Positions 1 to 64,000 of a stretch of 64,000 bases of DNA are shown one piece after another. How positions within the stretch are numbered: position 1 is the stretch's first letter; each line of letters begins with the position of its first letter. The notes under the pieces are model-generated. The model saw only the letters and a list, made by a program, of their open reading frames with translations, made no database searches and was not told where the DNA came from. The translations under genes were made by a program, and so were the position numbers. The stretch spans positions 2,480,001 to 2,544,000 of the forward strand of contig NZ_JAJJMO010000001.1 of the NCBI RefSeq assembly GCF_020905345.1. Reading direction: 5' to 3'. Source of the stretch: Flavobacterium pisciphilum. GTDB lineage: Bacteria; Bacteroidota; Bacteroidia; Flavobacteriales; Flavobacteriaceae.

Positions 1-180
1 TAGTTTTTTCATCATAATAAATTTGGGTTTGGTTAATTAAAACAAACGAAATTAACATTTAATTCTAATTATCCAAATTATTTTATAACTAAAAGTAAAT
101 TTTACGTTTAATTACAAACAATACCCTATTGATACTACAAAAAAAACAAGATTTTAAAGACAAAATCCCCCTAATAAACG

Positions 181-222
181 ACAAAAAGCTCTTTCCATCT
201 AAGACGAAAAGAGCTTCTTTTA
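181..222 (-). terminator. Rho-independent terminator of the peptidase/POT/thioredoxin block
   Basis: Nine-base arms AAGCTCTTT (186-194) and AAAGAGCTT (208-216) form a hairpin. On the minus strand it is followed by a short T run at 183-187. It lies about 40 bp past the stop of the thioredoxin-like gene. The rest of 1-260 is AT-rich and I see no gene in it. Confidence 0.7.
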
Positions 223-260
223 TTTATTAATAGTTGCGTAAACTATCTATAATAATGTAA

Positions 261-728
261 TTACTTTTTAACCGGATTAATTATCTCGTTTGCAACTGCA
301 AGCCAAGCAGATGGCCCTCCAGCAACGTAACCTGTAGTCCCAAGTCCTTGAAAATTAACTTTCCCATCCTTGTTCTCTGCATTAGTAAAATAAACAGTTG
401 GAAAACCTTGAATTCCAAAAACCTGTTGCAATTCATTATTCTGAGCTTTTACCTGTGGCGTTTGTGGCGTTCTTCTAGGAAAATCTAGCTCTACCAAAAC
501 AACATTATCTTTTGCCCATTTGTTAAACTCAGCAGTTTTTAAAACTTCGCTTTGCAAACGAATACACCATCCACACCAATCGCTTCCAGTGAAAAACAAT
601 AACATAGGTTTTTTCTCCTTATTACTTACAGCTATAGCTTCTTTTACATCTGTATACCATTTAAGTTCTTGCGCTTGAACAGCAAAAGACCCCAATACTA
701 GTAACAATGCAATAAATATCTTTTTCAT
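261..728 (-). CDS. Exported thioredoxin-family protein (CGWC)
   Basis: Thioredoxin-fold protein predicted to act in the periplasm in thiol-disulfide exchange. The frame opens at 758, but I place the start at 728 because the protein then begins MKKIFIALLLVLGSFAVQAQ, a clean signal peptide. The longer reading would put ten charged residues in front of it. From this start the active-site motif CGWC is at residues 52-55, in SDWCGWC, a form typical of the thioredoxin_7/DUF255-like exported proteins of Bacteroidota. A proline in the GFPTVYF stretch fits the cis-Pro loop. It is the last gene of the minus-strand block behind three peptide transporters. The partner protein is unknown. The fold and export are well supported; a role linked to peptide use is inference from position. 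Confidence 0.85.
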   Translation of the reverse strand: MKKIFIALLLVLGSFAVQAQELKWYTDVKEAIAVSNKEKKPMLLFFTGSDWCGWCIRLQSEVLKTAEFNKWAKDNVVLVELDFPRRTPQTPQVKAQNNELQQVFGIQGFPTVYFTNAENKDGKVNFQGLGTTGYVAGGPSAWLAVANEIINPVKK

Positions 729-780
729 CTTGTTTTTATTTTTTTCAAATTTAAGCAAAAAATGAATTCTAAAATGTCTT

Positions 781-2265
781 CTACTTTACTTCTTGCATTA
801 ATTTCTTAATCAAAGGAGTACTCACGATTAAAACAATACCAGCTATAAGCGAATAAATTGCCAAATGATAATAACCATCTGTGTAAGCAATCAACTTAGA
901 CATTAATGTTGTACCTGTATTTGCATCTGACATTTCTGACCCTAATTTTCCAGCAGCAAATTGTCCAAATGCACTAGATAAAAACCACAATCCCATCATC
1001 ATTCCAAAAAGTCTCTTTGGAGACAATTTAGTAATAACCGACATTCCGATTGGACCAATACATAATTCTCCAAGTGTATATACCAAATATCCTAAGGCAA
1101 AAACATTAAGAGAACTTAATCCATTTACATCAACAAAAAAACGAGCGCTATAAAATATAAAGAATCCTGCCGCAAGAAGTATGAATGAGAATCCAAATTT
1201 AACAACCGTATTCGGTTCAATTTTTCTTTTATAAAGAAAGATCCACAACAATCCAATTAAAGGGCTAAAAATAATTACGTATAAAGAGTTTATACTATTA
1301 TTTACCACGTTTGGATCTATATTAAAGAACAACAATTTATTCGTTAAGTTATCTTTTGCAAACAATGATAATGATCCACCAGATTGCTCTGAGATAGCCA
1401 TAAACATAAAATACCCAAAAATAAATATAAAAGCTGCAAGTAATTTGTATTGTTGGTTACGATCCTTAATTCTCAATAATTCATACAAGAAATACAAAAT
1501 AGCAATTGCACCAATTGTATACATGAAATACTCAGTAAAACTAGAGTTTATAACCATTATATAAACAAACGGAATCACAACTATAGAACCTGCATAAACA
1601 GCAATTTCATATAAATTACGTTTTTTTGGTGAATGTTTTTCTAACGGAGAATTACCAATAGGTGCTAAATGCTTCTTTGTTAAAAGAAAAGTAATTACAC
1701 CAATAATCATAACTATAGCAGCAGAAAGGAAACATAAGCTCCAAGAGTAATTCTTCCCTAAATAAATAGGAATTGCACCTCCTAGCATTCCTCCAATATT
1801 GATACCAGCATAGAACATACCATATCCAGCATCTCTACGTCCATCGTTTTCGTGATATAACTCACCTACCATAGAAGAAACGTTTGGTTTAAAAAAACCA
1901 GTTCCAATAATCGACAGTGTAATACCGTAATAGAAAAAATCATGTGGTGAGGCTGCAATAAGCAAATTCCCCAGAATCATAACGATTCCTCCGAAAAGCA
2001 ATGATTTCTTGAATCCCAAAATTTTATCGGCAAAAATACCTCCAATAAAAGTAAAAGCATATACAAATGCCTGTATGGCTCCATATTGTAAATTTGCTTT
2101 TCCTTCTAATAATCCTAATTGGTCTACCATGAAAAATGCCAAAACACCTCTCATACCGTAAAAGCAAAAACGCTCCCACATTTCGACTAAAAATAAATAC
2201 CACAATTGTTTTGGGTACTTCCCTTTAAAATTTTGTATCTGTTCTAAACTAATACTCTGCTCCAT
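781..2265 (-). CDS. POT/PTR-family proton-dependent oligopeptide transporter (third copy)
   Basis: Inner-membrane carrier of the proton-coupled oligopeptide transporter family, 494 residues, normal for the family, with 12 or more hydrophobic segments. The family motif ExxERF is present at residues 28-33 (EMWERF), and a PTR2 signature FFKPNVSSMVGELY follows the fourth hydrophobic segment. Di- and tripeptides are the expected substrates; individual specificity cannot be read from sequence. It is the third of three related genes in tandem. Only 13 bp separate it from the preceding POT gene, which suggests co-transcription. The three copies differ in loop lengths and are clearly diverged, so this is an old duplication. 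Confidence 0.92.
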   Translation of the reverse strand: MEQSISLEQIQNFKGKYPKQLWYLFLVEMWERFCFYGMRGVLAFFMVDQLGLLEGKANLQYGAIQAFVYAFTFIGGIFADKILGFKKSLLFGGIVMILGNLLIAASPHDFFYYGITLSIIGTGFFKPNVSSMVGELYHENDGRRDAGYGMFYAGINIGGMLGGAIPIYLGKNYSWSLCFLSAAIVMIIGVITFLLTKKHLAPIGNSPLEKHSPKKRNLYEIAVYAGSIVVIPFVYIMVINSSFTEYFMYTIGAIAILYFLYELLRIKDRNQQYKLLAAFIFIFGYFMFMAISEQSGGSLSLFAKDNLTNKLLFFNIDPNVVNNSINSLYVIIFSPLIGLLWIFLYKRKIEPNTVVKFGFSFILLAAGFFIFYSARFFVDVNGLSSLNVFALGYLVYTLGELCIGPIGMSVITKLSPKRLFGMMMGLWFLSSAFGQFAAGKLGSEMSDANTGTTLMSKLIAYTDGYYHLAIYSLIAGIVLIVSTPLIKKLMQEVK

Positions 2266-2278
2266 TTATTTATAATAA

Positions 2279-3937
2279 TTAATTGATCCCGTGATCCTTC
2301 ATCACTTTATTTAAGTTTTTCACCAAAGCAAACATCAATACTGTTGCAAACATCAATAAGCCAAAGTTAACCCAGAAAAAGTTTACTTTGTCATCATATT
2401 GATCCCACATACTAGCTAAAACGCCACTTAATTTATTTCCGATTGACGTTGACAAAAACCAACCTCCCATCATTAAGGCTGTAATATTTTTTGGAGATAA
2501 TTTAGATACAATTGATAATCCCATAGGACTCAAGAATAACTCCCCAATAGTTATAATTCCATAATTAGCTACCAACCACCAAACCGATACCTTTTCGGCT
2601 CCGTTGCCACCTATATGAACTGCGGCAATCATTACTAAAACAGATAATGCCGAAATCAATAATCCGAATGCAATTTTGGTTGGTGTATTTGGTTCCTTTT
2701 TTCTGTTACGTAAAAAAGTAAAAAATGCAACGACCAAAGGTGTCAAAATAATTACCCAACCAGGGTTTATCGACTGACTTAAATTTGTTGCCCAAATAGA
2801 AACTGTTGCTCCTTCTACTGGTTTTTTATCCTCAGCTACATTTCTAAAATAAACTGGGTGATCTACTGTTTTGACCACTTTCCCGTTTTCTTTTTGAAGT
2901 CTAAAACTAGCATCATATAATTCAGTTGAGTCTTTTGTAAACTTAACCTCTTTAGCCAATTTCAAATTATTAAAAACTGTTTGCGTCGTTCCAGTAATTT
3001 CTCTATCTGTATAACGATCTGCCCATGTCGTTAACGCTGATCCATTCAATTTAAAAACCGCCCAAAACAAAATAACCACAGCAAAAATAGAAAGTAATGC
3101 TCCTATTTGTCGTTTCTCTTCTACTTTGGCTTTAAAATATAAGCTTCCGTAAAAGTAAACTACAGGAATACATGCAAAGATAAATGCATCTGTACTATCT
3201 GAACCAAAGATTGAACTATCTAAATTAACATCAGACTGCACTCCTTTTAATAACCAACCTATAACTCCAAATACAATAGATGGAACAAGAATGTACAATA
3301 CAATTTTTGAAAATGGCATGTCTCCTTCTTGAATTCCTTTTTTATCAGTTTTATTACCATAATGTTTTGTACCTAACATAAAAACAATTACACCAATAAA
3401 CATTCCTAGTCCTGCAGCCATAAAAGCATAATGCCATCCTAAAAGGATTTGTAAAGCAGCTCCAAAGAAATTACAAATGAAAGCTCCCACATTTATTCCC
3501 ATATAGAAAATATTGTACCCTTCGTCTTTCTTATCTCTGTATTTATCTTCATCATAGAAATTCCCTAGAAGTGTAGAAATATTAGGTTTAAAAAACCCAT
3601 TACCTACAATAACTAGTGTCATCGCTACATATAACATTGTTAAACTATGAATTCCCATCATAAAGTAACCTACTCCCATCATTAACCCACCAAGAATGAT
3701 TGAGTTTTTATATCCTAAATACCTGTCTGCAACCAAACCACCAATAAAAGGTGTCAGAAATACAAGTGCTATAAAAGTTCCGTACAAATCAGAAGCTTCT
3801 TTCTCGGTCATAGCAAACCCTGCCTCTACATCTTTTAGATATAAAGTAAAAATTCCAATCATTAAATAATAACCAAAACGTTCCCACATTTCAGATAAAA
3901 ACAAAAAAGGCAATGCTTTTGGATGATTTTTCCACAT
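2279..3937 (-). CDS. POT/PTR-family proton-dependent oligopeptide transporter (second copy)
   Basis: 552-residue inner-membrane carrier with the ExxERF motif at residues 16-21 (EMWERF) and the signature NGFFKPNISTLLGNFY. Compared with the downstream copy it has a larger hydrophilic insert around residues 310-385. This falls between membrane segments in the second half and holds many charged residues. Function is proton-coupled uptake of small peptides, by family. It lies between two paralogs. A hairpin with a T run sits upstream, between it and the first copy, so expression may fall off along the operon. The substrate preference of each copy is unknown. Confidence 0.92.
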   Translation of the reverse strand: MWKNHPKALPFLFLSEMWERFGYYLMIGIFTLYLKDVEAGFAMTEKEASDLYGTFIALVFLTPFIGGLVADRYLGYKNSIILGGLMMGVGYFMMGIHSLTMLYVAMTLVIVGNGFFKPNISTLLGNFYDEDKYRDKKDEGYNIFYMGINVGAFICNFFGAALQILLGWHYAFMAAGLGMFIGVIVFMLGTKHYGNKTDKKGIQEGDMPFSKIVLYILVPSIVFGVIGWLLKGVQSDVNLDSSIFGSDSTDAFIFACIPVVYFYGSLYFKAKVEEKRQIGALLSIFAVVILFWAVFKLNGSALTTWADRYTDREITGTTQTVFNNLKLAKEVKFTKDSTELYDASFRLQKENGKVVKTVDHPVYFRNVAEDKKPVEGATVSIWATNLSQSINPGWVIILTPLVVAFFTFLRNRKKEPNTPTKIAFGLLISALSVLVMIAAVHIGGNGAEKVSVWWLVANYGIITIGELFLSPMGLSIVSKLSPKNITALMMGGWFLSTSIGNKLSGVLASMWDQYDDKVNFFWVNFGLLMFATVLMFALVKNLNKVMKDHGIN

Positions 3938-3954
3938 AATAAAATAGGTTCAAA

Positions 3955-3993
3955 ATTAAAAAATTACCTACCCAAATAAATCGGATAGGTAAT
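3955..3993 (-). terminator. Terminator-like hairpin between POT genes
   Basis: Arms ATTACCTA (3963-3970) and TAGGTAAT (3986-3993) form an 8-bp stem with a 15-nt loop. On the minus strand it is followed by a run of six T. It lies inside the presumed operon, 18 bp before the second POT gene, and could act as a partial terminator. Stem and T run are seen; activity is inferred. Confidence 0.45.
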
Positions 3994-4013
3994 AGCTATT
4001 AAAGTTTTAATTA

Positions 4014-5705
4014 TTAACGAATGCCGTGCATCATTTTCTTTAATATAGGAGTTAATGCAAATAAAACTACTGCAGCAATCCCTGTTAAAATAACGAAAAC
4101 CATGAAGAACTCGAAGAGATTGTGAATTTCAAAACCAGCAAAAACTGGGTTTGTTGCACTTATCTGATTTGCCTCTAGAAGCTTTAATTGTTCTGGAGTA
4201 GCAACAACAGCTTTATCTAAAATAGGCTGTAAATCGATTCCTAAATCTTTAGCTTTTACAAATTTCTCACCTGTTGCAGGCATGATAGATCCCAAAGTTC
4301 CTGATAAAGCGTATCCTGCAGCATTAGACAAGAAAAACACTCCGAAAAGTAATGATGAAAAACGTTTTGGTGATAATTTCCCTACCAATGATAATCCAAT
4401 TGGTGACAAACACAACTCAGCAAAAGTTTGAATTAAATACAAAAGAATTAACCATTTTATAGCTAGAAGTCCGCTATTACCAAGGTCTTTCACATTGTAT
4501 GCAATTATAAAATAACTCAATGCAATTAATGCTAAACCAATTGCTTGTTTCATAGGAGATATTGGTTCTTTACCTTTCTCTCTCAATTTATCCCATAAAA
4601 TACTAAAAGGTAAAGCAAAAGCGAAAACGAAAATACCATTAAACACCTGAACCATTGAAGCTGGCATCTGCCATCCAAACATAAAGGTTCTATCAGTTTG
4701 ATTTGCAGCAATAAATGTCAATGAAGATCCTGCTTGCTCAAAAGCTGCCCAGAAAAATATGATAAAGAATGCTACAATATAAATAACAAAAATTCTATCT
4801 CTCTCAATTTTTGTTAATGAACTATCTGAAATAATCAATCCAGCTAATGTCAATCCACTAGCATAGATAATTGGATAAATTAATGTTTTTATAAAGTTAT
4901 CTCCATCTAAAAGGTAACGGAAAGCAAAAAACAAAATCACAAAAGCAATAACAGCACCAACTAAAGCTTGTGGAGAGAAAACTGCTTTTTGAGCTTCTCC
5001 CTCTTCATAATCAGTAACATCATTTTTAGAAGGCAAACCTCCTAATGGTTTTCCTTCTGGAGTAACCACATATTTATTTTTCAATACAAAAAACACTGCT
5101 GTTCCAATAAGCATAGCAATCGATGCTGCTAAGAATCCCCATTTAAAAGCATGTATGTTTTGAACACCATTTACCACTTCGTCACCTAAATAAGGACATA
5201 TTGTTTGTCCTAAGAAAGCACCTAAGTTAATTCCCATATAGAAAATTGTAAAAGCTGTATCTAATTTTGTTTTTTCTTGTTTTGGATATAAACTTCCCAC
5301 CATACTTGAGATGTTTGGTTTAAAGAATCCATTTCCAAAAATAATAATTCCTAATGCAGACCACATCAAGATATTTGCTAAACTCATGTTAGAACCAAAA
5401 ACACTAGCACTAACAAATAAGAAAAGCTGCCCTATGGCCATCATCAACCCTCCTAATAAAATACAATTTCTGTTCCCAAAGAAACGATCGGCAATAAAAC
5501 CACCCAACATTGGTGTTAAATAACAAAGTCCCAAGAAGCCTCCATAAATCAATGCAGCATCCGATTCTTTCATTAACAATGAGTTTACCAAAAACAAGGT
5601 AAGAATTGCTCGCATTCCGTAAAAATTAAACCGCTCCCACATCTCTGTTCCAAACAATACCCAAAGTCCTTTTGGATGCGCAGTTTTCACTTCTGTTTCT
5701 TTCAT
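4014..5705 (-). CDS. POT/PTR-family proton-dependent oligopeptide transporter (first copy)
   Basis: 563-residue carrier with ExxERF at residues 21-26 (EMWERF) and the signature GNGFFKPNISSMVGSLYP. It has a hydrophilic loop near residues 215-240 and an insert of about 40 residues before the last membrane segment (around 485-525). By family it imports di- and tripeptides with protons. It is the POT gene nearest to the DPP-IV-like peptidase (38 bp apart, same strand). That placement suggests that dipeptides released by the peptidase are the substrate; this is inference from context. Confidence 0.92.
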   Translation of the reverse strand: MKETEVKTAHPKGLWVLFGTEMWERFNFYGMRAILTLFLVNSLLMKESDAALIYGGFLGLCYLTPMLGGFIADRFFGNRNCILLGGLMMAIGQLFLFVSASVFGSNMSLANILMWSALGIIIFGNGFFKPNISSMVGSLYPKQEKTKLDTAFTIFYMGINLGAFLGQTICPYLGDEVVNGVQNIHAFKWGFLAASIAMLIGTAVFFVLKNKYVVTPEGKPLGGLPSKNDVTDYEEGEAQKAVFSPQALVGAVIAFVILFFAFRYLLDGDNFIKTLIYPIIYASGLTLAGLIISDSSLTKIERDRIFVIYIVAFFIIFFWAAFEQAGSSLTFIAANQTDRTFMFGWQMPASMVQVFNGIFVFAFALPFSILWDKLREKGKEPISPMKQAIGLALIALSYFIIAYNVKDLGNSGLLAIKWLILLYLIQTFAELCLSPIGLSLVGKLSPKRFSSLLFGVFFLSNAAGYALSGTLGSIMPATGEKFVKAKDLGIDLQPILDKAVVATPEQLKLLEANQISATNPVFAGFEIHNLFEFFMVFVILTGIAAVVLFALTPILKKMMHGIR

Positions 5706-5742
5706 ATTATTTATTATTATATTTAGGTTAATTAGATTTTAA

Positions 5743-7911
5743 TTAAAGATTTTCTTTGATAAAGTTAGTCATTTTAGTATAAAGCTGAACTCTAGTTTTT
5801 CCGCCATAAATACCGTGATCTTTATCTGGATAAATTTGCGAATCAAATTGTTTGTTAGCTTGTATTAAAGCCTCCATCATTTGCATTGTATTTTGTACAT
5901 GCACATTATCATCTGCAGATCCATGAATTAAAAGAAACTTACCTTTTAATTTATCAACATGATTAATAGGAGAGTTATTATCATAACCACTTGCATTCTC
6001 TTGAGGAGTTTGCATATATCTTTCTGTATAAACTGAATCATAAAATCTCCAATTAGTAACCGGAGCAACTGCTATAGCCATTTTGAAAACGTCGTTTCCT
6101 TGGAAAATACAGTTTGAAGCCATAAATCCACCATAGCTCCATCCAAAAATTCCAATTCTAGAAGCATCAACATAAGGATAATTACCTATAACTTTAGCTG
6201 CATCAATTTGATCTTCAACTTCGTATTTACCTAATTGCAACTGTGTCACTTTCTTAAAGTCAGCTCCTTTAAATCCAGTTCCTCTAGCATCAACACAAGC
6301 AACAATATATCCTTGCTGAGTTAGCATTTCGAACCAATAATCATTAGAGTTGTTCCATTGATTTGCTACTTGCTGAGAACCAGGTCCTGAGTATTGAAAC
6401 ATAAAAACAGGATATTTTTTGGCAGGATCAAAATCTTTAGGTTTTAAAATCCAAGCATTTAATTCATTTCCTTTAGCTGTTTTTAATACAAAAAATTCTT
6501 TTGTTGCTAAATTATATGCTTTTAAACTAGAAGCAAGAGCTTCATTATTCTCTATTACTTGTAACTCTTTTCCAGCTTTAGCATCGTTAAGAGTATAAGT
6601 TGTAGGCTGAGATGCGCTTGAGAATGTATTGATGTAGTATTGAAAATTCGGGCTGAAGGTTGCCTTACTAGTACCTACGTTTTTAGACAAACGTACTTTG
6701 TTTTTTCCGTCAAGAGCAATTCGGTAAATATCACGATTGATTGACCCATTTTCTGTAGATTGATAAAAAACAGTTTTTGTTTTCTCATCAAATCCGTAAT
6801 ATGAAGTTACTTCCCAATTTCCTTTAGTAACTTGATTTTTAAGTTTTCCTGTTTTATCATATAAATAGATATGATTAAAACCATCTTTTTCGCTAGTCCA
6901 GATAAAACTATTATCCTTTAAGAATGTTAAGTTATCTGTAACATCAACATACGCTTTATCTTTTTCATTAAGAACTACTTTTGAAGTTCCCAAAGTACCA
7001 TCAATAAACAATAAATCTAAATTATTCTGGTGACGGTTTAACACCTGTGCAGACAATGTATTGTTGTCATTTGTCCACTGCATTCTTGCAATATAAAAGT
7101 CGTTATAGTTTCCTAACTTAACTTCATTAGTAGTATTTGCTGCAGCATCATATATATGTAACGAAACTAGTGCGTTTTTTTCTCCAGCTTTAGGATACTT
7201 AAAAGTCTCAATTGTAGGATATAAGTCTGTTTTAAAAATCGACATTGAGAATTCAGGAACCATGCTTTCATCAAAGCGAATGTAAGCTAGTTTTTTACTG
7301 TCTTTGCTCCAATCAAAAGCCCGAACAAAAGCAAATTCTTCTTCATAAACCCAATCAGTAATACCATTGATAATTGAATTTTTCTTTCCATCAGTTGTAA
7401 TCTGAGTTGATTTTTTAGAAGCTAAATCATAAACATATAGATTATTCCCTTTTGCGTAAGCAATTTTTTGTCCATCAGGTGAGAAAGTTGGCTCTTGAAC
7501 CTGAAAATCAAACAGCTTTGTTAGCTCTTTTGTATCTATATTGTATAAATAATAATCTGCTGTAAAGGAATGGCGGAAGATTTTAGTCGAATTACAAGCC
7601 AATAAAATCTTTTTTTCTGATGCATCAAAAGTATAACTATTGATCATCGGTAACTCTCTGTGATTTTTTGTATCAATTAAAGTTGTTACTTTTTTTAACG
7701 TAGCATAATCGTACAAATCAATTTGCATGCTTCTACTTCCCCGATCAAAATTAAGTACAGTATACTGATTGGCATTTTGTAGAGATTGAAGTTTAAACAT
7801 TTCTTTAGTTCGAAATATCCCGCTAAAAACGTCATCTACAGTGATTTTTTGTTGACCAAAAACAGTAAAACAAATAAATAAAAGTAATGCGGTAAGTTTG
7901 TTTGTATTCAT
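5743..7911 (-). CDS. Exported S9 prolyl oligopeptidase family protein, dipeptidyl peptidase IV-like
   Basis: 722-residue secreted serine peptidase. It has a signal peptide (MNTNKLTALLLFICFTVFGQ), an N-terminal beta-propeller (DPPIV_N, to about residue 480) and a C-terminal alpha/beta hydrolase domain. The catalytic triad is visible: Ser about 592 in GWSYGG, Asp in SADDN near 667, and His about 699 in DKDHG. The propeller carries DWVYEEEF. In DPP-IV the Glu pair of this motif holds the substrate's free amino terminus, so release of N-terminal dipeptides (often Xaa-Pro) is the likely activity, in the periplasm. It heads the minus-strand block, followed by three peptide carriers, and so supplies their likely substrates. 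Confidence 0.9.
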   Translation of the reverse strand: MNTNKLTALLLFICFTVFGQQKITVDDVFSGIFRTKEMFKLQSLQNANQYTVLNFDRGSRSMQIDLYDYATLKKVTTLIDTKNHRELPMINSYTFDASEKKILLACNSTKIFRHSFTADYYLYNIDTKELTKLFDFQVQEPTFSPDGQKIAYAKGNNLYVYDLASKKSTQITTDGKKNSIINGITDWVYEEEFAFVRAFDWSKDSKKLAYIRFDESMVPEFSMSIFKTDLYPTIETFKYPKAGEKNALVSLHIYDAAANTTNEVKLGNYNDFYIARMQWTNDNNTLSAQVLNRHQNNLDLLFIDGTLGTSKVVLNEKDKAYVDVTDNLTFLKDNSFIWTSEKDGFNHIYLYDKTGKLKNQVTKGNWEVTSYYGFDEKTKTVFYQSTENGSINRDIYRIALDGKNKVRLSKNVGTSKATFSPNFQYYINTFSSASQPTTYTLNDAKAGKELQVIENNEALASSLKAYNLATKEFFVLKTAKGNELNAWILKPKDFDPAKKYPVFMFQYSGPGSQQVANQWNNSNDYWFEMLTQQGYIVACVDARGTGFKGADFKKVTQLQLGKYEVEDQIDAAKVIGNYPYVDASRIGIFGWSYGGFMASNCIFQGNDVFKMAIAVAPVTNWRFYDSVYTERYMQTPQENASGYDNNSPINHVDKLKGKFLLIHGSADDNVHVQNTMQMMEALIQANKQFDSQIYPDKDHGIYGGKTRVQLYTKMTNFIKENL

Positions 7912-8055
7912 ACAAATGAGTTAAATATAAAAAAGAGCCCAATTTTAGTGAAAAAAATACACATAATATACATTTCATGTGTTAAATGTTAAGAAATTGT
8001 TTTTTTATATTATTTAATGTCCGTAATTACATTATAAACGAATCCGTTAAAATGG

Positions 8056-8063
8056 TATCTTTG
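8056..8063 (+). promoter_or_regulatory. Promoter -7 element of the HMG-CoA reductase gene
   Basis: TATCTTTG matches the Bacteroidota -7 consensus TAnnTTTG exactly and lies 29 bp before the ATG at 8093. I see no clear -33 TTG at the usual spacing. Confidence 0.55.
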
Positions 8064-8092
8064 CAGCAATACTACCATTTAATCAATTGAGA

Positions 8093-9409
8093 ATGAACAA
8101 CGCCGTTGCTGGATTTTCTAAATTATCCAAAGAAGAAAAAATAAACTGGATTGCAAAAAAGTACTTTTCTACGCCAGAAAAAGCCGTTTTTTTACTTAAA
8201 AGTTACTGGAATACTGATGAAAAATTACAGAAATTACATGATGAATTCATCGAAAATACAATAACCAATTTTTATATTCCCCTTGGAGTAGCTCCAAATT
8301 TCCTCATTAACGACAAATATACCACAATACCAATGGCAATCGAAGAGAGTTCGGTTGTTGCAGCAGCCTCTAAAGCAGCTAAATTTTGGTCAACTCGTGG
8401 TGGGTTTAAAGCTACCGTTATCAACACCGAAAAAATAGGACAAGTACATTTTACCTTTAATGGTGATGTTTCAAAACTTAATTTATTTTTCGCACAAACT
8501 AAAAACAAATTCTTTAGCGATACCGAAAACATAACTAAAAACATGCAACTGCGTGGTGGCGGGATTCTTGACATTGTTCTAAAAGACAAAACCAACTTAT
8601 TACCAAACTACTTTCAGCTTCATGCAACCTTTGAAACCAAAGACAGCATGGGTGCCAATTTTATAAATTCATGTTTAGAGCAGTTTGCTAAAACATTAAA
8701 AGAAGCGTCACAAGAATACGAATTGTTTACTGAAGCAAATGAAGAAGTAAAAGTCATCATGAGCATTCTCTCTAACTATGTCCCAAACTGTATTGTAAGA
8801 GCAGAAGTTTCATGTCCTGTTGATGCATTAGCAGAAAAACACATTCCAAATCCTCAAGAATTTGCCGAACGATTTGTTCAAGCAGTACAAATTGCAGAAG
8901 TTGAACCATTCCGAGCTGTGACTCACAACAAAGGAATCATGAATGGAGCCGACGCTGTAATACTTGCAACTGGAAATGATTTCCGTGCTGTCGAAGCTGG
9001 AGTTCATGCCTATGCATCTAGAAACGGACAATACTCTAGTTTATCACATGCTAAAATTGAAGACGGAATTTTCACATTCTGGCTTGATATGCCACTAGCA
9101 TTAGGAACTGTAGGCGGACTAACATCTTTACATCCGCTAGTGAAATTTTCATTACAAATGTTAGAAAATCCTTCAGCCCCACAGTTAATGCAAATTGTAG
9201 CCGTTGCTGGTTTAGCACAAAACTTTGCTGCATTGCGTTCCTTAACAACAACTGGAATTCAAGAGGGACACATGAAAATGCACATCAACAATATCATTAA
9301 CCAATTTGCAGCCAATGATGACGAACGTCATTTAATCAAAAATCATTTTAAAAACCACACCATCTCACATAGTGCTGTAGTTGATTTTATTGAAAACTTA
9401 AGAAAATAA
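8093..9409 (+). CDS. mvaA: Hydroxymethylglutaryl-CoA reductase, class II (degradative type)
   Basis: Converts HMG-CoA and mevalonate in the mevalonate route to isoprenoids; cytosolic. 438 residues from the ATG at 8093. A TTG two codons upstream also keeps the frame open but is a poorer start. Diagnostic stretches are GVAPNFLINDKYTTIPMAIE near the N-terminus, the conserved MGANFINSC segment, DAVILATGNDFRAVEAG in the catalytic core and LGTVGGLTSLHP in the C-terminal half. In flavobacteria a class II enzyme is used in the biosynthetic direction; I assume that here because other mevalonate pathway genes lie in the window (GHMP kinases and mvaD). It is followed by a repeat-containing spacer and the GYDIA GHMP kinase. 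Confidence 0.93.
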   Translation: MNNAVAGFSKLSKEEKINWIAKKYFSTPEKAVFLLKSYWNTDEKLQKLHDEFIENTITNFYIPLGVAPNFLINDKYTTIPMAIEESSVVAAASKAAKFWSTRGGFKATVINTEKIGQVHFTFNGDVSKLNLFFAQTKNKFFSDTENITKNMQLRGGGILDIVLKDKTNLLPNYFQLHATFETKDSMGANFINSCLEQFAKTLKEASQEYELFTEANEEVKVIMSILSNYVPNCIVRAEVSCPVDALAEKHIPNPQEFAERFVQAVQIAEVEPFRAVTHNKGIMNGADAVILATGNDFRAVEAGVHAYASRNGQYSSLSHAKIEDGIFTFWLDMPLALGTVGGLTSLHPLVKFSLQMLENPSAPQLMQIVAVAGLAQNFAALRSLTTTGIQEGHMKMHINNIINQFAANDDERHLIKNHFKNHTISHSAVVDFIENLRK

Positions 9410-9410
9410 T

Positions 9411-9493
9411 AAGGAGCTATTCCCGCTGTACGCTATATCTTTATGTTTTTAAAGAAAAAACACAAAGGATGCCACTACCATCGGGGCTAAAAA
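9411..9493 (+). repeat. Flavobacterium-type intergenic palindromic repeat
   Basis: The spacer starts with AAGGAGCTATTCCCGCTG, has an A/T-rich centre and ends with GGATGCCACTACCATCGGGGC. I recall this arrangement as a widespread intergenic element of Flavobacterium genomes. Only one copy is visible in this window, so the identification rests on memory, not on a repeat seen here. Confidence 0.45.
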
Positions 9494-9500
9494 TAAATGC

Positions 9501-10418
9501 ATGAAAACAACCTTTTACAGTAACGGGAAACTTTTAATAACTGGAGAATACTTAGTATTAGATGGCGCAAAAGCATTTGCATTACCAACAAAATTTGGAC
9601 AAAATTTAATTGTTGCCAAAGGAGAAAACCAAGAAATACAATGGAAAAGTTACGATGCCGATAATACGATCTGGTTTGATGACACTATAACTTTTACCGA
9701 GATAATAAATAATCCTGAACCAGAAACGGAAACAATAAAAAGCACATTAATAAATATTTTACATGAAGCTTATTTATTAAATCCAGCGTTTTTAACCCAA
9801 TCTGAAGGTTACCAAATAAGTACGCAACTCACATTTCCTAAAAATTGGGGTTTAGGCACATCATCAACATTATTGAACAATATTGCTCAATGGACAAAAA
9901 TTGATGCTTTTACGCTTCTTAAAAACAGTTTTGGAGGTAGTGGATATGATATTGCCTGCGCACAAAACAACACACCTATATTATATCACCTACAACAAGG
10001 TTTACCAACTGTAGAAAAAATAGACTTTAAACCTGAGTTTAGTCAGAATCTACATTTTGTATACTTAAACAAAAAACAAAGCAGTAAAGCAGCCATAACT
10101 GCATATTACAACAACAAGAATAGTCATCTATCAAAGATAATTTCAAACAACGACAAAATAACCCAAACTGTTTTGCAAGCCAAAACTGGAAAAGAATTTG
10201 CTAAAGCATTAGCAATGCATGAAGCCGAAATGAGCAACATACTAGAAATGCAAACTATCAAAGAAAGACTCTTTCCAGATTTTGAAGGCGTAATAAAAAG
10301 CCTTGGTGCTTGGGGAGGCGATTTTGTAATGGCAATTTCCAAAGACAATCCAACCGAATATTTTGCTGCCAAAGGATATAAAACAATAATCCCTTACAAC
10401 GAAATGATACTGGTTTAA
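9501..10418 (+). CDS. GYDIA-family GHMP kinase (mevalonate pathway)
   Basis: GHMP-superfamily small-molecule kinase of 305 residues, cytosolic. The N-terminus KLLITGEYLVLDGAKAFALP is the usual GHMP start. The phosphate-binding loop is WGLGTSSTL near residue 118. The sequence GGSGYDIACAQ near 150 gives the GYDIA family its name. In flavobacteria members sit beside HMG-CoA reductase, as here. The pathway step is probably phosphorylation of mevalonate or mevalonate phosphate, but I cannot tell which. A second GHMP kinase in this window (44257-45195) may supply the other step. A strong terminator follows. Confidence 0.85.
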   Translation: MKTTFYSNGKLLITGEYLVLDGAKAFALPTKFGQNLIVAKGENQEIQWKSYDADNTIWFDDTITFTEIINNPEPETETIKSTLINILHEAYLLNPAFLTQSEGYQISTQLTFPKNWGLGTSSTLLNNIAQWTKIDAFTLLKNSFGGSGYDIACAQNNTPILYHLQQGLPTVEKIDFKPEFSQNLHFVYLNKKQSSKAAITAYYNNKNSHLSKIISNNDKITQTVLQAKTGKEFAKALAMHEAEMSNILEMQTIKERLFPDFEGVIKSLGAWGGDFVMAISKDNPTEYFAAKGYKTIIPYNEMILV

Positions 10419-10446
10419 TCAAAAAATCAAACCTTATTTGATCCAT

Positions 10447-10482
10447 AAAAAAGCCTTGCTATTCCTAGCAAGGCTTTTTTAT
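10447..10482 (+). terminator. Rho-independent terminator after the GHMP kinase
   Basis: Perfect 11-bp stem (10451-10461 with 10466-10476, arms AAGCCTTGCTA and TAGCAAGGCTT), four-base loop, A run before and T run after. It could work in both directions. Confidence 0.85.
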
Positions 10483-10594
10483 TTTCAGTTACATATAACA
10501 AATCCCGTACTCAACAGACTGTAAAACCTATTAGAAACACATCATTTTTCTAGCAATCATAATTAACCAAACACGTAAAAATACTTCCATAAAA

Positions 10595-10626
10595 AAAATC
10601 CCGAAATATAAATATTTCGGGATTTT
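10595..10626 (-). terminator. Rho-independent terminator of the ppiD-like gene
   Basis: Stem of AAATCCCGAAATAT with its complement around a two-base loop. On the minus strand it is followed by a run of eight T. It lies about 30 bp past the ppiD-like stop. Between it and the terminator at 10447-10482 I see no gene. Confidence 0.8.
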
Positions 10627-10657
10627 CAATTTAATCTTTTATGTAAATCTTGATGAA

Positions 10658-12757
10658 CTAGTAGCTAAAGTGCGCTCTATTATCAACAATTTTAGCATTA
10701 TCTTTCAATGCAGGAAGGATTCTGTTTACATCCTGTGCACTTTGAGCTTTTAATTTTTCAACATAAGGAGCGTGGTTTGTTAAAGCTGGTGCTTTTGTAA
10801 TGCTTATGTTTTTAACAACATAAACTCCAGTGTTTCCTTCAATTGGAGCAGAAAGTTTACCTGCTGCCAAAGCAAATGCATTTCCAACAACTTTTGGCTC
10901 TTGACCAACACCACCTGGTAAAGTTGGGTTGTCCATAGTAACATCTGCTGCTTGTTGTACAGCTACACCAGCGCTTTTAGCAATTGCCTCGATAGTAGTA
11001 CCATTCATTTTAGCTTTAAGTATTTCAGCTTTTTTCTTGTTTTTAAGAATTGGCTCTACATAAGGTCTTGCAACATCTACTGATACTAAACCTGTTTTAT
11101 TGATATTCTTAAGTTGTGCAATAACGTGACCAACATTAGCAACCTCAAAACGTTTAACGTCACCTTTACTTGTTCCTTTTTCAAACGCCCATCTTACGAT
11201 AGTTCTTTGATTTCCTAATGGTCCGAAATTCTCGTCCATTCCTTTCACAGTAACTGCAGGAGAAACTGTTAATTTCATGTCTTTTGCAACTTTATTAAAG
11301 TCTTTATCAGCAGCATCCATTTCAAATTTAGTTGCTTGAGTAAATACTCTATCAGAAGTTGCTTCAGAAGCTTCGATTTTTTGTGCAACTGTTGCTAAAC
11401 GAATTCCGTCTTGTTTATCTGTAATTTTGATAATATGGAAACCAAAAGGAGTTTCTACCAATCCTATTTTTCCAATTGGATTACTGAAAACAAAATCATT
11501 AAATGGTTTTACCATTTGGTTTTGACCAAAATATCCTAAATCACCACCTTGTTGTGCAGATGAGTCATCAGAAGCTGTAAAAGCTAACATTAAGAAACTA
11601 TCTGGATTAGCATTAACTTGAGCTAAAACTTCTTCTGCTTTAGCTTTTGCTTGCTCTTTAGTTCTTCTTTCTTTTTGGTTTGGAACCTGAGTACCTTCAT
11701 AACTAATTAAGATATGACTTGCTTTTGCATTAACTCCTGATTTAAATCCTAATGATTTAGAAATGCAGTAGTAGTTACCAAAAATATAAGGTCCGTAAAC
11801 TTCACCTGGAGCAAGGCTAAATAATTTATCAGCATCTACAGCTGGCAAATCTTTCTTAGCTACATAAGTAGAATCGTAAGGTACATCTGAATTTGAATTT
11901 ACAAAGTCAGCAATATTCTTAGCTGATTTAAATCCAGGTAGTGTATCGTTTTTACCAGTTTTTTGGTTGTAAACAACACTTCCTGTCAATAGAGCAGCAA
12001 CTTTTGCTTTAATTTCTGCCTCATCTTCTTTAGAAGCTTTATCTTCAATTAAAACATACTGAACCTCACGAGTTTCATCAGCTTTAAATTTCTTCTCGTC
12101 TTTTTTCATGAAATCAACAATTTCTGAATCAGATACTTTTACATCACTATCTTTGATAGAAGAATATAAACCAGCTACAAAAGCAAAGTTAGCTTTGTTT
12201 GCTTCCATTTCATATTTCAACTTACCTTCAGCTATAGTTGTATAAAGACCTGCTTTAATCAACGTATTGTATATTTGGTATTTTGCATTCAAATCTGCAT
12301 CTTTCTCTCTATCTTTTAGATATTGAGCTTGCTCTGGATTTGCTTTAAAATATTCTTTGAATTTTGCTACGTCAAAAATCCCTGCTGCATTTAAGAACAT
12401 TGGATTTCTTCCGATATTTTGGTCAGCTTTTAAAACCTCAAGCAAATGTTTTTCACCTACTCTTAATCCTAATTTATCAAACTCTGATGATAACAAAGCA
12501 ACAGAAACCTCTTGATCCCAAACTCTGTTTGCAGCTTGAGTGGAAGTTATTCCTTGCCCACTTTTTTCAACACCACTAACTTTTATTCTAAAATCTTCAA
12601 ATGAGATATCTTTCCCATTGATGCTTCCTACGTCTTTTGAACTCTCACCAAAATTTCCACTACTGAAAAGATCTTGAATGATAAATGCGAATAATGCAAG
12701 TGCAATAGCGCCTATCAATAAAGCGGAACGTTGTCTAATTTTTGCTAAAACTGCCAT
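10658..12757 (-). CDS. ppiD: Membrane-anchored periplasmic peptidyl-prolyl isomerase, PpiD/SurA type
   Basis: Folding factor for exported and outer-membrane proteins. 699 residues from the ATG at 12757. I chose this start because the frame's first possible start (12799) overlaps a promoter-like element, and the protein then opens MAVLAKIRQRSALLIGAIAL, a single N-terminal membrane anchor. A SurA_N-type chaperone region follows. The parvulin rotamase domain is near residues 345-460 (KASHILISYEG, QQGGDLGYFGQNQMVKPF, TPFGFHIIKI), followed by a second PPIase-like, alanine-rich C-terminal part. It is the last gene of an envelope block, behind lptC and a beta-barrel protein, which fits an outer-membrane assembly role. 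Confidence 0.88.
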   Translation of the reverse strand: MAVLAKIRQRSALLIGAIALALFAFIIQDLFSSGNFGESSKDVGSINGKDISFEDFRIKVSGVEKSGQGITSTQAANRVWDQEVSVALLSSEFDKLGLRVGEKHLLEVLKADQNIGRNPMFLNAAGIFDVAKFKEYFKANPEQAQYLKDREKDADLNAKYQIYNTLIKAGLYTTIAEGKLKYEMEANKANFAFVAGLYSSIKDSDVKVSDSEIVDFMKKDEKKFKADETREVQYVLIEDKASKEDEAEIKAKVAALLTGSVVYNQKTGKNDTLPGFKSAKNIADFVNSNSDVPYDSTYVAKKDLPAVDADKLFSLAPGEVYGPYIFGNYYCISKSLGFKSGVNAKASHILISYEGTQVPNQKERRTKEQAKAKAEEVLAQVNANPDSFLMLAFTASDDSSAQQGGDLGYFGQNQMVKPFNDFVFSNPIGKIGLVETPFGFHIIKITDKQDGIRLATVAQKIEASEATSDRVFTQATKFEMDAADKDFNKVAKDMKLTVSPAVTVKGMDENFGPLGNQRTIVRWAFEKGTSKGDVKRFEVANVGHVIAQLKNINKTGLVSVDVARPYVEPILKNKKKAEILKAKMNGTTIEAIAKSAGVAVQQAADVTMDNPTLPGGVGQEPKVVGNAFALAAGKLSAPIEGNTGVYVVKNISITKAPALTNHAPYVEKLKAQSAQDVNRILPALKDNAKIVDNRAHFSY

Positions 12758-12788
12758 TTTTATTGTTGTTAATTTTATATTCAGTTTG

Positions 12789-12796
12789 CGAAAATA
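12789..12796 (-). promoter_or_regulatory. Promoter -7 element before ppiD
   Basis: On the minus strand the sequence reads TATTTTCG, one base from TAnnTTTG, 31 bp before the chosen ATG. It argues against the longer N-terminus and suggests that the gene can be transcribed separately from the upstream block. Confidence 0.4.
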
Positions 12797-12865
12797 CAAT
12801 TATCTAGCTAATAATAATACTAGTAGCAATTTATTTTCCAAGAATTTTTATTTTTCTAAAAAAAA

Positions 12866-14125
12866 TCACTCTTTTATAGTCATTTTTACTAATTCTATTT
12901 TCTTATTTGTCGCCTCTTCTATCACAAAATGATAGTTTCCTATGGTGATTTCTTCCCCAATTTGCGGGATTTCTTTAGTATGATCTACAATAAAACCACC
13001 CAAGGTACCATAAGAGTCACTTTCTGGGATATCCAATTTGTAAGTCTCGTTTAGATACTCAACATCAAATCGGGTTGAGAAAATATACTTACCCTCCCCT
13101 AATTCTTTTTCTATTAGTTCTTCATCCGAATCGTGTTCGTCCTCTATCTCTCCAAACAACTCTTCTACAATATCCTCAACTGTTATTATCCCTGAAGTTC
13201 CACCGTATTCATCCAGAACAACCGCTACACTTCTTCGTTTTTTAGTCAATAAATTCAAAACGTCTTTTATGTAAACCGTTTCTGGAACAAACTCTACAGG
13301 AATCAATACTGACTTTATCGTTTCTGGTTTTTTGAACAAATCAAAAGAATGAACATATCCTAAAATATCATCCAATGAGTTTTGATAAACAAGTATCTTA
13401 GAATAACCTGTTTCTACAAACAAAGCCTTAAGTTCATCTACAGTATCAAATAATTCAACAGCATCAATCTCGGTACGAGGCGTCATGATATCCCTTGCTT
13501 TTACCCCCGAAAACTCTAATGCATTCTGAAAGATTTGTATCTCCGAATCAACTTCTTCATCATCTTCTACTGTACTCATTTGCTCTGAAATATAATTCCC
13601 AAGCTCTGCCTTACTAAAGAAAAACTGCACCTGATCCCCCTCTGTCTTAAAAAATCTCCTTAAAATAAAATCTGAAATCCAGATAAAAAAAGTAGATAAA
13701 TAATAAAAAAGCCAGTAGAAAAAATACGCTGGAATTGCAAAAAACTTAATTAATGAATTCGCGTAAATCTGAAAAAACACCTTCGGAAAAAACTCTGCTG
13801 TGATTAAAATAAAAAAAGTAGAAATCAAAGTTTGAACAAGCAAACTGGTAACATCCGAAAAATGATATCCAAAATCTACAAGTGCCTTTAAAAGCAAATC
13901 TCCCATAAAGAAACTATAAACAACTATCGCAATATTGTTTCCAATAAGCATAGCTGCTATAAATTTTGAAGGTTTTTCGGTAAGCTTAGTAAGGATTTTA
14001 GACAAGAAGTTTTCTTGTTTCTTCTCGATCTCTAGATAAATCTTATTTGAGGATATGAACGCAATTTCCATACCCGAAAAGAAGGCTGATAGTATTAAAC
14101 ATAGTATTATAATACTAATCTCCAT
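12866..14125 (-). CDS. CNNM/CBS/CorC domain membrane protein (hemolysin-related family)
   Basis: 419 residues with the three-part layout of the TlyC/CorC-related family. An N-terminal CNNM (DUF21) membrane domain of about four segments spans residues 1-175. A pair of CBS domains around 195-320 includes the signature MTPRTEIDAV and LDEYGGTSGIITVEDIVEEL. A C-terminal CorC_HlyC domain runs from about 330. Family members are linked to magnesium or cobalt efflux, and GldE of the gliding machinery belongs here too. Nothing in this context (no gldD, ssb or mutY neighbours) supports GldE. The hemolysin name is historical. It starts 5 bp after the small membrane gene, so they are probably co-transcribed. 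Confidence 0.85.
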   Translation of the reverse strand: MEISIIILCLILSAFFSGMEIAFISSNKIYLEIEKKQENFLSKILTKLTEKPSKFIAAMLIGNNIAIVVYSFFMGDLLLKALVDFGYHFSDVTSLLVQTLISTFFILITAEFFPKVFFQIYANSLIKFFAIPAYFFYWLFYYLSTFFIWISDFILRRFFKTEGDQVQFFFSKAELGNYISEQMSTVEDDEEVDSEIQIFQNALEFSGVKARDIMTPRTEIDAVELFDTVDELKALFVETGYSKILVYQNSLDDILGYVHSFDLFKKPETIKSVLIPVEFVPETVYIKDVLNLLTKKRRSVAVVLDEYGGTSGIITVEDIVEELFGEIEDEHDSDEELIEKELGEGKYIFSTRFDVEYLNETYKLDIPESDSYGTLGGFIVDHTKEIPQIGEEITIGNYHFVIEEATNKKIELVKMTIKE

Positions 14126-14130
14126 TTTTA

Positions 14131-14322
14131 TTATTTTTTATTACGATTGTCAAGTTTGTTTGCAAATTTTCTCCTAAAGAAAAACATAAAAATTCCCATT
14201 CCTGCAATCAAAAAACTTAACCAAGGAGTAGCTTCACCTGCACTCATTTTCATTATTGCATCATAAATAAACAGAATTGCAACTATTAAATAAGCGTATT
14301 GTGTATATTTCAAGTAACCCAT
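14131..14322 (-). CDS. Small two-helix membrane protein of unknown function
   Basis: 63 residues with two hydrophobic stretches (about 8-24 and 33-49), a loop EATPWL between them, and a strongly basic tail (RRKFANKLDNRNKK). The positive-inside rule would place both ends in the cytoplasm. I do not recognise a family. It is packed between lptC (12 bp before) and the CBS-domain protein (5 bp after). That tight spacing on the same strand supports a real gene rather than a chance frame. Confidence 0.7.
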   Translation of the reverse strand: MGYLKYTQYAYLIVAILFIYDAIMKMSAGEATPWLSFLIAGMGIFMFFFRRKFANKLDNRNKK

Positions 14323-14334
14323 AATTATTATTTT

Positions 14335-14889
14335 TTATTCTTCAGTTTCTACCTCTCCGTTTATACGTTGAGAGTTTATTATTTTAAAATCTTTACTAAA
14401 ATCGAGTCCCTGACCATACGAAACTCCTTTTACATCTGTAAATTTAAACTTTCTTTCAGTATAAAACCATTCATTTTTTTGATCAAAATACAGCTGTTCT
14501 GTTTCTAGCATCTGACCATCATCTGTAGTAATTTTTACTTTTCCTTGTAAATCAATAACTGAAGTTTGTTTATACGAAATAGCGTAATTGGCTTTTACAT
14601 AGGTACGTTTATGCTTTTTATCATACAAAGTAACATCAATACCTTTTGGGAAATCGGTAAAAGGAAAATCAACATTGGAATAATCCAACATTTTAGGACT
14701 TATTAGAACTCCCGAAATAAGCCCTGAATCTGTATATTTTATATTGACATTATCAGCATCACTAGCAGGAACAAACTCTACAAAATTACTTCTCTGTACA
14801 TCTTTAAAATTACCTTCGCATCCTAGAAAAAACATCGTAATAAAAATTACGAGCCCAGGAATAGCACTATATTTTTTAAGTAAATTCAT
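14335..14889 (-). CDS. lptC: LPS export periplasmic protein LptC, lipoprotein form
   Basis: 184 residues. It starts with a lipoprotein signal: hydrophobic run PGLVIFITMFFLGC with Cys at about residue 24 followed by EGNF. The body is a beta-rich LptC/OstA-like domain: YTDSGLISGVLISPKMLDYS, then FTDFPKGIDVTLYDKK and ITTDDGQMLETEQLYFDQ, the repeated-strand pattern of beta-jellyroll Lpt proteins. LptC carries lipopolysaccharide from the LptBFG exporter to LptA. It sits beside an outer-membrane barrel and a PpiD-type foldase, consistent with envelope assembly. Lipid anchoring replaces the usual single transmembrane helix and is common in Bacteroidota. Confidence 0.85.
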   Translation of the reverse strand: MNLLKKYSAIPGLVIFITMFFLGCEGNFKDVQRSNFVEFVPASDADNVNIKYTDSGLISGVLISPKMLDYSNVDFPFTDFPKGIDVTLYDKKHKRTYVKANYAISYKQTSVIDLQGKVKITTDDGQMLETEQLYFDQKNEWFYTERKFKFTDVKGVSYGQGLDFSKDFKIINSQRINGEVETEE

Positions 14890-14935
14890 TCGCTAAATAA
14901 GGTGTTAAACTCTAAATTAGAGTTTATAATCTGGA

Positions 14936-16189
14936 TTAATTAAACTTGCTTCTTTCGAACCATTTATCGTTTAATGAGAACCCTAAACTAAAATTAGCAT
15001 AATTCTCTTGAATTAAACCTGCCGATTTAGTTCCTCTTTTACCAAACTCCATTCCGAAATTGATATTTGAAAATGTTCCAGAAATTGGAAACCCAGCTCC
15101 TAGTGTAATACCAATATCATTGATACGTTGTGAATTAATAATCAAGGCTGTTCTTTCATATTTAAGACCTGCTCTATAAGTAACTCTATTAAAATATCCT
15201 GAAAAAGAACTATAATTAGGAACATAGTAACCTCCCAAACTTGCGCTTGCAGCTTTTCCGTATCCTACATTTGGCGCAGCATTGTAAACACTTGATTGAT
15301 CAACTGAGTTCTGATACGAAACCTTTCCTCCAATTAACCATTTTCTTGCCTCTCCTATACCTGCACTCAAAGCAAGTTTGAACGGCATATTTACATCAAC
15401 CTTTTCTTTTACATCTACACCTGGATCTAAGACATTAAAATTAAGTCCTGAACCAAGCATTCCAGTAGATATATTTCTTGTGTTTTCAGAATTTAACTTA
15501 CTCTGAATAGTATATGTTGCACTACTAAACAAAGATAATTTTTTATTTATTTTATACTGATACATTGCTCCTAAGTTAAAATTAACTCCAGATAAATAAG
15601 TAGTATTCAACTCTCTTGTTCCTACTGGCACATCAGGAATAAACTCTAAACTAGTAGTTTCTACCTTACCAAAATCATATTGAAGATCTGCACCAATACT
15701 AAAATTAGGTTTAATTTTATAGGCAAGTGCAAAATAAACTTTATTCAATCCTCCTGTACCATCAAATCTTTTATTGTTACCTCCAGTATTTGCTGAAAGT
15801 GATTCAATTTGGTATCCTACAGATGAATAAGGAATTAATCCAAAACCAATACCAAACTTATTTCCTAAAGGCATACCTACAGCTATATAATCTAAAGTTG
15901 TTCTTTGCGCTTTTGCTGATCCTTTATCGGTTTTTAACGTACTCGAATTAAATGTACCTCCAACAGTAAAACTTGTAAGCTTTAAATTTGCGTAACTAGC
16001 AGGGTTTTCCAAATTAATATGAATACTATCTTGCTCTACTGCAACACCAGCCATAGAACGGCTTTCGACAGTTCCTTTAAACCTTACATCACCAATTCCG
16101 TAAAAAGAATAAGGAGAAGACGTTCCTTGCTGAGCAAAAGACACGAATGACAAAAGTAAGCAAGCGCTTATTATAATTTTTTTAATCAT
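14936..16189 (-). CDS. Outer-membrane beta-barrel protein, FadL/PorV-like
   Basis: 417 residues with a signal peptide (MIKKIIISACLLLSFVSFAQ) and a mature part beginning QGTSSPYSFYGIGD. It has many alternating hydrophobic strands (KFGIGFGLIPYSSVGYQI, NFSIGADLQYDFGKV) and ends in F-N after aromatic-rich strands, as expected for a barrel. The start SPYSFYGIGDV...RSMAGVAVA resembles flavobacterial OmpP1/FadL-like proteins with unknown ligands. The start overlaps the coaX stop by 8 bp, so translation is probably coupled. A role in hydrophobic compound uptake or as a T9SS-type barrel is possible but not shown. Confidence 0.75.
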   Translation of the reverse strand: MIKKIIISACLLLSFVSFAQQGTSSPYSFYGIGDVRFKGTVESRSMAGVAVEQDSIHINLENPASYANLKLTSFTVGGTFNSSTLKTDKGSAKAQRTTLDYIAVGMPLGNKFGIGFGLIPYSSVGYQIESLSANTGGNNKRFDGTGGLNKVYFALAYKIKPNFSIGADLQYDFGKVETTSLEFIPDVPVGTRELNTTYLSGVNFNLGAMYQYKINKKLSLFSSATYTIQSKLNSENTRNISTGMLGSGLNFNVLDPGVDVKEKVDVNMPFKLALSAGIGEARKWLIGGKVSYQNSVDQSSVYNAAPNVGYGKAASASLGGYYVPNYSSFSGYFNRVTYRAGLKYERTALIINSQRINDIGITLGAGFPISGTFSNINFGMEFGKRGTKSAGLIQENYANFSLGFSLNDKWFERSKFN

Positions 16190-16916
16190 TGTTGATTTTA
16201 TATTGAAATGTTTGGTTCAAACTTTCTAATAAGAAATTTGAATTGGCAAATATGGTATTTTTTAATCGTTTAGCCAAAAAAAGTGCATCACCACCCGTTA
16301 AAATTATTATAAAATTTAAGTAGTCTGCTTTGTATTGATCGATAAAACCGTCTATTTCATAGACGAATCCGTTCACAACCCCCGAATGTATTGATTCCGG
16401 AGTTGAATTACCAATATATTCTTTGGGCTCTTCAAATGTTAATAACGGAAGTTTTGCAGTATAATTATGAAGTGCCTCATACCTTAATCGCAATCCTGGA
16501 GATATAGCTCCCCCTAAATAATTGTCATTTTCATCAACAAAATCATATGTAATACAAGTCCCAGCATCAATAATCAATCTATTTTGGTTCGGATACTGTA
16601 ATGTTGCTCCACTTGCAAGTACAATTCGATCAATTCCTAAAGTTTTTGGTGTAGCATAATTATTTTTAAATGGAAAACGATCTTCATTTGTCAAAAAACA
16701 AACATTTACATCAGTATTAAAACCTAAAAACGACTCTTTTTCGACATTTCCGACTGACGCAACAACTAAATCGGTCACTTTTTCAAATTTTTTTAAAATT
16801 TTTTTGATTTCTTTTTCAAGTTCATTTTTATCAAAAACAAAAAATTCTAAAACAGTATTATTCTCAAAAACAGCACCTTTAATGCGCGTATTCCCAACAT
16901 CGATTGTTAAAACCAT
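16182..16916 (-). CDS. coaX: Type III pantothenate kinase
   Basis: First step of coenzyme A synthesis: phosphorylation of pantothenate, in the cytosol, normally requiring a monovalent cation. 244 residues, typical of CoaX. The ASKHA-fold motifs are visible: DVGNTRIKGAVFENN at residues 6-20 (phosphate 1), LGIDRIVLASGA in the middle, DAGTCITYDFVDENDNYLGG (phosphate 2) and SPGLRLRYEALH, and GGDALFLAKRL near the C-terminus (adenosine region). It is the first gene of the minus-strand envelope block and overlaps the barrel gene. Its promoter lies just upstream. Confidence 0.93.
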   Translation of the reverse strand: MVLTIDVGNTRIKGAVFENNTVLEFFVFDKNELEKEIKKILKKFEKVTDLVVASVGNVEKESFLGFNTDVNVCFLTNEDRFPFKNNYATPKTLGIDRIVLASGATLQYPNQNRLIIDAGTCITYDFVDENDNYLGGAISPGLRLRYEALHNYTAKLPLLTFEEPKEYIGNSTPESIHSGVVNGFVYEIDGFIDQYKADYLNFIIILTGGDALFLAKRLKNTIFANSNFLLESLNQTFQYKINND

Positions 16917-16935
16917 AGTTTCTTATTTACTGCTG

Positions 16936-16943
16936 CGAAGATA
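16936..16943 (-). promoter_or_regulatory. Promoter -7 element of coaX
   Basis: The minus strand reads TATCTTCG, one mismatch from TAnnTTTG, 19 bp before the coaX ATG. It faces away from the tRNA promoter at 16992. Confidence 0.45.
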
Positions 16944-16969
16944 CGAATTGATTTTTTTTAAAAATTGTT

Positions 16970-16999
16970 TTGGAGAAACTAAAAAACATTCTATATTTG
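16970..16999 (+). promoter_or_regulatory. Promoter of tRNA-Phe copy 1
   Basis: TTG at 16970-16972, 19 bp spacer, then TATATTTG at 16992-16999. This is a complete -33/-7 pair of the Bacteroidota type, 16 bp before the tRNA. The -7 part is identical in the second copy. Confidence 0.7.
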
Positions 17000-17015
17000 C
17001 ACCCGCAATAAGCAC

Positions 17016-17088
17016 GGTACCTTAGCTCAGATGGTAGAGCAATGGACTGAAAATCCATGTGTCCCTGGTTCGATCCCTGGAGGTACCA
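17016..17088 (+). tRNA. tRNA-Phe (GAA), copy 1
   Basis: 73-nt cloverleaf. The acceptor stem is GGTACCT with AGGTACC, the D arm is GCTC/GAGC, and the anticodon stem is ATGGA/TCCAT with loop CTGAAAA, giving anticodon GAA at 17049-17051. The T loop is TTCGATC. The T stem has one T-T mismatch (positions 51-63), which is shared by both copies. CCA is not encoded. The gene has its own promoter and terminator. Confidence 0.95.
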
Positions 17089-17090
17089 CG

Positions 17091-17119
17091 AAACCCACTC
17101 AAACGAGTGGGTTTTTTGT
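17091..17119 (+). terminator. Terminator of tRNA-Phe copy 1
   Basis: Arms ACCCACTC (17093-17100) and GAGTGGGT (17105-17112), four-base loop, followed by a T run. The same hairpin follows copy 2. Confidence 0.8.
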
Positions 17120-17157
17120 TTTATTCAATTTAATATAATTCTTTCTTTGAATTTACC

Positions 17158-17187
17158 TTGGATAATCTAAAAAACATTCTATATTTG
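17158..17187 (+). promoter_or_regulatory. Promoter of tRNA-Phe copy 2
   Basis: TTG at 17158-17160, 19 bp spacer, TATATTTG at 17180-17187. The spacing is the same as in copy 1, and the sequence from CTAAAAAACATTC onward is shared with it. Confidence 0.7.
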
Positions 17188-17203
17188 CACCCGCTACAAG
17201 CAC

Positions 17204-17276
17204 GGTACCTTAGCTCAGATGGTAGAGCAATGGACTGAAAATCCATGTGTCCCTGGTTCGATCCCTGGAGGTACCA
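17204..17276 (+). tRNA. tRNA-Phe (GAA), copy 2
   Basis: Identical 73-nt tRNA sequence 188 bp after copy 1, anticodon GAA at 17237-17239. The repeated unit covers the -7 element, tRNA and terminator, so this is a tandem duplication of a whole transcription unit. Confidence 0.95.
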
Positions 17277-17278
17277 CA

Positions 17279-17310
17279 AAACCCACTCAAACGAGTGGGT
17301 TTTCTGTTTT
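17279..17310 (+). terminator. Terminator of tRNA-Phe copy 2
   Basis: Arms ACCCACTC (17281-17288) and GAGTGGGT (17293-17300), then TTTTCTGTTTT. From here to 17582 the DNA is AT-rich, and I see no gene or clear promoter motif. Confidence 0.75.
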
Positions 17311-17582
17311 TACACCTCGACTATCTTTTTTCTTTTATCAAGCCTCTCTTTTTATTCCCAAAAAGAAACACTAAAAATCAAACAGTCTAATTATAATTTT
17401 AAAAGGCTAATCAAATCGCTATACCCATCTCATACCCCCAATCTTACTAGTAAAAACCTAAAAAAGAATAAATTAACCTGTTTTTGTTAAAAAAGCGTCA
17501 AATAATACGGTTTTTATATTCTATTTTAGTGAAATAATAATCATATTGATTTTTATACAAAACATCAATAGTATACAGGCAC

Positions 17583-19082
17583 ATGAGCAATACATCTACA
17601 AAAGGAATCTGGAAAGTTATTTCAGCCTCTTCTATGGGAACAATGATTGAATGGTATGATTTCTATATTTTCGGAAGTTTAGCCGTCGTTATTTCAACTA
17701 AATTCTTTCCATCTGATAATCCAACAGCCTCTTTCTTGGCAACTTTAGCCACTTTTGCAGCGGGATTTGTTGTAAGACCCTTTGGCGCTTTATTTTTCGG
17801 GCGTCTGGGTGATTTAATTGGAAGAAAATATACTTTCATGGCAACCTTATTACTAATGGGATGCTCTACTTTTTTAATCGGATGCATTCCGAGTTATGAA
17901 ACTATAGGCTACTTGGCTCCCATATTAGTCTTGATCTTGCGCTTACTACAAGGTCTTGCTCTTGGAGGAGAATATGGTGGCGCCGCAACCTATGTAGCTG
18001 AACATGCTCCTGTAGGACAGCGTGGGTATTGGACATCATGGATTCAAACCACTGCAACCGTTGGTCTTTTTATTTCTTTAATGGTTATCTTAATTACAAA
18101 AAATACGCTTTCGGCTGAATCATTTGATTCTTGGGGCTGGCGTGTTCCTTTTTGGGTATCTGTTGTAATGGTAGGTGTTTCTTACTTAATACGAAAAAAC
18201 ATGGATGAATCTCCTGTTTTTGCTAAAGCAAAAAAAGAAGGAAACATAAGCACAAACCCTTTAAAAGAAAGCTTCGGAAACAGATATAATTTAAAATTTG
18301 TCTTACTTGCCCTATTTGGTGCAACAATGGGACAAGGCGTAGTTTGGTATACTGGACAATTTTACGCCATGAGCTTTATGAAAACCGTTATGAATATCGA
18401 ATCCTCTCAAGTAGATGGTTTACTAGGCATAGCTTTACTACTTGGTACGCCATTTTTTATAGTATTTGGTTGGCTTAGTGATAAAATAGGACGAAAATAT
18501 ATTATGATGGGCGGAATGCTACTTGCCGTCCTACTCTACAGACCGATATACAAACAAATGTATGAAACTATAAATCTTGAAAACAAAACTATTTCAAAGT
18601 CACACAAAACTGAATCTCAGAATAATGATAAAAACGAATATTATGTCACCACAAATAATGAGTATTCTGATGGAACAATCGCTACTAAAAAACAAACTTA
18701 TCATACCAAAAACAAAAATGCTGATTCTGAAGTGCAAACCGCAATCACGGTTAATCCTCATGATAAATGGACATTAATTTTTCTAGTTTTTGTACAAGTT
18801 CTTTTTGTCACAATGGTTTACGGTCCAATTGCCGCTTTTTTAGTAGAAATGTTTCCTGCAAAAATCAGATATACATCCATGTCTTTACCATACCATGTTG
18901 GAAATGGAATTTTTGGTGGTTTGCTTCCCGCAATATCAACTTATTTTGTAACCCATTCTAAAGAAACTGGCAAAGCCGACTTTTATCTCGACGGTCTTTG
19001 GTACCCCATTATTATATCTTCGATATGTTTTGTTATCGGAATGATCTATATTGACAATAACAACAAAAAGACTCACATATAA
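17583..19082 (+). CDS. MHS-family MFS transporter (ProP/KgtP-like)
   Basis: 499-residue inner-membrane carrier of the metabolite:H+ symporter branch of the major facilitator superfamily. It opens SSMGTMIEWYDFYIFGSLAV, the typical MHS start. The motif-A loop FGRLGDLIGRKYTFMATLL is near residue 80 and a second, GWLSDKIGRKYIMM, near 300. The stretch LALGGEYGGAATYVAEH is also diagnostic. It has 12 predicted segments. A hydrophilic insert of about 75 residues (around 325-395, rich in Asn, Lys and Thr) follows TM8 and is unusual for ProP/KgtP. The substrate is unknown; osmolytes and dicarboxylates are typical. The small membrane gene downstream is 10 bp away. Confidence 0.85.
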   Translation: MSNTSTKGIWKVISASSMGTMIEWYDFYIFGSLAVVISTKFFPSDNPTASFLATLATFAAGFVVRPFGALFFGRLGDLIGRKYTFMATLLLMGCSTFLIGCIPSYETIGYLAPILVLILRLLQGLALGGEYGGAATYVAEHAPVGQRGYWTSWIQTTATVGLFISLMVILITKNTLSAESFDSWGWRVPFWVSVVMVGVSYLIRKNMDESPVFAKAKKEGNISTNPLKESFGNRYNLKFVLLALFGATMGQGVVWYTGQFYAMSFMKTVMNIESSQVDGLLGIALLLGTPFFIVFGWLSDKIGRKYIMMGGMLLAVLLYRPIYKQMYETINLENKTISKSHKTESQNNDKNEYYVTTNNEYSDGTIATKKQTYHTKNKNADSEVQTAITVNPHDKWTLIFLVFVQVLFVTMVYGPIAAFLVEMFPAKIRYTSMSLPYHVGNGIFGGLLPAISTYFVTHSKETGKADFYLDGLWYPIIISSICFVIGMIYIDNNNKKTHI

Positions 19083-19092
19083 TCCTTTCACA

Positions 19093-19317
19093 ATGAATAC
19101 ACTAAAACGAATATTAGGAATATTATGGATAATTTTATCTATTGCTGCTGCTTATTTTTGCATCTTCGAATTTGGATTACCAAAACTTGTTTCTGATAAA
19201 CAAGATGATTTGGTTTTTGGAATTATAATCCTTTTTATTCTCACTCCTCTAATTGTTTTAGGACTGGGTACATTTGGTTATTTTTCGCTGATTGGAGAAT
19301 ATGATAAAAGAAAATAA
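19093..19317 (+). CDS. Small two-helix membrane protein
   Basis: 74 residues from the ATG at 19093. The frame is open further upstream but would overlap the transporter's end and add a non-hydrophobic leader. Two hydrophobic segments (about 7-26 and 36-61) with FGLPKLVSDKQDD between them. It lies 10 bp after the MHS transporter and is likely co-transcribed. I do not recognise a characterised family; similar small proteins are common beside flavobacterial transporters. Confidence 0.7.
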   Translation: MNTLKRILGILWIILSIAAAYFCIFEFGLPKLVSDKQDDLVFGIIILFILTPLIVLGLGTFGYFSLIGEYDKRK

Positions 19318-19354
19318 ACCTCTCTTTTTCATTTGTCAAATCCTCGATTAAAAC

Positions 19355-19389
19355 AAAAAAGCTGCCTGCTATAATAACAGACAGCTTTT
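19355..19389. terminator. Bidirectional terminator between converging genes
   Basis: A hairpin with arms AAAAGCTGCCTG and CAGACAGCTTTT (one mismatch), flanked by A and T runs on both strands. It serves the small membrane gene (plus) and the amylase gene (minus). Confidence 0.7.
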
Positions 19390-19409
19390 CACACTAACTA
19401 ACCAATAAT

Positions 19410-22292
19410 TTATTTCTTCAAAAACTTCAATACTTGTGTATTGTTGTTTTCATTTGTTGCTTTCACAATATAGAGACCTGTATTCAATTCACTTACAGAG
19501 AATTCAGAAGTCATTTTTCCGCTTCCTTTAAAACTTTTTACTAACTGCCCTGACAAAGAATAAATATCTACTTTTGAAACTGATGTGTTTAAAGTAAAAT
19601 AATCCGAAACTGGGTTAGGATACAAAGTAATCACACTTGGTTTTTCAAAGTTTTCTATAGCCAATAAAGCTTCTTTATTCCCGTAAATTCTAAATTCTCC
19701 AGCCGAGATTAACATTGTAGCATTTACATCAGCAACATTAATTGATGTATTATCCATTAAATTATACCAAACACCTGCATACGGGAAACCAGTAGCAACG
19801 CTTTGATCTGTTACATCAAAATTTGCAAAAATCAACACATCTTTTAGCTGGGTCGTTGCCAAGGAACTATTCGTAATTTTTATATTTGGAGATAAAGAAT
19901 TTGTATTCGATACGGTAGCTGTTCCTAAAAAAACAGGCTCAGTCGTTTTCATAGTAATCATTTTTGCCCAATCATTATAGATTTTGCTTCGGCTAGAATT
20001 CCCTAACCAATTACCTGTCCATTGTGGCTGTTGTTTTGTATCTAATTTACAGTCTCCAGGTATTGTTCCCGACTCATCGTTTACAATTCCATTATTACAT
20101 GCAAAAATAGAAGCATCCCATCCCAAATCACCAAAATGCCATATCATTTTAGGACCTGGAATCAATAAAGACACTGCCCCAATAGCAGACATTCTAGACA
20201 ATGCTACATTTAAATTTTTCACATTATGGTTTATATTGTTGCTATTACCATATTGAATGTTTTTATACATTAATCGTTCTTCATCATGACTTTCGGCATA
20301 ACCCATTAATCGATTTGCTGTAAAACCATGACTACTACTTGCCATCCTAGAAATATTACTATCTGTAGCATATCCCATTGATAATTGATTGTATTCTTTG
20401 GTCATTTCCCCCCACATCATAACCCCTTTACTTATAGGATCTGTAATTCTATAATTTGCCCATTCTTTTTCTTCAGCATCACTCCCTAAATGCTCAAAAA
20501 TTGTATAATGTGTTGCGTCAAGCCCCCAAGAATAATCAGCATACCTCTTTAATACATCTATCCTATCTTGTTGCAAACTATTTGTACATGACTCATCACC
20601 TGCGGTACAATTTTGCGTAAAACCTTTAGTCAAATCCCAACGAAACCCATCAATCTTATATTCTTCAATCCACTGTTTAATTACCCTTTTTACATAATTT
20701 TGAGTCCTAGGTTCTTGATGATTAAAATCCTCTCCTACACTATAAGTATGTTTAGCAACTTCATTAAAGTAAGGATTATCTGCCGAAGGCGAACCCCAAC
20801 CATCATTATCTGGATCATTCATCCACATTCTCACCATTGGATTTCGACCAAAAGCATGATTCAAAGCCACGTCCAAAATAACTGCTATCCCATTTTGATG
20901 GCATAAATCAATAAATTCTTTTAGCTTGTCTGAAATACCATAAAACTTATCCAAAGCCATATGAAATGAAGTATTATACCCCCAACTTTCATTGCCTTCA
21001 AATTCCATAACCGGCATTAATTCGATAGCATTTACTTTTAAGTTTTTAAAATAATCCATCCTATCTATTAGACTTTGGTAATTCCTCCCTGCATCAAAGT
21101 CACGTACTAAAACTTCATAAACTACTAACTTCTCTTTTTCTGGTTTTACAAAATTTGTTACCTGCCAGGGATATGGTGTTTGACCAGTCTTTAAAACCGT
21201 AACTTCACGTTCTTGTCCAACTGGATAAACCGGCATGTTAGGATAACTTGCAGCAGGAATTCCCGAATCATCAAATGGAGATAAAACTAAAGTAGAATAA
21301 GGGTCTGCTGTTTTTACTAATGAGGGTGAGTTGGCAATTGGAGAATTAGCAACAACCCAATATTGATACGTGTTATTTACCCCCGAAACTAATCCTGTTA
21401 GTTCTAACCAAAACTTTCCTGAAACAGGATCTTTCTTCATTGCATAGGAACTTGTAGGTACCCAATTATTAAAGCTCCCCGCAACATAAACAAAATCTTT
21501 TAGCGGAGCATCCAAAACTAATATTGCTTTAGTTGCATCTGAAGCATTATAATTTATTCCATCTACTAATCCAGCTGGCATAGCTTCCAGAACCGTTACA
21601 GGATTTACAATTGCCGTAAACTTTTTAATTATAGTAGTTCCTGCTTGTGTTATACTTAATTCATAATTTTGATTACCTGTGATATTGGTATGATTAAATG
21701 AGTAACTTGATGTACTGGCATTCGCATTGATTACAATTCCATTTGATTTCAGACTATAACTTGCGACTCCATTTGTATTAGTAGCATTAACATTCAAGTT
21801 TCCTCCACTAGCAACAATGGTATTACTATTTTCCAAAGGAGAAGTCAGAGAAACTTGGAAAGCGCCTACCTTAATAAAAAAATCAGAACATGATGGTGCT
21901 AATTTTAGAGTCTGCGAACCATTTGCGTTTCGAAACACCAAACCCATTTTAGTAGCTAATGCTTGTTGACCACTTGTTAAACCAAAATATACGCTAGGTG
22001 TAATTACAATACTCCAAGTTCCATCTGGATTTCTGGTCATCAAACCAATCCCGTCATCAGCTCCCCAATTTCCTTTTGCCGTTCCCCAGGGATTTACATC
22101 ATCACCTATTCCGGAATGCATATATACTTTTGCTGGGTTTGCCCCCATTTCATTACAAACTCCTGAGGCAAACGAAGCTGTAATAGTTATAGATTCATTT
22201 ACCTGAAATACAGCAGGAGATACTGTTATCTGTTGTGCATTAGCAACAACGGCAAATAATAAAATTAAAATCAAGTGTATAGTTTTTTTCAT
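19410..22292 (-). CDS. Secreted GH13 alpha-amylase with a T9SS sorting domain
   Basis: 960-residue extracellular starch-degrading enzyme. It has a signal peptide (MKKTIHLILILLFAVVANAQ) and N-terminal beta-sandwich modules. One of these, at about 265-340, is CBM48-like (VYVAGSFNNWVPTSSY). A GH13 barrel follows. The catalytic residues are Asp553 in GFRWDL (nucleophile), Glu600 in IFEHLG (acid/base) and Asp670 in ESHDEER; region I is DVALNHAF. The last 70 residues (LYPNPVSDYF, then VDIYSLSGQLVKSF) form a type A T9SS sorting domain. The protein is therefore exported through the type IX system rather than anchored as a lipoprotein like SusG. It is the last gene of the susC operon, behind a terminator-like hairpin. 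Confidence 0.92.
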   Translation of the reverse strand: MKKTIHLILILLFAVVANAQQITVSPAVFQVNESITITASFASGVCNEMGANPAKVYMHSGIGDDVNPWGTAKGNWGADDGIGLMTRNPDGTWSIVITPSVYFGLTSGQQALATKMGLVFRNANGSQTLKLAPSCSDFFIKVGAFQVSLTSPLENSNTIVASGGNLNVNATNTNGVASYSLKSNGIVINANASTSSYSFNHTNITGNQNYELSITQAGTTIIKKFTAIVNPVTVLEAMPAGLVDGINYNASDATKAILVLDAPLKDFVYVAGSFNNWVPTSSYAMKKDPVSGKFWLELTGLVSGVNNTYQYWVVANSPIANSPSLVKTADPYSTLVLSPFDDSGIPAASYPNMPVYPVGQEREVTVLKTGQTPYPWQVTNFVKPEKEKLVVYEVLVRDFDAGRNYQSLIDRMDYFKNLKVNAIELMPVMEFEGNESWGYNTSFHMALDKFYGISDKLKEFIDLCHQNGIAVILDVALNHAFGRNPMVRMWMNDPDNDGWGSPSADNPYFNEVAKHTYSVGEDFNHQEPRTQNYVKRVIKQWIEEYKIDGFRWDLTKGFTQNCTAGDESCTNSLQQDRIDVLKRYADYSWGLDATHYTIFEHLGSDAEEKEWANYRITDPISKGVMMWGEMTKEYNQLSMGYATDSNISRMASSSHGFTANRLMGYAESHDEERLMYKNIQYGNSNNINHNVKNLNVALSRMSAIGAVSLLIPGPKMIWHFGDLGWDASIFACNNGIVNDESGTIPGDCKLDTKQQPQWTGNWLGNSSRSKIYNDWAKMITMKTTEPVFLGTATVSNTNSLSPNIKITNSSLATTQLKDVLIFANFDVTDQSVATGFPYAGVWYNLMDNTSINVADVNATMLISAGEFRIYGNKEALLAIENFEKPSVITLYPNPVSDYFTLNTSVSKVDIYSLSGQLVKSFKGSGKMTSEFSVSELNTGLYIVKATNENNNTQVLKFLKK

Positions 22293-22324
22293 AATCTAGT
22301 GGTTTGGTTGGTTAGTTGGTATAA

Positions 22325-22352
22325 AAAAGGGCTACCTCACAGATAGCCCTTA
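22325..22352 (-). terminator. Hairpin between the SusE-like gene and the amylase gene
   Basis: Arms AGGGCTA and TAGCCCT with a nine-base loop. On the minus strand a run of six T follows. It lies within the presumed operon and may lower transcription of the amylase relative to susCDE. Confidence 0.65.
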
Positions 22353-22369
22353 TTAATTTCAAGAAAAAA

Positions 22370-23467
22370 TTATTCTTGATTTGGAATCATTAAATAGCTT
22401 CCGTCTAAATCATTAAAATAAATAACATATTTAGATTTTGAAACTGGTATATTATCACCTGTTCCTCCTCCTGAAAAAGGAGTATTTCCTCCCCAGGAAA
22501 CATCCCAAGTATCATTTGCTCTAAATTTAAGTCCCCCATCCTTTAAAGATGTTATACCTAAACTCCAGATATGATCATTAAATTTAGATTTTGTCATAGC
22601 TGTCGATACATCCCAACCTCCTGGCGTACTGTCTCCAATAATACCAACTGTTGTAAATGATTTTGCAGCAGTAGCATCATAAGGAACTAATTTATAAGTG
22701 AGTTTTTGTACATCCATTACAAAAGTATAATACCCCTCGGTTGCAATTACAAAACCAGCCGGATCAGGATCAGAATCTTTTCCTCTATATGCTAAAGTAC
22801 CACCTGCACCACCATACATAGGAGCCCAAGCACCTAAAGTATTTATAGTTTTAAAAGCTCCAGCTTTAAAGAACCCTGTAAAGGTATATTCATTAGCATT
22901 TTTTGGATTTCTGAATAAAATTTGGTTTCCTTTATTATTATCCCAACCAGAAACTGTTGCATCACCAACTAAATACCACTCAATAAAGTTATAATTAACT
23001 TTACCAGTATAAGGAGTTACACTAATTGTTATTGCTGTTTTAGAAACTTGCGGAACTCCACCTGAAACACTTGAAGCAATTTTAACATCAAATAATGAGA
23101 CAACTTCTGTTGCAGCTCCCAAATCAATTACTGCTTGATTTAATTCTTTAACAAGAACTGAAACTTCAGTGATATTATTTGTTGTAGCAAGAGTTTTTGC
23201 TGCTGTAAAATCACCCCCTTTTTTATCAATTAACAATGTATATTTTACTACTACAGAAGCAGAATATTCTGCTTTTGACCAAGTAAATTTAGCAGCTTCT
23301 TCTAAGCCTTTATCTACTTCCAGAATAAATGTTTTTCCCGTTGCAGGAGCAGTAATTTCAGGTGTTACAACAGCCGAAACAATTTGTCTGTTCTCAACAT
23401 CATCAGCATTACATGAAACAGCTAAAACACCAATAAATGCGATTAAAATTATATATATATTTTTCAT
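22370..23467 (-). CDS. SusE/SusF-like starch-binding outer-membrane lipoprotein
   Basis: 365 residues with a lipoprotein signal (IGVLAVSC, then NADD; Cys about residue 19) and an N-terminal SusE-type Ig-like domain (GKTFILEVDKGLEEAAKFTWSKAEY). Two repeated modules follow: YLVGDATVSGWDNNKG...ILF near 165 and VGIIGDSTPGGWDVSTAM near 275, with aromatic residues typical of SusE/SusF carbohydrate-binding modules. It should sit on the cell surface and hold alpha-glucans for SusCD. It starts 18 bp after susD on the same strand. At 365 residues it is close to SusE length; one CBM fewer than SusF is my reading. Confidence 0.85.
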   Translation of the reverse strand: MKNIYIILIAFIGVLAVSCNADDVENRQIVSAVVTPEITAPATGKTFILEVDKGLEEAAKFTWSKAEYSASVVVKYTLLIDKKGGDFTAAKTLATTNNITEVSVLVKELNQAVIDLGAATEVVSLFDVKIASSVSGGVPQVSKTAITISVTPYTGKVNYNFIEWYLVGDATVSGWDNNKGNQILFRNPKNANEYTFTGFFKAGAFKTINTLGAWAPMYGGAGGTLAYRGKDSDPDPAGFVIATEGYYTFVMDVQKLTYKLVPYDATAAKSFTTVGIIGDSTPGGWDVSTAMTKSKFNDHIWSLGITSLKDGGLKFRANDTWDVSWGGNTPFSGGGTGDNIPVSKSKYVIYFNDLDGSYLMIPNQE

Positions 23468-23485
23468 TTTAATGTTTTATTAAAG

Positions 23486-25114
23486 TTAGTATCCAGGATT
23501 TTGTTTCAAAGTTGGATTTGCTTGGATATTTCTTGCAGGAATTGGCATTAAATTTCTAAAAGATTCTGTAGCGCTACCATTTATAGAACCACCTTTCCAT
23601 TGCCAAATTTTAGCTCCTCCTGTGAATTTACCAAAACGAATCAAATCTGTTCTTCTGTGACATTCCCAGAATAACTCTCTTCCTCTTTCATCCAAGATAA
23701 AATCAAGTGTTAACTGAGGAACTGTAATTGCTGTTGCACCTGCTCTTCCTCTAATTTCGTTTATATAACCTAGAGCTGTATTGATGTTTCCACCTGCTGC
23801 ACCTCTAAGAGTTGCTTCAGCATACATTAAATAAGCATCCGTTAACCTAAACATTGGGAAATCGATATCTGGGATATCCGTTCTTTGGGCTGCAGAACCA
23901 TCAGCATTTTTATTTATATATTTTGTTACTGCATAACCATCTGTAAAAGTTGAAACATTATTAATGTCTTTAGATTGTCCATCTGTATAAAACGTACCTC
24001 TTTTATCTCCAGTTGCAGTTGCATCAGGAAAAAGATCTACGAACTCTCTACGAGTTCTAATCCCTTGCCATCCACCGTCCATTCCTCTTGACGCAGCATC
24101 CATACTACCTCCAATAGAAGCATGCATAATAAAACTCATTCCTCCACCTGTTGCTCTAATTGCATTACCATCACCAACAATTGGGAAAATAACTTCAGAT
24201 TGAGCACCATTTCTATTATTATCAGCAGAGAATAAATATCTGTAAGGAACATTTGCGAAAACATATCCTGAACCAGTAATTATTTCATTACATAATACTG
24301 CCGCTTCACTATATTTATCTACACCTATATACACTTTAGCATTTAAATAAACTTGTGCCAATAAAAATTTAGCTGCCGTTTTATCAACTCTTCCATATTC
24401 ATTTGCTTTTGGAGCAACTAAACTATTGTCTAAGTCTTTCAATTCAGACTCAACAAAAGCAAAAACTTCTGCTCTTGATTTTTGTTCCGGATAAAAGAAT
24501 CCAACAGGATCATTTTCTGTTGTAATTGGCACATTCCCGAACAAATCCATTAAGTTATAGTAAGAGAAAGCCCTTAAGAAACGAGCTTCAGCTCTAAAAT
24601 TAGCAATTTCAGCTTTTAAGTTCGCATCAACACCTCTTGCCGTTAATTTCTCATCTGTAGTTTGTCTCAAAAACTCATTAGCAACACTAATGTGATAAAA
24701 TGCTCTTGAGAAAGTCCCTTCTAAAAATTCATTTGCAGGAGACCATGTCTGAGCATTTAATGTTGGTAAAGTACCATCAGCCCAAGCAATAATTGCTTCA
24801 TCTGTACTGAATTCCTGTGTTACAAAAAGCAATCTTAAGTAACTACTAAAGTCACCACCAAGTCCTGCAATATCAGGGCTTTTACCAGGGATTGCGGCAT
24901 CACCATCACCGTCATTACCACCAACATACAGACCTGCATATAGTTTAGCCAATACTTGTTTGTATGACTTAGGGTCTTTAAAAAAGGTTTCAGATAAAAA
25001 TTCATCATCATCCTTTGGCGTCACGTTTAAATCGTCCGTACACGAAGTAAGCGTCATACTTAATCCTAAAACGAATAGGAAAAAATAAGATATATATTTA
25101 AATGATATTTTCAT
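23486..25114 (-). CDS. susD: SusD/RagB-family glycan-binding lipoprotein
   Basis: 542 residues. Lipoprotein signal (FVLGLSMTLTSC, Cys about 25) and an N-terminal motif DLNVTPKDDDEFLSETFF typical of SusD. Helical TPR-like repeats follow (AEARFLRAFSYYNLMDLFGNVPI), and the conserved C-terminal part is FILDERGRELFWECHRRTDLIRFG. SusD forms the lid of the SusC channel and captures maltodextrins at the surface. Specificity for starch is inferred from the surrounding GH13, GH97 and GH65 genes. It starts 36 bp after susC. Confidence 0.93.
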   Translation of the reverse strand: MKISFKYISYFFLFVLGLSMTLTSCTDDLNVTPKDDDEFLSETFFKDPKSYKQVLAKLYAGLYVGGNDGDGDAAIPGKSPDIAGLGGDFSSYLRLLFVTQEFSTDEAIIAWADGTLPTLNAQTWSPANEFLEGTFSRAFYHISVANEFLRQTTDEKLTARGVDANLKAEIANFRAEARFLRAFSYYNLMDLFGNVPITTENDPVGFFYPEQKSRAEVFAFVESELKDLDNSLVAPKANEYGRVDKTAAKFLLAQVYLNAKVYIGVDKYSEAAVLCNEIITGSGYVFANVPYRYLFSADNNRNGAQSEVIFPIVGDGNAIRATGGGMSFIMHASIGGSMDAASRGMDGGWQGIRTRREFVDLFPDATATGDKRGTFYTDGQSKDINNVSTFTDGYAVTKYINKNADGSAAQRTDIPDIDFPMFRLTDAYLMYAEATLRGAAGGNINTALGYINEIRGRAGATAITVPQLTLDFILDERGRELFWECHRRTDLIRFGKFTGGAKIWQWKGGSINGSATESFRNLMPIPARNIQANPTLKQNPGY

Positions 25115-25150
25115 TTTGTTTGTTTTTAAATTTTTGATTTCAGTCTACTA

Positions 25151-28126
25151 TTAGAAATTCGCATTTACTCCAAACAAGAATGTTCTTGCTCTTGGATATA
25201 CATTATTATCTATTCCGTTGAATTTCTCAGGATCTAAACCATTGTATTTTGTTAGAATAAAAACATTCTGAACCCCAGCTGTAAATCTTAAAGAAGCTGC
25301 TTTTATGATTGTTTTATCAAAAGTATATCCAAGCGTAACATTATCTAATTTTATGAAAGAAGCATCTTTTACAAAATAGTCAGACAAGTAACGTGATGTA
25401 CCATTATCCTCAAAAGTAAAACCAGTATTATAGTAATCTGAACTTACATTAGACAAATCCGTTTGTCTTCTTAATCCAGCATCAGAATACCCTAAATTAG
25501 AACTTACGTTATCAAAAATTTTGTTTCCAACACTTGCTCTCCAGTTCATTGTAAAATCAAACTTTTTATAATTCAAAGTAGAGAATAATCCAAAAGTATA
25601 GTCTGGTGCTGCTTTTCCAGCTCTGTAACGATCACCTGTATCAATTTTCCCATCTCCGTTTCTATCTACATAAGCTCCTGCAATTGGCCTTTTGTTTGCG
25701 TCGTATAATTGCTCATATACAAAAAATGAATTTGGTGCATATCCTACTGAGTTAATAAGAATTTTATTCCCGTTACCACCAGCGATATTATCTCCAGTCA
25801 AATAACCTTGAAAACCAGGAACTGTAATTCCTAACTCAGAAATATTCTGATCGATATAAGTAGTATTAAAAGCTACATTCCAAGTCAAATTATCATTTTT
25901 AACAATATCAGAAGCAATACTAAATTCAACCCCTTTTGTTCGTACACTACCAATATTAAAGAAACCTTGATTTCTAAGATTTGCACCATCAGGAACTGCA
26001 ATATCTGCTAATAAATCTGTCGATTTTTTATCAAAATAGTTAATAGATCCTGTAATTCTATCATTCAAGAATCCGTAATCAATACCAACGTTAGCTTCTG
26101 CCAATTCTTCCCATTTGATATTTTCATTATATCCTTCAGGTCTTGCCGTAGAATAAATAGTATTACCAAAAATATACTGTGAGTTAATTGTACCTAATGT
26201 TACTCTGCGTAAATAATCATATTGAGCAGAAATATCTTGTTGTCCAGTTGTACCATAACCAACTCTTAATTTTAAAGTTGAAACAGTAGCATTATCTTTT
26301 AAGAAAGCTTCTTCAGATAAATTCCATGCAAAAGCACCACCTGCAAAATTCCCCCATCTGTTATCTTTAGAGAAACGAGAAGTTCCGTCTCTTCTATAAT
26401 TTAAAGTCAATAAATATCTGCTATCATACCCTAAATTCAAACGTCCGAAGAAAGATTGTAAATTAACGTCTGGATCTGTAGCAACATCCTCATTAGGATT
26501 TGGCTGTCTTGTTTCACCAGATGAATATTTTTCTTTTTGAAACAATTGGTAGTTATAACCAGCAGTTGCATCAATTTTAATTTTTCCTATGTCTTTAGTA
26601 TAATTAAAATAAGCATTTAAGTTTTTATTTTGAAGTGCATCTGTATAACTTGAGTAGTTTCCTAAATTCACATAAGCTGGATCACTAAACGGTTTTGGCT
26701 GATATCCTAAAGCACTTTGAGTACTCACTTCAGTATAACCACTACTATCAAATCTATCAATACCTGCTTCAGCAACAACTCTTAAATCTTCAAAGAAGTG
26801 AAGTTTATAATCTATCCTAACATTACCCCATTTTCTAGTAGAAGTTGCTCTTCTATCATCTTGGTTTAATCTTGCAACAGGGTTTCTAGCTGGTAATAAT
26901 GGTAAATTTCCAGTTGGCTCTAACCATTCGTAATATCCTCCATAACGAGAACCCGTTTGATATACAGATTGAGTAGGATCAAATCCAATAGCGCTTCCAA
27001 TAATTGCACCTTCATCCTGAAATCGGTTTTTACCGAAAGATAAATTTCCGCTAATATCAATTTTTAAGTGGTTATCAAATAAAACTGGATTTAACGATAT
27101 CGATGTCGTAGTTCTTTCAAAAGAAGTGTTTCTTAGGATTCCTGGATTATCAACATTTCCAACAGATAAACGTACAGGTAATTTGTTAAACAAAGCACCA
27201 CTTACAGAGATATTATTGTTAGTTGTCAAAGCAGTATGAAAAATTTCATCTTGCCAGTTTGTATTTGCGGTACCTAATAAAGCCTGTTGTGCAGGAGTCC
27301 CTTTTGTTTTTACCAATTCACGGAATTGATCTGCACTCATTACGTCAACTGTATTCGCTACTGTATTGATACCAACTTGAGAACTAAAGTTAACTTTCAC
27401 ACCACCTTTTGATCCTTTTTTAGTTGTAATAACAATTACACCATTTGCAGCGCGGGAACCGTAAATTGCAGCTGCAGAAGCATCTTTAAGAACTGTAAAT
27501 GATTCAATATCATTAGGATCAATTGTAGACAAAATACTTGTAGCCCCACTTGGAACTGCATTACTTAACGGAAGTCCGTCTAATACAATTAAAGGCTCAT
27601 TAGAAGCATTTAATGAAGACCCACCACGAATTCTAATATCTGCTTTAGCACCAGGAGCACCTCCACCAACAACATTTACACCCGAAATACGTCCGCTAAT
27701 TAAACTCTCTGGAGTTACATTAATACCTTTATTAAATTCCTTTGCTGATACTTGTGATACAGATCCAGTAGCATCTTTTTTCTTAACAGTACCGTAACCT
27801 ACTTGTACTACAACTTCTCTAAGTTGATTTGCATCTTCTTCAAGAGAAATACTTGTTGTTTTTTGTCCGCTAAAGCTGATAGTATTGCTAACATAACCAA
27901 TGAAAGAAGCGACAATTTTATCACCACTTTTCAAATTTGACAGCTTAAATTTTCCATCAAAATCTGTCGAAGTACCATTGGTACCCCCTTGTACATTTAC
28001 GTTTACACCTGGAATTGGTTGTCCTGTTGCTTTGTCTAAAACAACACCTTCTAATGTACTCTGAGCTAGAACACTAAAAGGAAGTAGTAAGAATAAAAAT
28101 AACAACTTTTTATAAATTGTTTTCAT
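25151..28126 (-). CDS. susC: SusC/RagA-family TonB-dependent outer-membrane transporter
   Basis: 991 residues. Signal peptide, then a carboxypeptidase-like regulatory domain (EGVVLDKATGQPIPGVNVNV, about 28-105). A plug domain follows with the TonB-box-adjacent EVVVQVGYGTVKKKDATGSV and RIRGGSSLNASNEPLIVLDG, and then a 22-strand barrel ending in LFGVNANF. It imports maltodextrins across the outer membrane using TonB energy, paired with the SusD encoded next to it. It is the first gene of the minus-strand half of the locus; its promoter lies in the 236-bp divergent region shared with the LacI gene. Confidence 0.95.
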   Translation of the reverse strand: MKTIYKKLLFLFLLLPFSVLAQSTLEGVVLDKATGQPIPGVNVNVQGGTNGTSTDFDGKFKLSNLKSGDKIVASFIGYVSNTISFSGQKTTSISLEEDANQLREVVVQVGYGTVKKKDATGSVSQVSAKEFNKGINVTPESLISGRISGVNVVGGGAPGAKADIRIRGGSSLNASNEPLIVLDGLPLSNAVPSGATSILSTIDPNDIESFTVLKDASAAAIYGSRAANGVIVITTKKGSKGGVKVNFSSQVGINTVANTVDVMSADQFRELVKTKGTPAQQALLGTANTNWQDEIFHTALTTNNNISVSGALFNKLPVRLSVGNVDNPGILRNTSFERTTTSISLNPVLFDNHLKIDISGNLSFGKNRFQDEGAIIGSAIGFDPTQSVYQTGSRYGGYYEWLEPTGNLPLLPARNPVARLNQDDRRATSTRKWGNVRIDYKLHFFEDLRVVAEAGIDRFDSSGYTEVSTQSALGYQPKPFSDPAYVNLGNYSSYTDALQNKNLNAYFNYTKDIGKIKIDATAGYNYQLFQKEKYSSGETRQPNPNEDVATDPDVNLQSFFGRLNLGYDSRYLLTLNYRRDGTSRFSKDNRWGNFAGGAFAWNLSEEAFLKDNATVSTLKLRVGYGTTGQQDISAQYDYLRRVTLGTINSQYIFGNTIYSTARPEGYNENIKWEELAEANVGIDYGFLNDRITGSINYFDKKSTDLLADIAVPDGANLRNQGFFNIGSVRTKGVEFSIASDIVKNDNLTWNVAFNTTYIDQNISELGITVPGFQGYLTGDNIAGGNGNKILINSVGYAPNSFFVYEQLYDANKRPIAGAYVDRNGDGKIDTGDRYRAGKAAPDYTFGLFSTLNYKKFDFTMNWRASVGNKIFDNVSSNLGYSDAGLRRQTDLSNVSSDYYNTGFTFEDNGTSRYLSDYFVKDASFIKLDNVTLGYTFDKTIIKAASLRFTAGVQNVFILTKYNGLDPEKFNGIDNNVYPRARTFLFGVNANF

Positions 28127-28191
28127 ACTTTTTGTTTAAATTAAAATTGAGTTTTGGTTGATTTATTAACTTTTATTTTTACTTCGAATCT

Positions 28192-28199
28192 CAAAATTA
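28192..28199 (-). promoter_or_regulatory. Putative -7 element of the susC operon
   Basis: The minus strand reads TAATTTTG, an exact TAnnTTTG match, 65 bp before the susC ATG. No TTG is found at a standard distance, as expected for a regulated promoter. A weaker TATCTTTA at 28324-28331 may serve the LacI gene on the plus strand. Confidence 0.4.
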
Positions 28200-28362
28200 A
28201 GGATTTATTAACGTGCCCGACATATGCCAATTTTTATTGGTTTACGAAAACGTGATAGTGTTGAAAACTTTCTATATAATATAAGTTTTTAGGTATAATA
28301 CTGTCATTTTTAAAAATAAATCATATCTTTATTAGCAAAACAATTTTTTCCATATCAACAGC

Positions 28363-29394
28363 ATGAAACGCAAAATAACTCTCAAACAGATTGCTAAGGA
28401 GCTTGATGTATCTATTTCTACCGTCTCAAAATCACTACGAAACAGTCTGGAAATTGGGGAAGATACCCGATTAAAAGTTCAGGCTTTCGCCAAATTCTAC
28501 AATTACAAACCCAACAATATAGCACTCAGTTTAAAGAATCGTAAAACCAAAACAATCGGTATTATTATTCCTGAAATTGTACACCATTTTTTCTCCACTG
28601 TTATTAATGGAGTAGAACAAGTAGCCAACGAAAATGGATACAGCGTCATCATATGTTTATCTGATGATTCATTTGATAAAGAAGTACTTAATATGGAAAT
28701 GCTTGCCAACGGAAGTATTGATGGTTTTATCATGTCTCTATCTAAAGAAACACAATTTAAAGGAGATTTTCATCATATAACCGAAGTCATAAATCAAGGA
28801 ATGCCAGTGGTTATGTTTGACCGCGTTACAAATGATATATTATGTGACAAAGTAATCATCGATGATAAATCGGCAGCTTATGAAGCAGTTCAGAGTTTAA
28901 TCGATAAAGGCCGTAAAAAAATAGCCTTAGTTACTACTGTTGATTATGTTAGCGTTGGAAAACTTCGAACTGATGGATATACAAAAGCACTATTAGATAA
29001 TGACATTCCTTTTAGTGAAGATCTTATTATAAAGATCGAAGATGTAGATACTTGCGAAATAATCATCAGTCAATTATTAGAAGACCGAGCCATAGATGCT
29101 GTTTTTGCAGTTAATGAACTTTTTGCAGTTACTATAATAAAAACCGCCAGCAAAATGGGACTTCGAGTTCCCGAAGATCTAGCGGTTATCGCCTTTACAG
29201 ATGGGATAATATCCAAATACTCGACTCCAACTATTACAACAGTAAGCCAAAGTGGCAACAAAATGGGGAATAAAGCTGCAAAAATGCTAATCGATCGCTT
29301 GGAGCTAGAAACAGAAGAAGGACAAGAGGAAGAAGAGAATTACAAAACAGAAGTAATTGAAACTCACCTCATTGAAAGAGAATCCACAGATTAA
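28363..29394 (+). CDS. LacI-family transcriptional regulator of the maltodextrin locus
   Basis: 343 residues. The N-terminal LacI helix-turn-helix is clear (TLKQIAKELDVSISTVSKSL, residues 4-23), followed by the hinge region YNYKPNNIALSLKNRKT and a periplasmic-binding-protein-like sensor domain (GIIIPEIVHHFFSTVINGVE to about 320). The C-terminal tail is unusually acidic (TEEGQEEEEN). It is probably the sugar-responsive regulator of the divergent susC operon and of the downstream MFS-pgmB-GH65 operon; the position supports this. An effector such as maltose is inference. A strong terminator separates it from the MFS gene. Confidence 0.9.
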   Translation: MKRKITLKQIAKELDVSISTVSKSLRNSLEIGEDTRLKVQAFAKFYNYKPNNIALSLKNRKTKTIGIIIPEIVHHFFSTVINGVEQVANENGYSVIICLSDDSFDKEVLNMEMLANGSIDGFIMSLSKETQFKGDFHHITEVINQGMPVVMFDRVTNDILCDKVIIDDKSAAYEAVQSLIDKGRKKIALVTTVDYVSVGKLRTDGYTKALLDNDIPFSEDLIIKIEDVDTCEIIISQLLEDRAIDAVFAVNELFAVTIIKTASKMGLRVPEDLAVIAFTDGIISKYSTPTITTVSQSGNKMGNKAAKMLIDRLELETEEGQEEEENYKTEVIETHLIERESTD

Positions 29395-29413
29395 TATTCT
29401 TACAATTCTAAAT

Positions 29414-29450
29414 AAAAAAACCCATTATTAATTATAATGGGTTTTTTATT
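29414..29450 (+). terminator. Terminator after the LacI gene
   Basis: Stem AAAAAACCCATTAT with its complement ATAATGGGTTTTTT and a five-base loop, ending in a T run. It is perfectly paired. Confidence 0.85.
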
Positions 29451-29531
29451 TGCTTGTTTAAAAAAATAATTTATAAATTTACGCCAGCTCAAGACTTTTA
29501 CTTTTACTTCGAAAAATAAGTTAAGTTTTGA

Positions 29532-29548
29532 TAAGCAAAGCGCTTATC
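29532..29548 (+). promoter_or_regulatory. Possible LacI-family operator before the sugar MFS gene
   Basis: TAAGCAAAGCGCTTATC contains the perfect 8-bp palindrome AAGCGCTT (29538-29545) with a central CG step, the usual core of LacI-family operators. With its flanks, GATAAGC and GCTTATC form a 7-bp inverted repeat around five bases. It is 26 bp before the MFS ATG and 144 bp after the LacI gene. Confidence 0.45.
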
Positions 29549-29570
29549 GTACATTCATTAAATTACGATA

Positions 29571-30917
29571 ATGGAAAAGCGTAAATTAAGTTTCTGGGAA
29601 ATTTGGAACATGAGTTTCGGTTTCTTAGGAATACAAATGGGGTTTGCTCTACAAAATGCAAATGCCAGTAGAATTCTTCAAATTTTTGGTGCCGACGTAC
29701 ACGAACTTTCTTGGTTTTGGATAATTGCTCCTTTAATGGGATTAATTGTTCAACCAATAATTGGTCATTATAGTGATAAAACTTGGGGGAAATTTGGACG
29801 AAGAAAACCTTTTTTTCTTGTAGGTGCTATCCTAGCTTCAGTTGGATTAATATTAATGCCACAGGCAAACATTTTTATTTCAGTCTTACCCGCATTGTGG
29901 GTTGGTGCCGGAATGCTTATGATTATGGATGCTTCATTTAATATTGCCATGGAACCATTTCGTGCATTAGTTGGTGACAATTTAAGAACAGACCAACGTA
30001 CCGCAGGATTCAGTATTCAAACAGCACTTATTGGTTTTGGAGCCGTAATTGGTTCAGCATTGCCATATGTATTAACTAAATGGTTTGGAGTTCCAAACAG
30101 TACTGTTCCAGGAAGCGTTCCTTTGAACCTTACACTTTCCTTCATTTTAGGAGCTGTTGTCTTGATAGGTTCTATTCTGGTTACTTTATTTACAACCAAA
30201 GAATACTCTCCAGACGAATTAGCTCTTTTTGAAGATCCTCAAGCTGAAAAAATTGAGGTTGAAGAAAAATCAAAACTTACAGATATCTTTAAAGATTTTG
30301 CAAAAATGCCAACCACTATGCGTCAACTCAGTTGGGTACAGTTCTTTTCTTGGTTTGGTCTTTTCGGTATGTGGGTATTTAGTACTCCAGCAATTGCACA
30401 TCACATTTATGGATTACCACTAGACGACAATTCTAGTCAAAGCTATCAGGATGCTGGAGATTGGGTTGGAATACTTTTCGGAGTTTATAATCTTGTTTCA
30501 GCAATTATAGCTTTATTCTTTTTGCCAATGATTGCTAAAAAAATTGGACGAAAATCAACTCATGCCCTTTCTTTAGTCATTGGAGGAATAGGTTTAATCT
30601 CAATCTATTTTATGCCAGATGAAAACTGGGTTATCCTTTCAATGGTATTAATTGGTGTCGCTTGGGCAAGTATCCTAGCAATGCCATATGCCATCCTAGC
30701 TGGATCTATTGCTCCTAAAAAAATGGGAGTTTATATGGGTATATTCAACTTCTTTGTGGTGATTCCTCAAATAATAAACGCAATAATTGGAGGGCCAATT
30801 GTAAAATACCTTTATAACGGCGATGCTATATACGCTTTAATTACAAGTGGGGTTAGCTTTTTGATAGCCGCAGTTTTAGTTTACAAAGTAAAAGATGTAG
30901 ATGACATAAAACTTTAA
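29571..30917 (+). CDS. MFS sugar transporter (SLC45/GPH-like), probable maltose carrier
   Basis: 448-residue inner-membrane carrier with 12 predicted segments. Start region: WEIWNMSFGFLGIQMGFALQ. Motif-A loop: GHYSDKTWGKFGRRKPFFLV near residues 64-83. A PFRALVGDNLRTDQRTAGF stretch near 127 is typical of the SLC45/sucrose-type and related maltose transporters in Bacteroidota. It is the first gene of the plus-strand operon with beta-phosphoglucomutase and maltose phosphorylase. This makes maltose or short maltodextrins in the periplasm its likely substrate; the substrate is inferred from context. Confidence 0.85.
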   Translation: MEKRKLSFWEIWNMSFGFLGIQMGFALQNANASRILQIFGADVHELSWFWIIAPLMGLIVQPIIGHYSDKTWGKFGRRKPFFLVGAILASVGLILMPQANIFISVLPALWVGAGMLMIMDASFNIAMEPFRALVGDNLRTDQRTAGFSIQTALIGFGAVIGSALPYVLTKWFGVPNSTVPGSVPLNLTLSFILGAVVLIGSILVTLFTTKEYSPDELALFEDPQAEKIEVEEKSKLTDIFKDFAKMPTTMRQLSWVQFFSWFGLFGMWVFSTPAIAHHIYGLPLDDNSSQSYQDAGDWVGILFGVYNLVSAIIALFFLPMIAKKIGRKSTHALSLVIGGIGLISIYFMPDENWVILSMVLIGVAWASILAMPYAILAGSIAPKKMGVYMGIFNFFVVIPQIINAIIGGPIVKYLYNGDAIYALITSGVSFLIAAVLVYKVKDVDDIKL

Positions 30918-31016
30918 AACCTACAACAACAAATCTTTCTTACAACAAGAAGGAAAGTGGGTTCTTGACAATTAAAATACTTTTCGAAAGAAATTAAACA
31001 ATAAGCATATTATTAA

Positions 31017-31673
31017 ATGAATACAAAAGCGTTTATATTCGACCTAGACGGCGTAATCGTTGACACTGCTAAATACCATTATTTAGCATGGCAAAAGATT
31101 GCAAATGCATTAAACATTGACTTTACACACGAACACAACGAACTTTTAAAAGGAGTAAGTCGTGTCCGTTCACTAGATATTATCCTAGAATTAGGAAACG
31201 TTCAAGCTTCACAAGAAGATAAAGATAAATGGCTCATTCAAAAAAATGAGGATTATCTAACCTATTTAGTAGATATGGACGAAAGAGAAATCCTTCCAGG
31301 TGTTTTGCCAGTCCTACAATTTTTAAAAGAAAAGAAACAAGCCATTGCATTAGGTTCAGCAAGCAAAAATGCACGCCCGATTCTTGAAAAAACAGGAATC
31401 ATATCCTACTTTGATGTTATTGTTGATGGCAATGATGTTACAAATGCAAAACCAGATCCTGAAGTTTTCTTAAAAGCGGCTCAATTATTAAACATAAGCC
31501 CTTCAAATTCTATAGTTTTTGAAGATTCAGTTGCAGGAGTTCAAGCAGCCAATATCGGAAAAATGACCAGCGTAGGAATTGGATCCAAAACAGTCTTACA
31601 TGAAGCCAAATACATCTTTGAAGATTTTACTTTAATAGATAAAACATTCATCGAATCATTAATTACAGCATAA
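31017..31673 (+). CDS. pgmB: Beta-phosphoglucomutase
   Basis: HAD-superfamily mutase of 218 residues that converts beta-glucose 1-phosphate to glucose 6-phosphate; cytosolic. Motif I is FDLDGVIVDTAKYHYLAWQ (nucleophile Asp at residue 8 and acid/base Asp at 10; the usual beta-PGM sequence). The cap region has KGVSRVRSLDIIL. Motif II is LGSASKNA, and motifs III/IV are KPDPEVFLKAA and FEDSVAGVQAA. It lies 18 bp before the GH65 phosphorylase gene, whose product beta-glucose 1-phosphate is its substrate, so sequence and context agree. Confidence 0.95.
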   Translation: MNTKAFIFDLDGVIVDTAKYHYLAWQKIANALNIDFTHEHNELLKGVSRVRSLDIILELGNVQASQEDKDKWLIQKNEDYLTYLVDMDEREILPGVLPVLQFLKEKKQAIALGSASKNARPILEKTGIISYFDVIVDGNDVTNAKPDPEVFLKAAQLLNISPSNSIVFEDSVAGVQAANIGKMTSVGIGSKTVLHEAKYIFEDFTLIDKTFIESLITA

Positions 31674-31691
31674 ATCAATCAAAAAAACAAA

Positions 31692-33992
31692 ATGAATCAA
31701 GATTATATAAAACCAGACAATTGGTCAATAATAGAGGAAGGCTTTGATGTAGAGAGAGTCAAATCGTCTGAGAGTCTTTTCAGTATCGGAAACGGTGCTA
31801 TGGGACAACGTGCTAATTTTGAAGAAAAATACTCAGGAGAAACTTTTCAAGGAAGTTATATCGCTGGAATTTATTACCCTGACAAAACTAAAGTTGGCTG
31901 GTGGAAAAATGGCTATCCAAAATATTTTGCTAAAGTATTAAACGCACCAAACTGGATTGGTATCGACATTGAAATTAATGAAGAGGCTTTTGATTTAAAT
32001 TCTTGTACCGAAGTAAAAAACTTCCGTAGAGAATTAAACATGAAAGAAGGCTGGTATAATCGTTCATTTGAAGCAACATTAAAAAACGGAACTGAAATCG
32101 CTGTCAATGTACGTCGTTTTCTATCCTTAAACATGGATGAAGTTGGTTTAATTAAATACGAGATTACGCCATTAAATAAAGATGCAAAAATACTTTACAA
32201 ACCATATTTAGATGCAGGTGTTACCAATGAAGATGCTAACTGGGAAGAAAAATTCTGGGAGCCACTTGAAGTAAAAAAAGCAACAAACGAAGCATTCGTT
32301 ACAGCTCAAACCTACAAAACGCATTTTAAGGTTACAACATTCATGCATAATAGCATTTTTGCTAATAACGAAAACATTAATATTTCACCTTCAACAATTG
32401 ATTCTTCATCAGATAAAATAGAATATACTTATGGGGTAATTATTGCAAAAGGACAAACTTCATCTATACAAAAAATTGGTGGCTACACCGTTTCATTAAA
32501 CCATACCAATACACTTGCTGCAGCCGAAAAAGCAATTAAAGAAGCATTAAGTAAAGGATATGACCAATTACTACAAGAACAAATAGATGCTTGGGCAAAA
32601 ATTTGGGAAATGTCAGATATTACTATCGATGGAGATGTAAAAGCACAGCAAGGAATTCGTTTCAATATTTTTCAGTTAAACCAAACCTATTCAGGAAAAG
32701 ACAATCGATTAAATATTGGACCAAAAGGGTTCACTGGAGAAAAATATGGAGGATCTACTTATTGGGATACCGAAGCGTATTGCATTCCGTTTTACATGGC
32801 TACCAAAGATCAGCAAGTTGCTCGAAATTTATTAACCTATCGTTACAATCAACTTGATAAAGCAATTGAAAATGCTAAAGACAATTTAGGCTTTAAAGAT
32901 GGAGCTGCTTTATACCCAATGGTGACCATGAATGGTGAAGAATGCCATAACGAATGGGAAATCACTCATGAAGAAATCCACCGAAATGGTGCAATTGCTT
33001 TTGCAATTTTCAATTACAACCGTTACACAGGAGATTACTCTTATATCCCAGAGAAAGGATTAGAAGTATTAATCGGAATTGCTCGTTTCTGGCACCAAAG
33101 AGCCTCATTCTCTACAGACAAAAATCAATATGTAATTTTGGGAGTTACAGGTCCAAACGAGTACGAAAATAACATCAATAATAATTTCTACACCAATTAT
33201 GTTGCTAAATGGTGTATTGATTATGCTGAACAACAAATTATAAAAGTTGCTGCCGAATATCCAGCTGACCACAAAAGAATCATCGAGAAAGTACAACTTA
33301 CAGAAAACGAAATTCAAGAATGGAAAAAAGTAGCGAGTAATATGTACTTCCCTTTTTCAAAAGAACTTAATGTTTATTTACAACAAGACGGATTCTTAGA
33401 TAAAGATTTAGTTCCAGTAAAAGATCTAGACCCCTCACAACGTCCTATAAACCAAAAATGGTCTTGGGATCGTGTATTGCGTTCACCATATATCAAACAA
33501 GCTGATGTTTTGCAGTGTTTTTACTTTTTTGAAGAACACTTTTCTAAAGAAGAACTATTGCGTAATTTTGAGTTTTACGAGTCATTTACAGTACATGAAA
33601 GTTCTCTTTCGCCTTGTGTACACTCAATCCAAGCCGCTGCTTTGGACAAAATGGATATGGCTTATACATTCTACCTAAGAACTTCACGTTTAGATTTAGA
33701 CGATTACAACAAAGAGGTTGAAGAAGGTTGTCATATTACATCAATGGCAGGAACATGGATGAGCATTGTAGAAGGTTTTGGAGGAATGCGTGTAAAAAAT
33801 GACACCTTACATTTCTCTCCAAAAATTCCAAAAGAATGGACAGGATATTCATTTAAAATCAACTTTAGAAATCAAATTCTAAAAGTATCAATAAACCATA
33901 ACGAAACTACATTTACTGTAGATGGGGATGACGAATTAGCCATTGTCGTTAATGGCCAAGCCGTAGTCGCTAATAAGTATGCAACCGCATAA
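31692..33992 (+). CDS. GH65 maltose phosphorylase
   Basis: 766-residue cytosolic glycoside hydrolase family 65 enzyme that splits maltose with phosphate into glucose and beta-glucose 1-phosphate. The general acid is Glu490 in GPNEYENNINNNFYTNYVAKW. The barrel motif MNGEECHNEWEITHEEIHRN and the start region DYIKPDNWSIIEEGFDVER are typical, as is the length. It is coupled to pgmB (18 bp upstream), giving one free phosphorylated sugar per maltose without ATP. Kojibiose or trehalose phosphorylase are alternatives within GH65. The presence of GH13, GH97 and SusCD nearby favours maltose. Confidence 0.92.
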   Translation: MNQDYIKPDNWSIIEEGFDVERVKSSESLFSIGNGAMGQRANFEEKYSGETFQGSYIAGIYYPDKTKVGWWKNGYPKYFAKVLNAPNWIGIDIEINEEAFDLNSCTEVKNFRRELNMKEGWYNRSFEATLKNGTEIAVNVRRFLSLNMDEVGLIKYEITPLNKDAKILYKPYLDAGVTNEDANWEEKFWEPLEVKKATNEAFVTAQTYKTHFKVTTFMHNSIFANNENINISPSTIDSSSDKIEYTYGVIIAKGQTSSIQKIGGYTVSLNHTNTLAAAEKAIKEALSKGYDQLLQEQIDAWAKIWEMSDITIDGDVKAQQGIRFNIFQLNQTYSGKDNRLNIGPKGFTGEKYGGSTYWDTEAYCIPFYMATKDQQVARNLLTYRYNQLDKAIENAKDNLGFKDGAALYPMVTMNGEECHNEWEITHEEIHRNGAIAFAIFNYNRYTGDYSYIPEKGLEVLIGIARFWHQRASFSTDKNQYVILGVTGPNEYENNINNNFYTNYVAKWCIDYAEQQIIKVAAEYPADHKRIIEKVQLTENEIQEWKKVASNMYFPFSKELNVYLQQDGFLDKDLVPVKDLDPSQRPINQKWSWDRVLRSPYIKQADVLQCFYFFEEHFSKEELLRNFEFYESFTVHESSLSPCVHSIQAAALDKMDMAYTFYLRTSRLDLDDYNKEVEEGCHITSMAGTWMSIVEGFGGMRVKNDTLHFSPKIPKEWTGYSFKINFRNQILKVSINHNETTFTVDGDDELAIVVNGQAVVANKYATA

Positions 33993-34028
33993 ATACGAGC
34001 ACCTACCTATTTTTTATAACATTTTTAA

Positions 34029-36152
<2,124 letters not shown>

Positions 36153-36167
36153 TTTAATTAACCATAT

Positions 36168-36230
36168 AAGAAATGTAAGTTCATTTAATTTTAAACCTCC
36201 CAGTTTTACTTATTTGTCCTTACATTTCTT
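36168..36230 (+). other. Long inverted repeat between the GH97 and GH13 genes
   Basis: Perfect 12-bp arms AAGAAATGTAAG (36168-36179) and CTTACATTTCTT (36219-36230) with a 39-base loop. There is no T run behind it, so it may be an mRNA-stabilizing or processing structure rather than a terminator. Confidence 0.5.
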
Positions 36231-36254
36231 GCTTGGTTTAAATTCTATTTTGTT

Positions 36255-38129
36255 ATGAAAAATCAAAAAAAAATGTTTCAAATAAACCACTCATTCTATA
36301 AAATACTTCTAATAGTCTTGTTCTTTTCTGCTTCAGCAAAAGCACAGGTTCAGAAAGTAGAGCCACCGTTTTGGTACGCAGGAATGCATAATCCAGAACT
36401 TCAGATTATGTTTTACGGAAAAAACATTGCGCAATATGAACCTTCCGTTTCTAACAATGTAACCATTAAAGACATTAAAAAAACCGAAAATCCTAACTAC
36501 ATTTTCGTAACAATCGACACTAAAAATATACCTGCATCAGAGTTAGTTTTTTCATTTAAAAACAAAAACAAAGTTGCCTACACCCAAAAATACTCTTTAA
36601 AGAAAAGAAGAGAAAATTCAGCTCAACGCAAAAGTTTCGATGCATCGGATATGATGTATTTAATCATGCCTGATCGTTTTGCAAATGGAAATCCTAAAAA
36701 TGATAGCAATGCTTCATTAGTAGAAAAAGTAAATCGCTCAATCCCAGGTGGACGTCACGGTGGAGATATTGAAGGAATTATCAAAAACCTAGATTACATT
36801 TCTTCTTTGGGCGCAACAGCAATCTGGAATACACCTTTAAACGAAGACAACGATAAAGAACATTCGTATCATACCTATGCACAATCAGATGTATACAAAA
36901 TCGATGCCCGTTACGGAACCAATGAAGATTATGTTCGTTTATCTAATGAAATGCATAAAAGAAACATGAAATTAGTTATGGATTATGTAACCAATCACTG
37001 GGGAATCACACATTGGATGATGAAAGATTTACCAACAAAATCATGGATAAATCAATTTGAAAACTACACTCAAACACATCACAGACGCGAAGTAATCACT
37101 GACATCCATGCTTCAAAATTAGATAAAGAAGTTTGCATCGATGGATGGTTTGTTCCTTCAATGCCAGATTTGAATTTAAAAAACCCACTTGTAGCAAAAT
37201 ACCTAACTCAAAACGCAATCTGGTGGATTGAATATGCAAATCTTGACGGATTTAGAGTAGATACTTATAACTATTCAGATCCAACAGCAATGGCCAATTG
37301 GGCAAAATCGGTTACAGATGAATATCCAAACTTTAATATTGTTGGAGAAATCTGGATGCACAATCAAGCTAATTTAGCCTATTGGCAAAAAGACAGTAAA
37401 ATTGGTGCTATCCAAAATTACAATTCAAATTTGCCAAGTGTAATGGATTTCACCTTACACAATCAAATCGGGTCAGCATTTAATGAAGACGAAGCGACTT
37501 GGGATAATGGTATGATAAAATTTTACAACAATTTTGCTTTAGACTATTTGTATCCAAATACAAACAACATCATGGTTTTTGCAGAGAATCATGACACAAG
37601 CAGAATCAATGATCTTTACAAATATGACATTGCTAAATACAAATTGGTAATGACATTAATGGCAACCGTTCGTGGAATTCCACAATTGTATTATGGTTCA
37701 GAAATTGGAATGGGTGGAGACAAAAGCCAAGGAGATGGTGGAATACGTCTAGATTTTCCTGGTGGATGGAATGGCGATACAAACAATGCCTTTACTAAAG
37801 AAGGTCGAACTGCTACACAGGCACAATACTTTGATTTCACATCAAAACTATTCAATTGGAGAAAGTCAAATGAAGCAGTTCATTTCGGAAAAATGACACA
37901 TTACATTCCAGAAAACAACACCTATGTCTATTTTAGATATACTGATGCAAAAACAGTAATGGTCGTTTTTAATAACAATGCAAAATCGCAAACTATTAAA
38001 ACAAATCGTTTCCAAGAAAACATCAAAAATCACAAAACTGGTAAAGACGTTATAACTGATAAAACATTTGATTTGACATCAGAAATTACTTTAGAACCTA
38101 AATCAGCTATTGTTCTAGAACTAGAATAA
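36255..38129 (+). CDS. susA: Periplasmic GH13 cyclomaltodextrinase/neopullulanase (SusA-like)
   Basis: 624 residues. It has a signal peptide with a long charged leader (MKNQKKMFQINHSF, then ILLIVLFFSASAKAQ) and an N-terminal Ig-like maltodextrinase domain (KVEPPFWYAGMHNPELQIMF). In the GH13 barrel, region I is DYVTNHWG, Asp336 lies in GFRVDTYN (nucleophile), Glu365 in VGEIWM (acid/base) and Asp447 in AENHDTSRI. A C-terminal beta domain completes it. It hydrolyses maltodextrins, cyclodextrins or pullulan-type linkages in the periplasm. It is the last gene of the plus-strand half of the starch locus and is followed by a terminator. Confidence 0.92.
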   Translation: MKNQKKMFQINHSFYKILLIVLFFSASAKAQVQKVEPPFWYAGMHNPELQIMFYGKNIAQYEPSVSNNVTIKDIKKTENPNYIFVTIDTKNIPASELVFSFKNKNKVAYTQKYSLKKRRENSAQRKSFDASDMMYLIMPDRFANGNPKNDSNASLVEKVNRSIPGGRHGGDIEGIIKNLDYISSLGATAIWNTPLNEDNDKEHSYHTYAQSDVYKIDARYGTNEDYVRLSNEMHKRNMKLVMDYVTNHWGITHWMMKDLPTKSWINQFENYTQTHHRREVITDIHASKLDKEVCIDGWFVPSMPDLNLKNPLVAKYLTQNAIWWIEYANLDGFRVDTYNYSDPTAMANWAKSVTDEYPNFNIVGEIWMHNQANLAYWQKDSKIGAIQNYNSNLPSVMDFTLHNQIGSAFNEDEATWDNGMIKFYNNFALDYLYPNTNNIMVFAENHDTSRINDLYKYDIAKYKLVMTLMATVRGIPQLYYGSEIGMGGDKSQGDGGIRLDFPGGWNGDTNNAFTKEGRTATQAQYFDFTSKLFNWRKSNEAVHFGKMTHYIPENNTYVYFRYTDAKTVMVVFNNNAKSQTIKTNRFQENIKNHKTGKDVITDKTFDLTSEITLEPKSAIVLELE

Positions 38130-38155
38130 AACCCTCTTTTAAACACATAGTTTTA

Positions 38156-38223
38156 GCCACAGATTAAACAGATTACAATGAATTTTAATTCTTGTTGTTT
38201 GTTTAATTTGTGGCTCTTTTTTT
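38156..38223 (+). terminator. Terminator after the SusA-like gene
   Basis: Fifteen-base arms GCCACAGATTAAACA (38156-38170) and TGTTTAATTTGTGGC (38200-38214), one mismatch, 29-base loop, followed by TCTTTTTTT. The arm sequence resembles a common Bacteroidota intergenic repeat. Confidence 0.6.
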
Positions 38224-38243
38224 AGAATAAAACACTCCAAAGG

Positions 38244-38454
38244 TTTAACCGCTAAGTCCGCAACGGTTTATGCAGGCACACAAAGAGAAAACACAATTCT
38301 CACACAAACCTTTGCGAACTTAGTGATTAAATAAATAAAAACATTTGCGCTCATTGCGGTTAGAACACAAAATGAAAAAACTTTGCGCTCCTTGCGGTTA
38401 AATCCTAAAAACATAAAAACTAGAATAAAAACTTTACGACCTTTGCAGTTAAAT
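38244..38454 (+). repeat. Degenerate 22-bp repeat cluster
   Basis: Four direct, decayed copies of CTTTGCGNNCNTTGCGGTTAAA at about 38310-38331, 38343-38364, 38381-38403 and 38432-38454, and one inverted copy at 38244-38266. They fill the spacer 38130-38462, which has no gene. The spacing is irregular and there are no conserved repeat/spacer units, so this is not a CRISPR array. I recall similar copies in other Flavobacterium spacers. Confidence 0.7.
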
Positions 38455-38462
38455 CTCAATAA

Positions 38463-39140
38463 ATGCTAAAAATAGCGCATCGTGGTGCAAGAGGGTACGA
38501 ACCCGAAAATACCTTGCAAGCTTTTCAAAGAGCTATCGAAATGAAAGTTGATGGTATTGAACTAGATGTGCATCTTAGCTCAGATGGTCACCTCATAGTA
38601 ATTCATGACGAAACGATTGATAGAACTACTAATGGAAAAGGTTTTGTAAATAGCCTATCTTTGCAGGAATTAAAAGATTTTCGAATAGAAAACGAGCATC
38701 AAATTCCAACACTATCAGAAGTTTTTGATTTAGTAAATCAACAATGTTTTATTAATATCGAACTAAAAGGTTTAGGAACTGCCAATGCTGTGGTTGCATT
38801 AATCGAGTTATACATTTCAGAAAAAAACTGGAATTATAGTTCTTTTATTGTTTCAAGTTTCGATTGGGATTTCTTACAGCAAATTGCTTCACTAAATCCA
38901 AAAATACCAATCGGCGTTTTGACCGAAACAGATGTAGATTTAGCGATTACTTTTGCAAAAGATATAAAAGCCAAAGCAATACATCCTGATTTTCATTTGC
39001 TAAACAAAGAGAATACAATACAAATGCAAGAAATAGGATTTCAGGTTTTCCCTTGGACAGTTAATGAAAAGGAAGACATTGCAAAAATAAAAACATACAA
39101 CGTAAACGGAATCATTAGTGATTTTACAGATAGAATATGA
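38463..39140 (+). CDS. Glycerophosphodiester phosphodiesterase
   Basis: 225-residue GDPD-fold enzyme that hydrolyses glycerophosphodiesters to glycerol 3-phosphate and an alcohol. The metal and catalytic residues are visible: HRGARGYEPENTLQAF (His-Arg near residue 6, Glu-Asn), GIELDVHLSSDGHLIVIHDE (Glu and Asp metal ligands, second His) and NIELKG. There is no signal peptide, so it should be cytosolic. The stop overlaps the next start by four bases (ATGA), indicating translational coupling to the flavoprotein gene. The shared job is unknown. Confidence 0.9.
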   Translation: MLKIAHRGARGYEPENTLQAFQRAIEMKVDGIELDVHLSSDGHLIVIHDETIDRTTNGKGFVNSLSLQELKDFRIENEHQIPTLSEVFDLVNQQCFINIELKGLGTANAVVALIELYISEKNWNYSSFIVSSFDWDFLQQIASLNPKIPIGVLTETDVDLAITFAKDIKAKAIHPDFHLLNKENTIQMQEIGFQVFPWTVNEKEDIAKIKTYNVNGIISDFTDRI

Positions 39141-40345
39141 CTCAAAATTTTGATATAATAATAGTAGGTGGTGGAGCAGCAGGATTTTTTACAGCAATAA
39201 ATATTGTAGAGAAAAACTCAAAATTAAAAGTAGCTATTTTAGAACGTGGCTCCGAAGTGCTTACAAAAGTTCGTATTTCTGGTGGTGGTCGTTGTAATGT
39301 AACACATGCCTGTTTTGAACCCAATGAATTGGTAAAATTTTATCCGCGTGGCGAAAAAGAACTACGAGGACCTTTTCATCAATTTTGTTCAGGAGACACA
39401 ATCGAATGGTTCGAAAAACATGGTGTAGAATTAAAAATCGAAGACGATGGGCGACTATTCCCTACATCCAATTCTTCGCAAACTATTATCGATTGTTTTT
39501 TAAAAGCAACTGCAAAATTAGGCATTACTGTTCTTACAGGACAAAGCGTACAATCTATCTACAAAAAAGAAAACTTCTGGAAAGTCGAAACACAGAATCA
39601 GAACTATATTGCTGATAAATTAGTCCTTGCAACTGGAAGTAATCCTAAAATATGGGAAATGCTACAAACTTTTGGACATGCAATCATATCTCCCGTTCCT
39701 TCCCTATTTACATTTAACATAAAAGACCCAAGAATAAAAGAATTACCAGGAGTTGCAGCACAAGTAACTGTAAAAGTAAAAAATACCAAACTTGAATCTA
39801 CAGGACCATTATTAATCACACATTGGGGAATGAGTGGGCCAGCAATTCTGAAACTTTCGGCTTGGGGAGCACGTATTTTACATGACAAGAATTACCAATT
39901 CACAATTTCTGTAAATTGGTTAAATGATGTGGATACTGAAGATGCTGAAAAAATACTAAAAGAATTAAAACAAGAACATGCTAAGAAAGCAGTTTCAAAA
40001 AAATCCCCTTTTGATTTCCCAAATCGATTATGGGAAAGTTTGGTTCTAGCCTCTAATATAGAAATAGAAACCAAATGGGCTGATTTATCTAAAATTCAAC
40101 TTCAGAATTTAGCCAATCAGTTAACCAATGCAACATTCCAAGTAAATGGAAAAAGTACTTTTAAAGAAGAATTTGTAACAGCTGGCGGAATTGATTTAAA
40201 AGAAATCAATTTTAAAACCATGGAAAGCAAACTGCATGAGAATCTATATTTTGCTGGAGAAATTGTAAATATCGATGCCATTACAGGAGGATTTAACTTT
40301 CAAAATGCATGGACAAGCGGTTTTATTGTAGCGAATAGTATTTAA
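39137..40345 (+). CDS. HI0933/YhiN-family FAD-dependent oxidoreductase
   Basis: 402-residue flavoprotein. The dinucleotide-binding motif is DIIIVGGGAAGFFTAINI at residues 5-22. The family hallmark RISGGGRCNVTHACF is near residue 45. The C-terminal GEIVNIDAITGGFNFQNAW positions the FAD. Members are usually called BaiN/YhiN or NAD(P)/FAD-dependent oxidoreductase, and most have no known substrate. The gene overlaps GDPD by 4 bp. No neighbouring gene suggests a specific substrate. Confidence 0.9.
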   Translation: MTQNFDIIIVGGGAAGFFTAINIVEKNSKLKVAILERGSEVLTKVRISGGGRCNVTHACFEPNELVKFYPRGEKELRGPFHQFCSGDTIEWFEKHGVELKIEDDGRLFPTSNSSQTIIDCFLKATAKLGITVLTGQSVQSIYKKENFWKVETQNQNYIADKLVLATGSNPKIWEMLQTFGHAIISPVPSLFTFNIKDPRIKELPGVAAQVTVKVKNTKLESTGPLLITHWGMSGPAILKLSAWGARILHDKNYQFTISVNWLNDVDTEDAEKILKELKQEHAKKAVSKKSPFDFPNRLWESLVLASNIEIETKWADLSKIQLQNLANQLTNATFQVNGKSTFKEEFVTAGGIDLKEINFKTMESKLHENLYFAGEIVNIDAITGGFNFQNAWTSGFIVANSI

Positions 40346-40383
40346 TTTCAAGTACTAGTAAAAGTTTTCTAGTTTCTAGATTC

Positions 40384-40455
40384 AAAAACAAATTAACAAG
40401 ACTTTACATCTTTCATAAGTTATTCTTAAGACAATTCTAATAATTTTACTTTCAA
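40384..40455 (+). repeat. Duplicated upstream region, copy 1
   Basis: 72 bp of AT-rich sequence before the gene at 40470, nearly identical to 41213-41284. Shared blocks include ACAAATTAACAAGACTTTA and ACAATTCTAATAATTTTACT. It presumably carries the promoter and was duplicated together with the gene. Confidence 0.8.
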
Positions 40456-40469
40456 ATTATCCCTAATAA

Positions 40470-41213
40470 ATGAAAGCAAAAATACTCACTACAATTTCTT
40501 TATTTACATATCAATTTAGTGTTTCTCAGACTGAAAAATTACTCCACGGAAAAGTCATCTCTGAGGATATTTTTCTTAAAGATGTAGAAGTCATTAATAA
40601 AACGGCCAAAACCAGTACTACTACAAATACTTTCGGAGAATTCGAGATTTTAGCAAATGTAAAAGACAGCTTAATTTTTTTCTCTGAAGGTTATTATTTT
40701 AAAAGAATGCAACTTACTCAAGAAAATATAGGAACGAACAATCTTATTGTAGGCATGCTCCCAAAACCAGAAGAGTTAGACGAAATAATCATTCTATCTA
40801 AAAAAATAAAACCAGTCTTCATAACCAAAGAAAACATTCAAGAAATAAAACTAAATAAATCCAGACCTAAATTAGGCATGAAAATAGAGGGGCATAAAGA
40901 TGGAACTGCACCTATTACTGACCAAGCAGATCTTGTTCGTATTGGCAAACAAATCTATAACATAATCAAGAAAAAGAAAGGAACAAAAATTGAAACCCAA
41001 AAAATCAATTTTATTCAACTTATAACAGAAACTTTAAATCCTGATTTTTTCACAAAAGACTTAAAATTAAAGGAAGAAGAAAAAGAACTTTTTCTTGATT
41101 TTTGTGATGCCGATCCAAAATCTAAAACACTCTTAGAAGACAAAAATATTCTTTCCACAATGGATTTTTTGTATAGCAAAAACAAAGAATTTCAGAAATT
41201 AAAAGCCAACTAA
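40470..41213 (+). CDS. Exported protein with carboxypeptidase-like regulatory domain, paralog A
   Basis: 247 residues. Signal peptide (MKAKILTTISLFTYQFSVSQ), then a short CarboxypepD_reg-like beta-sandwich (LLHGKVISEDIFLKDVEVIN, TTTNTFGEFEI, LIFFSEGYYF; about 22-110). It ends in a conserved region PDFFTKDLKLKEEEKELFLDFCDAD. The middle (about 115-170) is rich in Lys and poorly conserved between the two copies. Periplasmic location is likely; function unknown. It forms a tandem pair with the next gene, and both have the same 72-bp upstream sequence. Confidence 0.75.
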   Translation: MKAKILTTISLFTYQFSVSQTEKLLHGKVISEDIFLKDVEVINKTAKTSTTTNTFGEFEILANVKDSLIFFSEGYYFKRMQLTQENIGTNNLIVGMLPKPEELDEIIILSKKIKPVFITKENIQEIKLNKSRPKLGMKIEGHKDGTAPITDQADLVRIGKQIYNIIKKKKGTKIETQKINFIQLITETLNPDFFTKDLKLKEEEKELFLDFCDADPKSKTLLEDKNILSTMDFLYSKNKEFQKLKAN

Positions 41214-41284
41214 AAAACAAATTAACAAGACTTTAGACATTTCATAAGTTTTACTTAAGACAATTCTAATAATTTTACTTTCAA
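41213..41284 (+). repeat. Duplicated upstream region, copy 2
   Basis: Second copy of the 72-bp block, starting at the last base of the paralog A stop codon and ending 14 bp before the paralog B start. Differences from copy 1 are confined to a few positions in the centre. Confidence 0.8.
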
Positions 41285-41298
41285 CTAATTAACCTTAT

Positions 41299-42030
41299 AT
41301 GAGAGTAGAACTACTTACAACAATATCATTATTCACCTATCAAATTGGTTTTTCACAAACAGAAAAAGTATTAAACGGAAAAGTTATTTCGCAAAATCAT
41401 ACACTCAAAGATGTAGAAGTAATCAACAAAACTACCAAAACTAGTACCAAAACAAATGCATTAGGAGAATTTTCAATTCTAGTTCGTGCAAAAGACAGCT
41501 TGATATTTTTTAAGCAAGACTATTTCTTTACAAGATTAAAACTAACTCAGGAAGACATCAATAAAAACAATATCACTGTTAATATTGAATCCAAAACAGA
41601 AGAATTAAATGAAGTCATAGTTACAACTATAAAACTCCCACATATAGGCTCAATGATACAATCGTCCAATGAGATAGCATTAGCCAAAAGTACTCGTTCT
41701 TTACAAAAACACACAGGTGTTTATAATGGAACCATCACAAATGGAATGGATTTTATTACTATGGGTCGAGATTTTTTAAGTCTATTTAAAAACAAAGAAG
41801 ATAAAAAACCTAAAAATAAAACCCCAGGATTAAATTTTAAAGAGCTTGTAAACACAACGTGCCCTACAGATTTCTTTACAAAAGACTTAAAATTAAATGC
41901 AGCAGAAAAGGAACTTTTTCTTGAATTCTGTGATGCCGACCCAAGGTCTAAAAACCTTGTCAAACAGAATAATATATTAACTACAATGGACTTTTTATAT
42001 AGCAAAAAAGACGAGTTTAAGAAACTGTAA
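41299..42030 (+). CDS. Exported protein with carboxypeptidase-like regulatory domain, paralog B
   Basis: 243 residues. It has a signal peptide (MRVELLTTISLFTYQIGFSQ), the same regulatory-like fold (VLNGKVISQNHTLKDVEVIN, KTNALGEFSI) and the same C-terminal region (TDFFTKDLKLNAAEKELFLEF, CDADPRSK, TMDFLYSK). The central part differs completely (IKLPHIGSMIQSSNEIALAKS). The conserved N- and C-terminal regions with a freely drifting centre suggest two folded ends and a linker. Function unknown. Tandem duplicate of the gene at 40470. Confidence 0.75.
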   Translation: MRVELLTTISLFTYQIGFSQTEKVLNGKVISQNHTLKDVEVINKTTKTSTKTNALGEFSILVRAKDSLIFFKQDYFFTRLKLTQEDINKNNITVNIESKTEELNEVIVTTIKLPHIGSMIQSSNEIALAKSTRSLQKHTGVYNGTITNGMDFITMGRDFLSLFKNKEDKKPKNKTPGLNFKELVNTTCPTDFFTKDLKLNAAEKELFLEFCDADPRSKNLVKQNNILTTMDFLYSKKDEFKKL

Positions 42031-42054
42031 GAAGAAAGTTTTAGTATCCAGTAC

Positions 42055-42088
42055 CAGTCGTAATTTCCAGTTTTGAAAACTACGACTG
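42055..42088. terminator. Imperfect hairpin between converging genes
   Basis: CAGTCGT (42055-42061) pairs with ACGACTG (42082-42088), and the inner AGTTTT/AAAACT arms extend the stem across a bulge. It lies between a plus-strand and a minus-strand gene. No long T run, so terminator function is uncertain. Sequence of the CAGTCGTA type recurs in Flavobacterium spacers, as I recall. Confidence 0.35.
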
Positions 42089-42121
42089 CAAACTACTTAT
42101 TCATTCTCCGATACTAGCAAT

Positions 42122-42520
42122 TTATTTCAACTCCCCTCTTTCGTTAAGGAACTTAAAAATCTTTTTATCAACTTCAGAAATAATGTCAAGCTCGTTATAA
42201 CTTAACCATCTAATTTCTTCAATTTCATTATTTGCCATTAAACTGCCAGAGTATTTTGCTTTGTAACAAGTCATAATCACATTTATTCCCTCTTTTGCTC
42301 CATCAGATTGTGCAGAAAATTTCCCAATGAATTCACTTGTATTGGGTAATATATCTATACTCAACTCTTCAGAAATTTCTCTTATTAAAGTTTGCTCATC
42401 GCTTTCCCCTTCTTCACGTTTCCCTCCAGGAATATAATACTTAGTTTTCCCTTTAGATTTCGTACTTAATATTTTTCCGTTTTGGATTTCAATAAAGGCA
42501 ATTTTATCTATTTCTTTCAT
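42122..42520 (-). CDS. NUDIX hydrolase
   Basis: 132 residues from the ATG at 42520; an in-frame ATG at 42535 adds only five residues. The complete Nudix box GGKREEGESDEQTLIREISEEL is at about residues 32-53, with the catalytic REISEEL glutamates, preceded by KTKYYIPGG. It hydrolyses a nucleoside diphosphate linked to another group; the substrate is unknown. It may act as an 8-oxo-dGTPase-type house-cleaning enzyme. It is followed by 21 bp to the tspO stop on the same strand, so the two may be one transcript. Confidence 0.9.
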   Translation of the reverse strand: MKEIDKIAFIEIQNGKILSTKSKGKTKYYIPGGKREEGESDEQTLIREISEELSIDILPNTSEFIGKFSAQSDGAKEGINVIMTCYKAKYSGSLMANNEIEEIRWLSYNELDIISEVDKKIFKFLNERGELK

Positions 42521-42541
42521 ATTATCTAAATACACTATAAC

Positions 42542-43018
42542 TTATTTATTTAGCCACCAAATACTAGCATTCAAGATTGTTGCAAAACTCACCCAAAGCA
42601 AATAAGGAACAAGAAGATACCCCGCGATTTTATTAATTTTAATAAACTTTAAAAGTGTTTCATAAATCATTAGCCAGAGAACCACAATTTCTATAAGTGC
42701 CAATAATGGATTCATCAATCCAAAAAACAAATACGACCACAAAGCATTTAGAGCCAGTTGGATTGCAAAGAAAACCAATGCATTTTTAACTGTTTCTTTT
42801 TCATATTCTATTCGATCCCAAACTAGTCCTGCAGCAACACCCATTAAAAGATAAAGCAAACTCCAAGCAGGCGCAAAAACCCAATTTGGCGGATTAAAAC
42901 TAGGTTTAATTAGAGTAGGATACCAAGTATCAATACTAGATTTGGTCACTATTCCCGAAAAATATCCAACAGCAAGACAAGTAACAACAACCGCTAAAAT
43001 TCGAGAGATTTTATTCAT
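42542..43018 (-). CDS. tspO: TspO/MBR-family tryptophan-rich membrane protein
   Basis: 158 residues from the ATG at 43018; a start at 43039 would fall in front of the likely transcription start. Five hydrophobic helices with many Trp and aromatic residues: DTWYPTLIKPSFNPPNWVFA, PAWSLLYLLMGVAAGLVW and ALWSYLFFGLMNP are diagnostic TspO stretches. The family binds porphyrins and other ligands, often in stress or light response. Nothing nearby defines its role here. It is transcribed divergently from mvaD. Confidence 0.92.
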   Translation of the reverse strand: MNKISRILAVVVTCLAVGYFSGIVTKSSIDTWYPTLIKPSFNPPNWVFAPAWSLLYLLMGVAAGLVWDRIEYEKETVKNALVFFAIQLALNALWSYLFFGLMNPLLALIEIVVLWLMIYETLLKFIKINKIAGYLLVPYLLWVSFATILNASIWWLNK

Positions 43019-43039
43019 TTTATACTTTTTTTGAGTCAA

Positions 43040-43068
43040 TAAAGGTAAACATTTTTGTAGGCTATCAA
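43040..43068 (-). promoter_or_regulatory. Promoter of tspO
   Basis: On the minus strand TTG (43068-43066), 18 bp, then TACCTTTA (43047-43040), one mismatch to TAnnTTTG. It supports the start at 43018. Confidence 0.5.
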
Positions 43069-43098
43069 AAAGTGCAACAAGGTATAATTCAAAAAAAG

Positions 43099-43106
43099 TA
43101 TCTTTG
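43099..43106 (+). promoter_or_regulatory. Promoter -7 element of mvaD
   Basis: TATCTTTG, an exact TAnnTTTG match, 17 bp before the ATG. No -33 TTG at the usual distance. Confidence 0.5.
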
Positions 43107-43123
43107 CGTAAATTTTTTATTTT

Positions 43124-44206
43124 ATGTTTACAGCAAACGATTTTATTCCAAAAAAATATACTTCAGATATAACAAAAGGCAACTTCGAGTGGAGCGCACC
43201 AAGTAACATTGCTTTAGTAAAATACTGGGGAAAAAAAGACAATCAAATTCCAGCCAATCCATCAGTTAGTTTTACATTAAACAATTGCAAAACAATTACT
43301 AAACTAGCTTTTGACAAAAAAGACGTTTCGAATGATTTTACATTCGACTTACTTTTTGAAGGAAAACCAAAAGAAGATTTCAAACCTAAGATTCAGAAAT
43401 TCCTAGAACGTGTTTTCATCTATTTACCATTCTTAAAAGACTATCATTTTACAATAGATACTCAAAACACTTTCCCTCATAGTTCAGGAATAGCATCGTC
43501 GGCATCTGGAATGGCAGCTCTTGCAATGAATTTTATGAGCCTAGAAAAAGTATTAAATCCTGAAATGACAGATGAATACTTTTATCAAAAAGCATCTTTT
43601 CTTGCTCGTTTAGGATCAGGAAGTGCTTGCCGAAGTGTAAAAGGAAAAGTTGTTGTTTGGGGAAATCAAGCAAATATAAAAGGGAGTTCCGATTTATTTG
43701 GAGTAGAATTCCCAAATACAATTCATGAGAATTTCAAAAACTACCAAGACACTATTTTATTAGTTGATAAAGGCGAAAAACAAGTATCGAGCACAGTCGG
43801 TCATGACTTAATGCACAATCATCCTTATGCTGAGAGACGTTTTGCACAAGCACATGAAAATTTAGATAAGTTAATCACCATTTTTGAAAATGGAAACTTA
43901 GACGAGTTCATTAAAGTAGTCGAAAGCGAAGCATTGACATTGCATGCTATGATGATGACATCTATGCCCTATTTTATACTAATGAAACCGAATACATTAC
44001 AGATAATTAATGCAATCTGGAAATTTAGAAATGAAACACAAATCCCTGTTTGTTTTACTCTAGATGCAGGAGCAAATGTTCATGTTTTATATCCCGAAAA
44101 CGTTAGCGAAAAAGTATTGCAATTTATTAAGTACGAATTAGTTGTATTTTGTCAGAATGGTCAGTACCTTTGCGACAAAATTGGAGATGGTGCAATTGCA
44201 TTATAA
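43124..44206 (+). CDS. mvaD: Diphosphomevalonate decarboxylase
   Basis: 360 residues, cytosolic GHMP-fold enzyme making isopentenyl diphosphate from mevalonate diphosphate with ATP. Diagnostic are WSAPSNIALVKYWGKKDNQI near residue 23, FPHSSGIASSASGMAALAMN (phosphate loop, near 120), ARLGSGSACRSVKGKVVVWG and LDAGANVHVLYPE near the C-terminus. The Asp in LDAGANVH corresponds to the conserved catalytic-region residue. It precedes a mevalonate-kinase-like gene and a UbiA prenyltransferase, forming an isoprenoid block. Confidence 0.95.
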   Translation: MFTANDFIPKKYTSDITKGNFEWSAPSNIALVKYWGKKDNQIPANPSVSFTLNNCKTITKLAFDKKDVSNDFTFDLLFEGKPKEDFKPKIQKFLERVFIYLPFLKDYHFTIDTQNTFPHSSGIASSASGMAALAMNFMSLEKVLNPEMTDEYFYQKASFLARLGSGSACRSVKGKVVVWGNQANIKGSSDLFGVEFPNTIHENFKNYQDTILLVDKGEKQVSSTVGHDLMHNHPYAERRFAQAHENLDKLITIFENGNLDEFIKVVESEALTLHAMMMTSMPYFILMKPNTLQIINAIWKFRNETQIPVCFTLDAGANVHVLYPENVSEKVLQFIKYELVVFCQNGQYLCDKIGDGAIAL

Positions 44207-44256
44207 TTTTACGTATCTTTAATTAAAATTAAGCTTTTAGACAATAAAACCGACAT

Positions 44257-45195
44257 ATGAAAGGACCCCTATTTTACTCAAAAATATTACTTTTTGGAGA
44301 GTACGGAATTATCCGTGATTCAAAAGGACTTTCTATCCCTTATAATTTTTACAATGGTGCTCTGAAGAAAACCGAAAATTCTTCGGCAGAAGCCATTGCA
44401 TCAAATGCAAGTTTGAGCAAGTTTACATCATACCTTGAAACATTGCAAGCAGAACAACCCGATTTGGTAACTTTTGACTTGGCTACTTTAAAGAATGATA
44501 TAGAAACAGGAATGTATTTTGACTCAAGTATCCCACAAGGATATGGAGTTGGTAGTAGCGGTGCGCTTGTTGCTGCTATTTACGACAAATACGCTCAAAA
44601 CAAAATCACAGTTCTAGAGAATCTAACTCGTGAGAAATTATTACAGTTAAAAACTATTTTCTCACAAATGGAAAGTTTTTTCCACGGAAAAAGCTCAGGT
44701 CTAGACCCATTAAATAGTTACTTAAGCATTCCGATTTTAATAAACTCTAAAGATAATATCGAAGCTACCGGAATTCCTAACCAAAGTTTTGACGGAAAAG
44801 GTGCTGTGTTTTTATTAGACTCGGGAATTGTTGGAGAAACTGCTCCAATGGTAAACATTTTCATGGAAAACCTTAAAGACAAAGGGTTCCGTACGATGCT
44901 AAAAAACCAATTTGTAAAATATACCGATGCTTGTGTAGAGAATTTTTTACATGGCGACATGAAATCATTATTTAGCAACACCAAAAAATTATCAAAAGTA
45001 GTTTTGAATAATTTTAAACCTATGATTCCAGAACAATTTCATGGCATCTGGCAAAACGGTATTGATACTAATGACTATTATTTAAAATTATGTGGTTCAG
45101 GCGGTGGCGGTTATATTCTTGGTTTTACACAAGATTTAGAACGCGCTAAGCAGTCATTAAAAGATTATAAACTAGAAGTAGTTTACCAATTTTAA
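44257..45195 (+). CDS. GHMP kinase, probable mevalonate kinase
   Basis: 312 residues. N-terminal GPLFYSKILLFGEYGIIRDS, phosphate loop IPQGYGVGSSGALVAAIYD near residue 90, and FFHGKSSGLDPLNSYLSIP, where the Asp-containing motif fits mevalonate kinase. The C-terminal motif is KLCGSGGGGYILGF. It starts 50 bp after mvaD. Together with the GYDIA-family kinase at 9501-10418 it should cover the phosphorylations before MvaD. I cannot say which of the two is mevalonate kinase and which is phosphomevalonate kinase, but flavobacterial annotation usually gives this one the mevalonate kinase role. Confidence 0.85.
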   Translation: MKGPLFYSKILLFGEYGIIRDSKGLSIPYNFYNGALKKTENSSAEAIASNASLSKFTSYLETLQAEQPDLVTFDLATLKNDIETGMYFDSSIPQGYGVGSSGALVAAIYDKYAQNKITVLENLTREKLLQLKTIFSQMESFFHGKSSGLDPLNSYLSIPILINSKDNIEATGIPNQSFDGKGAVFLLDSGIVGETAPMVNIFMENLKDKGFRTMLKNQFVKYTDACVENFLHGDMKSLFSNTKKLSKVVLNNFKPMIPEQFHGIWQNGIDTNDYYLKLCGSGGGGYILGFTQDLERAKQSLKDYKLEVVYQF

Positions 45196-45212
45196 AACAA
45201 CAAATAATTATA

Positions 45213-45247
45213 ATTTTTAGAGCCGATATTTATCGGCTCTAAAAATT
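45213..45247 (+). terminator. Terminator after the mevalonate kinase gene
   Basis: Perfect 14-bp stem, arms TTTTAGAGCCGATA and TATCGGCTCTAAAA, with a two-base loop. From 45248 to 45580 the spacer is AT-rich; apart from one tiny minus-strand frame I see nothing in it. Confidence 0.75.
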
Positions 45248-45302
45248 AATAGCAAAACCAAACTCTTAAATTTAAATAGAAATTGGCAACTTGAATCTTA
45301 TT

Positions 45303-45398
45303 CTATTTCCGAATATTCGTCTTATGAAAATAGTATGGAAATAAAAAAACCAATCCTAAACAAATAATTGATAACAGAAACAATTTTAATGTTTTCAT
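45303..45398 (-). CDS. Possible 31-residue membrane peptide
   Basis: A 31-codon frame that reads MKTLKLFLLSIICLGLVFLF and continues PYYFHKTNIRK, a basic start, one hydrophobic helix and a basic end. A TAnnTTTG-like element (TAGTTTTG) lies directly before the ATG. It lies alone in a 385-bp spacer, opposite in direction to its neighbours. The composition fits a membrane microprotein or a decayed signal peptide. There is no independent support, so it is a candidate only. Confidence 0.3.
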   Translation of the reverse strand: MKTLKLFLLSIICLGLVFLFPYYFHKTNIRK

Positions 45399-45580
45399 TC
45401 TGCAAAAACTAAATTATACAAAGTAGTCTTTTTGTTTCACAGAAAATAAATTACAATATCACAAAAAAAGGATTTATTACATATAAGAAAATTGAGATAA
45501 TGTTCTTAAAAACTATTAAAAGATGTACTTTAGTCATTTTAAACACTGTGTACAATCCGAATAATCTATAATAAAGAGAA

Positions 45581-46537
45581 ATGTTAAGCCGTCAGAATAA
45601 AATTTTAGCGATGAAAGTCATAAGTTTGTTCTCAGTAGTGAGGGGCTACAACATTCCTATTATCATTTTAGCACAGTACTTATCGGCAATATTTATTCTC
45701 GCTCCCGAAAAAAGAGCACTGGATATCTTATTGGACTTTCATTTGTTTTTAATTGTTTTCGCATCAGCAATTACCATTGCATCTGGTTACATCATAAATA
45801 ATTTTTACGACAGCCAAAAAGACTTAATTAATCGCCCAAATAAATCAATGCTGGATCGATTAGTAAGTCAGAAAACCAAACTAAGCGTTTACTTCACTCT
45901 CAATTTCATTGCAGCTTTAATGGCTTTTATTGTTTCCTGGAGAGCTTTTTTGTTTTTTTCGGTATATATATTCCTAATTTGGTTTTACTCACATAAAATC
46001 AAAAAATATCCATTAATAGGTAATCTTATGGCTGCATTATTAGCCGTTTTACCATTCTTTGCCATCTTACTCTATTTCTACAATCAGATCTCATTTAATG
46101 ATTTAGAAAATCAAAGGGGACATTTTGCCGTTATCTTCGCTCATGCAATCTTTTTATTTTTATTACTCTTAATCCGTGAAATGATAAAAGATTTAGAAAA
46201 TTTAAAAGGAGATTTGGCCAACAATTACAAAACTATTCCCATTCTTTATGGCGAAAGAACTTCAAAAAAAATCATTACCCTTTTAACTTTCCTTACCATT
46301 GTACCTGTATACATCTTAATCGAGATATACGACATCGGATATATGGATATTTATTTCTATTCTTGCTTTATAATTTTAATATTTTTCTTGCTTTACCTTT
46401 GGAAGTCAAATTCTAAGACACAATTCTTACTACTGCACAATGTCTTAAAATTTCTTATCGTTTCGGGCGTGTTTTGCATCGTACTTATTAATCCAAGTGT
46501 TTTGTGGCACGGAAAAACTTTACTTTTAAAAATCTAA
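45581..46537 (+). CDS. UbiA-family prenyltransferase (geranylgeranylglycerol-phosphate type)
   Basis: 318 residues, integral membrane enzyme with about eight or nine helices. The first Asp-rich motif is NNFYDSQKDLINRPNK near residue 73; the second, DLENLKGDLANNYKTIPI, is near 207. Both chelate magnesium and prenyl diphosphate. Flavobacterial proteins in this mvaD-kinase-UbiA-RluB neighbourhood are commonly called geranylgeranylglycerol-phosphate geranylgeranyltransferase, after archaeal lipid enzymes. The true acceptor in bacteria is not established from sequence; a quinone or other lipid acceptor is possible. Confidence 0.8.
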   Translation: MLSRQNKILAMKVISLFSVVRGYNIPIIILAQYLSAIFILAPEKRALDILLDFHLFLIVFASAITIASGYIINNFYDSQKDLINRPNKSMLDRLVSQKTKLSVYFTLNFIAALMAFIVSWRAFLFFSVYIFLIWFYSHKIKKYPLIGNLMAALLAVLPFFAILLYFYNQISFNDLENQRGHFAVIFAHAIFLFLLLLIREMIKDLENLKGDLANNYKTIPILYGERTSKKIITLLTFLTIVPVYILIEIYDIGYMDIYFYSCFIILIFFLLYLWKSNSKTQFLLLHNVLKFLIVSGVFCIVLINPSVLWHGKTLLLKI

Positions 46538-46650
46538 TTTCTTTAAAATTTTTAGCTTTTTTAGATAATTTTTCCTTTTAAAGCTAGTAATAGTATTAAA
46601 AGCTAGTAATCTAACAACAATCAAGTTACTGCTATTAACCAATAATAAAC

Positions 46651-46658
46651 TATCTTTG
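46651..46658 (+). promoter_or_regulatory. Promoter -7 element of the RluB-type gene
   Basis: TATCTTTG, exact TAnnTTTG match, 17 bp before the ATG at 46676. It indicates separate transcription from the prenyltransferase gene. Confidence 0.5.
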
Positions 46659-46675
46659 CACAAATTACAGGATTT

Positions 46676-47584
46676 ATGAATAATAAGGAAGGCAATAATA
46701 AAGGAAAAGGACCTAGAGCAAATAGCTCAAGACCTAACTCAAATAAGCCAAAACCTGCCATGCAAAAGCGTGCACAAGGGCCTAAAAAAGCTAAGCCGAA
46801 TACTAAAATAGCGGAAGAAGCTGCTGAAAAAGCTGCAAAAAAACCGAATCAAGCACCTAAAAGACAAAAGGCTGCCGATGAGATTCGTTTAAATAAATAT
46901 ATTGCTAACTCAGGCGCGTGTTCTCGCCGTGACGCAGATATTTACATCCAATCTGGGAATGTAAAAGTAAATGGCGTTCCTGTTGTAGAAATGGGATACC
47001 TGGTAAAACCAGGTGATGTCGTTAATTTTGACGGAGCAGTTCTAACTCCAGAAAAGAAAGAATACATCTTATTAAACAAGCCTAAAAACTTTACAACTGC
47101 TTTTGACGAAGGTCAAGAATACCGTAATGTCTTAGAATTGGTTCGTGGTTCAACTAATGCTAAGATTGCAGCAGTAGGTAGAATGGATAAAAACACTACA
47201 GGTTTGTTGTTGTTTACAAATGATACTGATATGCTTCGTAAATTTACTTTACCAAGTCAGAAATCATCTAAAATATACCAAGTTTCATTAGATAAAAACT
47301 TGAAATTTGAGGATTTAGAAAAAATAAACAAAGGACTTGTTCTTGATGGACACCGTGTTTTTGTTGAAGATATAAGTTATATCGATAATGAACCAAAAAG
47401 CGAAATTGGACTTAAATTACGTTCATCGAATGTAAAAGTAGTACGTTCTATTTTTGAGCACTTTGAGTATGATGTTTTACGCATCGACCGTGTAGCATTT
47501 GCTGGTTTAACCAAAAAGAATTTACCAAGAGGTAACTGGCGTTTTTTAACAGAACAAGAAATTATCAATTTGAAGAACGTTTAA
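46676..47584 (+). CDS. rluB: RluB/RsuA-family pseudouridine synthase
   Basis: 302 residues. A Lys/Pro/Asn-rich disordered extension (about 1-65), then an S4 RNA-binding domain (IRLNKYIANSGACSRRDADI to about 125). The catalytic domain contains GRMDKNTTGLLLFTND, whose Asp is the catalytic residue, and ends RIDRVAFAGLTKKNLPRG. It converts uridine to pseudouridine in ribosomal RNA; which position cannot be read. The basic extension is common in Bacteroidota homologs. A terminator follows. Confidence 0.92.
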   Translation: MNNKEGNNKGKGPRANSSRPNSNKPKPAMQKRAQGPKKAKPNTKIAEEAAEKAAKKPNQAPKRQKAADEIRLNKYIANSGACSRRDADIYIQSGNVKVNGVPVVEMGYLVKPGDVVNFDGAVLTPEKKEYILLNKPKNFTTAFDEGQEYRNVLELVRGSTNAKIAAVGRMDKNTTGLLLFTNDTDMLRKFTLPSQKSSKIYQVSLDKNLKFEDLEKINKGLVLDGHRVFVEDISYIDNEPKSEIGLKLRSSNVKVVRSIFEHFEYDVLRIDRVAFAGLTKKNLPRGNWRFLTEQEIINLKNV

Positions 47585-47612
47585 AAGGCTTCAAATTATA
47601 TATAAGAAAGAG

Positions 47613-47651
47613 GAAATCCTGTTTTACATCTGTAAAATGGGATTTTTTTTA
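47613..47651 (+). terminator. Terminator of the RluB-type gene
   Basis: Stem AAATCCTGTTTTACA with TGTAAAATGGGATTT (two adjacent mispairs, two-base loop), followed by a T run. Confidence 0.75.
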
Positions 47652-47670
47652 GCTAAAACAAAAGGAAGTC

Positions 47671-48270
47671 TTAAGAATTGCTATTTGAAAAAATATGATT
47701 GAAAATTGAGTTTGAAAATCTAGATTTGCTTTTTTCTTCAACAACTTCATATGATGAAAAGCCTAAGATAATTTTAATTCCAAGTGGAATACTATTTAAG
47801 ATACCTCTTTTTTGCTCTTCTAGCGTTAATTGAAGGTCTTCTTGTAGTTCTTTTTTGTAATTGAAATAAGAGAAAACCAATAGTGCAGAGAAATTCAATA
47901 CTTCGCGGGCAGTTTCACTTTTTATACCTACTTCGTTTGAGACCATTTCGGTAATTCTAGACTTTTTATTATCAAAAATTCGTTTTAATAATTTATTGCC
48001 TTCGTCTTTATAACAATCATCAACAGATAATAATCTTCCCGATTCAAAATCTATTTCTTTATAAAATTCAGTAACTCCTACAATCTCCACCAACTCATTA
48101 TACAAACTGACCTCATGAATTTTATTATAGGCTCCTATTAAAATAGTTCCGATAGATGCATCAATCGCTTTAATTAGTAAAGCATCGTTTTCAAAGTAAA
48201 ATTTATTCAGTTTAGAAACAACATTTGAAGAAATAAAACGTCTAAGTTCAATTTGTAAATTTGGATTCAT
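47671..48270 (-). CDS. DUF937-like helical protein
   Basis: 199 residues, almost wholly alpha-helical by composition, no signal peptide. The pattern IDASIGTILIGAYNKI, then GNKLLKRIFDNKKSRITEMV and SNEVGIKSETAREVLNFSAL resembles the DUF937 family (YidB-like), whose function is unknown. I am fairly, not fully, sure of this assignment. The C-terminus is Ser/Asn-rich (SRFSNSIFNHIFSNSNS). It is transcribed away from the Ter region. A perfect palindrome lies in its promoter region. Confidence 0.6.
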   Translation of the reverse strand: MNPNLQIELRRFISSNVVSKLNKFYFENDALLIKAIDASIGTILIGAYNKIHEVSLYNELVEIVGVTEFYKEIDFESGRLLSVDDCYKDEGNKLLKRIFDNKKSRITEMVSNEVGIKSETAREVLNFSALLVFSYFNYKKELQEDLQLTLEEQKRGILNSIPLGIKIILGFSSYEVVEEKSKSRFSNSIFNHIFSNSNS

Positions 48271-48305
48271 GAATACTGGATTTCTTAATTAAAAAATAAC
48301 TTATA

Positions 48306-48323
48306 TCGATTATAAATAATCGA
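48306..48323 (-). promoter_or_regulatory. Palindromic operator candidate of the DUF937-like gene
   Basis: TCGATTAT, two bases, ATAATCGA: a perfect 8-bp inverted repeat, 36 bp before the ATG. On the minus strand it lies directly after a TTTG and directly before TATAAGTTAT, so it fills the space between possible -33 and -7 elements, a typical repressor site. Confidence 0.4.
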
Positions 48324-48700
48324 CAAAGTGTGGCATTTTATCGTTTATGTGATAAATGTATACAAAATAATAACATATGCAAAAAAAACGTTAAAAAAAA
48401 ATTTAACACTATCCTCAAAAAAACCATTTAATGCATAAAAAACCCAATAAAAGCATTAACTCCCCAAATTGCATCAAAAATCAACAAAAAATAAAAAATA
48501 AGAAAAATCGTACGTAAATATTTTAATATATAATCTTTAGTTTACAATTAATAAAAAAACTTACTATTAATAAATTTACATTTATAACTGTAACAAAACC
48601 CTCTTAAAAATGTATATATCTTATAGTTTCGGGCATAACTACATCTTATTACCCTATTTTGCATTAATGTCATAATATCCTAAGATTACAACACCATATT

Positions 48701-48820
48701 ATGTTCCATAACAGCATGAAAAAGCCCAATACATACGAACAAAATTATAATATATTAGGAAAAAAGCTTTTGCAGAAGCTCCAATTTGAGAATATAAATC
48801 CTCCTAGTATAACCCAATAA
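48701..48820 (+). CDS. Possible 39-residue protein or gene remnant upstream of terD
   Basis: A 39-codon frame reads MFHNSMKKPNTYEQNYNILG and then KKLLQKLQFENINPPSITQ; a second ATG lies at codon 6. It is the only protein-like stretch in the 654-bp spacer 48271-48924. Composition (Asn, Lys, Gln, an amphipathic LLQKLQ) resembles real coding DNA more than the AT-rich surroundings. No family recognised. It could be a small gene or the remains of a larger one. Confidence 0.3.
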   Translation: MFHNSMKKPNTYEQNYNILGKKLLQKLQFENINPPSITQ

Positions 48821-48847
48821 AACGAAGAAAAATAAAAACGGTATTTT

Positions 48848-48865
48848 AACTATTTTAAAATAGTT
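48848..48865 (+). promoter_or_regulatory. 18-bp perfect palindrome in the terD promoter region
   Basis: AACTATTTTAAAATAGTT is self-complementary over 18 bp. A -7-like TAAATTTA lies at 48883-48890, so the palindrome covers the -33 region. This is a good place for an operator of the Ter gene cluster. No regulator gene is obvious in the cluster itself. Confidence 0.5.
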
Positions 48866-48924
48866 TAATACAAAATATATTATAAATTTAGCCTTTTAAA
48901 ACCAACTATACTTTAAATATCACT

Positions 48925-49500
48925 ATGGCAATTAACTTACAGAAAGGGCAAAAAATAAATATTGGTTTATCAAAAATCACAATAGGTTTAGGTTGGGATC
49001 CAAACGAAGGAACAGGAAGTGATTTTGACTTGGATGCATCCGCAATAATGATAAATTCAGACAGAAAACTTTTAGGTGAAGACTACTTCGTTTTTTATAA
49101 TAATCTAAAATCTCCTGATGAATCTTTAGAGCATACAGGTGATGATCCCGATGGAAAAAGTAGTGACGGTGATGATGATGAAGCTATAAAAGTTGATTTA
49201 AGTAAAATTGACCCAAGAGCTAATGAAATTTTATTTGTTGTAACAATTGAAGATTTTGAAAGAAGAAAACAAAACTTTGGTCAAGTTAGAAATTCATATA
49301 TTAGAATAGTTGATAATGAAACTGGAGAAGAAATTGCCAAATATGAATTGGATGAAGATTTCTCAATAGAAACAGGAGTAGAATTTGGAAGGCTTTATAA
49401 GAAAAATGACCAATGGAAATTTGAAGCTTCAGGAATTGGATATAGAGCCGATTTAGGTTTCTTTTTGGAGAAATACTATTCTGGCGAGATCATCAAATAA
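48925..49500 (+). CDS. terD: TerD-family protein (first)
   Basis: 191 residues, cytosolic, one TerD domain. It has the typical start MAINLQKGQKINIGL and LGWDPNEGTGSDFDLDASA. The acidic calcium-binding region HTGDDPDGKSSDGDDDEAIK is followed by RNSYIRIVDNETG. TerD proteins bind calcium and form part of chemical-stress (tellurite, phage, DNA damage) response systems. It is the first gene of the plus-strand Ter cluster, behind a palindrome-bearing promoter region. The C-terminal end (GYRADLGFFLEKYYSGEIIK) differs from the other copies. Confidence 0.92.
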   Translation: MAINLQKGQKINIGLSKITIGLGWDPNEGTGSDFDLDASAIMINSDRKLLGEDYFVFYNNLKSPDESLEHTGDDPDGKSSDGDDDEAIKVDLSKIDPRANEILFVVTIEDFERRKQNFGQVRNSYIRIVDNETGEEIAKYELDEDFSIETGVEFGRLYKKNDQWKFEASGIGYRADLGFFLEKYYSGEIIK

Positions 49501-49596
49501 AAACGATACATAATCAAATCCATTAATTACTAATTCCAGATTAACAATTTAGTACTTAAGAGAGGTTGTGCATTCAACTTAAATCTTGAAGATAAT

Positions 49597-50286
49597 TTGT
49601 TACTGTCTAAACCTGTAAAATTGAAAATAAATCATTCAAACTATAGTCATCTTTCATTCGATTTATGGCTAACCCTTATAAAATCAAATCCTGAATTTAA
49701 AAGCAAGAGAAATCTATTATTTAAAGATTTTTTTGATGTAGATTGTTCAATCGAGAAGGTTAATGAGGTAATACGCTATTATGATGTTTTATGTAATAAT
49801 ATAAATGAAAGAACAGGTTCTAATATTGACACTTATGAAATTTATTATTTAATTTTAAACGCATTAAATTTAGATATAAACAATTTCTCAACGGATAAAT
49901 TGGAATTATTCTATAAAGAGACTGAATTATTATTTTTAAAATATAAACCAGAACTCCTATATCATAATATCCCACAACTATTTGATGAAATTACTAAGCA
50001 AGAAAAAACAATTAACTTACTAAGCAATACAGCTTTCATCAGAGGAAATACATTGAGAAAAATATTATCTCATTATGAATTAGAAGATTATTTTAAATTT
50101 CAAATATACTCTGATGAAGTAGGGATTTCAAAACCAAATAGTCAAATATTTCAATTAGTATTTGACCAAGCAAATGAAATAAAAAAAATAACAAAAAAAG
50201 AAATACTGCATATTGGAGATAATATTGTGGCCGATTACAATGGGGCTATTAATTTTGGATTTGATGCACATCTATTAAAATTATAA
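49597..50286 (+). CDS. HAD-superfamily hydrolase of the Ter cluster
   Basis: 229 residues. There is no ATG in the open frame; I use the TTG at 49597 (a second TTG is at 49621). HAD motifs: I, SFDLWLTL near residue 21 (nucleophile Asp kept, but the second Asp replaced by Trp as in haloacid-dehalogenase-like members with DxY); II, LLSNTAF; III, the Lys in GISKPNSQIF; IV, HIGDNIVADYNGA. The family in Ter operons has been proposed to take part in making a nucleoside-like metabolite. The next gene starts 2 bp after the stop, so they are coupled. Markedly AT-rich codon use. Confidence 0.8.
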   Translation: MLLSKPVKLKINHSNYSHLSFDLWLTLIKSNPEFKSKRNLLFKDFFDVDCSIEKVNEVIRYYDVLCNNINERTGSNIDTYEIYYLILNALNLDINNFSTDKLELFYKETELLFLKYKPELLYHNIPQLFDEITKQEKTINLLSNTAFIRGNTLRKILSHYELEDYFKFQIYSDEVGISKPNSQIFQLVFDQANEIKKITKKEILHIGDNIVADYNGAINFGFDAHLLKL

Positions 50287-50288
50287 AA

Positions 50289-51095
50289 GTGAATAAAAAT
50301 TATAGTTTACATAAGATTCTTGAAAAAGATAATTGCCCATTTCAAGAAGAAGAATACAGCCGATTTAAGTTTGGTGATAAATTCTATGCAGAAAAATTTG
50401 CAAAAGAATTATTCAATGGCTTTACTGAACAATATGGCGAATTAATTTTATCAAACACGGAAATCGTAATACTCCCAAGTCCGTTTTTATCGATACCCAC
50501 CGCATCAAACTTTTTGTGTTATTATTTCAAGAAACAACTGAATACCTTTCTATTTAAAAACAATAAAAAAGCATGTATTGAATCTAAAATTTACAGAAAC
50601 CAAACTTATGTTACTGATTATGGGAATTTAGATTTTGAAGAAAGAGTAAAATTAATCTCTAACGATACTTATTATATTGATAGAAATTTCATTGAAGGAA
50701 AGTTATGTATTTTCGTAGATGACATTAAGATCACGGGGAGCCATGAACATACTGTAAATAAAATACTGAATCAGTATAATGTAAATGGAGATTTTGTATT
50801 TGTTTATTTTGCTGAATTGGCAAACAAAGAGATTCATCCAAACATAGAAAATTATTATAATTATTATTCCGTTAAGAACGTTGAAGACATAGTGAACATT
50901 ATAAACAGTGATCATTTTCAATACAACACTCGAATAGTAAAATTTATATTAAGTCTCAACGAAGACGATTTTAGCTATTTAGCAAATAACATTTCGTTGC
51001 AAAAAAGCAGTGATTTATTTCACCTAGCAATAAGTAATAATTACCATCAGATTATAGAATACAGAAATAACATTAACGTAATAAAAATAGATTAA
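50289..51095 (+). CDS. Phosphoribosyltransferase-like protein of the Ter cluster
   Basis: 268 residues with a GTG start at 50289, 2 bp after the HAD gene. The PRPP-binding motif is clear near residue 143: CIFVDDIKITGSHEHT matches the type I PRTase pattern hhhhDDhhTTGxT. An upstream strand ILPSPFLSIPTASNF fits the family core. The C-terminal 90 residues are not recognised. PRTases in Ter operons are thought to build a nucleotide-like product; usually an ATP-grasp and a lyase accompany them, but none are visible here. The base composition is as AT-rich as that of the HAD gene. Confidence 0.72.
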   Translation: MNKNYSLHKILEKDNCPFQEEEYSRFKFGDKFYAEKFAKELFNGFTEQYGELILSNTEIVILPSPFLSIPTASNFLCYYFKKQLNTFLFKNNKKACIESKIYRNQTYVTDYGNLDFEERVKLISNDTYYIDRNFIEGKLCIFVDDIKITGSHEHTVNKILNQYNVNGDFVFVYFAELANKEIHPNIENYYNYYSVKNVEDIVNIINSDHFQYNTRIVKFILSLNEDDFSYLANNISLQKSSDLFHLAISNNYHQIIEYRNNINVIKID

Positions 51096-51098
51096 ATT

Positions 51099-51653
51099 AT
51101 GGCTATCAACTTACAAAAAGGGCAAAGAGAAAACATAAATGCCCCGAAATTTACAATTGGTTTAGGATGGGATACAAATAGTACCTCAACAGGAACAGGA
51201 TATGATCTTGATGCTTCTGTATTTGTATTAGGAGATAATAAAAAAATAATCTCTGATGCTCATTTTATATTTTATAACAATTTAAAATCACCAGACGAGT
51301 CTGTAATCCACACAGGAGACAACTTAACAGGAGATGGAGACGGAGATGATGAGCAAGTAAAAATTGATTTAACAAAAATTGACTCAGCAGTAAAGGAAAT
51401 CTGTATTGTTGTTACGATACATGATGCACAAAACAGAAAACAAAATTTTGGACAAGTTCGTAATTCATTTATTAGAATTGTAGATGATAGCAACAATACC
51501 GAAATGGTTAAATACGAATTAGAAGAAGACTTCTCAATAGAAACTGCTGTTGAGTTTGGTAGAATATATAATAAAGACGGACAATGGAAATTTGAAGCTA
51601 TTGGCGCAGGAATGAAAGGTGGATTAGAGGATTATTTAAATAAATATAACTAG
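51099..51653 (+). CDS. TerD-family protein (second)
   Basis: 184 residues, 3 bp after the PRTase-like gene. Start MAINLQKGQRENINAPKFTI; core LGWDTNSTSTGTGYDLDASV, acidic calcium-binding stretch HTGDNLTGDGDGDDEQVKID, and QNFGQVRNSFIRIVDDSN. Ends GMKGGLEDYLNKYN, a C-terminus shared with the fourth copy, so these two are closest relatives. Calcium-dependent stress scaffold protein by family. Named E. coli counterparts (TerD/TerE) cannot be assigned one to one. Confidence 0.92.
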   Translation: MAINLQKGQRENINAPKFTIGLGWDTNSTSTGTGYDLDASVFVLGDNKKIISDAHFIFYNNLKSPDESVIHTGDNLTGDGDGDDEQVKIDLTKIDSAVKEICIVVTIHDAQNRKQNFGQVRNSFIRIVDDSNNTEMVKYELEEDFSIETAVEFGRIYNKDGQWKFEAIGAGMKGGLEDYLNKYN

Positions 51654-51657
51654 AAAA

Positions 51658-52266
51658 ATGGCAATAAATTTAGAAAAAGGACAACGTATCAATCTTGAAA
51701 AAAGCAATGGTACTAAATTACAGAATATTTGCGTAGGAGTAAATTGGGGTGCTATTGAGAAAAAAGGGCTTTTTGGAACAAAAAAAGAACCTGTTGATCT
51801 AGATGCAAGTTGTGCTATTTATGATGAAAAGAAAAACCATATAGATTCTGTTAATTTTAGAAAACTATTATCTAATGACCAAGCTATTAAGCACAGTGGT
51901 GATGATTTAACTGGAGATTTAAACGGTGATGACGGATTAGATAATGAAGTTATTACTTTAGATTTTTCAAGAATATCACCATCTGCAAACCATGTAGCTT
52001 TTTTTATAAATAGTTTTAGAGGACAAGATTTTAAAGATATTCCATTTGCATCTATCAGAATATACGAAGGAACTCCAACAAGAGTTAACCAAGAATATGC
52101 TCGTTATGATATTGCAAACGATGCTTCTTTTGCTGGAAATGTATCAATGGTTCTTGGTGTTTTTTACAAAAGAAATGATGAATGGAAATTTAGTGCTATT
52201 GGAACACCTACAAGAGATAAAAAACTTGAAGAAACGATTCAAACTATCCAACAAAATCATTTATAA
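51658..52266 (+). CDS. TerD-family protein, TerZ-like (third)
   Basis: 202 residues, 4 bp after the previous copy. Start MAINLEKGQRINLEKSNGTK, then CVGVNWGAIEKKGLFGTKKE and DLDASCAIYDEKKNHIDSVN. Acidic metal-binding stretch HSGDDLTGDLNGDDGLDNEV, and the Ter-typical IRIYEGTPTRVNQEYARYDI. The WGAIE start and longer body place it in the TerZ-like subgroup together with the fifth copy (54933). Cytosolic, calcium-binding by family. Confidence 0.9.
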   Translation: MAINLEKGQRINLEKSNGTKLQNICVGVNWGAIEKKGLFGTKKEPVDLDASCAIYDEKKNHIDSVNFRKLLSNDQAIKHSGDDLTGDLNGDDGLDNEVITLDFSRISPSANHVAFFINSFRGQDFKDIPFASIRIYEGTPTRVNQEYARYDIANDASFAGNVSMVLGVFYKRNDEWKFSAIGTPTRDKKLEETIQTIQQNHL

Positions 52267-52274
52267 GAAACAAC

Positions 52275-53363
52275 ATGATAGACAATCAATTAGTTACTCA
52301 AGAAAACGTTGCGTTAATTGACAAAGATGGAAATGTAAACTTAGCTACAATTACTGAAACAGAAATAAATAGCTACAAATCGATCTCAAATCAATTAAAT
52401 GAAAACGATGCCAATTCGATTTTAAATTACGGTGCTGAAATTCAAAATTCTATTGCAAAACAAAGTGATACTTTTTTGACCAACGTAAGAACATATAATT
52501 CTGGCGAGGTAGGAACTTTGATTAATGATTTGTTGACTGAATTAAATTATGTAGATGTTGACCAGTTAGACCAAGGTCCGTTTAAACGATTTCTTTCAAA
52601 GATTCCAGTCATTAATAAATTAGTTGTTGATGTAAAAAAATTATTCCAACAATACGATAAGATTACTGTAAACATTGATAAAATCAGTAATAAAGTAAAA
52701 GCAGGAATGATTAATTCTGTTAAAGATAATAGCGCTCTTCAAACAATGTTTGATGGTAATGTGGGACTTATCAAAGAAATGGAGAAACATGTCATTGCGG
52801 GTCAAATTCGTTTTAAAGAACTAAACGAAGAACTTGCTGTGATGGAAGCCAATACTGCACAATATCAAGATTATCAAATTTCTGATAAAAGGAATTTCAT
52901 AAACCGTCTAGATAAACGTTTGGCCGACATGAAAATTGTTCGTTTTATTATGTTGCAATCTCTAGCGCAAATACGTGTGGTTCAAAACAACAATACCTCT
53001 ATTGCAGAAAAAGCGCAATCTATCTTAACAACAACAATGCCTGTCTGGAAAAACCAGTTAACCCTGGCTGTTGCTTTACAGAGACAAAAACAAAATATTG
53101 AAATACAGCGAAAAGTATCTGAAACAACAAATACTATTTTGCAGAAAAATGCCGAAATGCTTAAACAAAACAGCATTGAAGTAGCCAAAGAAAATGAAAA
53201 CACAATTGTTTCTTTAGAAACACTTAAAATGACAACCAAATCTTTAATAGATACTTTGACAGAAGTAAAACAAATTCACGAACAAGGTACAGAAACCAGA
53301 AGACAACTTGATGCTGGTTTACAAAGTCTTGAAAGTGAATTAAAAAAAGGTGTCATAAGTTAA
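52275..53363 (+). CDS. telA: Toxic anion resistance protein TelA/KlaA family
   Basis: 362 residues, 8 bp after the TerZ-like gene. Mostly helical with long coiled-coil character. The conserved TelA part includes PFKRFLSKIPVINKLVVDVK near residue 100, LQTMFDGNVGLIKEMEKHVI and YQDYQISDKRNFINRLDKRL, LMLQSLAQIRVVQNNN-type segment and PVWKNQLTLAVALQRQKQNI. The family is tied to tellurite and other toxic anion resistance; the mechanism is not known. In this cluster it stands between TerD copies, as in other Ter systems. Confidence 0.9.
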   Translation: MIDNQLVTQENVALIDKDGNVNLATITETEINSYKSISNQLNENDANSILNYGAEIQNSIAKQSDTFLTNVRTYNSGEVGTLINDLLTELNYVDVDQLDQGPFKRFLSKIPVINKLVVDVKKLFQQYDKITVNIDKISNKVKAGMINSVKDNSALQTMFDGNVGLIKEMEKHVIAGQIRFKELNEELAVMEANTAQYQDYQISDKRNFINRLDKRLADMKIVRFIMLQSLAQIRVVQNNNTSIAEKAQSILTTTMPVWKNQLTLAVALQRQKQNIEIQRKVSETTNTILQKNAEMLKQNSIEVAKENENTIVSLETLKMTTKSLIDTLTEVKQIHEQGTETRRQLDAGLQSLESELKKGVIS

Positions 53364-53387
53364 TTCAATATAAGATAAGCCCATTAA

Positions 53388-54353
53388 ATGCAAGAGGAAG
53401 AGGAACGGTACGTTCAAATAATAAAAGATAGTAACAGAAAACTTGTGATTTTAGAATTGTTATCCAATTTCTTTAATCACAAGGATCTTGTTGGTACCTT
53501 AATAAAAACAAAAATAATCCATACTCTTTTTCAAAATAACCGCACATTAGACATTAATAAATTAGAATTATTTCACATACAGTTTACAAATAGCCTTATT
53601 GATTTATTTCAAAAAATCAAGAAATCAAAAGAACAGAACTATCTTTTAATTTCGGATGAGATATACATTAATGATGACATTATTTCAAAACTAAAATCAG
53701 AAATAGGAGAAACTAAGTTTACTAATCAAATGCGGGTTCATTCTCAAAATATGTCTAAAAAGATTGAGGAATTATATAACATATTTGTAACTGATAAATC
53801 TGCTTTATTTAATTGGAATGATATAACAATTTTTTCTGACAGCGTTCAATCCGAATACTACAGAGAAATAAGCATTGATCAATATGAGCAGCTCACCCGC
53901 TACAACAAAAGCTTGTATGAAAACTCATTTGCGAAATTTGAAAAAAAATTATTAGGCAGGTTAAATATTCTAAAATTCAAAATTAAATTTTTGTGTGGAT
54001 TAGTTTGTAATAACGAGACGATTGAAGTCTATGAATTTAGAGACTCTAATGACAAATTTATTTATGTTGCCAATGATAAATCTTTCTATTTTTTAAATAG
54101 TGAAAATTCTATAGGAATAGATTTATCAAAAAACAATTCTGCAAAAGAAGAAATTGTAATACAATTAACAGCTAAAAATGCAGATTTGAACTTAGAGCTT
54201 AGCACAATCAAATCAATACTACCAGAAACTGTTCAAGAAGTATTAAAAGATTATTTAGACAAAATTTCATCTGTTGATTTCTTAGATGAGTTACAAAATG
54301 TGGATGAACAAACAAATATTTTAAAAACAATGTTAAACATTAATATTAATTAA
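53388..54353 (+). CDS. Unknown protein of the Ter cluster (321 residues)
   Basis: I do not recognise a family. 321 residues, soluble, no signal peptide, rich in Lys, Asn and Ile. Helical in the first two thirds (ILELLSNFFNHKDLVGTLIK, RVHSQNMSKKIEELYNIF). A beta-rich segment with IEVYEFRDSNDKFIYVANDK lies in the centre, and a C-terminal helical coil (NADLNLELSTIKSILPETV) follows. It sits 24 bp after telA and 9 bp before a terD gene, same strand, so it is a genuine operon member. It may be a partner of TelA; that is only position-based. Confidence 0.7.
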   Translation: MQEEEERYVQIIKDSNRKLVILELLSNFFNHKDLVGTLIKTKIIHTLFQNNRTLDINKLELFHIQFTNSLIDLFQKIKKSKEQNYLLISDEIYINDDIISKLKSEIGETKFTNQMRVHSQNMSKKIEELYNIFVTDKSALFNWNDITIFSDSVQSEYYREISIDQYEQLTRYNKSLYENSFAKFEKKLLGRLNILKFKIKFLCGLVCNNETIEVYEFRDSNDKFIYVANDKSFYFLNSENSIGIDLSKNNSAKEEIVIQLTAKNADLNLELSTIKSILPETVQEVLKDYLDKISSVDFLDELQNVDEQTNILKTMLNININ

Positions 54354-54362
54354 AAGAATAAA

Positions 54363-54914
54363 ATGGCAATTAATTTAGAAAAAGGGCAAAGACAAAGTAT
54401 CGATGCACCAAAATTTACTGTAGGATTAGGATGGGATAGTAATTCTAGTAGTACTGGAGAAGGCTTTGACTTAGATGCATCAATATTTTTAGTTGGTGCT
54501 AATGGTAAACTTCCTTCTGATAATCATTTTGTATACTATAACAATCTAAAATCACCTGATCAAGCTGTAATCCATACTGGAGATAATTTAACTGGAGCCG
54601 GAGATGGAGATGATGAAAAAATACAAATTGATTTATCAAGAATTGCCCCAGAGGTTTCTGAAATTTCATTTGTAGTTACTATACATCATGCAGATACAAG
54701 AAGACAAAATTTTGGTCAAATTAGAAACTCATTTATCAGAATTCTGGATCAATCTAATGTAGAATTGGTTAAATATGAATTAGACGAAGATTTCTCTATA
54801 GAGACAGCAGTTGAATTTGGAAGAATTTACAAAAGAAACGATGAATGGAAATTTGAAGCTGTTGGTGTAGGAATGAAAGGTGGTTTACAAGATTATTTAA
54901 ATAAATACAATTAA
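54363..54914 (+). CDS. TerD-family protein (fourth)
   Basis: 183 residues, 9 bp after the unknown gene. Start MAINLEKGQRQSIDAPKFTV, core LGWDSNSSSTGEGFDLDASI, acidic stretch HTGDNLTGAGDGDDEKIQID, then RQNFGQIRNSFIRILDQSN and GMKGGLQDYLNKYN. Very close to the second copy (51099), indicating duplication within the cluster. Calcium-binding stress protein by family. Confidence 0.92.
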   Translation: MAINLEKGQRQSIDAPKFTVGLGWDSNSSSTGEGFDLDASIFLVGANGKLPSDNHFVYYNNLKSPDQAVIHTGDNLTGAGDGDDEKIQIDLSRIAPEVSEISFVVTIHHADTRRQNFGQIRNSFIRILDQSNVELVKYELDEDFSIETAVEFGRIYKRNDEWKFEAVGVGMKGGLQDYLNKYN

Positions 54915-54932
54915 CAAGAAACACTAAGAAAC

Positions 54933-55592
54933 ATGGCAATTAACTTAACCAAAGGACAAAAAATTGATCTAAGAAAATCAAGTGGTGAATCATTAACAAA
55001 TTTCTGCGTTGGTGTAAACTGGGGAGCAATTGAAACAAAAGGATTCTTAGGATTATCAAAAAACGTAAAAGATGTAGACTTAGATTTAAGTTGTATTCTA
55101 ATTGATGATCAGAACAACCTTTGTGATCATTTATATTCTCCTCTATACAGAATTGAAGCGTTACAACAATTTGGTCTACCAAAAGGTAAATTATTAAGTG
55201 TTGATGGTGCTTTAAAACATACTGGAGATGACCTTGCTGGAGATACAGGTGGAGATGACGGTTTAGATAATGAAATTATAACTGTAGATTTATCAAGAGT
55301 AGATTCAAAAGTTAATCAAATATTTTTCTTCTTGAACAATGCAGGAAATGAAGATTTTTCTCAAATTCCTTATGCAAAGATTAGAATGTACGAAGGTACT
55401 CCAACAAGAGTAGTTTCAGAATTTGCGTCCTATAATGTTTCTGCAGATAATCAATATGTAAACAAACGTTCAATCATTATGGGTAAACTATACAAACGAA
55501 ATAATGAATGGAAATTTAGTGCTATTGGAGATCCTACAGAAGATACATTCTTAGGGCAAACAATCCACAAAATTGTAGCATCTTATCTATAA
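54933..55592 (+). CDS. TerD-family protein, TerZ-like (fifth)
   Basis: 219 residues, 18 bp after the fourth copy. Start MAINLTKGQKIDLRKSSGES, then CVGVNWGAIETKGFLG and DVDLDLSCILIDDQNNLCDH. It has an insert of about 16 residues (YRIEALQQFGLPKGKLLSVD) not present in the third copy. Acidic stretch HTGDDLAGDTGGDDGLDNEI and IRMYEGTPTRVVSEFASYNV follow. It ends the TerD block; a spacer with hairpins comes before the vWA block. Confidence 0.9.
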   Translation: MAINLTKGQKIDLRKSSGESLTNFCVGVNWGAIETKGFLGLSKNVKDVDLDLSCILIDDQNNLCDHLYSPLYRIEALQQFGLPKGKLLSVDGALKHTGDDLAGDTGGDDGLDNEIITVDLSRVDSKVNQIFFFLNNAGNEDFSQIPYAKIRMYEGTPTRVVSEFASYNVSADNQYVNKRSIIMGKLYKRNNEWKFSAIGDPTEDTFLGQTIHKIVASYL

Positions 55593-55633
55593 TACCCCTA
55601 CAGGTATTTGAAATAGTTCTTCAAATAAATTAC

Positions 55634-55690
55634 CTCCTCCTCCATCTGAATTAAATATTGTTTTTTAAAATTTAGACAGGAGGAGTTTTT
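55634..55690 (+). terminator. Possible attenuator between the TerD and vWA blocks
   Basis: CTCCTCC (55634-55640) can pair with GGAGGAG (55679-55685) over a 38-base loop, followed by TTTTTATTTTT. A shorter hairpin TATTTGAA/TTCAAATA lies at 55605-55627. The spacer 55593-55781 holds no gene. The long loop makes terminator function uncertain. Confidence 0.4.
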
Positions 55691-55781
55691 ATTTTTAGAA
55701 AACCGCTAAATACAGTTTTTATAAATACTGTAGGCAATTTTTGAGTTATGTAATATCATTTCAATCATTTTTAAAAGTTAT

Positions 55782-56417
55782 ATGAGAAGATTACCAGTAT
55801 ATTTTTTATTAGATACCTCAGGTTCAATGTACGGCGAACCCATTCAAGCCTTAAATAATGCTTTGAGCGGTATGATTAACACATTGCGTTCAGATGCACA
55901 AGCTTTAGATTCTCTTTGGATAAGCATCATAACTTTTGATAGAGATGTAAAAGAGATTGTGCCATTAACAGAATTGGTAAACTTCCAACTTCCAGAAATA
56001 ATATGTCCTCAAAGTGGCCCAACAAATACTGGAGCAGGACTTGAGTTTGTAATTGAAAAAGTAAACGCAGATGTGATAAAAGGTTCACCAACTCAAAAAG
56101 GAGATTGGAAACCTTTACTTTTTGTATTTACAGATGGAAAACCATCAGACATTCAACTTTATAGACAAAAAACACCAGAAATTAAAAACCTAAATTTTGG
56201 TGCTATTGTAGGTTGTGCAGCTGGACACATGGCCAATGATGATATTTTGAAAGAACTAACAGATAATGTCGTCCATCTAGACTCTGCTGATAGCTCTACT
56301 TTAAAGCAATTTTTTAAATGGGTATCTGAAACGATTGAGCAAGGCAATAAAAGCCAAGGAACTGGAGAAAGCGTAGCCTTACCTCCACCGCCAAGCGAAA
56401 TAACTATCGTAATCTAA
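55782..56417 (+). CDS. vWA-domain protein of the Ter cluster (TerY-like)
   Basis: 211 residues, cytosolic, a single von Willebrand A domain. The metal-dependent adhesion site is complete: DTSGSM at residues 10-15, a Thr in GPTNTGAG near 77, and the Asp in FTDGKPSD near 121. Ends with a Pro/Ser-rich tail (TGESVALPPPPSEITIVI). In Ter systems such vWA proteins are proposed to scaffold complexes with a phosphatase and kinase. It heads the second block; the next gene follows 11 bp later. Confidence 0.9.
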   Translation: MRRLPVYFLLDTSGSMYGEPIQALNNALSGMINTLRSDAQALDSLWISIITFDRDVKEIVPLTELVNFQLPEIICPQSGPTNTGAGLEFVIEKVNADVIKGSPTQKGDWKPLLFVFTDGKPSDIQLYRQKTPEIKNLNFGAIVGCAAGHMANDDILKELTDNVVHLDSADSSTLKQFFKWVSETIEQGNKSQGTGESVALPPPPSEITIVI

Positions 56418-56428
56418 ATTTTTAGAAG

Positions 56429-56887
56429 ATGATAGATATAATATTTAAACTTTCAACATCAATTATTGATGTGGCAAAATATGCAGACGAAGCCTATCAT
56501 GAAGGAGAACCAGATATAGACTCGATAGTTTTAAGCTCAGCTGAAAGATTAGAACTCATGGATATAGACAATCTAGTCGTGTGTTACCAATCAATAATTG
56601 TAAATGCTTTTACAATTAAACAGATAGAGCAACTTTTAATAGATAATTATCAAAAAGAGCATTTATACATAAGAGACATTATAACACGCAAGAACTGTAT
56701 TTACATAAAAGTAATGCATGCTATACCCTTTACAGATATAGATAAATGTTACGGGACTTCTTTTTCCATTAACTATATGGAGTCAAATAATTGTATATCT
56801 GTTTATGGGATTAAAACAAAAAACACAGACGAAAAACAGGCTTTTAAAGAAATTGCACATGAATTAATAACTACTCTTTCAAAATGA
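56429..56887 (+). CDS. Unknown small protein of the vWA/phosphatase/kinase block
   Basis: 152 residues, no signal peptide or membrane segment, no family recognised. An acidic patch AYHEGEPDIDSIVLSSAERLE near residue 25 is followed by alternating short beta and helix stretches (LVVCYQSIIVNAFTIKQIEQ, CIYIKVMHAIPFTDIDKCYG, NNCISVYGIKTK). Its TGA overlaps the ATG of the following (broken) membrane gene, so its presence in the operon is firm. Role unknown. Confidence 0.65.
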   Translation: MIDIIFKLSTSIIDVAKYADEAYHEGEPDIDSIVLSSAERLELMDIDNLVVCYQSIIVNAFTIKQIEQLLIDNYQKEHLYIRDIITRKNCIYIKVMHAIPFTDIDKCYGTSFSINYMESNNCISVYGIKTKNTDEKQAFKEIAHELITTLSK

Positions 56888-57129
56888 TTCTTATTAAACT
56901 TTTCATCCAGATTCTAATAATTGGTTTGTTTTTATATTCAACCCTACTACCCTATAAATATAAATTGAATCCGCAATGCAAAAAGACTTTTGACTTTTTC
57001 AAGAGTGTCTTTTTACCATATTCAATTTTCTAAAACCAGTTGCAAAGCCATTTTTAGAATAGGATTGCAATTGATATAACACAAATCGCGCTTTTAATTA
57101 TTTTTTTAATGCTATTAAATTTCCTTTAA
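56884..57129 (+). pseudogene. YggT-like small membrane-protein gene, reading frame disrupted twice
   Basis: The ATG at 56884 overlaps the preceding stop (ATGA). Frame 1 reads MILIKLFIQILIIGLFLYST and on to NPQCKKTFDFFKSVFLP (about 57018), then meets a stop at 57031. The plausible continuation IFNFLKPVAKPFLE lies two frames over (57018-57056). The original frame then resumes with NRIAIDITQIALLIIFLMLL and stops at 57129, one base before the next ATG. Joined, this gives about 80 residues with hydrophobic ends and a P-x(1-2)-C pattern in the middle, like YggT-family proteins. Losses of one base near 57020 and two near 57056 would explain it; sequencing error is an alternative. Confidence 0.6.
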
Positions 57130-57130
57130 A

Positions 57131-58186
57131 ATGAGAAGATTACCTATATATTTTTTGATTGATATATCCGAATCAATGGTTGGAGAACCTATTCAACAAG
57201 TTGAAGAAGGGCTAGCTACAATTATTCAAGCTTTAAAAACAGATCCTCATGCGCTGGAAACTGTATTTGTTTCTATCATAGTTTTTGCTGGGCAACCTAA
57301 AACATTAGTTCCTTTGCAAGAAATAGTTAGTTTTTATCCTCCTAAATTCCCCATTGGAAGCGGAACCTCATTAAGCAAAGGATTAGGGCATTTAATGCAT
57401 GAATTGAGAACAAATATTGTTAAGACTACCTATGAAATGAAAGGAGATTGGAAACCAATTGTATTTTTATTTACAGATGGAGTCCCAACAGATGATAGTA
57501 AAGCCGCAATTAATGAATGGAAACTTAATTGGCAAAAAACGGCTAACCTAATTGCAATCTCTTTTGGAAACGAAACTGACACAAAACTTTTAGGAGAATT
57601 AACAGAAAACGTTTTACACTTTAATAATACAAATGTTCAGTCTTATAAAGAATTCTTCAAGTGGGTTACAGATTCTATAAAAACAAGTAGTATAAGTGTA
57701 GAAAGCAATTCGACAGGTTTTGAATTGGCAAAATTAGATGGAGAAACACTTTCGAAAATAGATTTAACCAAATCAGAACCAAATCGTCAATATGTAGATG
57801 ATAATTTTGTTGTGTTAAACGGGAAATGTCAAAATACCAAAAGACCGTATTTGATGAAATACCGCAAAACAATTGCTCCATCAATTTATGCGGGTATCGA
57901 GTTATCATCAAAAAACTACAAGTTAGTTGGAGCATATCAAGTTGACAATTCTTATTTTGAACTAGCAGATACAACAAATTTCAACAATAAAGTAAATACC
58001 GACGAACTTATAGGAGGCCCGACATGTCCTTGTTGTGGCAATCAAATTGCATTTGCAGTCTGTGTTTGCAGCAAAATACATTGCATTGGCGATGAGAATA
58101 TAAGTACCTGTCCTTGGTGCAATAATCAAGGTACTTATGGCGCTAGTGGCGAAGGTGGTTTTGATGTAAACAGAACGCAAGGATAA
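57131..58186 (+). CDS. terY: vWA protein with C-terminal metal-binding domain (TerY-C type)
   Basis: 351 residues. A vWA domain (about 1-190) has the MIDAS DISESM at residues 10-15, GSGTSLSKG near 78 and FTDGVPTDD near 117. A linker and beta-rich region (about 225-290) follow. The end has a Cys-rich cluster GGPTCPCCGNQIAFAVCVC and ISTCPWCNNQGTYG, which should bind zinc; this is the pattern of the TerY-C metal-binding domain. The gene starts 1 bp after the broken YggT-like frame and 7 bp before the phosphatase. It is likely the scaffold of the phosphatase-kinase triad. Confidence 0.9.
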   Translation: MRRLPIYFLIDISESMVGEPIQQVEEGLATIIQALKTDPHALETVFVSIIVFAGQPKTLVPLQEIVSFYPPKFPIGSGTSLSKGLGHLMHELRTNIVKTTYEMKGDWKPIVFLFTDGVPTDDSKAAINEWKLNWQKTANLIAISFGNETDTKLLGELTENVLHFNNTNVQSYKEFFKWVTDSIKTSSISVESNSTGFELAKLDGETLSKIDLTKSEPNRQYVDDNFVVLNGKCQNTKRPYLMKYRKTIAPSIYAGIELSSKNYKLVGAYQVDNSYFELADTTNFNNKVNTDELIGGPTCPCCGNQIAFAVCVCSKIHCIGDENISTCPWCNNQGTYGASGEGGFDVNRTQG

Positions 58187-58193
58187 TTTTTTT

Positions 58194-59603
58194 ATGGAAG
58201 AAACAAAAAAATATCTCCAAGCTTTTTTATCACAAAATAAAATCGATATCTCAAAAAGCAAGCATACGCTTTTTAATGATTTTATCAATAATGAAACTAA
58301 TATTACAGCAGTTAAGATAATAAAAGAAAATCAACAAAAGATTATGGCAAACTGGGTGCTAAAAACTAGAATTGATGATATCATTCAACAATCAGTATTA
58401 TTACCGAATGGTACAGTGAATAAAAATTATGAATCAAAAATTGACTTTATTAAATTAGGCTGGAACGATATTATTTATTCAGAAATTAAAAACTTAGACG
58501 ATACTGGACTTTCTTTTAACGATACGGAAGAGTTACTTCATGGAAATCCAAAAATAAGCGGCGATTTAAAATTAAAACTATTATTCAGAGTTGAAGGAGA
58601 AGAAGAAAATTCAACATTAAATGAAAAGACAATTACGGTAATTATAAATCCTGATCCAAAATCTTTGTGGAAAAACATTGAAAGCGATAAAACTGATCCT
58701 TTCTGGAAAGAAGATAACATTGCTATCTCTGGAAAGTTTTTGGACAAAAACATAGTTATAGCTTCAAAAAGAGGAAGAAGTCATGCCAATGTTGGTTCCT
58801 TTAGAGATGATGATTATACTTTTAAAAACATTAATGAAACAGGCTGGTCTGTTCTAGCAGTTTCAGATGGTGCTGGCTCAGCAAATTCATCAAGACAAGG
58901 ATCTAAATTGGCCTGTGATTTAGTGATTGAATATTTTGAACAGAATTTAAAACCCGAATATCTAAAAGAATTTGACGAAACGCTCTTAAACCATTATAAC
59001 AAAACAGATGAAGAGACATCAAAAAAAATAAACCATTTTGTTTACAATACACTATCAAAGGCAGCTCATTATGTGTATGAAAAACTAGATGAGTTTGCCA
59101 TACAAAACGGAAGAGAACTAAAAGATTTTCATTCGACTTTAATATTTACATTAGTCAAAAAATATGATTTTGGCTATGCCATCCTAACCTTTGGAGTTGG
59201 TGATTGCCCTATAGGTCTATTAAACAAAGATTTAACCGAAATAAAACTAATGAACTGGTTAGATGTTGGAGAATTTGGCGGAGGAACACGATTTATTACA
59301 ATGCCAGAAATATTTCAAAGTGATAAATTCCCATCCCGTTTTGGTTTTAAATTAGTTGATGATTTCTCTTATTTGATGTTAATGACAGATGGAATTTACG
59401 ACCCTAAATTTGTTGTTGAAGTTAATTTAGAAAAAATAACAAAGTGGAATGATTTTTTAGGAGATTTGCACGGAAATAATGAAGATGGCCATAAGGTCGA
59501 TTTTAATCCCGAAAACACTCAAATTGCAAACCAGCTTTCGACATGGATGGATTTTTGGAGTCCAGGAAATCACGATGACAGAACCCTAGCTATAATTTAC
59601 TAA
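58194..59603 (+). CDS. PP2C-family serine/threonine phosphatase of the Ter triad
   Basis: 469 residues. The first 185 residues are not recognised (charged, possibly regulatory). The PP2C domain starts around IVIASKRGRSHANVGSFRDD near residue 185. It has SDGAGSANSSRQGSKLACD near 223 (metal-binding Asp), LMTDGIYDP near 400 and GNHDDRTLAIIY at the C-terminus (metal-binding Asp). It removes phosphate from Ser/Thr; its partner kinase follows 3 bp later. By published description of Ter systems, vWA, PP2C and kinase form a TerY-phosphorylation triad; this cluster has all three. Confidence 0.9.
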   Translation: MEETKKYLQAFLSQNKIDISKSKHTLFNDFINNETNITAVKIIKENQQKIMANWVLKTRIDDIIQQSVLLPNGTVNKNYESKIDFIKLGWNDIIYSEIKNLDDTGLSFNDTEELLHGNPKISGDLKLKLLFRVEGEEENSTLNEKTITVIINPDPKSLWKNIESDKTDPFWKEDNIAISGKFLDKNIVIASKRGRSHANVGSFRDDDYTFKNINETGWSVLAVSDGAGSANSSRQGSKLACDLVIEYFEQNLKPEYLKEFDETLLNHYNKTDEETSKKINHFVYNTLSKAAHYVYEKLDEFAIQNGRELKDFHSTLIFTLVKKYDFGYAILTFGVGDCPIGLLNKDLTEIKLMNWLDVGEFGGGTRFITMPEIFQSDKFPSRFGFKLVDDFSYLMLMTDGIYDPKFVVEVNLEKITKWNDFLGDLHGNNEDGHKVDFNPENTQIANQLSTWMDFWSPGNHDDRTLAIIY

Positions 59604-59606
59604 ATC

Positions 59607-61118
59607 ATGAGTATAGTTACCGTAAAATCAATTAATGACCCCGCAAAATCATATCAATTTGTTGATAATGGAGAACCTATGCGTGGTGGCGTAAAGGATG
59701 TATATTTTAGTCCGGATAAAAAATATGTAGTCGCAATTTTTAGAGACAAATTAGACTTAAACCAAAAAGAAAGACTACAAAAAATAACTAATTATTATTT
59801 GCCTCAAATTCAGAGCAAGGAAGCAGGTGATTATTACTTAAATGAAGTTTTCAGATGGCCTACAGATGTTATCGAATATAACAATCTAACAGGGGTCATT
59901 GTACCGATCTACAATTCAAAATTTTTCTTTAAAAAAGGATATGCAACAAGTGATTTAATTCAGGGGAAAGAAAAACAAGGATTGTGGTTCTCAAGCTCTA
60001 AATTTAGAAATCCGCAATATCCGCTTAGAGTAGCAAATTCAGAATTGGGAGATTGGTTAAGTTATTTTCAGATTTCAGTTAATTTAACTCGAGGAGTAAA
60101 AAAAATGCACGCCATGGGATTGGCACATTCCGATTTATCACACAGGAATGTATTAGTAGATCCAATTGAAAAATCTGCTTGCATAATAGATATAGATGGA
60201 TTAGTAGTTCCAGGATTATTTCAGGCAGAAGTAATTGGAACTCCAGGTTTTATAGCACCCGAAGTACTAGCAACTAAACATCTAAATAAAACAGACCCAA
60301 ACAGAAAATTACCAAACAGACTAACAGATCTGCATGCCTTGCCTGTGCTTATTTATATGTTTTTATTACGGCGCCATCCATTAAAAGGAAGTAAAGTTCA
60401 TGACCTAGATACCGAAAAAGATGATTTATTATCTATGGGCGAAAAAGCAATGTTTATAGAACACCCTACAGACAATACAAACAGACCTAAACTTAATCAG
60501 GTATCAAAATGGGATTTGCCTTGGGCAGATATCACCAAACTGCCTTATACAATTGCGGGACCTTACCTAAAAACATTATTCGATAAAGTATTTATAGATG
60601 GATTACACAATCCGATGCAAAGACCAACTGCTGAAGAATGGGAAATTGCATTATTAAAAACTTCAGATTTAATGCAGAAGTGCCACAACCCTTCCTGCGA
60701 ACAAAAATGGTATGTTTTTGACAATACAAATACCCCAAGATGTCCCTTTTGTAAAACCTCTCACAAAGGCACACTTCCAGTTTTAGACCTGTATTATCAA
60801 TACCAAGAATCGGTATGGAAACCAGAAAATCATAGATTAATGGTTTATAACGATCAGTACTTGTTTCAATGGCACGTTAATCGTAATATTGCCAGAAATG
60901 AAAAACTAACCTCAGAGCAGAAAATACCAGTGGGTTACTTTACATTTCATGACAATAAATGGGTATTGGTTAATCAAAAACTAACCTCTTTAAAGGATCT
61001 AACAGAAGATAAAGAAATCCCAATCGGTACAATGGTAGAGCTTACCGATGGAAAAAAACTACTCCTTTCTAGAGAAGAAGGAGGAAGAGTAATCATAATT
61101 ACAATGGCTAACAAATAA
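59607..61118 (+). CDS. Protein kinase with C-terminal zinc ribbon (Ter triad)
   Basis: 503 residues. Kinase domain about 20-360. The ATP-binding Lys region is VKDVYFSPDKKYVVAIFRD. Catalytic loop HSDLSHRNVLVD has Asp176, and the metal loop IDIDGLV has Asp195 (DIDG in place of DFG). GTPGFIAPEVL is the activation-segment end. After the kinase comes a four-Cys ribbon (CHNPSC, then CPFC; about 360-385) and a beta-rich C-terminal domain of about 110 residues (QWHVNRNIARNEKLTSEQKI). It is soluble and lies 3 bp after the phosphatase and 43 bp before terC. Confidence 0.9.
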   Translation: MSIVTVKSINDPAKSYQFVDNGEPMRGGVKDVYFSPDKKYVVAIFRDKLDLNQKERLQKITNYYLPQIQSKEAGDYYLNEVFRWPTDVIEYNNLTGVIVPIYNSKFFFKKGYATSDLIQGKEKQGLWFSSSKFRNPQYPLRVANSELGDWLSYFQISVNLTRGVKKMHAMGLAHSDLSHRNVLVDPIEKSACIIDIDGLVVPGLFQAEVIGTPGFIAPEVLATKHLNKTDPNRKLPNRLTDLHALPVLIYMFLLRRHPLKGSKVHDLDTEKDDLLSMGEKAMFIEHPTDNTNRPKLNQVSKWDLPWADITKLPYTIAGPYLKTLFDKVFIDGLHNPMQRPTAEEWEIALLKTSDLMQKCHNPSCEQKWYVFDNTNTPRCPFCKTSHKGTLPVLDLYYQYQESVWKPENHRLMVYNDQYLFQWHVNRNIARNEKLTSEQKIPVGYFTFHDNKWVLVNQKLTSLKDLTEDKEIPIGTMVELTDGKKLLLSREEGGRVIIITMANK

Positions 61119-61161
61119 ATATAAAACAATTAAAAACAAAAATTAACTTAATAAATAACAA

Positions 61162-62160
61162 ATGAACGAACATCCCATTTTCTCAGAACATCCTGGATTA
61201 ATAGCAATTTTTGCAATCGCAGTAGTTATAATGCTATTATTAGATTTAGGTATTTTCAACAAAAAAAGTCATGTAGTAAGTAATAAAGAAGCTATTTCCT
61301 GGTCATTAGTATGGATAAGCTTAGCAATGGGTTTTAGTGGTTTAGTATACTATTATGCTGGTTCGGCTAAATTTTATGAATTCCAATCGGCGTATTGGAT
61401 CGAAAAAGCACTTTCTGTAGACAACCTTTTTGTTTTTATATTAGTATTCAAGTTTTTTGATGTACCAAACACCAACAAACATAAAGTCTTATTCTGGGGT
61501 ATCATAGGAGCTTTAGTACTAAGAGCTATATTTATATTCTCAGGTGCTTTCTTAATCGAATTAACGTATTTAAACAAGCTTTTAAGCCTAGTAGGTGTCG
61601 AAGGATTCAAATACGATATTAACTTAATCATGACTGCCTTTGGACTATTCTTAGTGTATGCAGGAATAAAATCATGGTCAGCAGGGAATGAAGACGAAGA
61701 TGAAGACTACAACAACACAAGAGGAGCAAGATTAATTAGAAAGTTCTTTAGCGTAAGCGATAAATACGATGGTGATAAATTCTTCACAATCGAAAACGGA
61801 AAGAAACTAGCAACACCACTTTTGGTAGTTGTAGCAGTTATAGAATTTACAGATTTACTTTTTGCAGTAGATTCAATCCCTGCAATTTTTGCTATCTCAA
61901 ATGATCCATTTATCCTTTATACATCAAACATATTTGCAATTTTAGGTTTAAGAGCATTGTTCTTCTTACTTGATAATTTCATCCATTTGTTTAGTAAACT
62001 ACAATACGGACTAGCAATAATCCTTGCTTTTATTGGAGTAAAAATGATTATCTCACCATTCTATCACATAGAATCACTGTACTCTTTAATTGTTATTGCA
62101 GGTGTTTTAGTAATATCAGTAATCTTATCAGTTGCGTTTCCAGAGCCAAAAGAAGCATAA
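61162..62160 (+). CDS. terC: TerC-family integral membrane protein
   Basis: 332 residues, seven or more hydrophobic segments. Signature DNLFVFILVFKFFDVP near residue 88 and LLFAVDSIPAIFAISNDPF near 232 with the conserved membrane Asp residues, then NIFAILGLRALFFLL. TerC/Alx proteins are implicated in metal ion (manganese or calcium) homeostasis and exporting. It closes the Ter cluster and gives the membrane arm of the system. The charged loop between segments (EDEDEDYNNTRGARL) is typical. A strong terminator follows. Confidence 0.93.
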   Translation: MNEHPIFSEHPGLIAIFAIAVVIMLLLDLGIFNKKSHVVSNKEAISWSLVWISLAMGFSGLVYYYAGSAKFYEFQSAYWIEKALSVDNLFVFILVFKFFDVPNTNKHKVLFWGIIGALVLRAIFIFSGAFLIELTYLNKLLSLVGVEGFKYDINLIMTAFGLFLVYAGIKSWSAGNEDEDEDYNNTRGARLIRKFFSVSDKYDGDKFFTIENGKKLATPLLVVVAVIEFTDLLFAVDSIPAIFAISNDPFILYTSNIFAILGLRALFFLLDNFIHLFSKLQYGLAIILAFIGVKMIISPFYHIESLYSLIVIAGVLVISVILSVAFPEPKEA

Positions 62161-62180
62161 AACAAATAATATACACACTA

Positions 62181-62210
62181 AAAAAGACCTCAATTGAGGT
62201 CTTTTTTATT
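62181..62210. terminator. Terminator of the Ter cluster
   Basis: Perfect 26-bp palindrome AAAAGACCTCAATTGAGGTCTTTT with a T run on the plus strand and an A run before it. It also serves the minus-strand gene that ends at 62235. Confidence 0.9.
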
Positions 62211-62234
62211 TTTGATAAGTATATAAAACAACTT

Positions 62235-62879
62235 TTAGTTTATAGTTCCGTATTCGTTAATATAATAAAGGTTTAATTTTTTAGTCCTTTTCGAATTATA
62301 ATTTAAAATTTCATAACTTACAATTGGAGATAACTTCTTATTTTTTGGGTCATTATTTTCATCTTCAATTATTTTTCCTACTATATCGTATAGATTATCT
62401 TTTAAGAGGAAAAATAGAACGCTTCGAGCATTCTTTCTGTCTAACTTCTTATAGTTTTTTAAGTATTCGGGATATTTTTCTATTTTATAATCATTATCCT
62501 CATTTTGTTGAAAACAATAGAATTTATTATCGAAAATTACAAAGCCTTTCATACCTGATATATTAAAACCAGATTCTACTAAAATTGTAATTTCATTATC
62601 ATTTTCATTAAGGTCATTTAAAGCTAAAATATTTTTAAACATTAAAATTTTATTTTCTGTATCTTCTTTTTGACTTTTAGCTTGAAACTCAATTAATCCA
62701 ATTCCATATAGCGTTTTACATATACTATCCATTTTAGGGTCAATTTGATTTCTCAATTCATCAGTAGTTTTAGTTTCCCAAATTGGCTTCATCAAATTAA
62801 AATACTCATCTCCCAAACTTTGCGAGAATATATTTTGACATGTAAAAAAAATCAAAATGATTAAACTAAAAAGTTTCAT
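62235..62879 (-). CDS. Exported protein of unknown function
   Basis: 214 residues from the ATG at 62879; that start gives the clean signal peptide MKLFSLIILIFFTCQNIFSQ. An upstream in-frame ATG at 62897 would add six residues. The mature part is hydrophilic and Asn/Lys/Asp-rich (NENDNEITILVESGFNISG). It includes KFYCFQQNEDNDYKIEKYPE and ends in NLYYINEYGTIN. I recognise no family. It faces the Ter cluster across the terminator. Upstream (62880-63217) is a 338-bp spacer. Confidence 0.65.
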   Translation of the reverse strand: MKLFSLIILIFFTCQNIFSQSLGDEYFNLMKPIWETKTTDELRNQIDPKMDSICKTLYGIGLIEFQAKSQKEDTENKILMFKNILALNDLNENDNEITILVESGFNISGMKGFVIFDNKFYCFQQNEDNDYKIEKYPEYLKNYKKLDRKNARSVLFFLLKDNLYDIVGKIIEDENNDPKNKKLSPIVSYEILNYNSKRTKKLNLYYINEYGTIN

Positions 62880-63136
62880 ATAATATAATTTAAACATTAA
62901 GTATAATATAATTAAGTTTGAAGAGGTTGAGCAATTTATAGCGAAGCATAATGTCCAACTTAAAATGCGATAAAGGTAATATTCTCAATTAGTAAATATA
63001 CTCGAACCAAATCTTCCCTACACATTCTAATTAGCCAAATATAAAAGAATTATAGAGCTAAATAATTCTCCATGTAGAATATATTTTAGTATTCAAAAAA
63101 AATCATAAGTTTTCTGTTTATGAAAAAATCAAATAG

Positions 63137-63162
63137 AATTGGACTCATATATGAGTCCAATT
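63137..63162. other. Perfect 26-bp palindrome in the spacer before the 77-residue gene
   Basis: AATTGGACTCATATATGAGTCCAATT is fully self-complementary over 26 bp, with no T run on either side that would make it a clear terminator. It is 55 bp before the ATG at 63218. It is the only structure in the spacer 62880-63217, which has no gene. Confidence 0.6.
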
Positions 63163-63217
63163 AAAAAATATTTCTGGTGACTTTTGTTCTTATTGTATTT
63201 AACTAAACTCAAAAATC

Positions 63218-63451
63218 ATGAGTACAAACAACCTTTCAAAAGAAACAGAATTAAGATTAATCGATTTTTTCGACAAAACAATTGACCCAAAAACTATGGC
63301 AAAAACAATAAGACAAGTAAACTATATTGTTACTTTAAGTTTAATGAGGAAAAATGAAACACTCGAATGCGAAATAATCAACCTAGGAATAGCCTTTTAT
63401 TGGCTCAATGAATTAGCCGAAGTTCTAAATCCATATCTCGATGAAGAATGA
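63218..63451 (+). CDS. Small conserved-looking protein of unknown function
   Basis: 77 residues, soluble, amphipathic helices: MSTNNLSKETELRLIDFFDK, then TIRQVNYIVTLSLMRKN and IAFYWLNELAEVLNPYLDEE. No signal peptide or Cys. I do not recognise a family. The codon use resembles neighbours. A palindrome lies upstream and a repeat downstream. The acidic C-terminus and length suggest a small regulatory or phage-related protein, but this is guesswork. Confidence 0.6.
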   Translation: MSTNNLSKETELRLIDFFDKTIDPKTMAKTIRQVNYIVTLSLMRKNETLECEIINLGIAFYWLNELAEVLNPYLDEE

Positions 63452-63478
63452 ATTACACACAAAAAACATCCACAAACT

Positions 63479-63530
63479 TGTCATTCTGAGGAACGAAGAC
63501 CCGAGCGATAGCGAATAGACGAAGTAATCA
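63479..63530 (+). repeat. Flavobacterium-type TCATTCTGAGGAACGAAG repeat
   Basis: The spacer contains TTGTCATTCTGAGGAACGAA followed by GACCCGAGCGATAGCGAATA and an AT-rich end. I recall TCATTCNGAGGAACGAAG as a widespread intergenic repeat of Bacteroidota, often near gene ends. One copy is seen here, so the call rests on memory. Confidence 0.45.
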
Positions 63531-63588
63531 CATAAAGCAACTCGATAATCTAGGAATACACTGTGTTAGCTTCTTGTAGAAATTCCTT

Positions 63589-64000
63589 TTAACATAAAAA
63601 TAAATCGTCATCTGTTAGTCTTACATTTGGTTTTCCTAATTTTCTCACAGCTTCCTTTACCTTCGTTTGGTCTTCTTTCGATAAGAATACAGGTATTAAC
63701 AGAGTTATATCTATTTTTAACAATCGATTTATTATAATTAAATCTTTTAGCGTGAATGGCTTAATTCCATTCATTAGTTCAGACATATGAGTCTTACTTT
63801 TATGCCCTAAAATTGAGGCTAAATTCTCTTGAGTTAAATCAAGTTCCTTGATTTTTCTTCTAATTGTAAGTTTTCTATTTTCTATAAACAACCTTTCTAG
63901 CTCCGCAATACGTTCCGATTTTTCACTTTCGATAAGCTTATTATCGTCAATTGCATCAATATCGCTCCATTCAGAATTTTCATATTTTTCGATTATGTCA
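63589..64000 (-). CDS. HTH transcriptional regulator, HigA-antitoxin-like (5' end outside the window)
   Basis: The frame is open from 63589 to the end of the window on the minus strand. No ATG is seen: upstream of the internal TTG at 63891 it continues as DIIEKYENSEWSDIDAIDDN and KLIESEKSERIAELERL, so the true start lies beyond 64000. At least 136 residues are visible. Helix-turn-helix: TQENLASILGHKSKTHMSEL, followed by GIKPFTLKDLIIINRLLKID; this is the XRE/HigA pattern with an N-terminal acidic leader. It may be the antitoxin of a type II toxin-antitoxin pair; the toxin would lie outside the window. Confidence 0.7.
   Translation of the reverse strand, partial: DIIEKYENSEWSDIDAIDDNKLIESEKSERIAELERLFIENRKLTIRRKIKELDLTQENLASILGHKSKTHMSELMNGIKPFTLKDLIIINRLLKIDITLLIPVFLSKEDQTKVKEAVRKLGKPNVRLTDDDLFLC

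What the first reader, a model, noticed from the sequence alone, without database searches (positions are those of the whole stretch)
48925..62160. A complete Ter stress system with an unusual gene set
The 13-kb block has five TerD-family genes, TelA, TerC, a full vWA-PP2C-kinase triad, a HAD/PRTase pair and two proteins that I cannot assign. Published analyses describe Ter systems as sensing or metal-linked complexes with a biosynthetic module. This version has a reduced module with no ATP-grasp or lyase, so it may use another route or have lost metabolite production. It is the strongest candidate for an incompletely described system in the window.
Basis: partly seen in the sequence, partly recalled or inferred. 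Interest (0 to 1): 0.7.

Follow-up and report, generated by a model that had tools for sequence, protein, structure and literature searches.

The report
A widespread Flavobacterium Ter stress operon
This is a real 13-kb stress-response (Ter) operon of a kind found across Bacteroidota; it shows no sign of having lost a metabolite pathway but carries a different two-enzyme one that large phages also carry, while its kinase module is partly decayed.

Summary
The block is real: 15 intact genes on one strand. Five TerD, TelA, TerC, HAD, PRTase_3, two vWA proteins (one TerY), PP2C, kinase and two proteins without a local Pfam, NCBIfam or PADLOC match. The genome has no Ter-type lyase or PRTase_2 and no Ter ATP-grasp above cut-off, so that observation holds. 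'Reduced module' does not. HAD-PRTase_3 is a separate two-enzyme module: no significant similarity to the R478 ter stretch, directly adjacent in 79 of 80 named Bacteroidota loci, and also in large phages (of 11 examined, 10 also have TerD, 10 TelA, 11 TerC, none the lyase). It is an ordinary Bacteroidota subtype; its outline and the TerY-P triad are in print.

Details I did not find described: the HAD has Trp where phosphatases have the general-acid Asp (118 of 118 aligned sequences with that column); U321 occurs exactly where TelA does (64 of 64 loci, 0 of 16 without); and the kinase module is eroded: one vWA gene (3' scar left) and a membrane gene are gone, and a second small gene is a pseudogene. 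Three relatives with the same left flank lack the whole module.

Interest is modest; the open point is what the HAD-PRTase pair makes.

The parts
48925..49500 (+). T1: TerD-family protein (canonical type)
   Evidence: PF02342 E 1.7e-66; acidic segments DLDAS, GDDP, GDDDE
49597..50286 (+). HAD-superfamily enzyme with motif I DxWxT (Trp at the usual general-acid position)
   Evidence: PF00702 1.4e-10; D22, W24, T26, S143, K179, D208, D213 invariant in 13 diverse sequences; DxWxT in 118 of 118 aligned sequences with that column, one row lacking it. Start codon uncertain (TTG as listed)
50289..51095 (+). PRTase_3 (ComF-like phosphoribosyltransferase), 2 bases after HAD
   Evidence: PF15610 1.9e-89; PRPP-loop residues D, D, T, G and H invariant in 120 of 120
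51099..51653 (+). T2: TerD-family protein (canonical type)
   Evidence: PF02342 1.3e-73; solved relatives 3ibz, 2kxt/2kxv
51658..52266 (+). T3: divergent TerD-family protein
   Evidence: PF02342 6.1e-33
52275..53363 (+). TelA
   Evidence: PF05816 2.3e-91; the only TelA hit of the genome
53388..54353 (+). U321: partner of TelA in Bacteroidota; N-terminal helices, small beta domain, conserved C-terminal tail
   Evidence: No hit in local Pfam/NCBIfam; labelled PF26677 in the protein database; in all 64 loci with TelA and none of 16 without; no match in the phage collection; AlphaFold2 pLDDT 81.6, pTM 0.57
54363..54914 (+). T4: TerD-family protein (canonical type)
   Evidence: PF02342 1e-71
54933..55592 (+). 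T5: divergent TerD-family protein
   Evidence: PF02342 4.1e-30
55593..55781 (+). Spacer with scar: 3' end of a deleted vWA gene copy (the first of two in relatives)
   Evidence: One frame reads the last 12 residues of that copy; blastn 95% over 42 bases, E 1e-12, to L037/L062
55782..56417 (+). vWA1: von Willebrand A protein, MIDAS DxSxS present
   Evidence: PF00092 2.2e-13; conserved DTSGS
56429..56887 (+). U152: fast-evolving protein of unknown fold, occasional in this module
   Evidence: No family hit; in 20 of 44 named loci with PP2C-kinase; dN 0.41-0.46 in the two comparisons made
56884..57130 (+). Remnant of an 83-84 aa membrane-protein gene (pseudogene here)
   Evidence: Premature stops; intact in relatives such as L047, L059, L085, L090
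57131..58186 (+). TerY: vWA plus TerY_C metal-binding domain
   Evidence: PF15616 7.7e-51, PF00092 7.7e-14
58194..59603 (+). PP2C phosphatase with a long N-terminal extension
   Evidence: PF13672 1e-27 over residues 193-431
59607..61118 (+). Ser/Thr-type kinase with C-terminal Cys-rich region
   Evidence: PF00069 2.8e-9; HSDLS..N and ID.DG segments conserved
61162..62160 (+). TerC/Alx-type membrane protein (one of three TerC hits in the genome)
   Evidence: PF03741 4.1e-49; TIGR03718 6.3e-105; paralogues
62179..62208 (+). Terminator-like hairpin after the block
   Evidence: 13 pairs plus T-run; such sites as a class not above shuffles

Best explanation
A chromosomal Bacteroidota-type Ter stress/defence operon built from interchangeable modules. 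(1) HAD-PRTase_3: the PRTase joins phosphoribose from PRPP to an unknown acceptor and the HAD processes the product into a small nucleoside-like ligand (inferred from families and intact motifs). (2) Five TerD proteins bind metal (Ca2+) and/or that ligand and dock on the membrane protein TerC, which handles Mn/Zn-type metals (inferred from solved TerD and studied TerC relatives). (3) TelA with U321 forms a helical scaffold under the membrane (linkage shown, function inferred). (4) A TerY-P module, vWA proteins with kinase and PP2C, sets the complex by reversible phosphorylation (inferred). Together they alter envelope and metal state on chemical or phage attack. Shown here: gene content, linkage, conservation, module independence and decay. 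Not shown: any activity. In this strain the TerY-P module is cut down but its remaining genes look functional.
For: Family matches. HAD directly before PRTase_3 in 79 of 80 named loci, PRTase_3 directly before a TerD gene in 75 of 80; modules recombine: TelA+U321 without the kinase module in 33, kinase module without TelA/U321 in 13, both in 31, three others. TelA and U321 occur together in 64 of 64. In 296 Bacteroidota genomes PRTase_3 and U321 occur in the same 8 genomes, TelA in those 8 plus one. Active-site motifs invariant across Bacteroidota, phages and plasmids. Against five relatives dN/dS is 0.016-0.19 in every computable comparison except U152 (0.27) and T4 against a distant TerD paralogue in L037 (0.44); TerC was computable once (0.036) and PRTase_3 once (0.021). 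Of 11 phage records with the pair, 10 have TerD, 10 TelA, 11 TerC and 0 the lyase; in all 50,697 phage records the window's TerD and TelA match only 158 and 219 by tblastn, a lower bound. Two Capnocytophaga genomes with PRTase_3 away from TerD have three TerD hits each elsewhere. PMC7824862 (passage) and PMC11090510 (passages) describe the scheme and the TerY-P triad.
Against: No activity, ligand or phenotype for a Bacteroidota Ter locus appeared in the paper listings I saw. The HAD lacks the general-acid Asp, so the published 'HAD phosphoesterase' step may be wrong. A Rhizobium plasmid carries the pair with no TerD on that record, and phage RHph_I1_18 has the pair with TerC but no TerD or TelA, so the pair may have a job outside Ter; in phi92 it sits near ribonucleotide-reductase genes. 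The locus is patchy (PRTase_3 in 22 of 249 genus genomes). dS is saturated in many comparisons. The 11 phages come from a few lineages and were picked by me; the 80 loci are the closest of 188 and related to each other.
Confidence: 0.72

Rival explanations
1. The HAD-PRTase pair is the leftover of an R478-type pathway that lost its ATP-grasp and lyase, so no metabolite is made.
For: C-C lyase, PRTase_2 and any ATPgrasp_Ter above cut-off are absent from the genome. In Klebsiella a conserved predicted HAD follows the ter operon beside its biosynthetic cluster (PMC8115787, passage); I did not compare that HAD.
Against: The R478 module has ATPgrasp_Ter, C-C_Bond_Lyase, StiP-PELOTA, a weak S6PP-type match and PRTase_2-TRSP; HAD and PRTase_3 find no match better than E 0.23 in that 30-kb stretch. 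The pair without lyase is the form seen in the Bacteroidota genomes tested and in 11 of 11 phages, with invariant catalytic motifs. In the 296-genome sample none of the eight genomes with PRTase_3 has the lyase; two other genomes match it strongly, and in the one I read it lies in what looks like a cell-surface cluster.
Confidence: 0.05
2. The HAD is not a phosphatase but a dehalogenase-like or other hydrolase, or a non-catalytic partner of the PRTase; the pair detoxifies or salvages a compound rather than making a signal.
For: Motif I is DxWxT in 118 of 118 sequences with that column. The profile's best solved match is 2om6 ('probable phosphoserine phosphatase'), which shares DVWNT; several 2-haloacid dehalogenases also match. 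Phage annotators call it 'dehalogenase hydrolase-like'.
Against: Nucleophile Asp, motif II Ser, Lys and acidic motif IV are intact, so it is probably catalytic; a tight pair with a PRTase points to a phosphoribosylated substrate; I have no activity for 2om6 beyond its deposited name.
Confidence: 0.3
3. Primarily a metal-homeostasis or secretion-metalation operon (TerC of Alx type with TerD and TelA); defence or signalling is secondary.
For: TerC matches TIGR03718, the TerC/Alx metal-homeostasis family, over cut-off; Klebsiella terC affects Zn(II) and Mn(II) resistance and the operon is Zn-induced (PMC12054061, abstract and passages).
Against: The genome has two other TerC genes; the same paper reports decreased phage resistance on terC deletion; metal homeostasis does not explain the HAD-PRTase and TerY-P modules.
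Confidence: 0.3

Closest known systems
Ter stress-response systems (Anantharaman, Iyer, Aravind 2012; paper not held, known here only through citing papers)
   Same: TerD array, TerC, TelA, vWA/TerY, PP2C, kinase, PRTase and HAD in one operon
   Different: No TerB among the matches in the block; a TelA partner (U321) that I saw in no description
R478 IncHI2 ter locus with its biosynthetic cluster (NC_005211, 66000-96000)
   Same: TerD-family proteins, TerC, vWA proteins, a PRTase-containing biosynthetic cluster
   Different: R478 uses ATPgrasp_Ter, C-C lyase, StiP-PELOTA, a weak S6PP-type match and PRTase_2-TRSP; none of these is in this block, and HAD/PRTase_3 have no significant match in the R478 stretch
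TerY-P triad (TerY vWA, PP2C, STK-zinc ribbon; PMC11090510 passages)
   Same: TerY with TerY_C, PP2C and a kinase with a Cys-rich C-terminus, contiguous
   Different: Embedded between TerD genes and TerC; many relatives add a second vWA1 and two small membrane proteins, lost or broken here
Ter genes of large phages (PMC7824862 passage; phi92, nepoznato, CcrPW, CcrColossus, Kikimora, XaC1, KP13-16, Tr1, FKP3 and two RHph phages)
   Same: HAD-PRTase_3 pair with TerC, and mostly TerD and TelA, without the lyase
   Different: TerF-type vWA proteins by Pfam in four of them (phi92, CcrPW, Kikimora, KP13-16) and a macro domain after PRTase_3 in phi92; U321 has no match in the phage collection; the genes are spread out. 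ATP-grasp and PRTase_2 were not searched in the phages

Membership tests
Ter system | TerD-family proteins linked to a TerC membrane protein | tested here: met
   Five PF02342 and one PF03741/TIGR03718 in one strand-consistent block
Ter system | TelA linked in the same operon | tested here: met
   PF05816 2.3e-91 between TerD genes
Ter system | Resistance to tellurite, phage or colicin | not testable with these tools
   Needs bench work
R478-type biosynthetic module | ATPgrasp_Ter, C-C_Bond_Lyase and PRTase_2 present | tested here: not met
   Genome-wide: lyase 0; PRTase_2 in 0 of 8 PRTase_3-bearing genomes, own included; ATP-grasp only a sub-cut-off hit in a carbamoyl-phosphate-synthase-like ORF
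TerY-P triad | TerY vWA, PP2C and kinase contiguous | tested here: met
   57131-61118, gaps 7 and 3 bases
TerY-P triad | Kinase C-terminal zinc ribbon or OB fold | tested here: inconclusive
   Two conserved Cys pairs in the C-terminal half (conservation line); no domain model matched there
HAD phosphatase | Motif I DxDxT with general-acid Asp at +2 (rule recalled) | tested here: not met
   DxWxT in 118 of 118 rows with the column
HAD superfamily (any activity) | Nucleophile Asp, motif II Ser/Thr, motif III Lys, motif IV acidic pair (rule recalled) | tested here: met
   D22, S143, K179, D208, D213 invariant in 13 sequences
PRTase_3 (PF15610) | Family match plus PRPP-binding loop with acidic pair | tested here: met
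   1.9e-89; acidic pair, T and G invariant in 120 of 120

The most novel reading that the evidence does not exclude
HAD(DxWxT)-PRTase_3 is a self-contained two-enzyme synthesiser of an uncharacterised ribosyl/nucleoside-like molecule made by non-phosphatase HAD chemistry, read by TerD and shared by Bacteroidota Ter operons and large phages, which use it to run or pre-empt host Ter signalling; TelA-U321 is the membrane effector of that signal in Bacteroidota.
Probability: 0.2. Interest if true: 0.7.

Novelty: new member of a known kind. Interest (0 to 1): 0.33.

Why it matters
Ter systems are linked to phage, metal and toxicant resistance and still lack a settled mechanism. This locus type is compact, its modules occur in natural with/without combinations (relatives with the same left flank lack the kinase module), and the biosynthetic part is only two genes. 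That makes 'what does the Ter module synthesise, and does TerD bind it' a tractable biochemical question.

Tried and rejected
Reduced or lost pathway: rejected (see rivals). Canonical lyase elsewhere in Bacteroidota: 37 of 296 genomes match PF15617; two score near 375 bits and the rest 64 bits or less. I read one of the two strong loci (L141): its ORFs look like a cell-surface cluster (my reading), not Ter; the other (L142) was fetched but not read. U321 homologue beside TelA in phages: seven phage proteins near TelA or TerD, best 3.1 bits by hmmsearch, nothing by hhalign; four are vWA-TerF. The one TelA genome without U321 (G002, L143) has a 261-aa ORF beside TelA (it recalls XpaC to me, not tested). 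U152 structure: mean pLDDT 47.8, unusable. U321 fold comparison: tool switched off; by profile nothing in the PDB better than E 0.17. Promoters: sigma-70-like sites 83 found against 78.0 in shuffles; a Bacteroidota-type pattern (recalled) has no match in five intergenic stretches. Mobile copy: no megablast match in the plasmid collection. PADLOC, 10 of the 15 proteins given: only weak kinase matches and one weak ShosT match. Papers: nine searches; in their listings (titles, beginnings of abstracts) I saw no experimental study of a Bacteroidota Ter locus and no mention of DxWxT in this HAD. The founding 2012 paper is not held and may note either. Dropped or limited: G395's PRTase_3 hit was not fetched; loci L030-L055 and L056-L135 share several genomes, so the counts include duplicates; one HAD row (L144, annotated short) lacks the motif I column; in L117 U321 is split into two ORFs; phage HAD/PRTase rows are 11 of 154 matching records.


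Full report
What is there. Window 48925-62160 holds 15 intact genes on the + strand, most separated by 2-24 bases. A 13-pair terminator-like hairpin follows at 62179-62208; such sites as a class are no commoner than in shuffles. Order: TerD (T1), HAD, PRTase_3, TerD (T2), divergent TerD (T3), TelA, U321, TerD (T4), divergent TerD (T5), vWA1, U152, TerY, PP2C, kinase, TerC. U321 and U152 match nothing in local Pfam, NCBIfam or PADLOC; the protein database labels U321 PF26677, a family not in the local copy.

The missing enzymes are really missing. In the whole genome there is no C-C lyase, no PRTase_2, and one sub-cut-off ATPgrasp_Ter hit inside an ORF that reads as carbamoyl-phosphate synthase (by eye). 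The genome's five TerD hits and single TelA hit lie in this block; TerC has two further copies.

But the module is different, not reduced. As a yardstick, 30 kb around the ter locus of plasmid R478 was read: its cluster is ATPgrasp_Ter, C-C_Bond_Lyase, StiP-PELOTA, a weak S6PP-type match and PRTase_2-TRSP. HAD and PRTase_3 of the window find no match there better than E 0.23. Klebsiella ter loci carry a further conserved predicted HAD (PMC8115787, passage), which I did not compare. In 80 named loci fetched by PRTase_3 (the best 80 of 188 confirmed, hence close relatives), HAD lies directly before PRTase_3 in 79 (the other is a 3.7-kb contig) and a TerD gene directly follows PRTase_3 in 75. In 26 other fetched neighbourhoods (partly the same genomes) the pair is adjacent in all 26. 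PRTase_3 is patchy: 22 of 249 genus genomes and 8 of 296 phylum genomes.

The pair is also a phage gene pair. PRTase_3 matches 154 of 50,697 phage records and HAD 71. In the 11 phage records examined a HAD gene lies directly before PRTase_3, the annotated genes overlapping by 1-32 bases (in RHph_TM21B the annotated HAD is short). Ten of the 11 carry TerD, 10 TelA, 11 TerC and none the lyase, while only 158 and 219 records in the whole collection match the window's TerD and TelA by tblastn, a lower bound. These 11 are from a few lineages and were chosen by me. A Rhizobium plasmid has the pair without TerD on that record. Two Capnocytophaga genomes have PRTase_3 (one with HAD beside it) away from TerD, but three TerD hits elsewhere in each. 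A Hymenobacter plasmid has the pair beside TerD, vWA, PP2C and kinase genes. So the pair behaves as a unit and mostly goes with TerD, linked or not. PMC7824862 (passage) already states that Ter systems make nucleoside/nucleotide derivatives with PRTases and HAD phosphoesterases, sensed by TerB/TerD, with TerC and TelA as membrane parts.

A catalytic oddity. The HAD keeps nucleophile Asp, motif II Ser, motif III Lys and the acidic motif IV, but has Trp two residues after the nucleophile, where phosphatases have the general-acid Asp (rule recalled). This holds in 118 of 118 aligned sequences with that column, down to 24-29% identity in phages (the Bacteroidota rows include duplicate genomes). 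The best solved relative by profile, 2om6 ('probable phosphoserine phosphatase'), has the same DVWNT; 2-haloacid dehalogenases are further down the list. So 'phosphoesterase' should be treated as unproven. PRTase_3's PRPP loop is intact in 120 of 120.

U321 belongs with TelA. Of 80 loci, 64 have TelA and all 64 have U321 (62 directly after TelA, two with one ORF between; in L117 it is split into two ORFs); none of the 16 without TelA has it (of these 16, two are short contigs and one lacks the block). In the phylum sample U321 occurs in the same 8 genomes as PRTase_3, and TelA in those plus one. U321 has no phage match. The model (31 sequences, mean pLDDT 81.6, pTM 0.57) shows long N-terminal helices, a small beta domain and a low-confidence but sequence-conserved tail. 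Fold comparison was not available.

The kinase module is modular and here partly decayed. Of the 80 named loci, 44 have PP2C and kinase, 13 of them without TelA/U321. Eighteen of the 44 show the fuller form: two vWA1 copies, a 137-aa membrane protein, U152, an 83-84 aa membrane protein and TerY. The window lacks the 137-aa gene and the first vWA copy. The T5-vWA1 spacer still reads the last 12 residues of that copy (blastn 95% over 42 bases, E 1e-12), and the small membrane gene is interrupted by stops. In three relatives with the same left flank (L056-L058), T5 is followed by TerC with no kinase module. The remaining module genes still show low dN/dS (vWA1 0.02-0.04, TerY 0.02-0.04, PP2C 0.08-0.14, kinase 0.04-0.06, where computable; dS often saturated). 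The natural reading is loss in progress in this lineage; the direction was not tested with a tree.

Mechanism. The best-supported scheme is a membrane-centred Ter complex (TerC, TerD) with a TelA-U321 scaffold, controlled by phosphorylation (TerY-P; hypothesised to be a metal-sensing phosphorylation switch, PMC11090510 passages) and by a small product of HAD-PRTase_3. Metal and phage links rest on Klebsiella terC data (PMC12054061, abstract and passages). I saw none of this shown for Bacteroidota in the listings and passages read.

Verdict. The novelty claim (reduced module) is not supported: this is a common Bacteroidota subtype of a described system. What is worth keeping is the HAD-PRTase_3 chemistry, the TelA-U321 pair and the natural module-loss series.

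Noticed in passing
56884-57130: Small membrane-protein gene of relatives is a pseudogene here (premature stops).
   Followed up: yes
55593-55781: 3' scar of a deleted vWA gene copy between T5 and vWA1.
   Followed up: yes
L056, L057, L058: Relatives with the same left flank (UbiA, S4/pseudouridine synthase, DUF937) have T5 followed by TerC without the vWA-PP2C-kinase module: a natural with/without pair.
   Followed up: partly
L112:9325-10804: Capnocytophaga HAD-PRTase_3 pair without TerD beside it, though TerD hits occur elsewhere in the genome.
   Followed up: partly
L150:3988-4704: In phage phi92 a macro-domain protein directly follows PRTase_3.
   Followed up: no
L143:9284-11182: A Bacteroidota TelA (genome G002) without U321 stands beside a 261-aa ORF with hydrophobic segments.
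   Followed up: no
9415-9492: Flavo-1 RNA (Rfam RF01705) on the minus strand.
   Followed up: no
17016-17277: Two tRNA-Phe genes in tandem.
   Followed up: no
62235-62897: 220-aa ORF on the minus strand downstream of TerC with no Pfam match.
   Followed up: no
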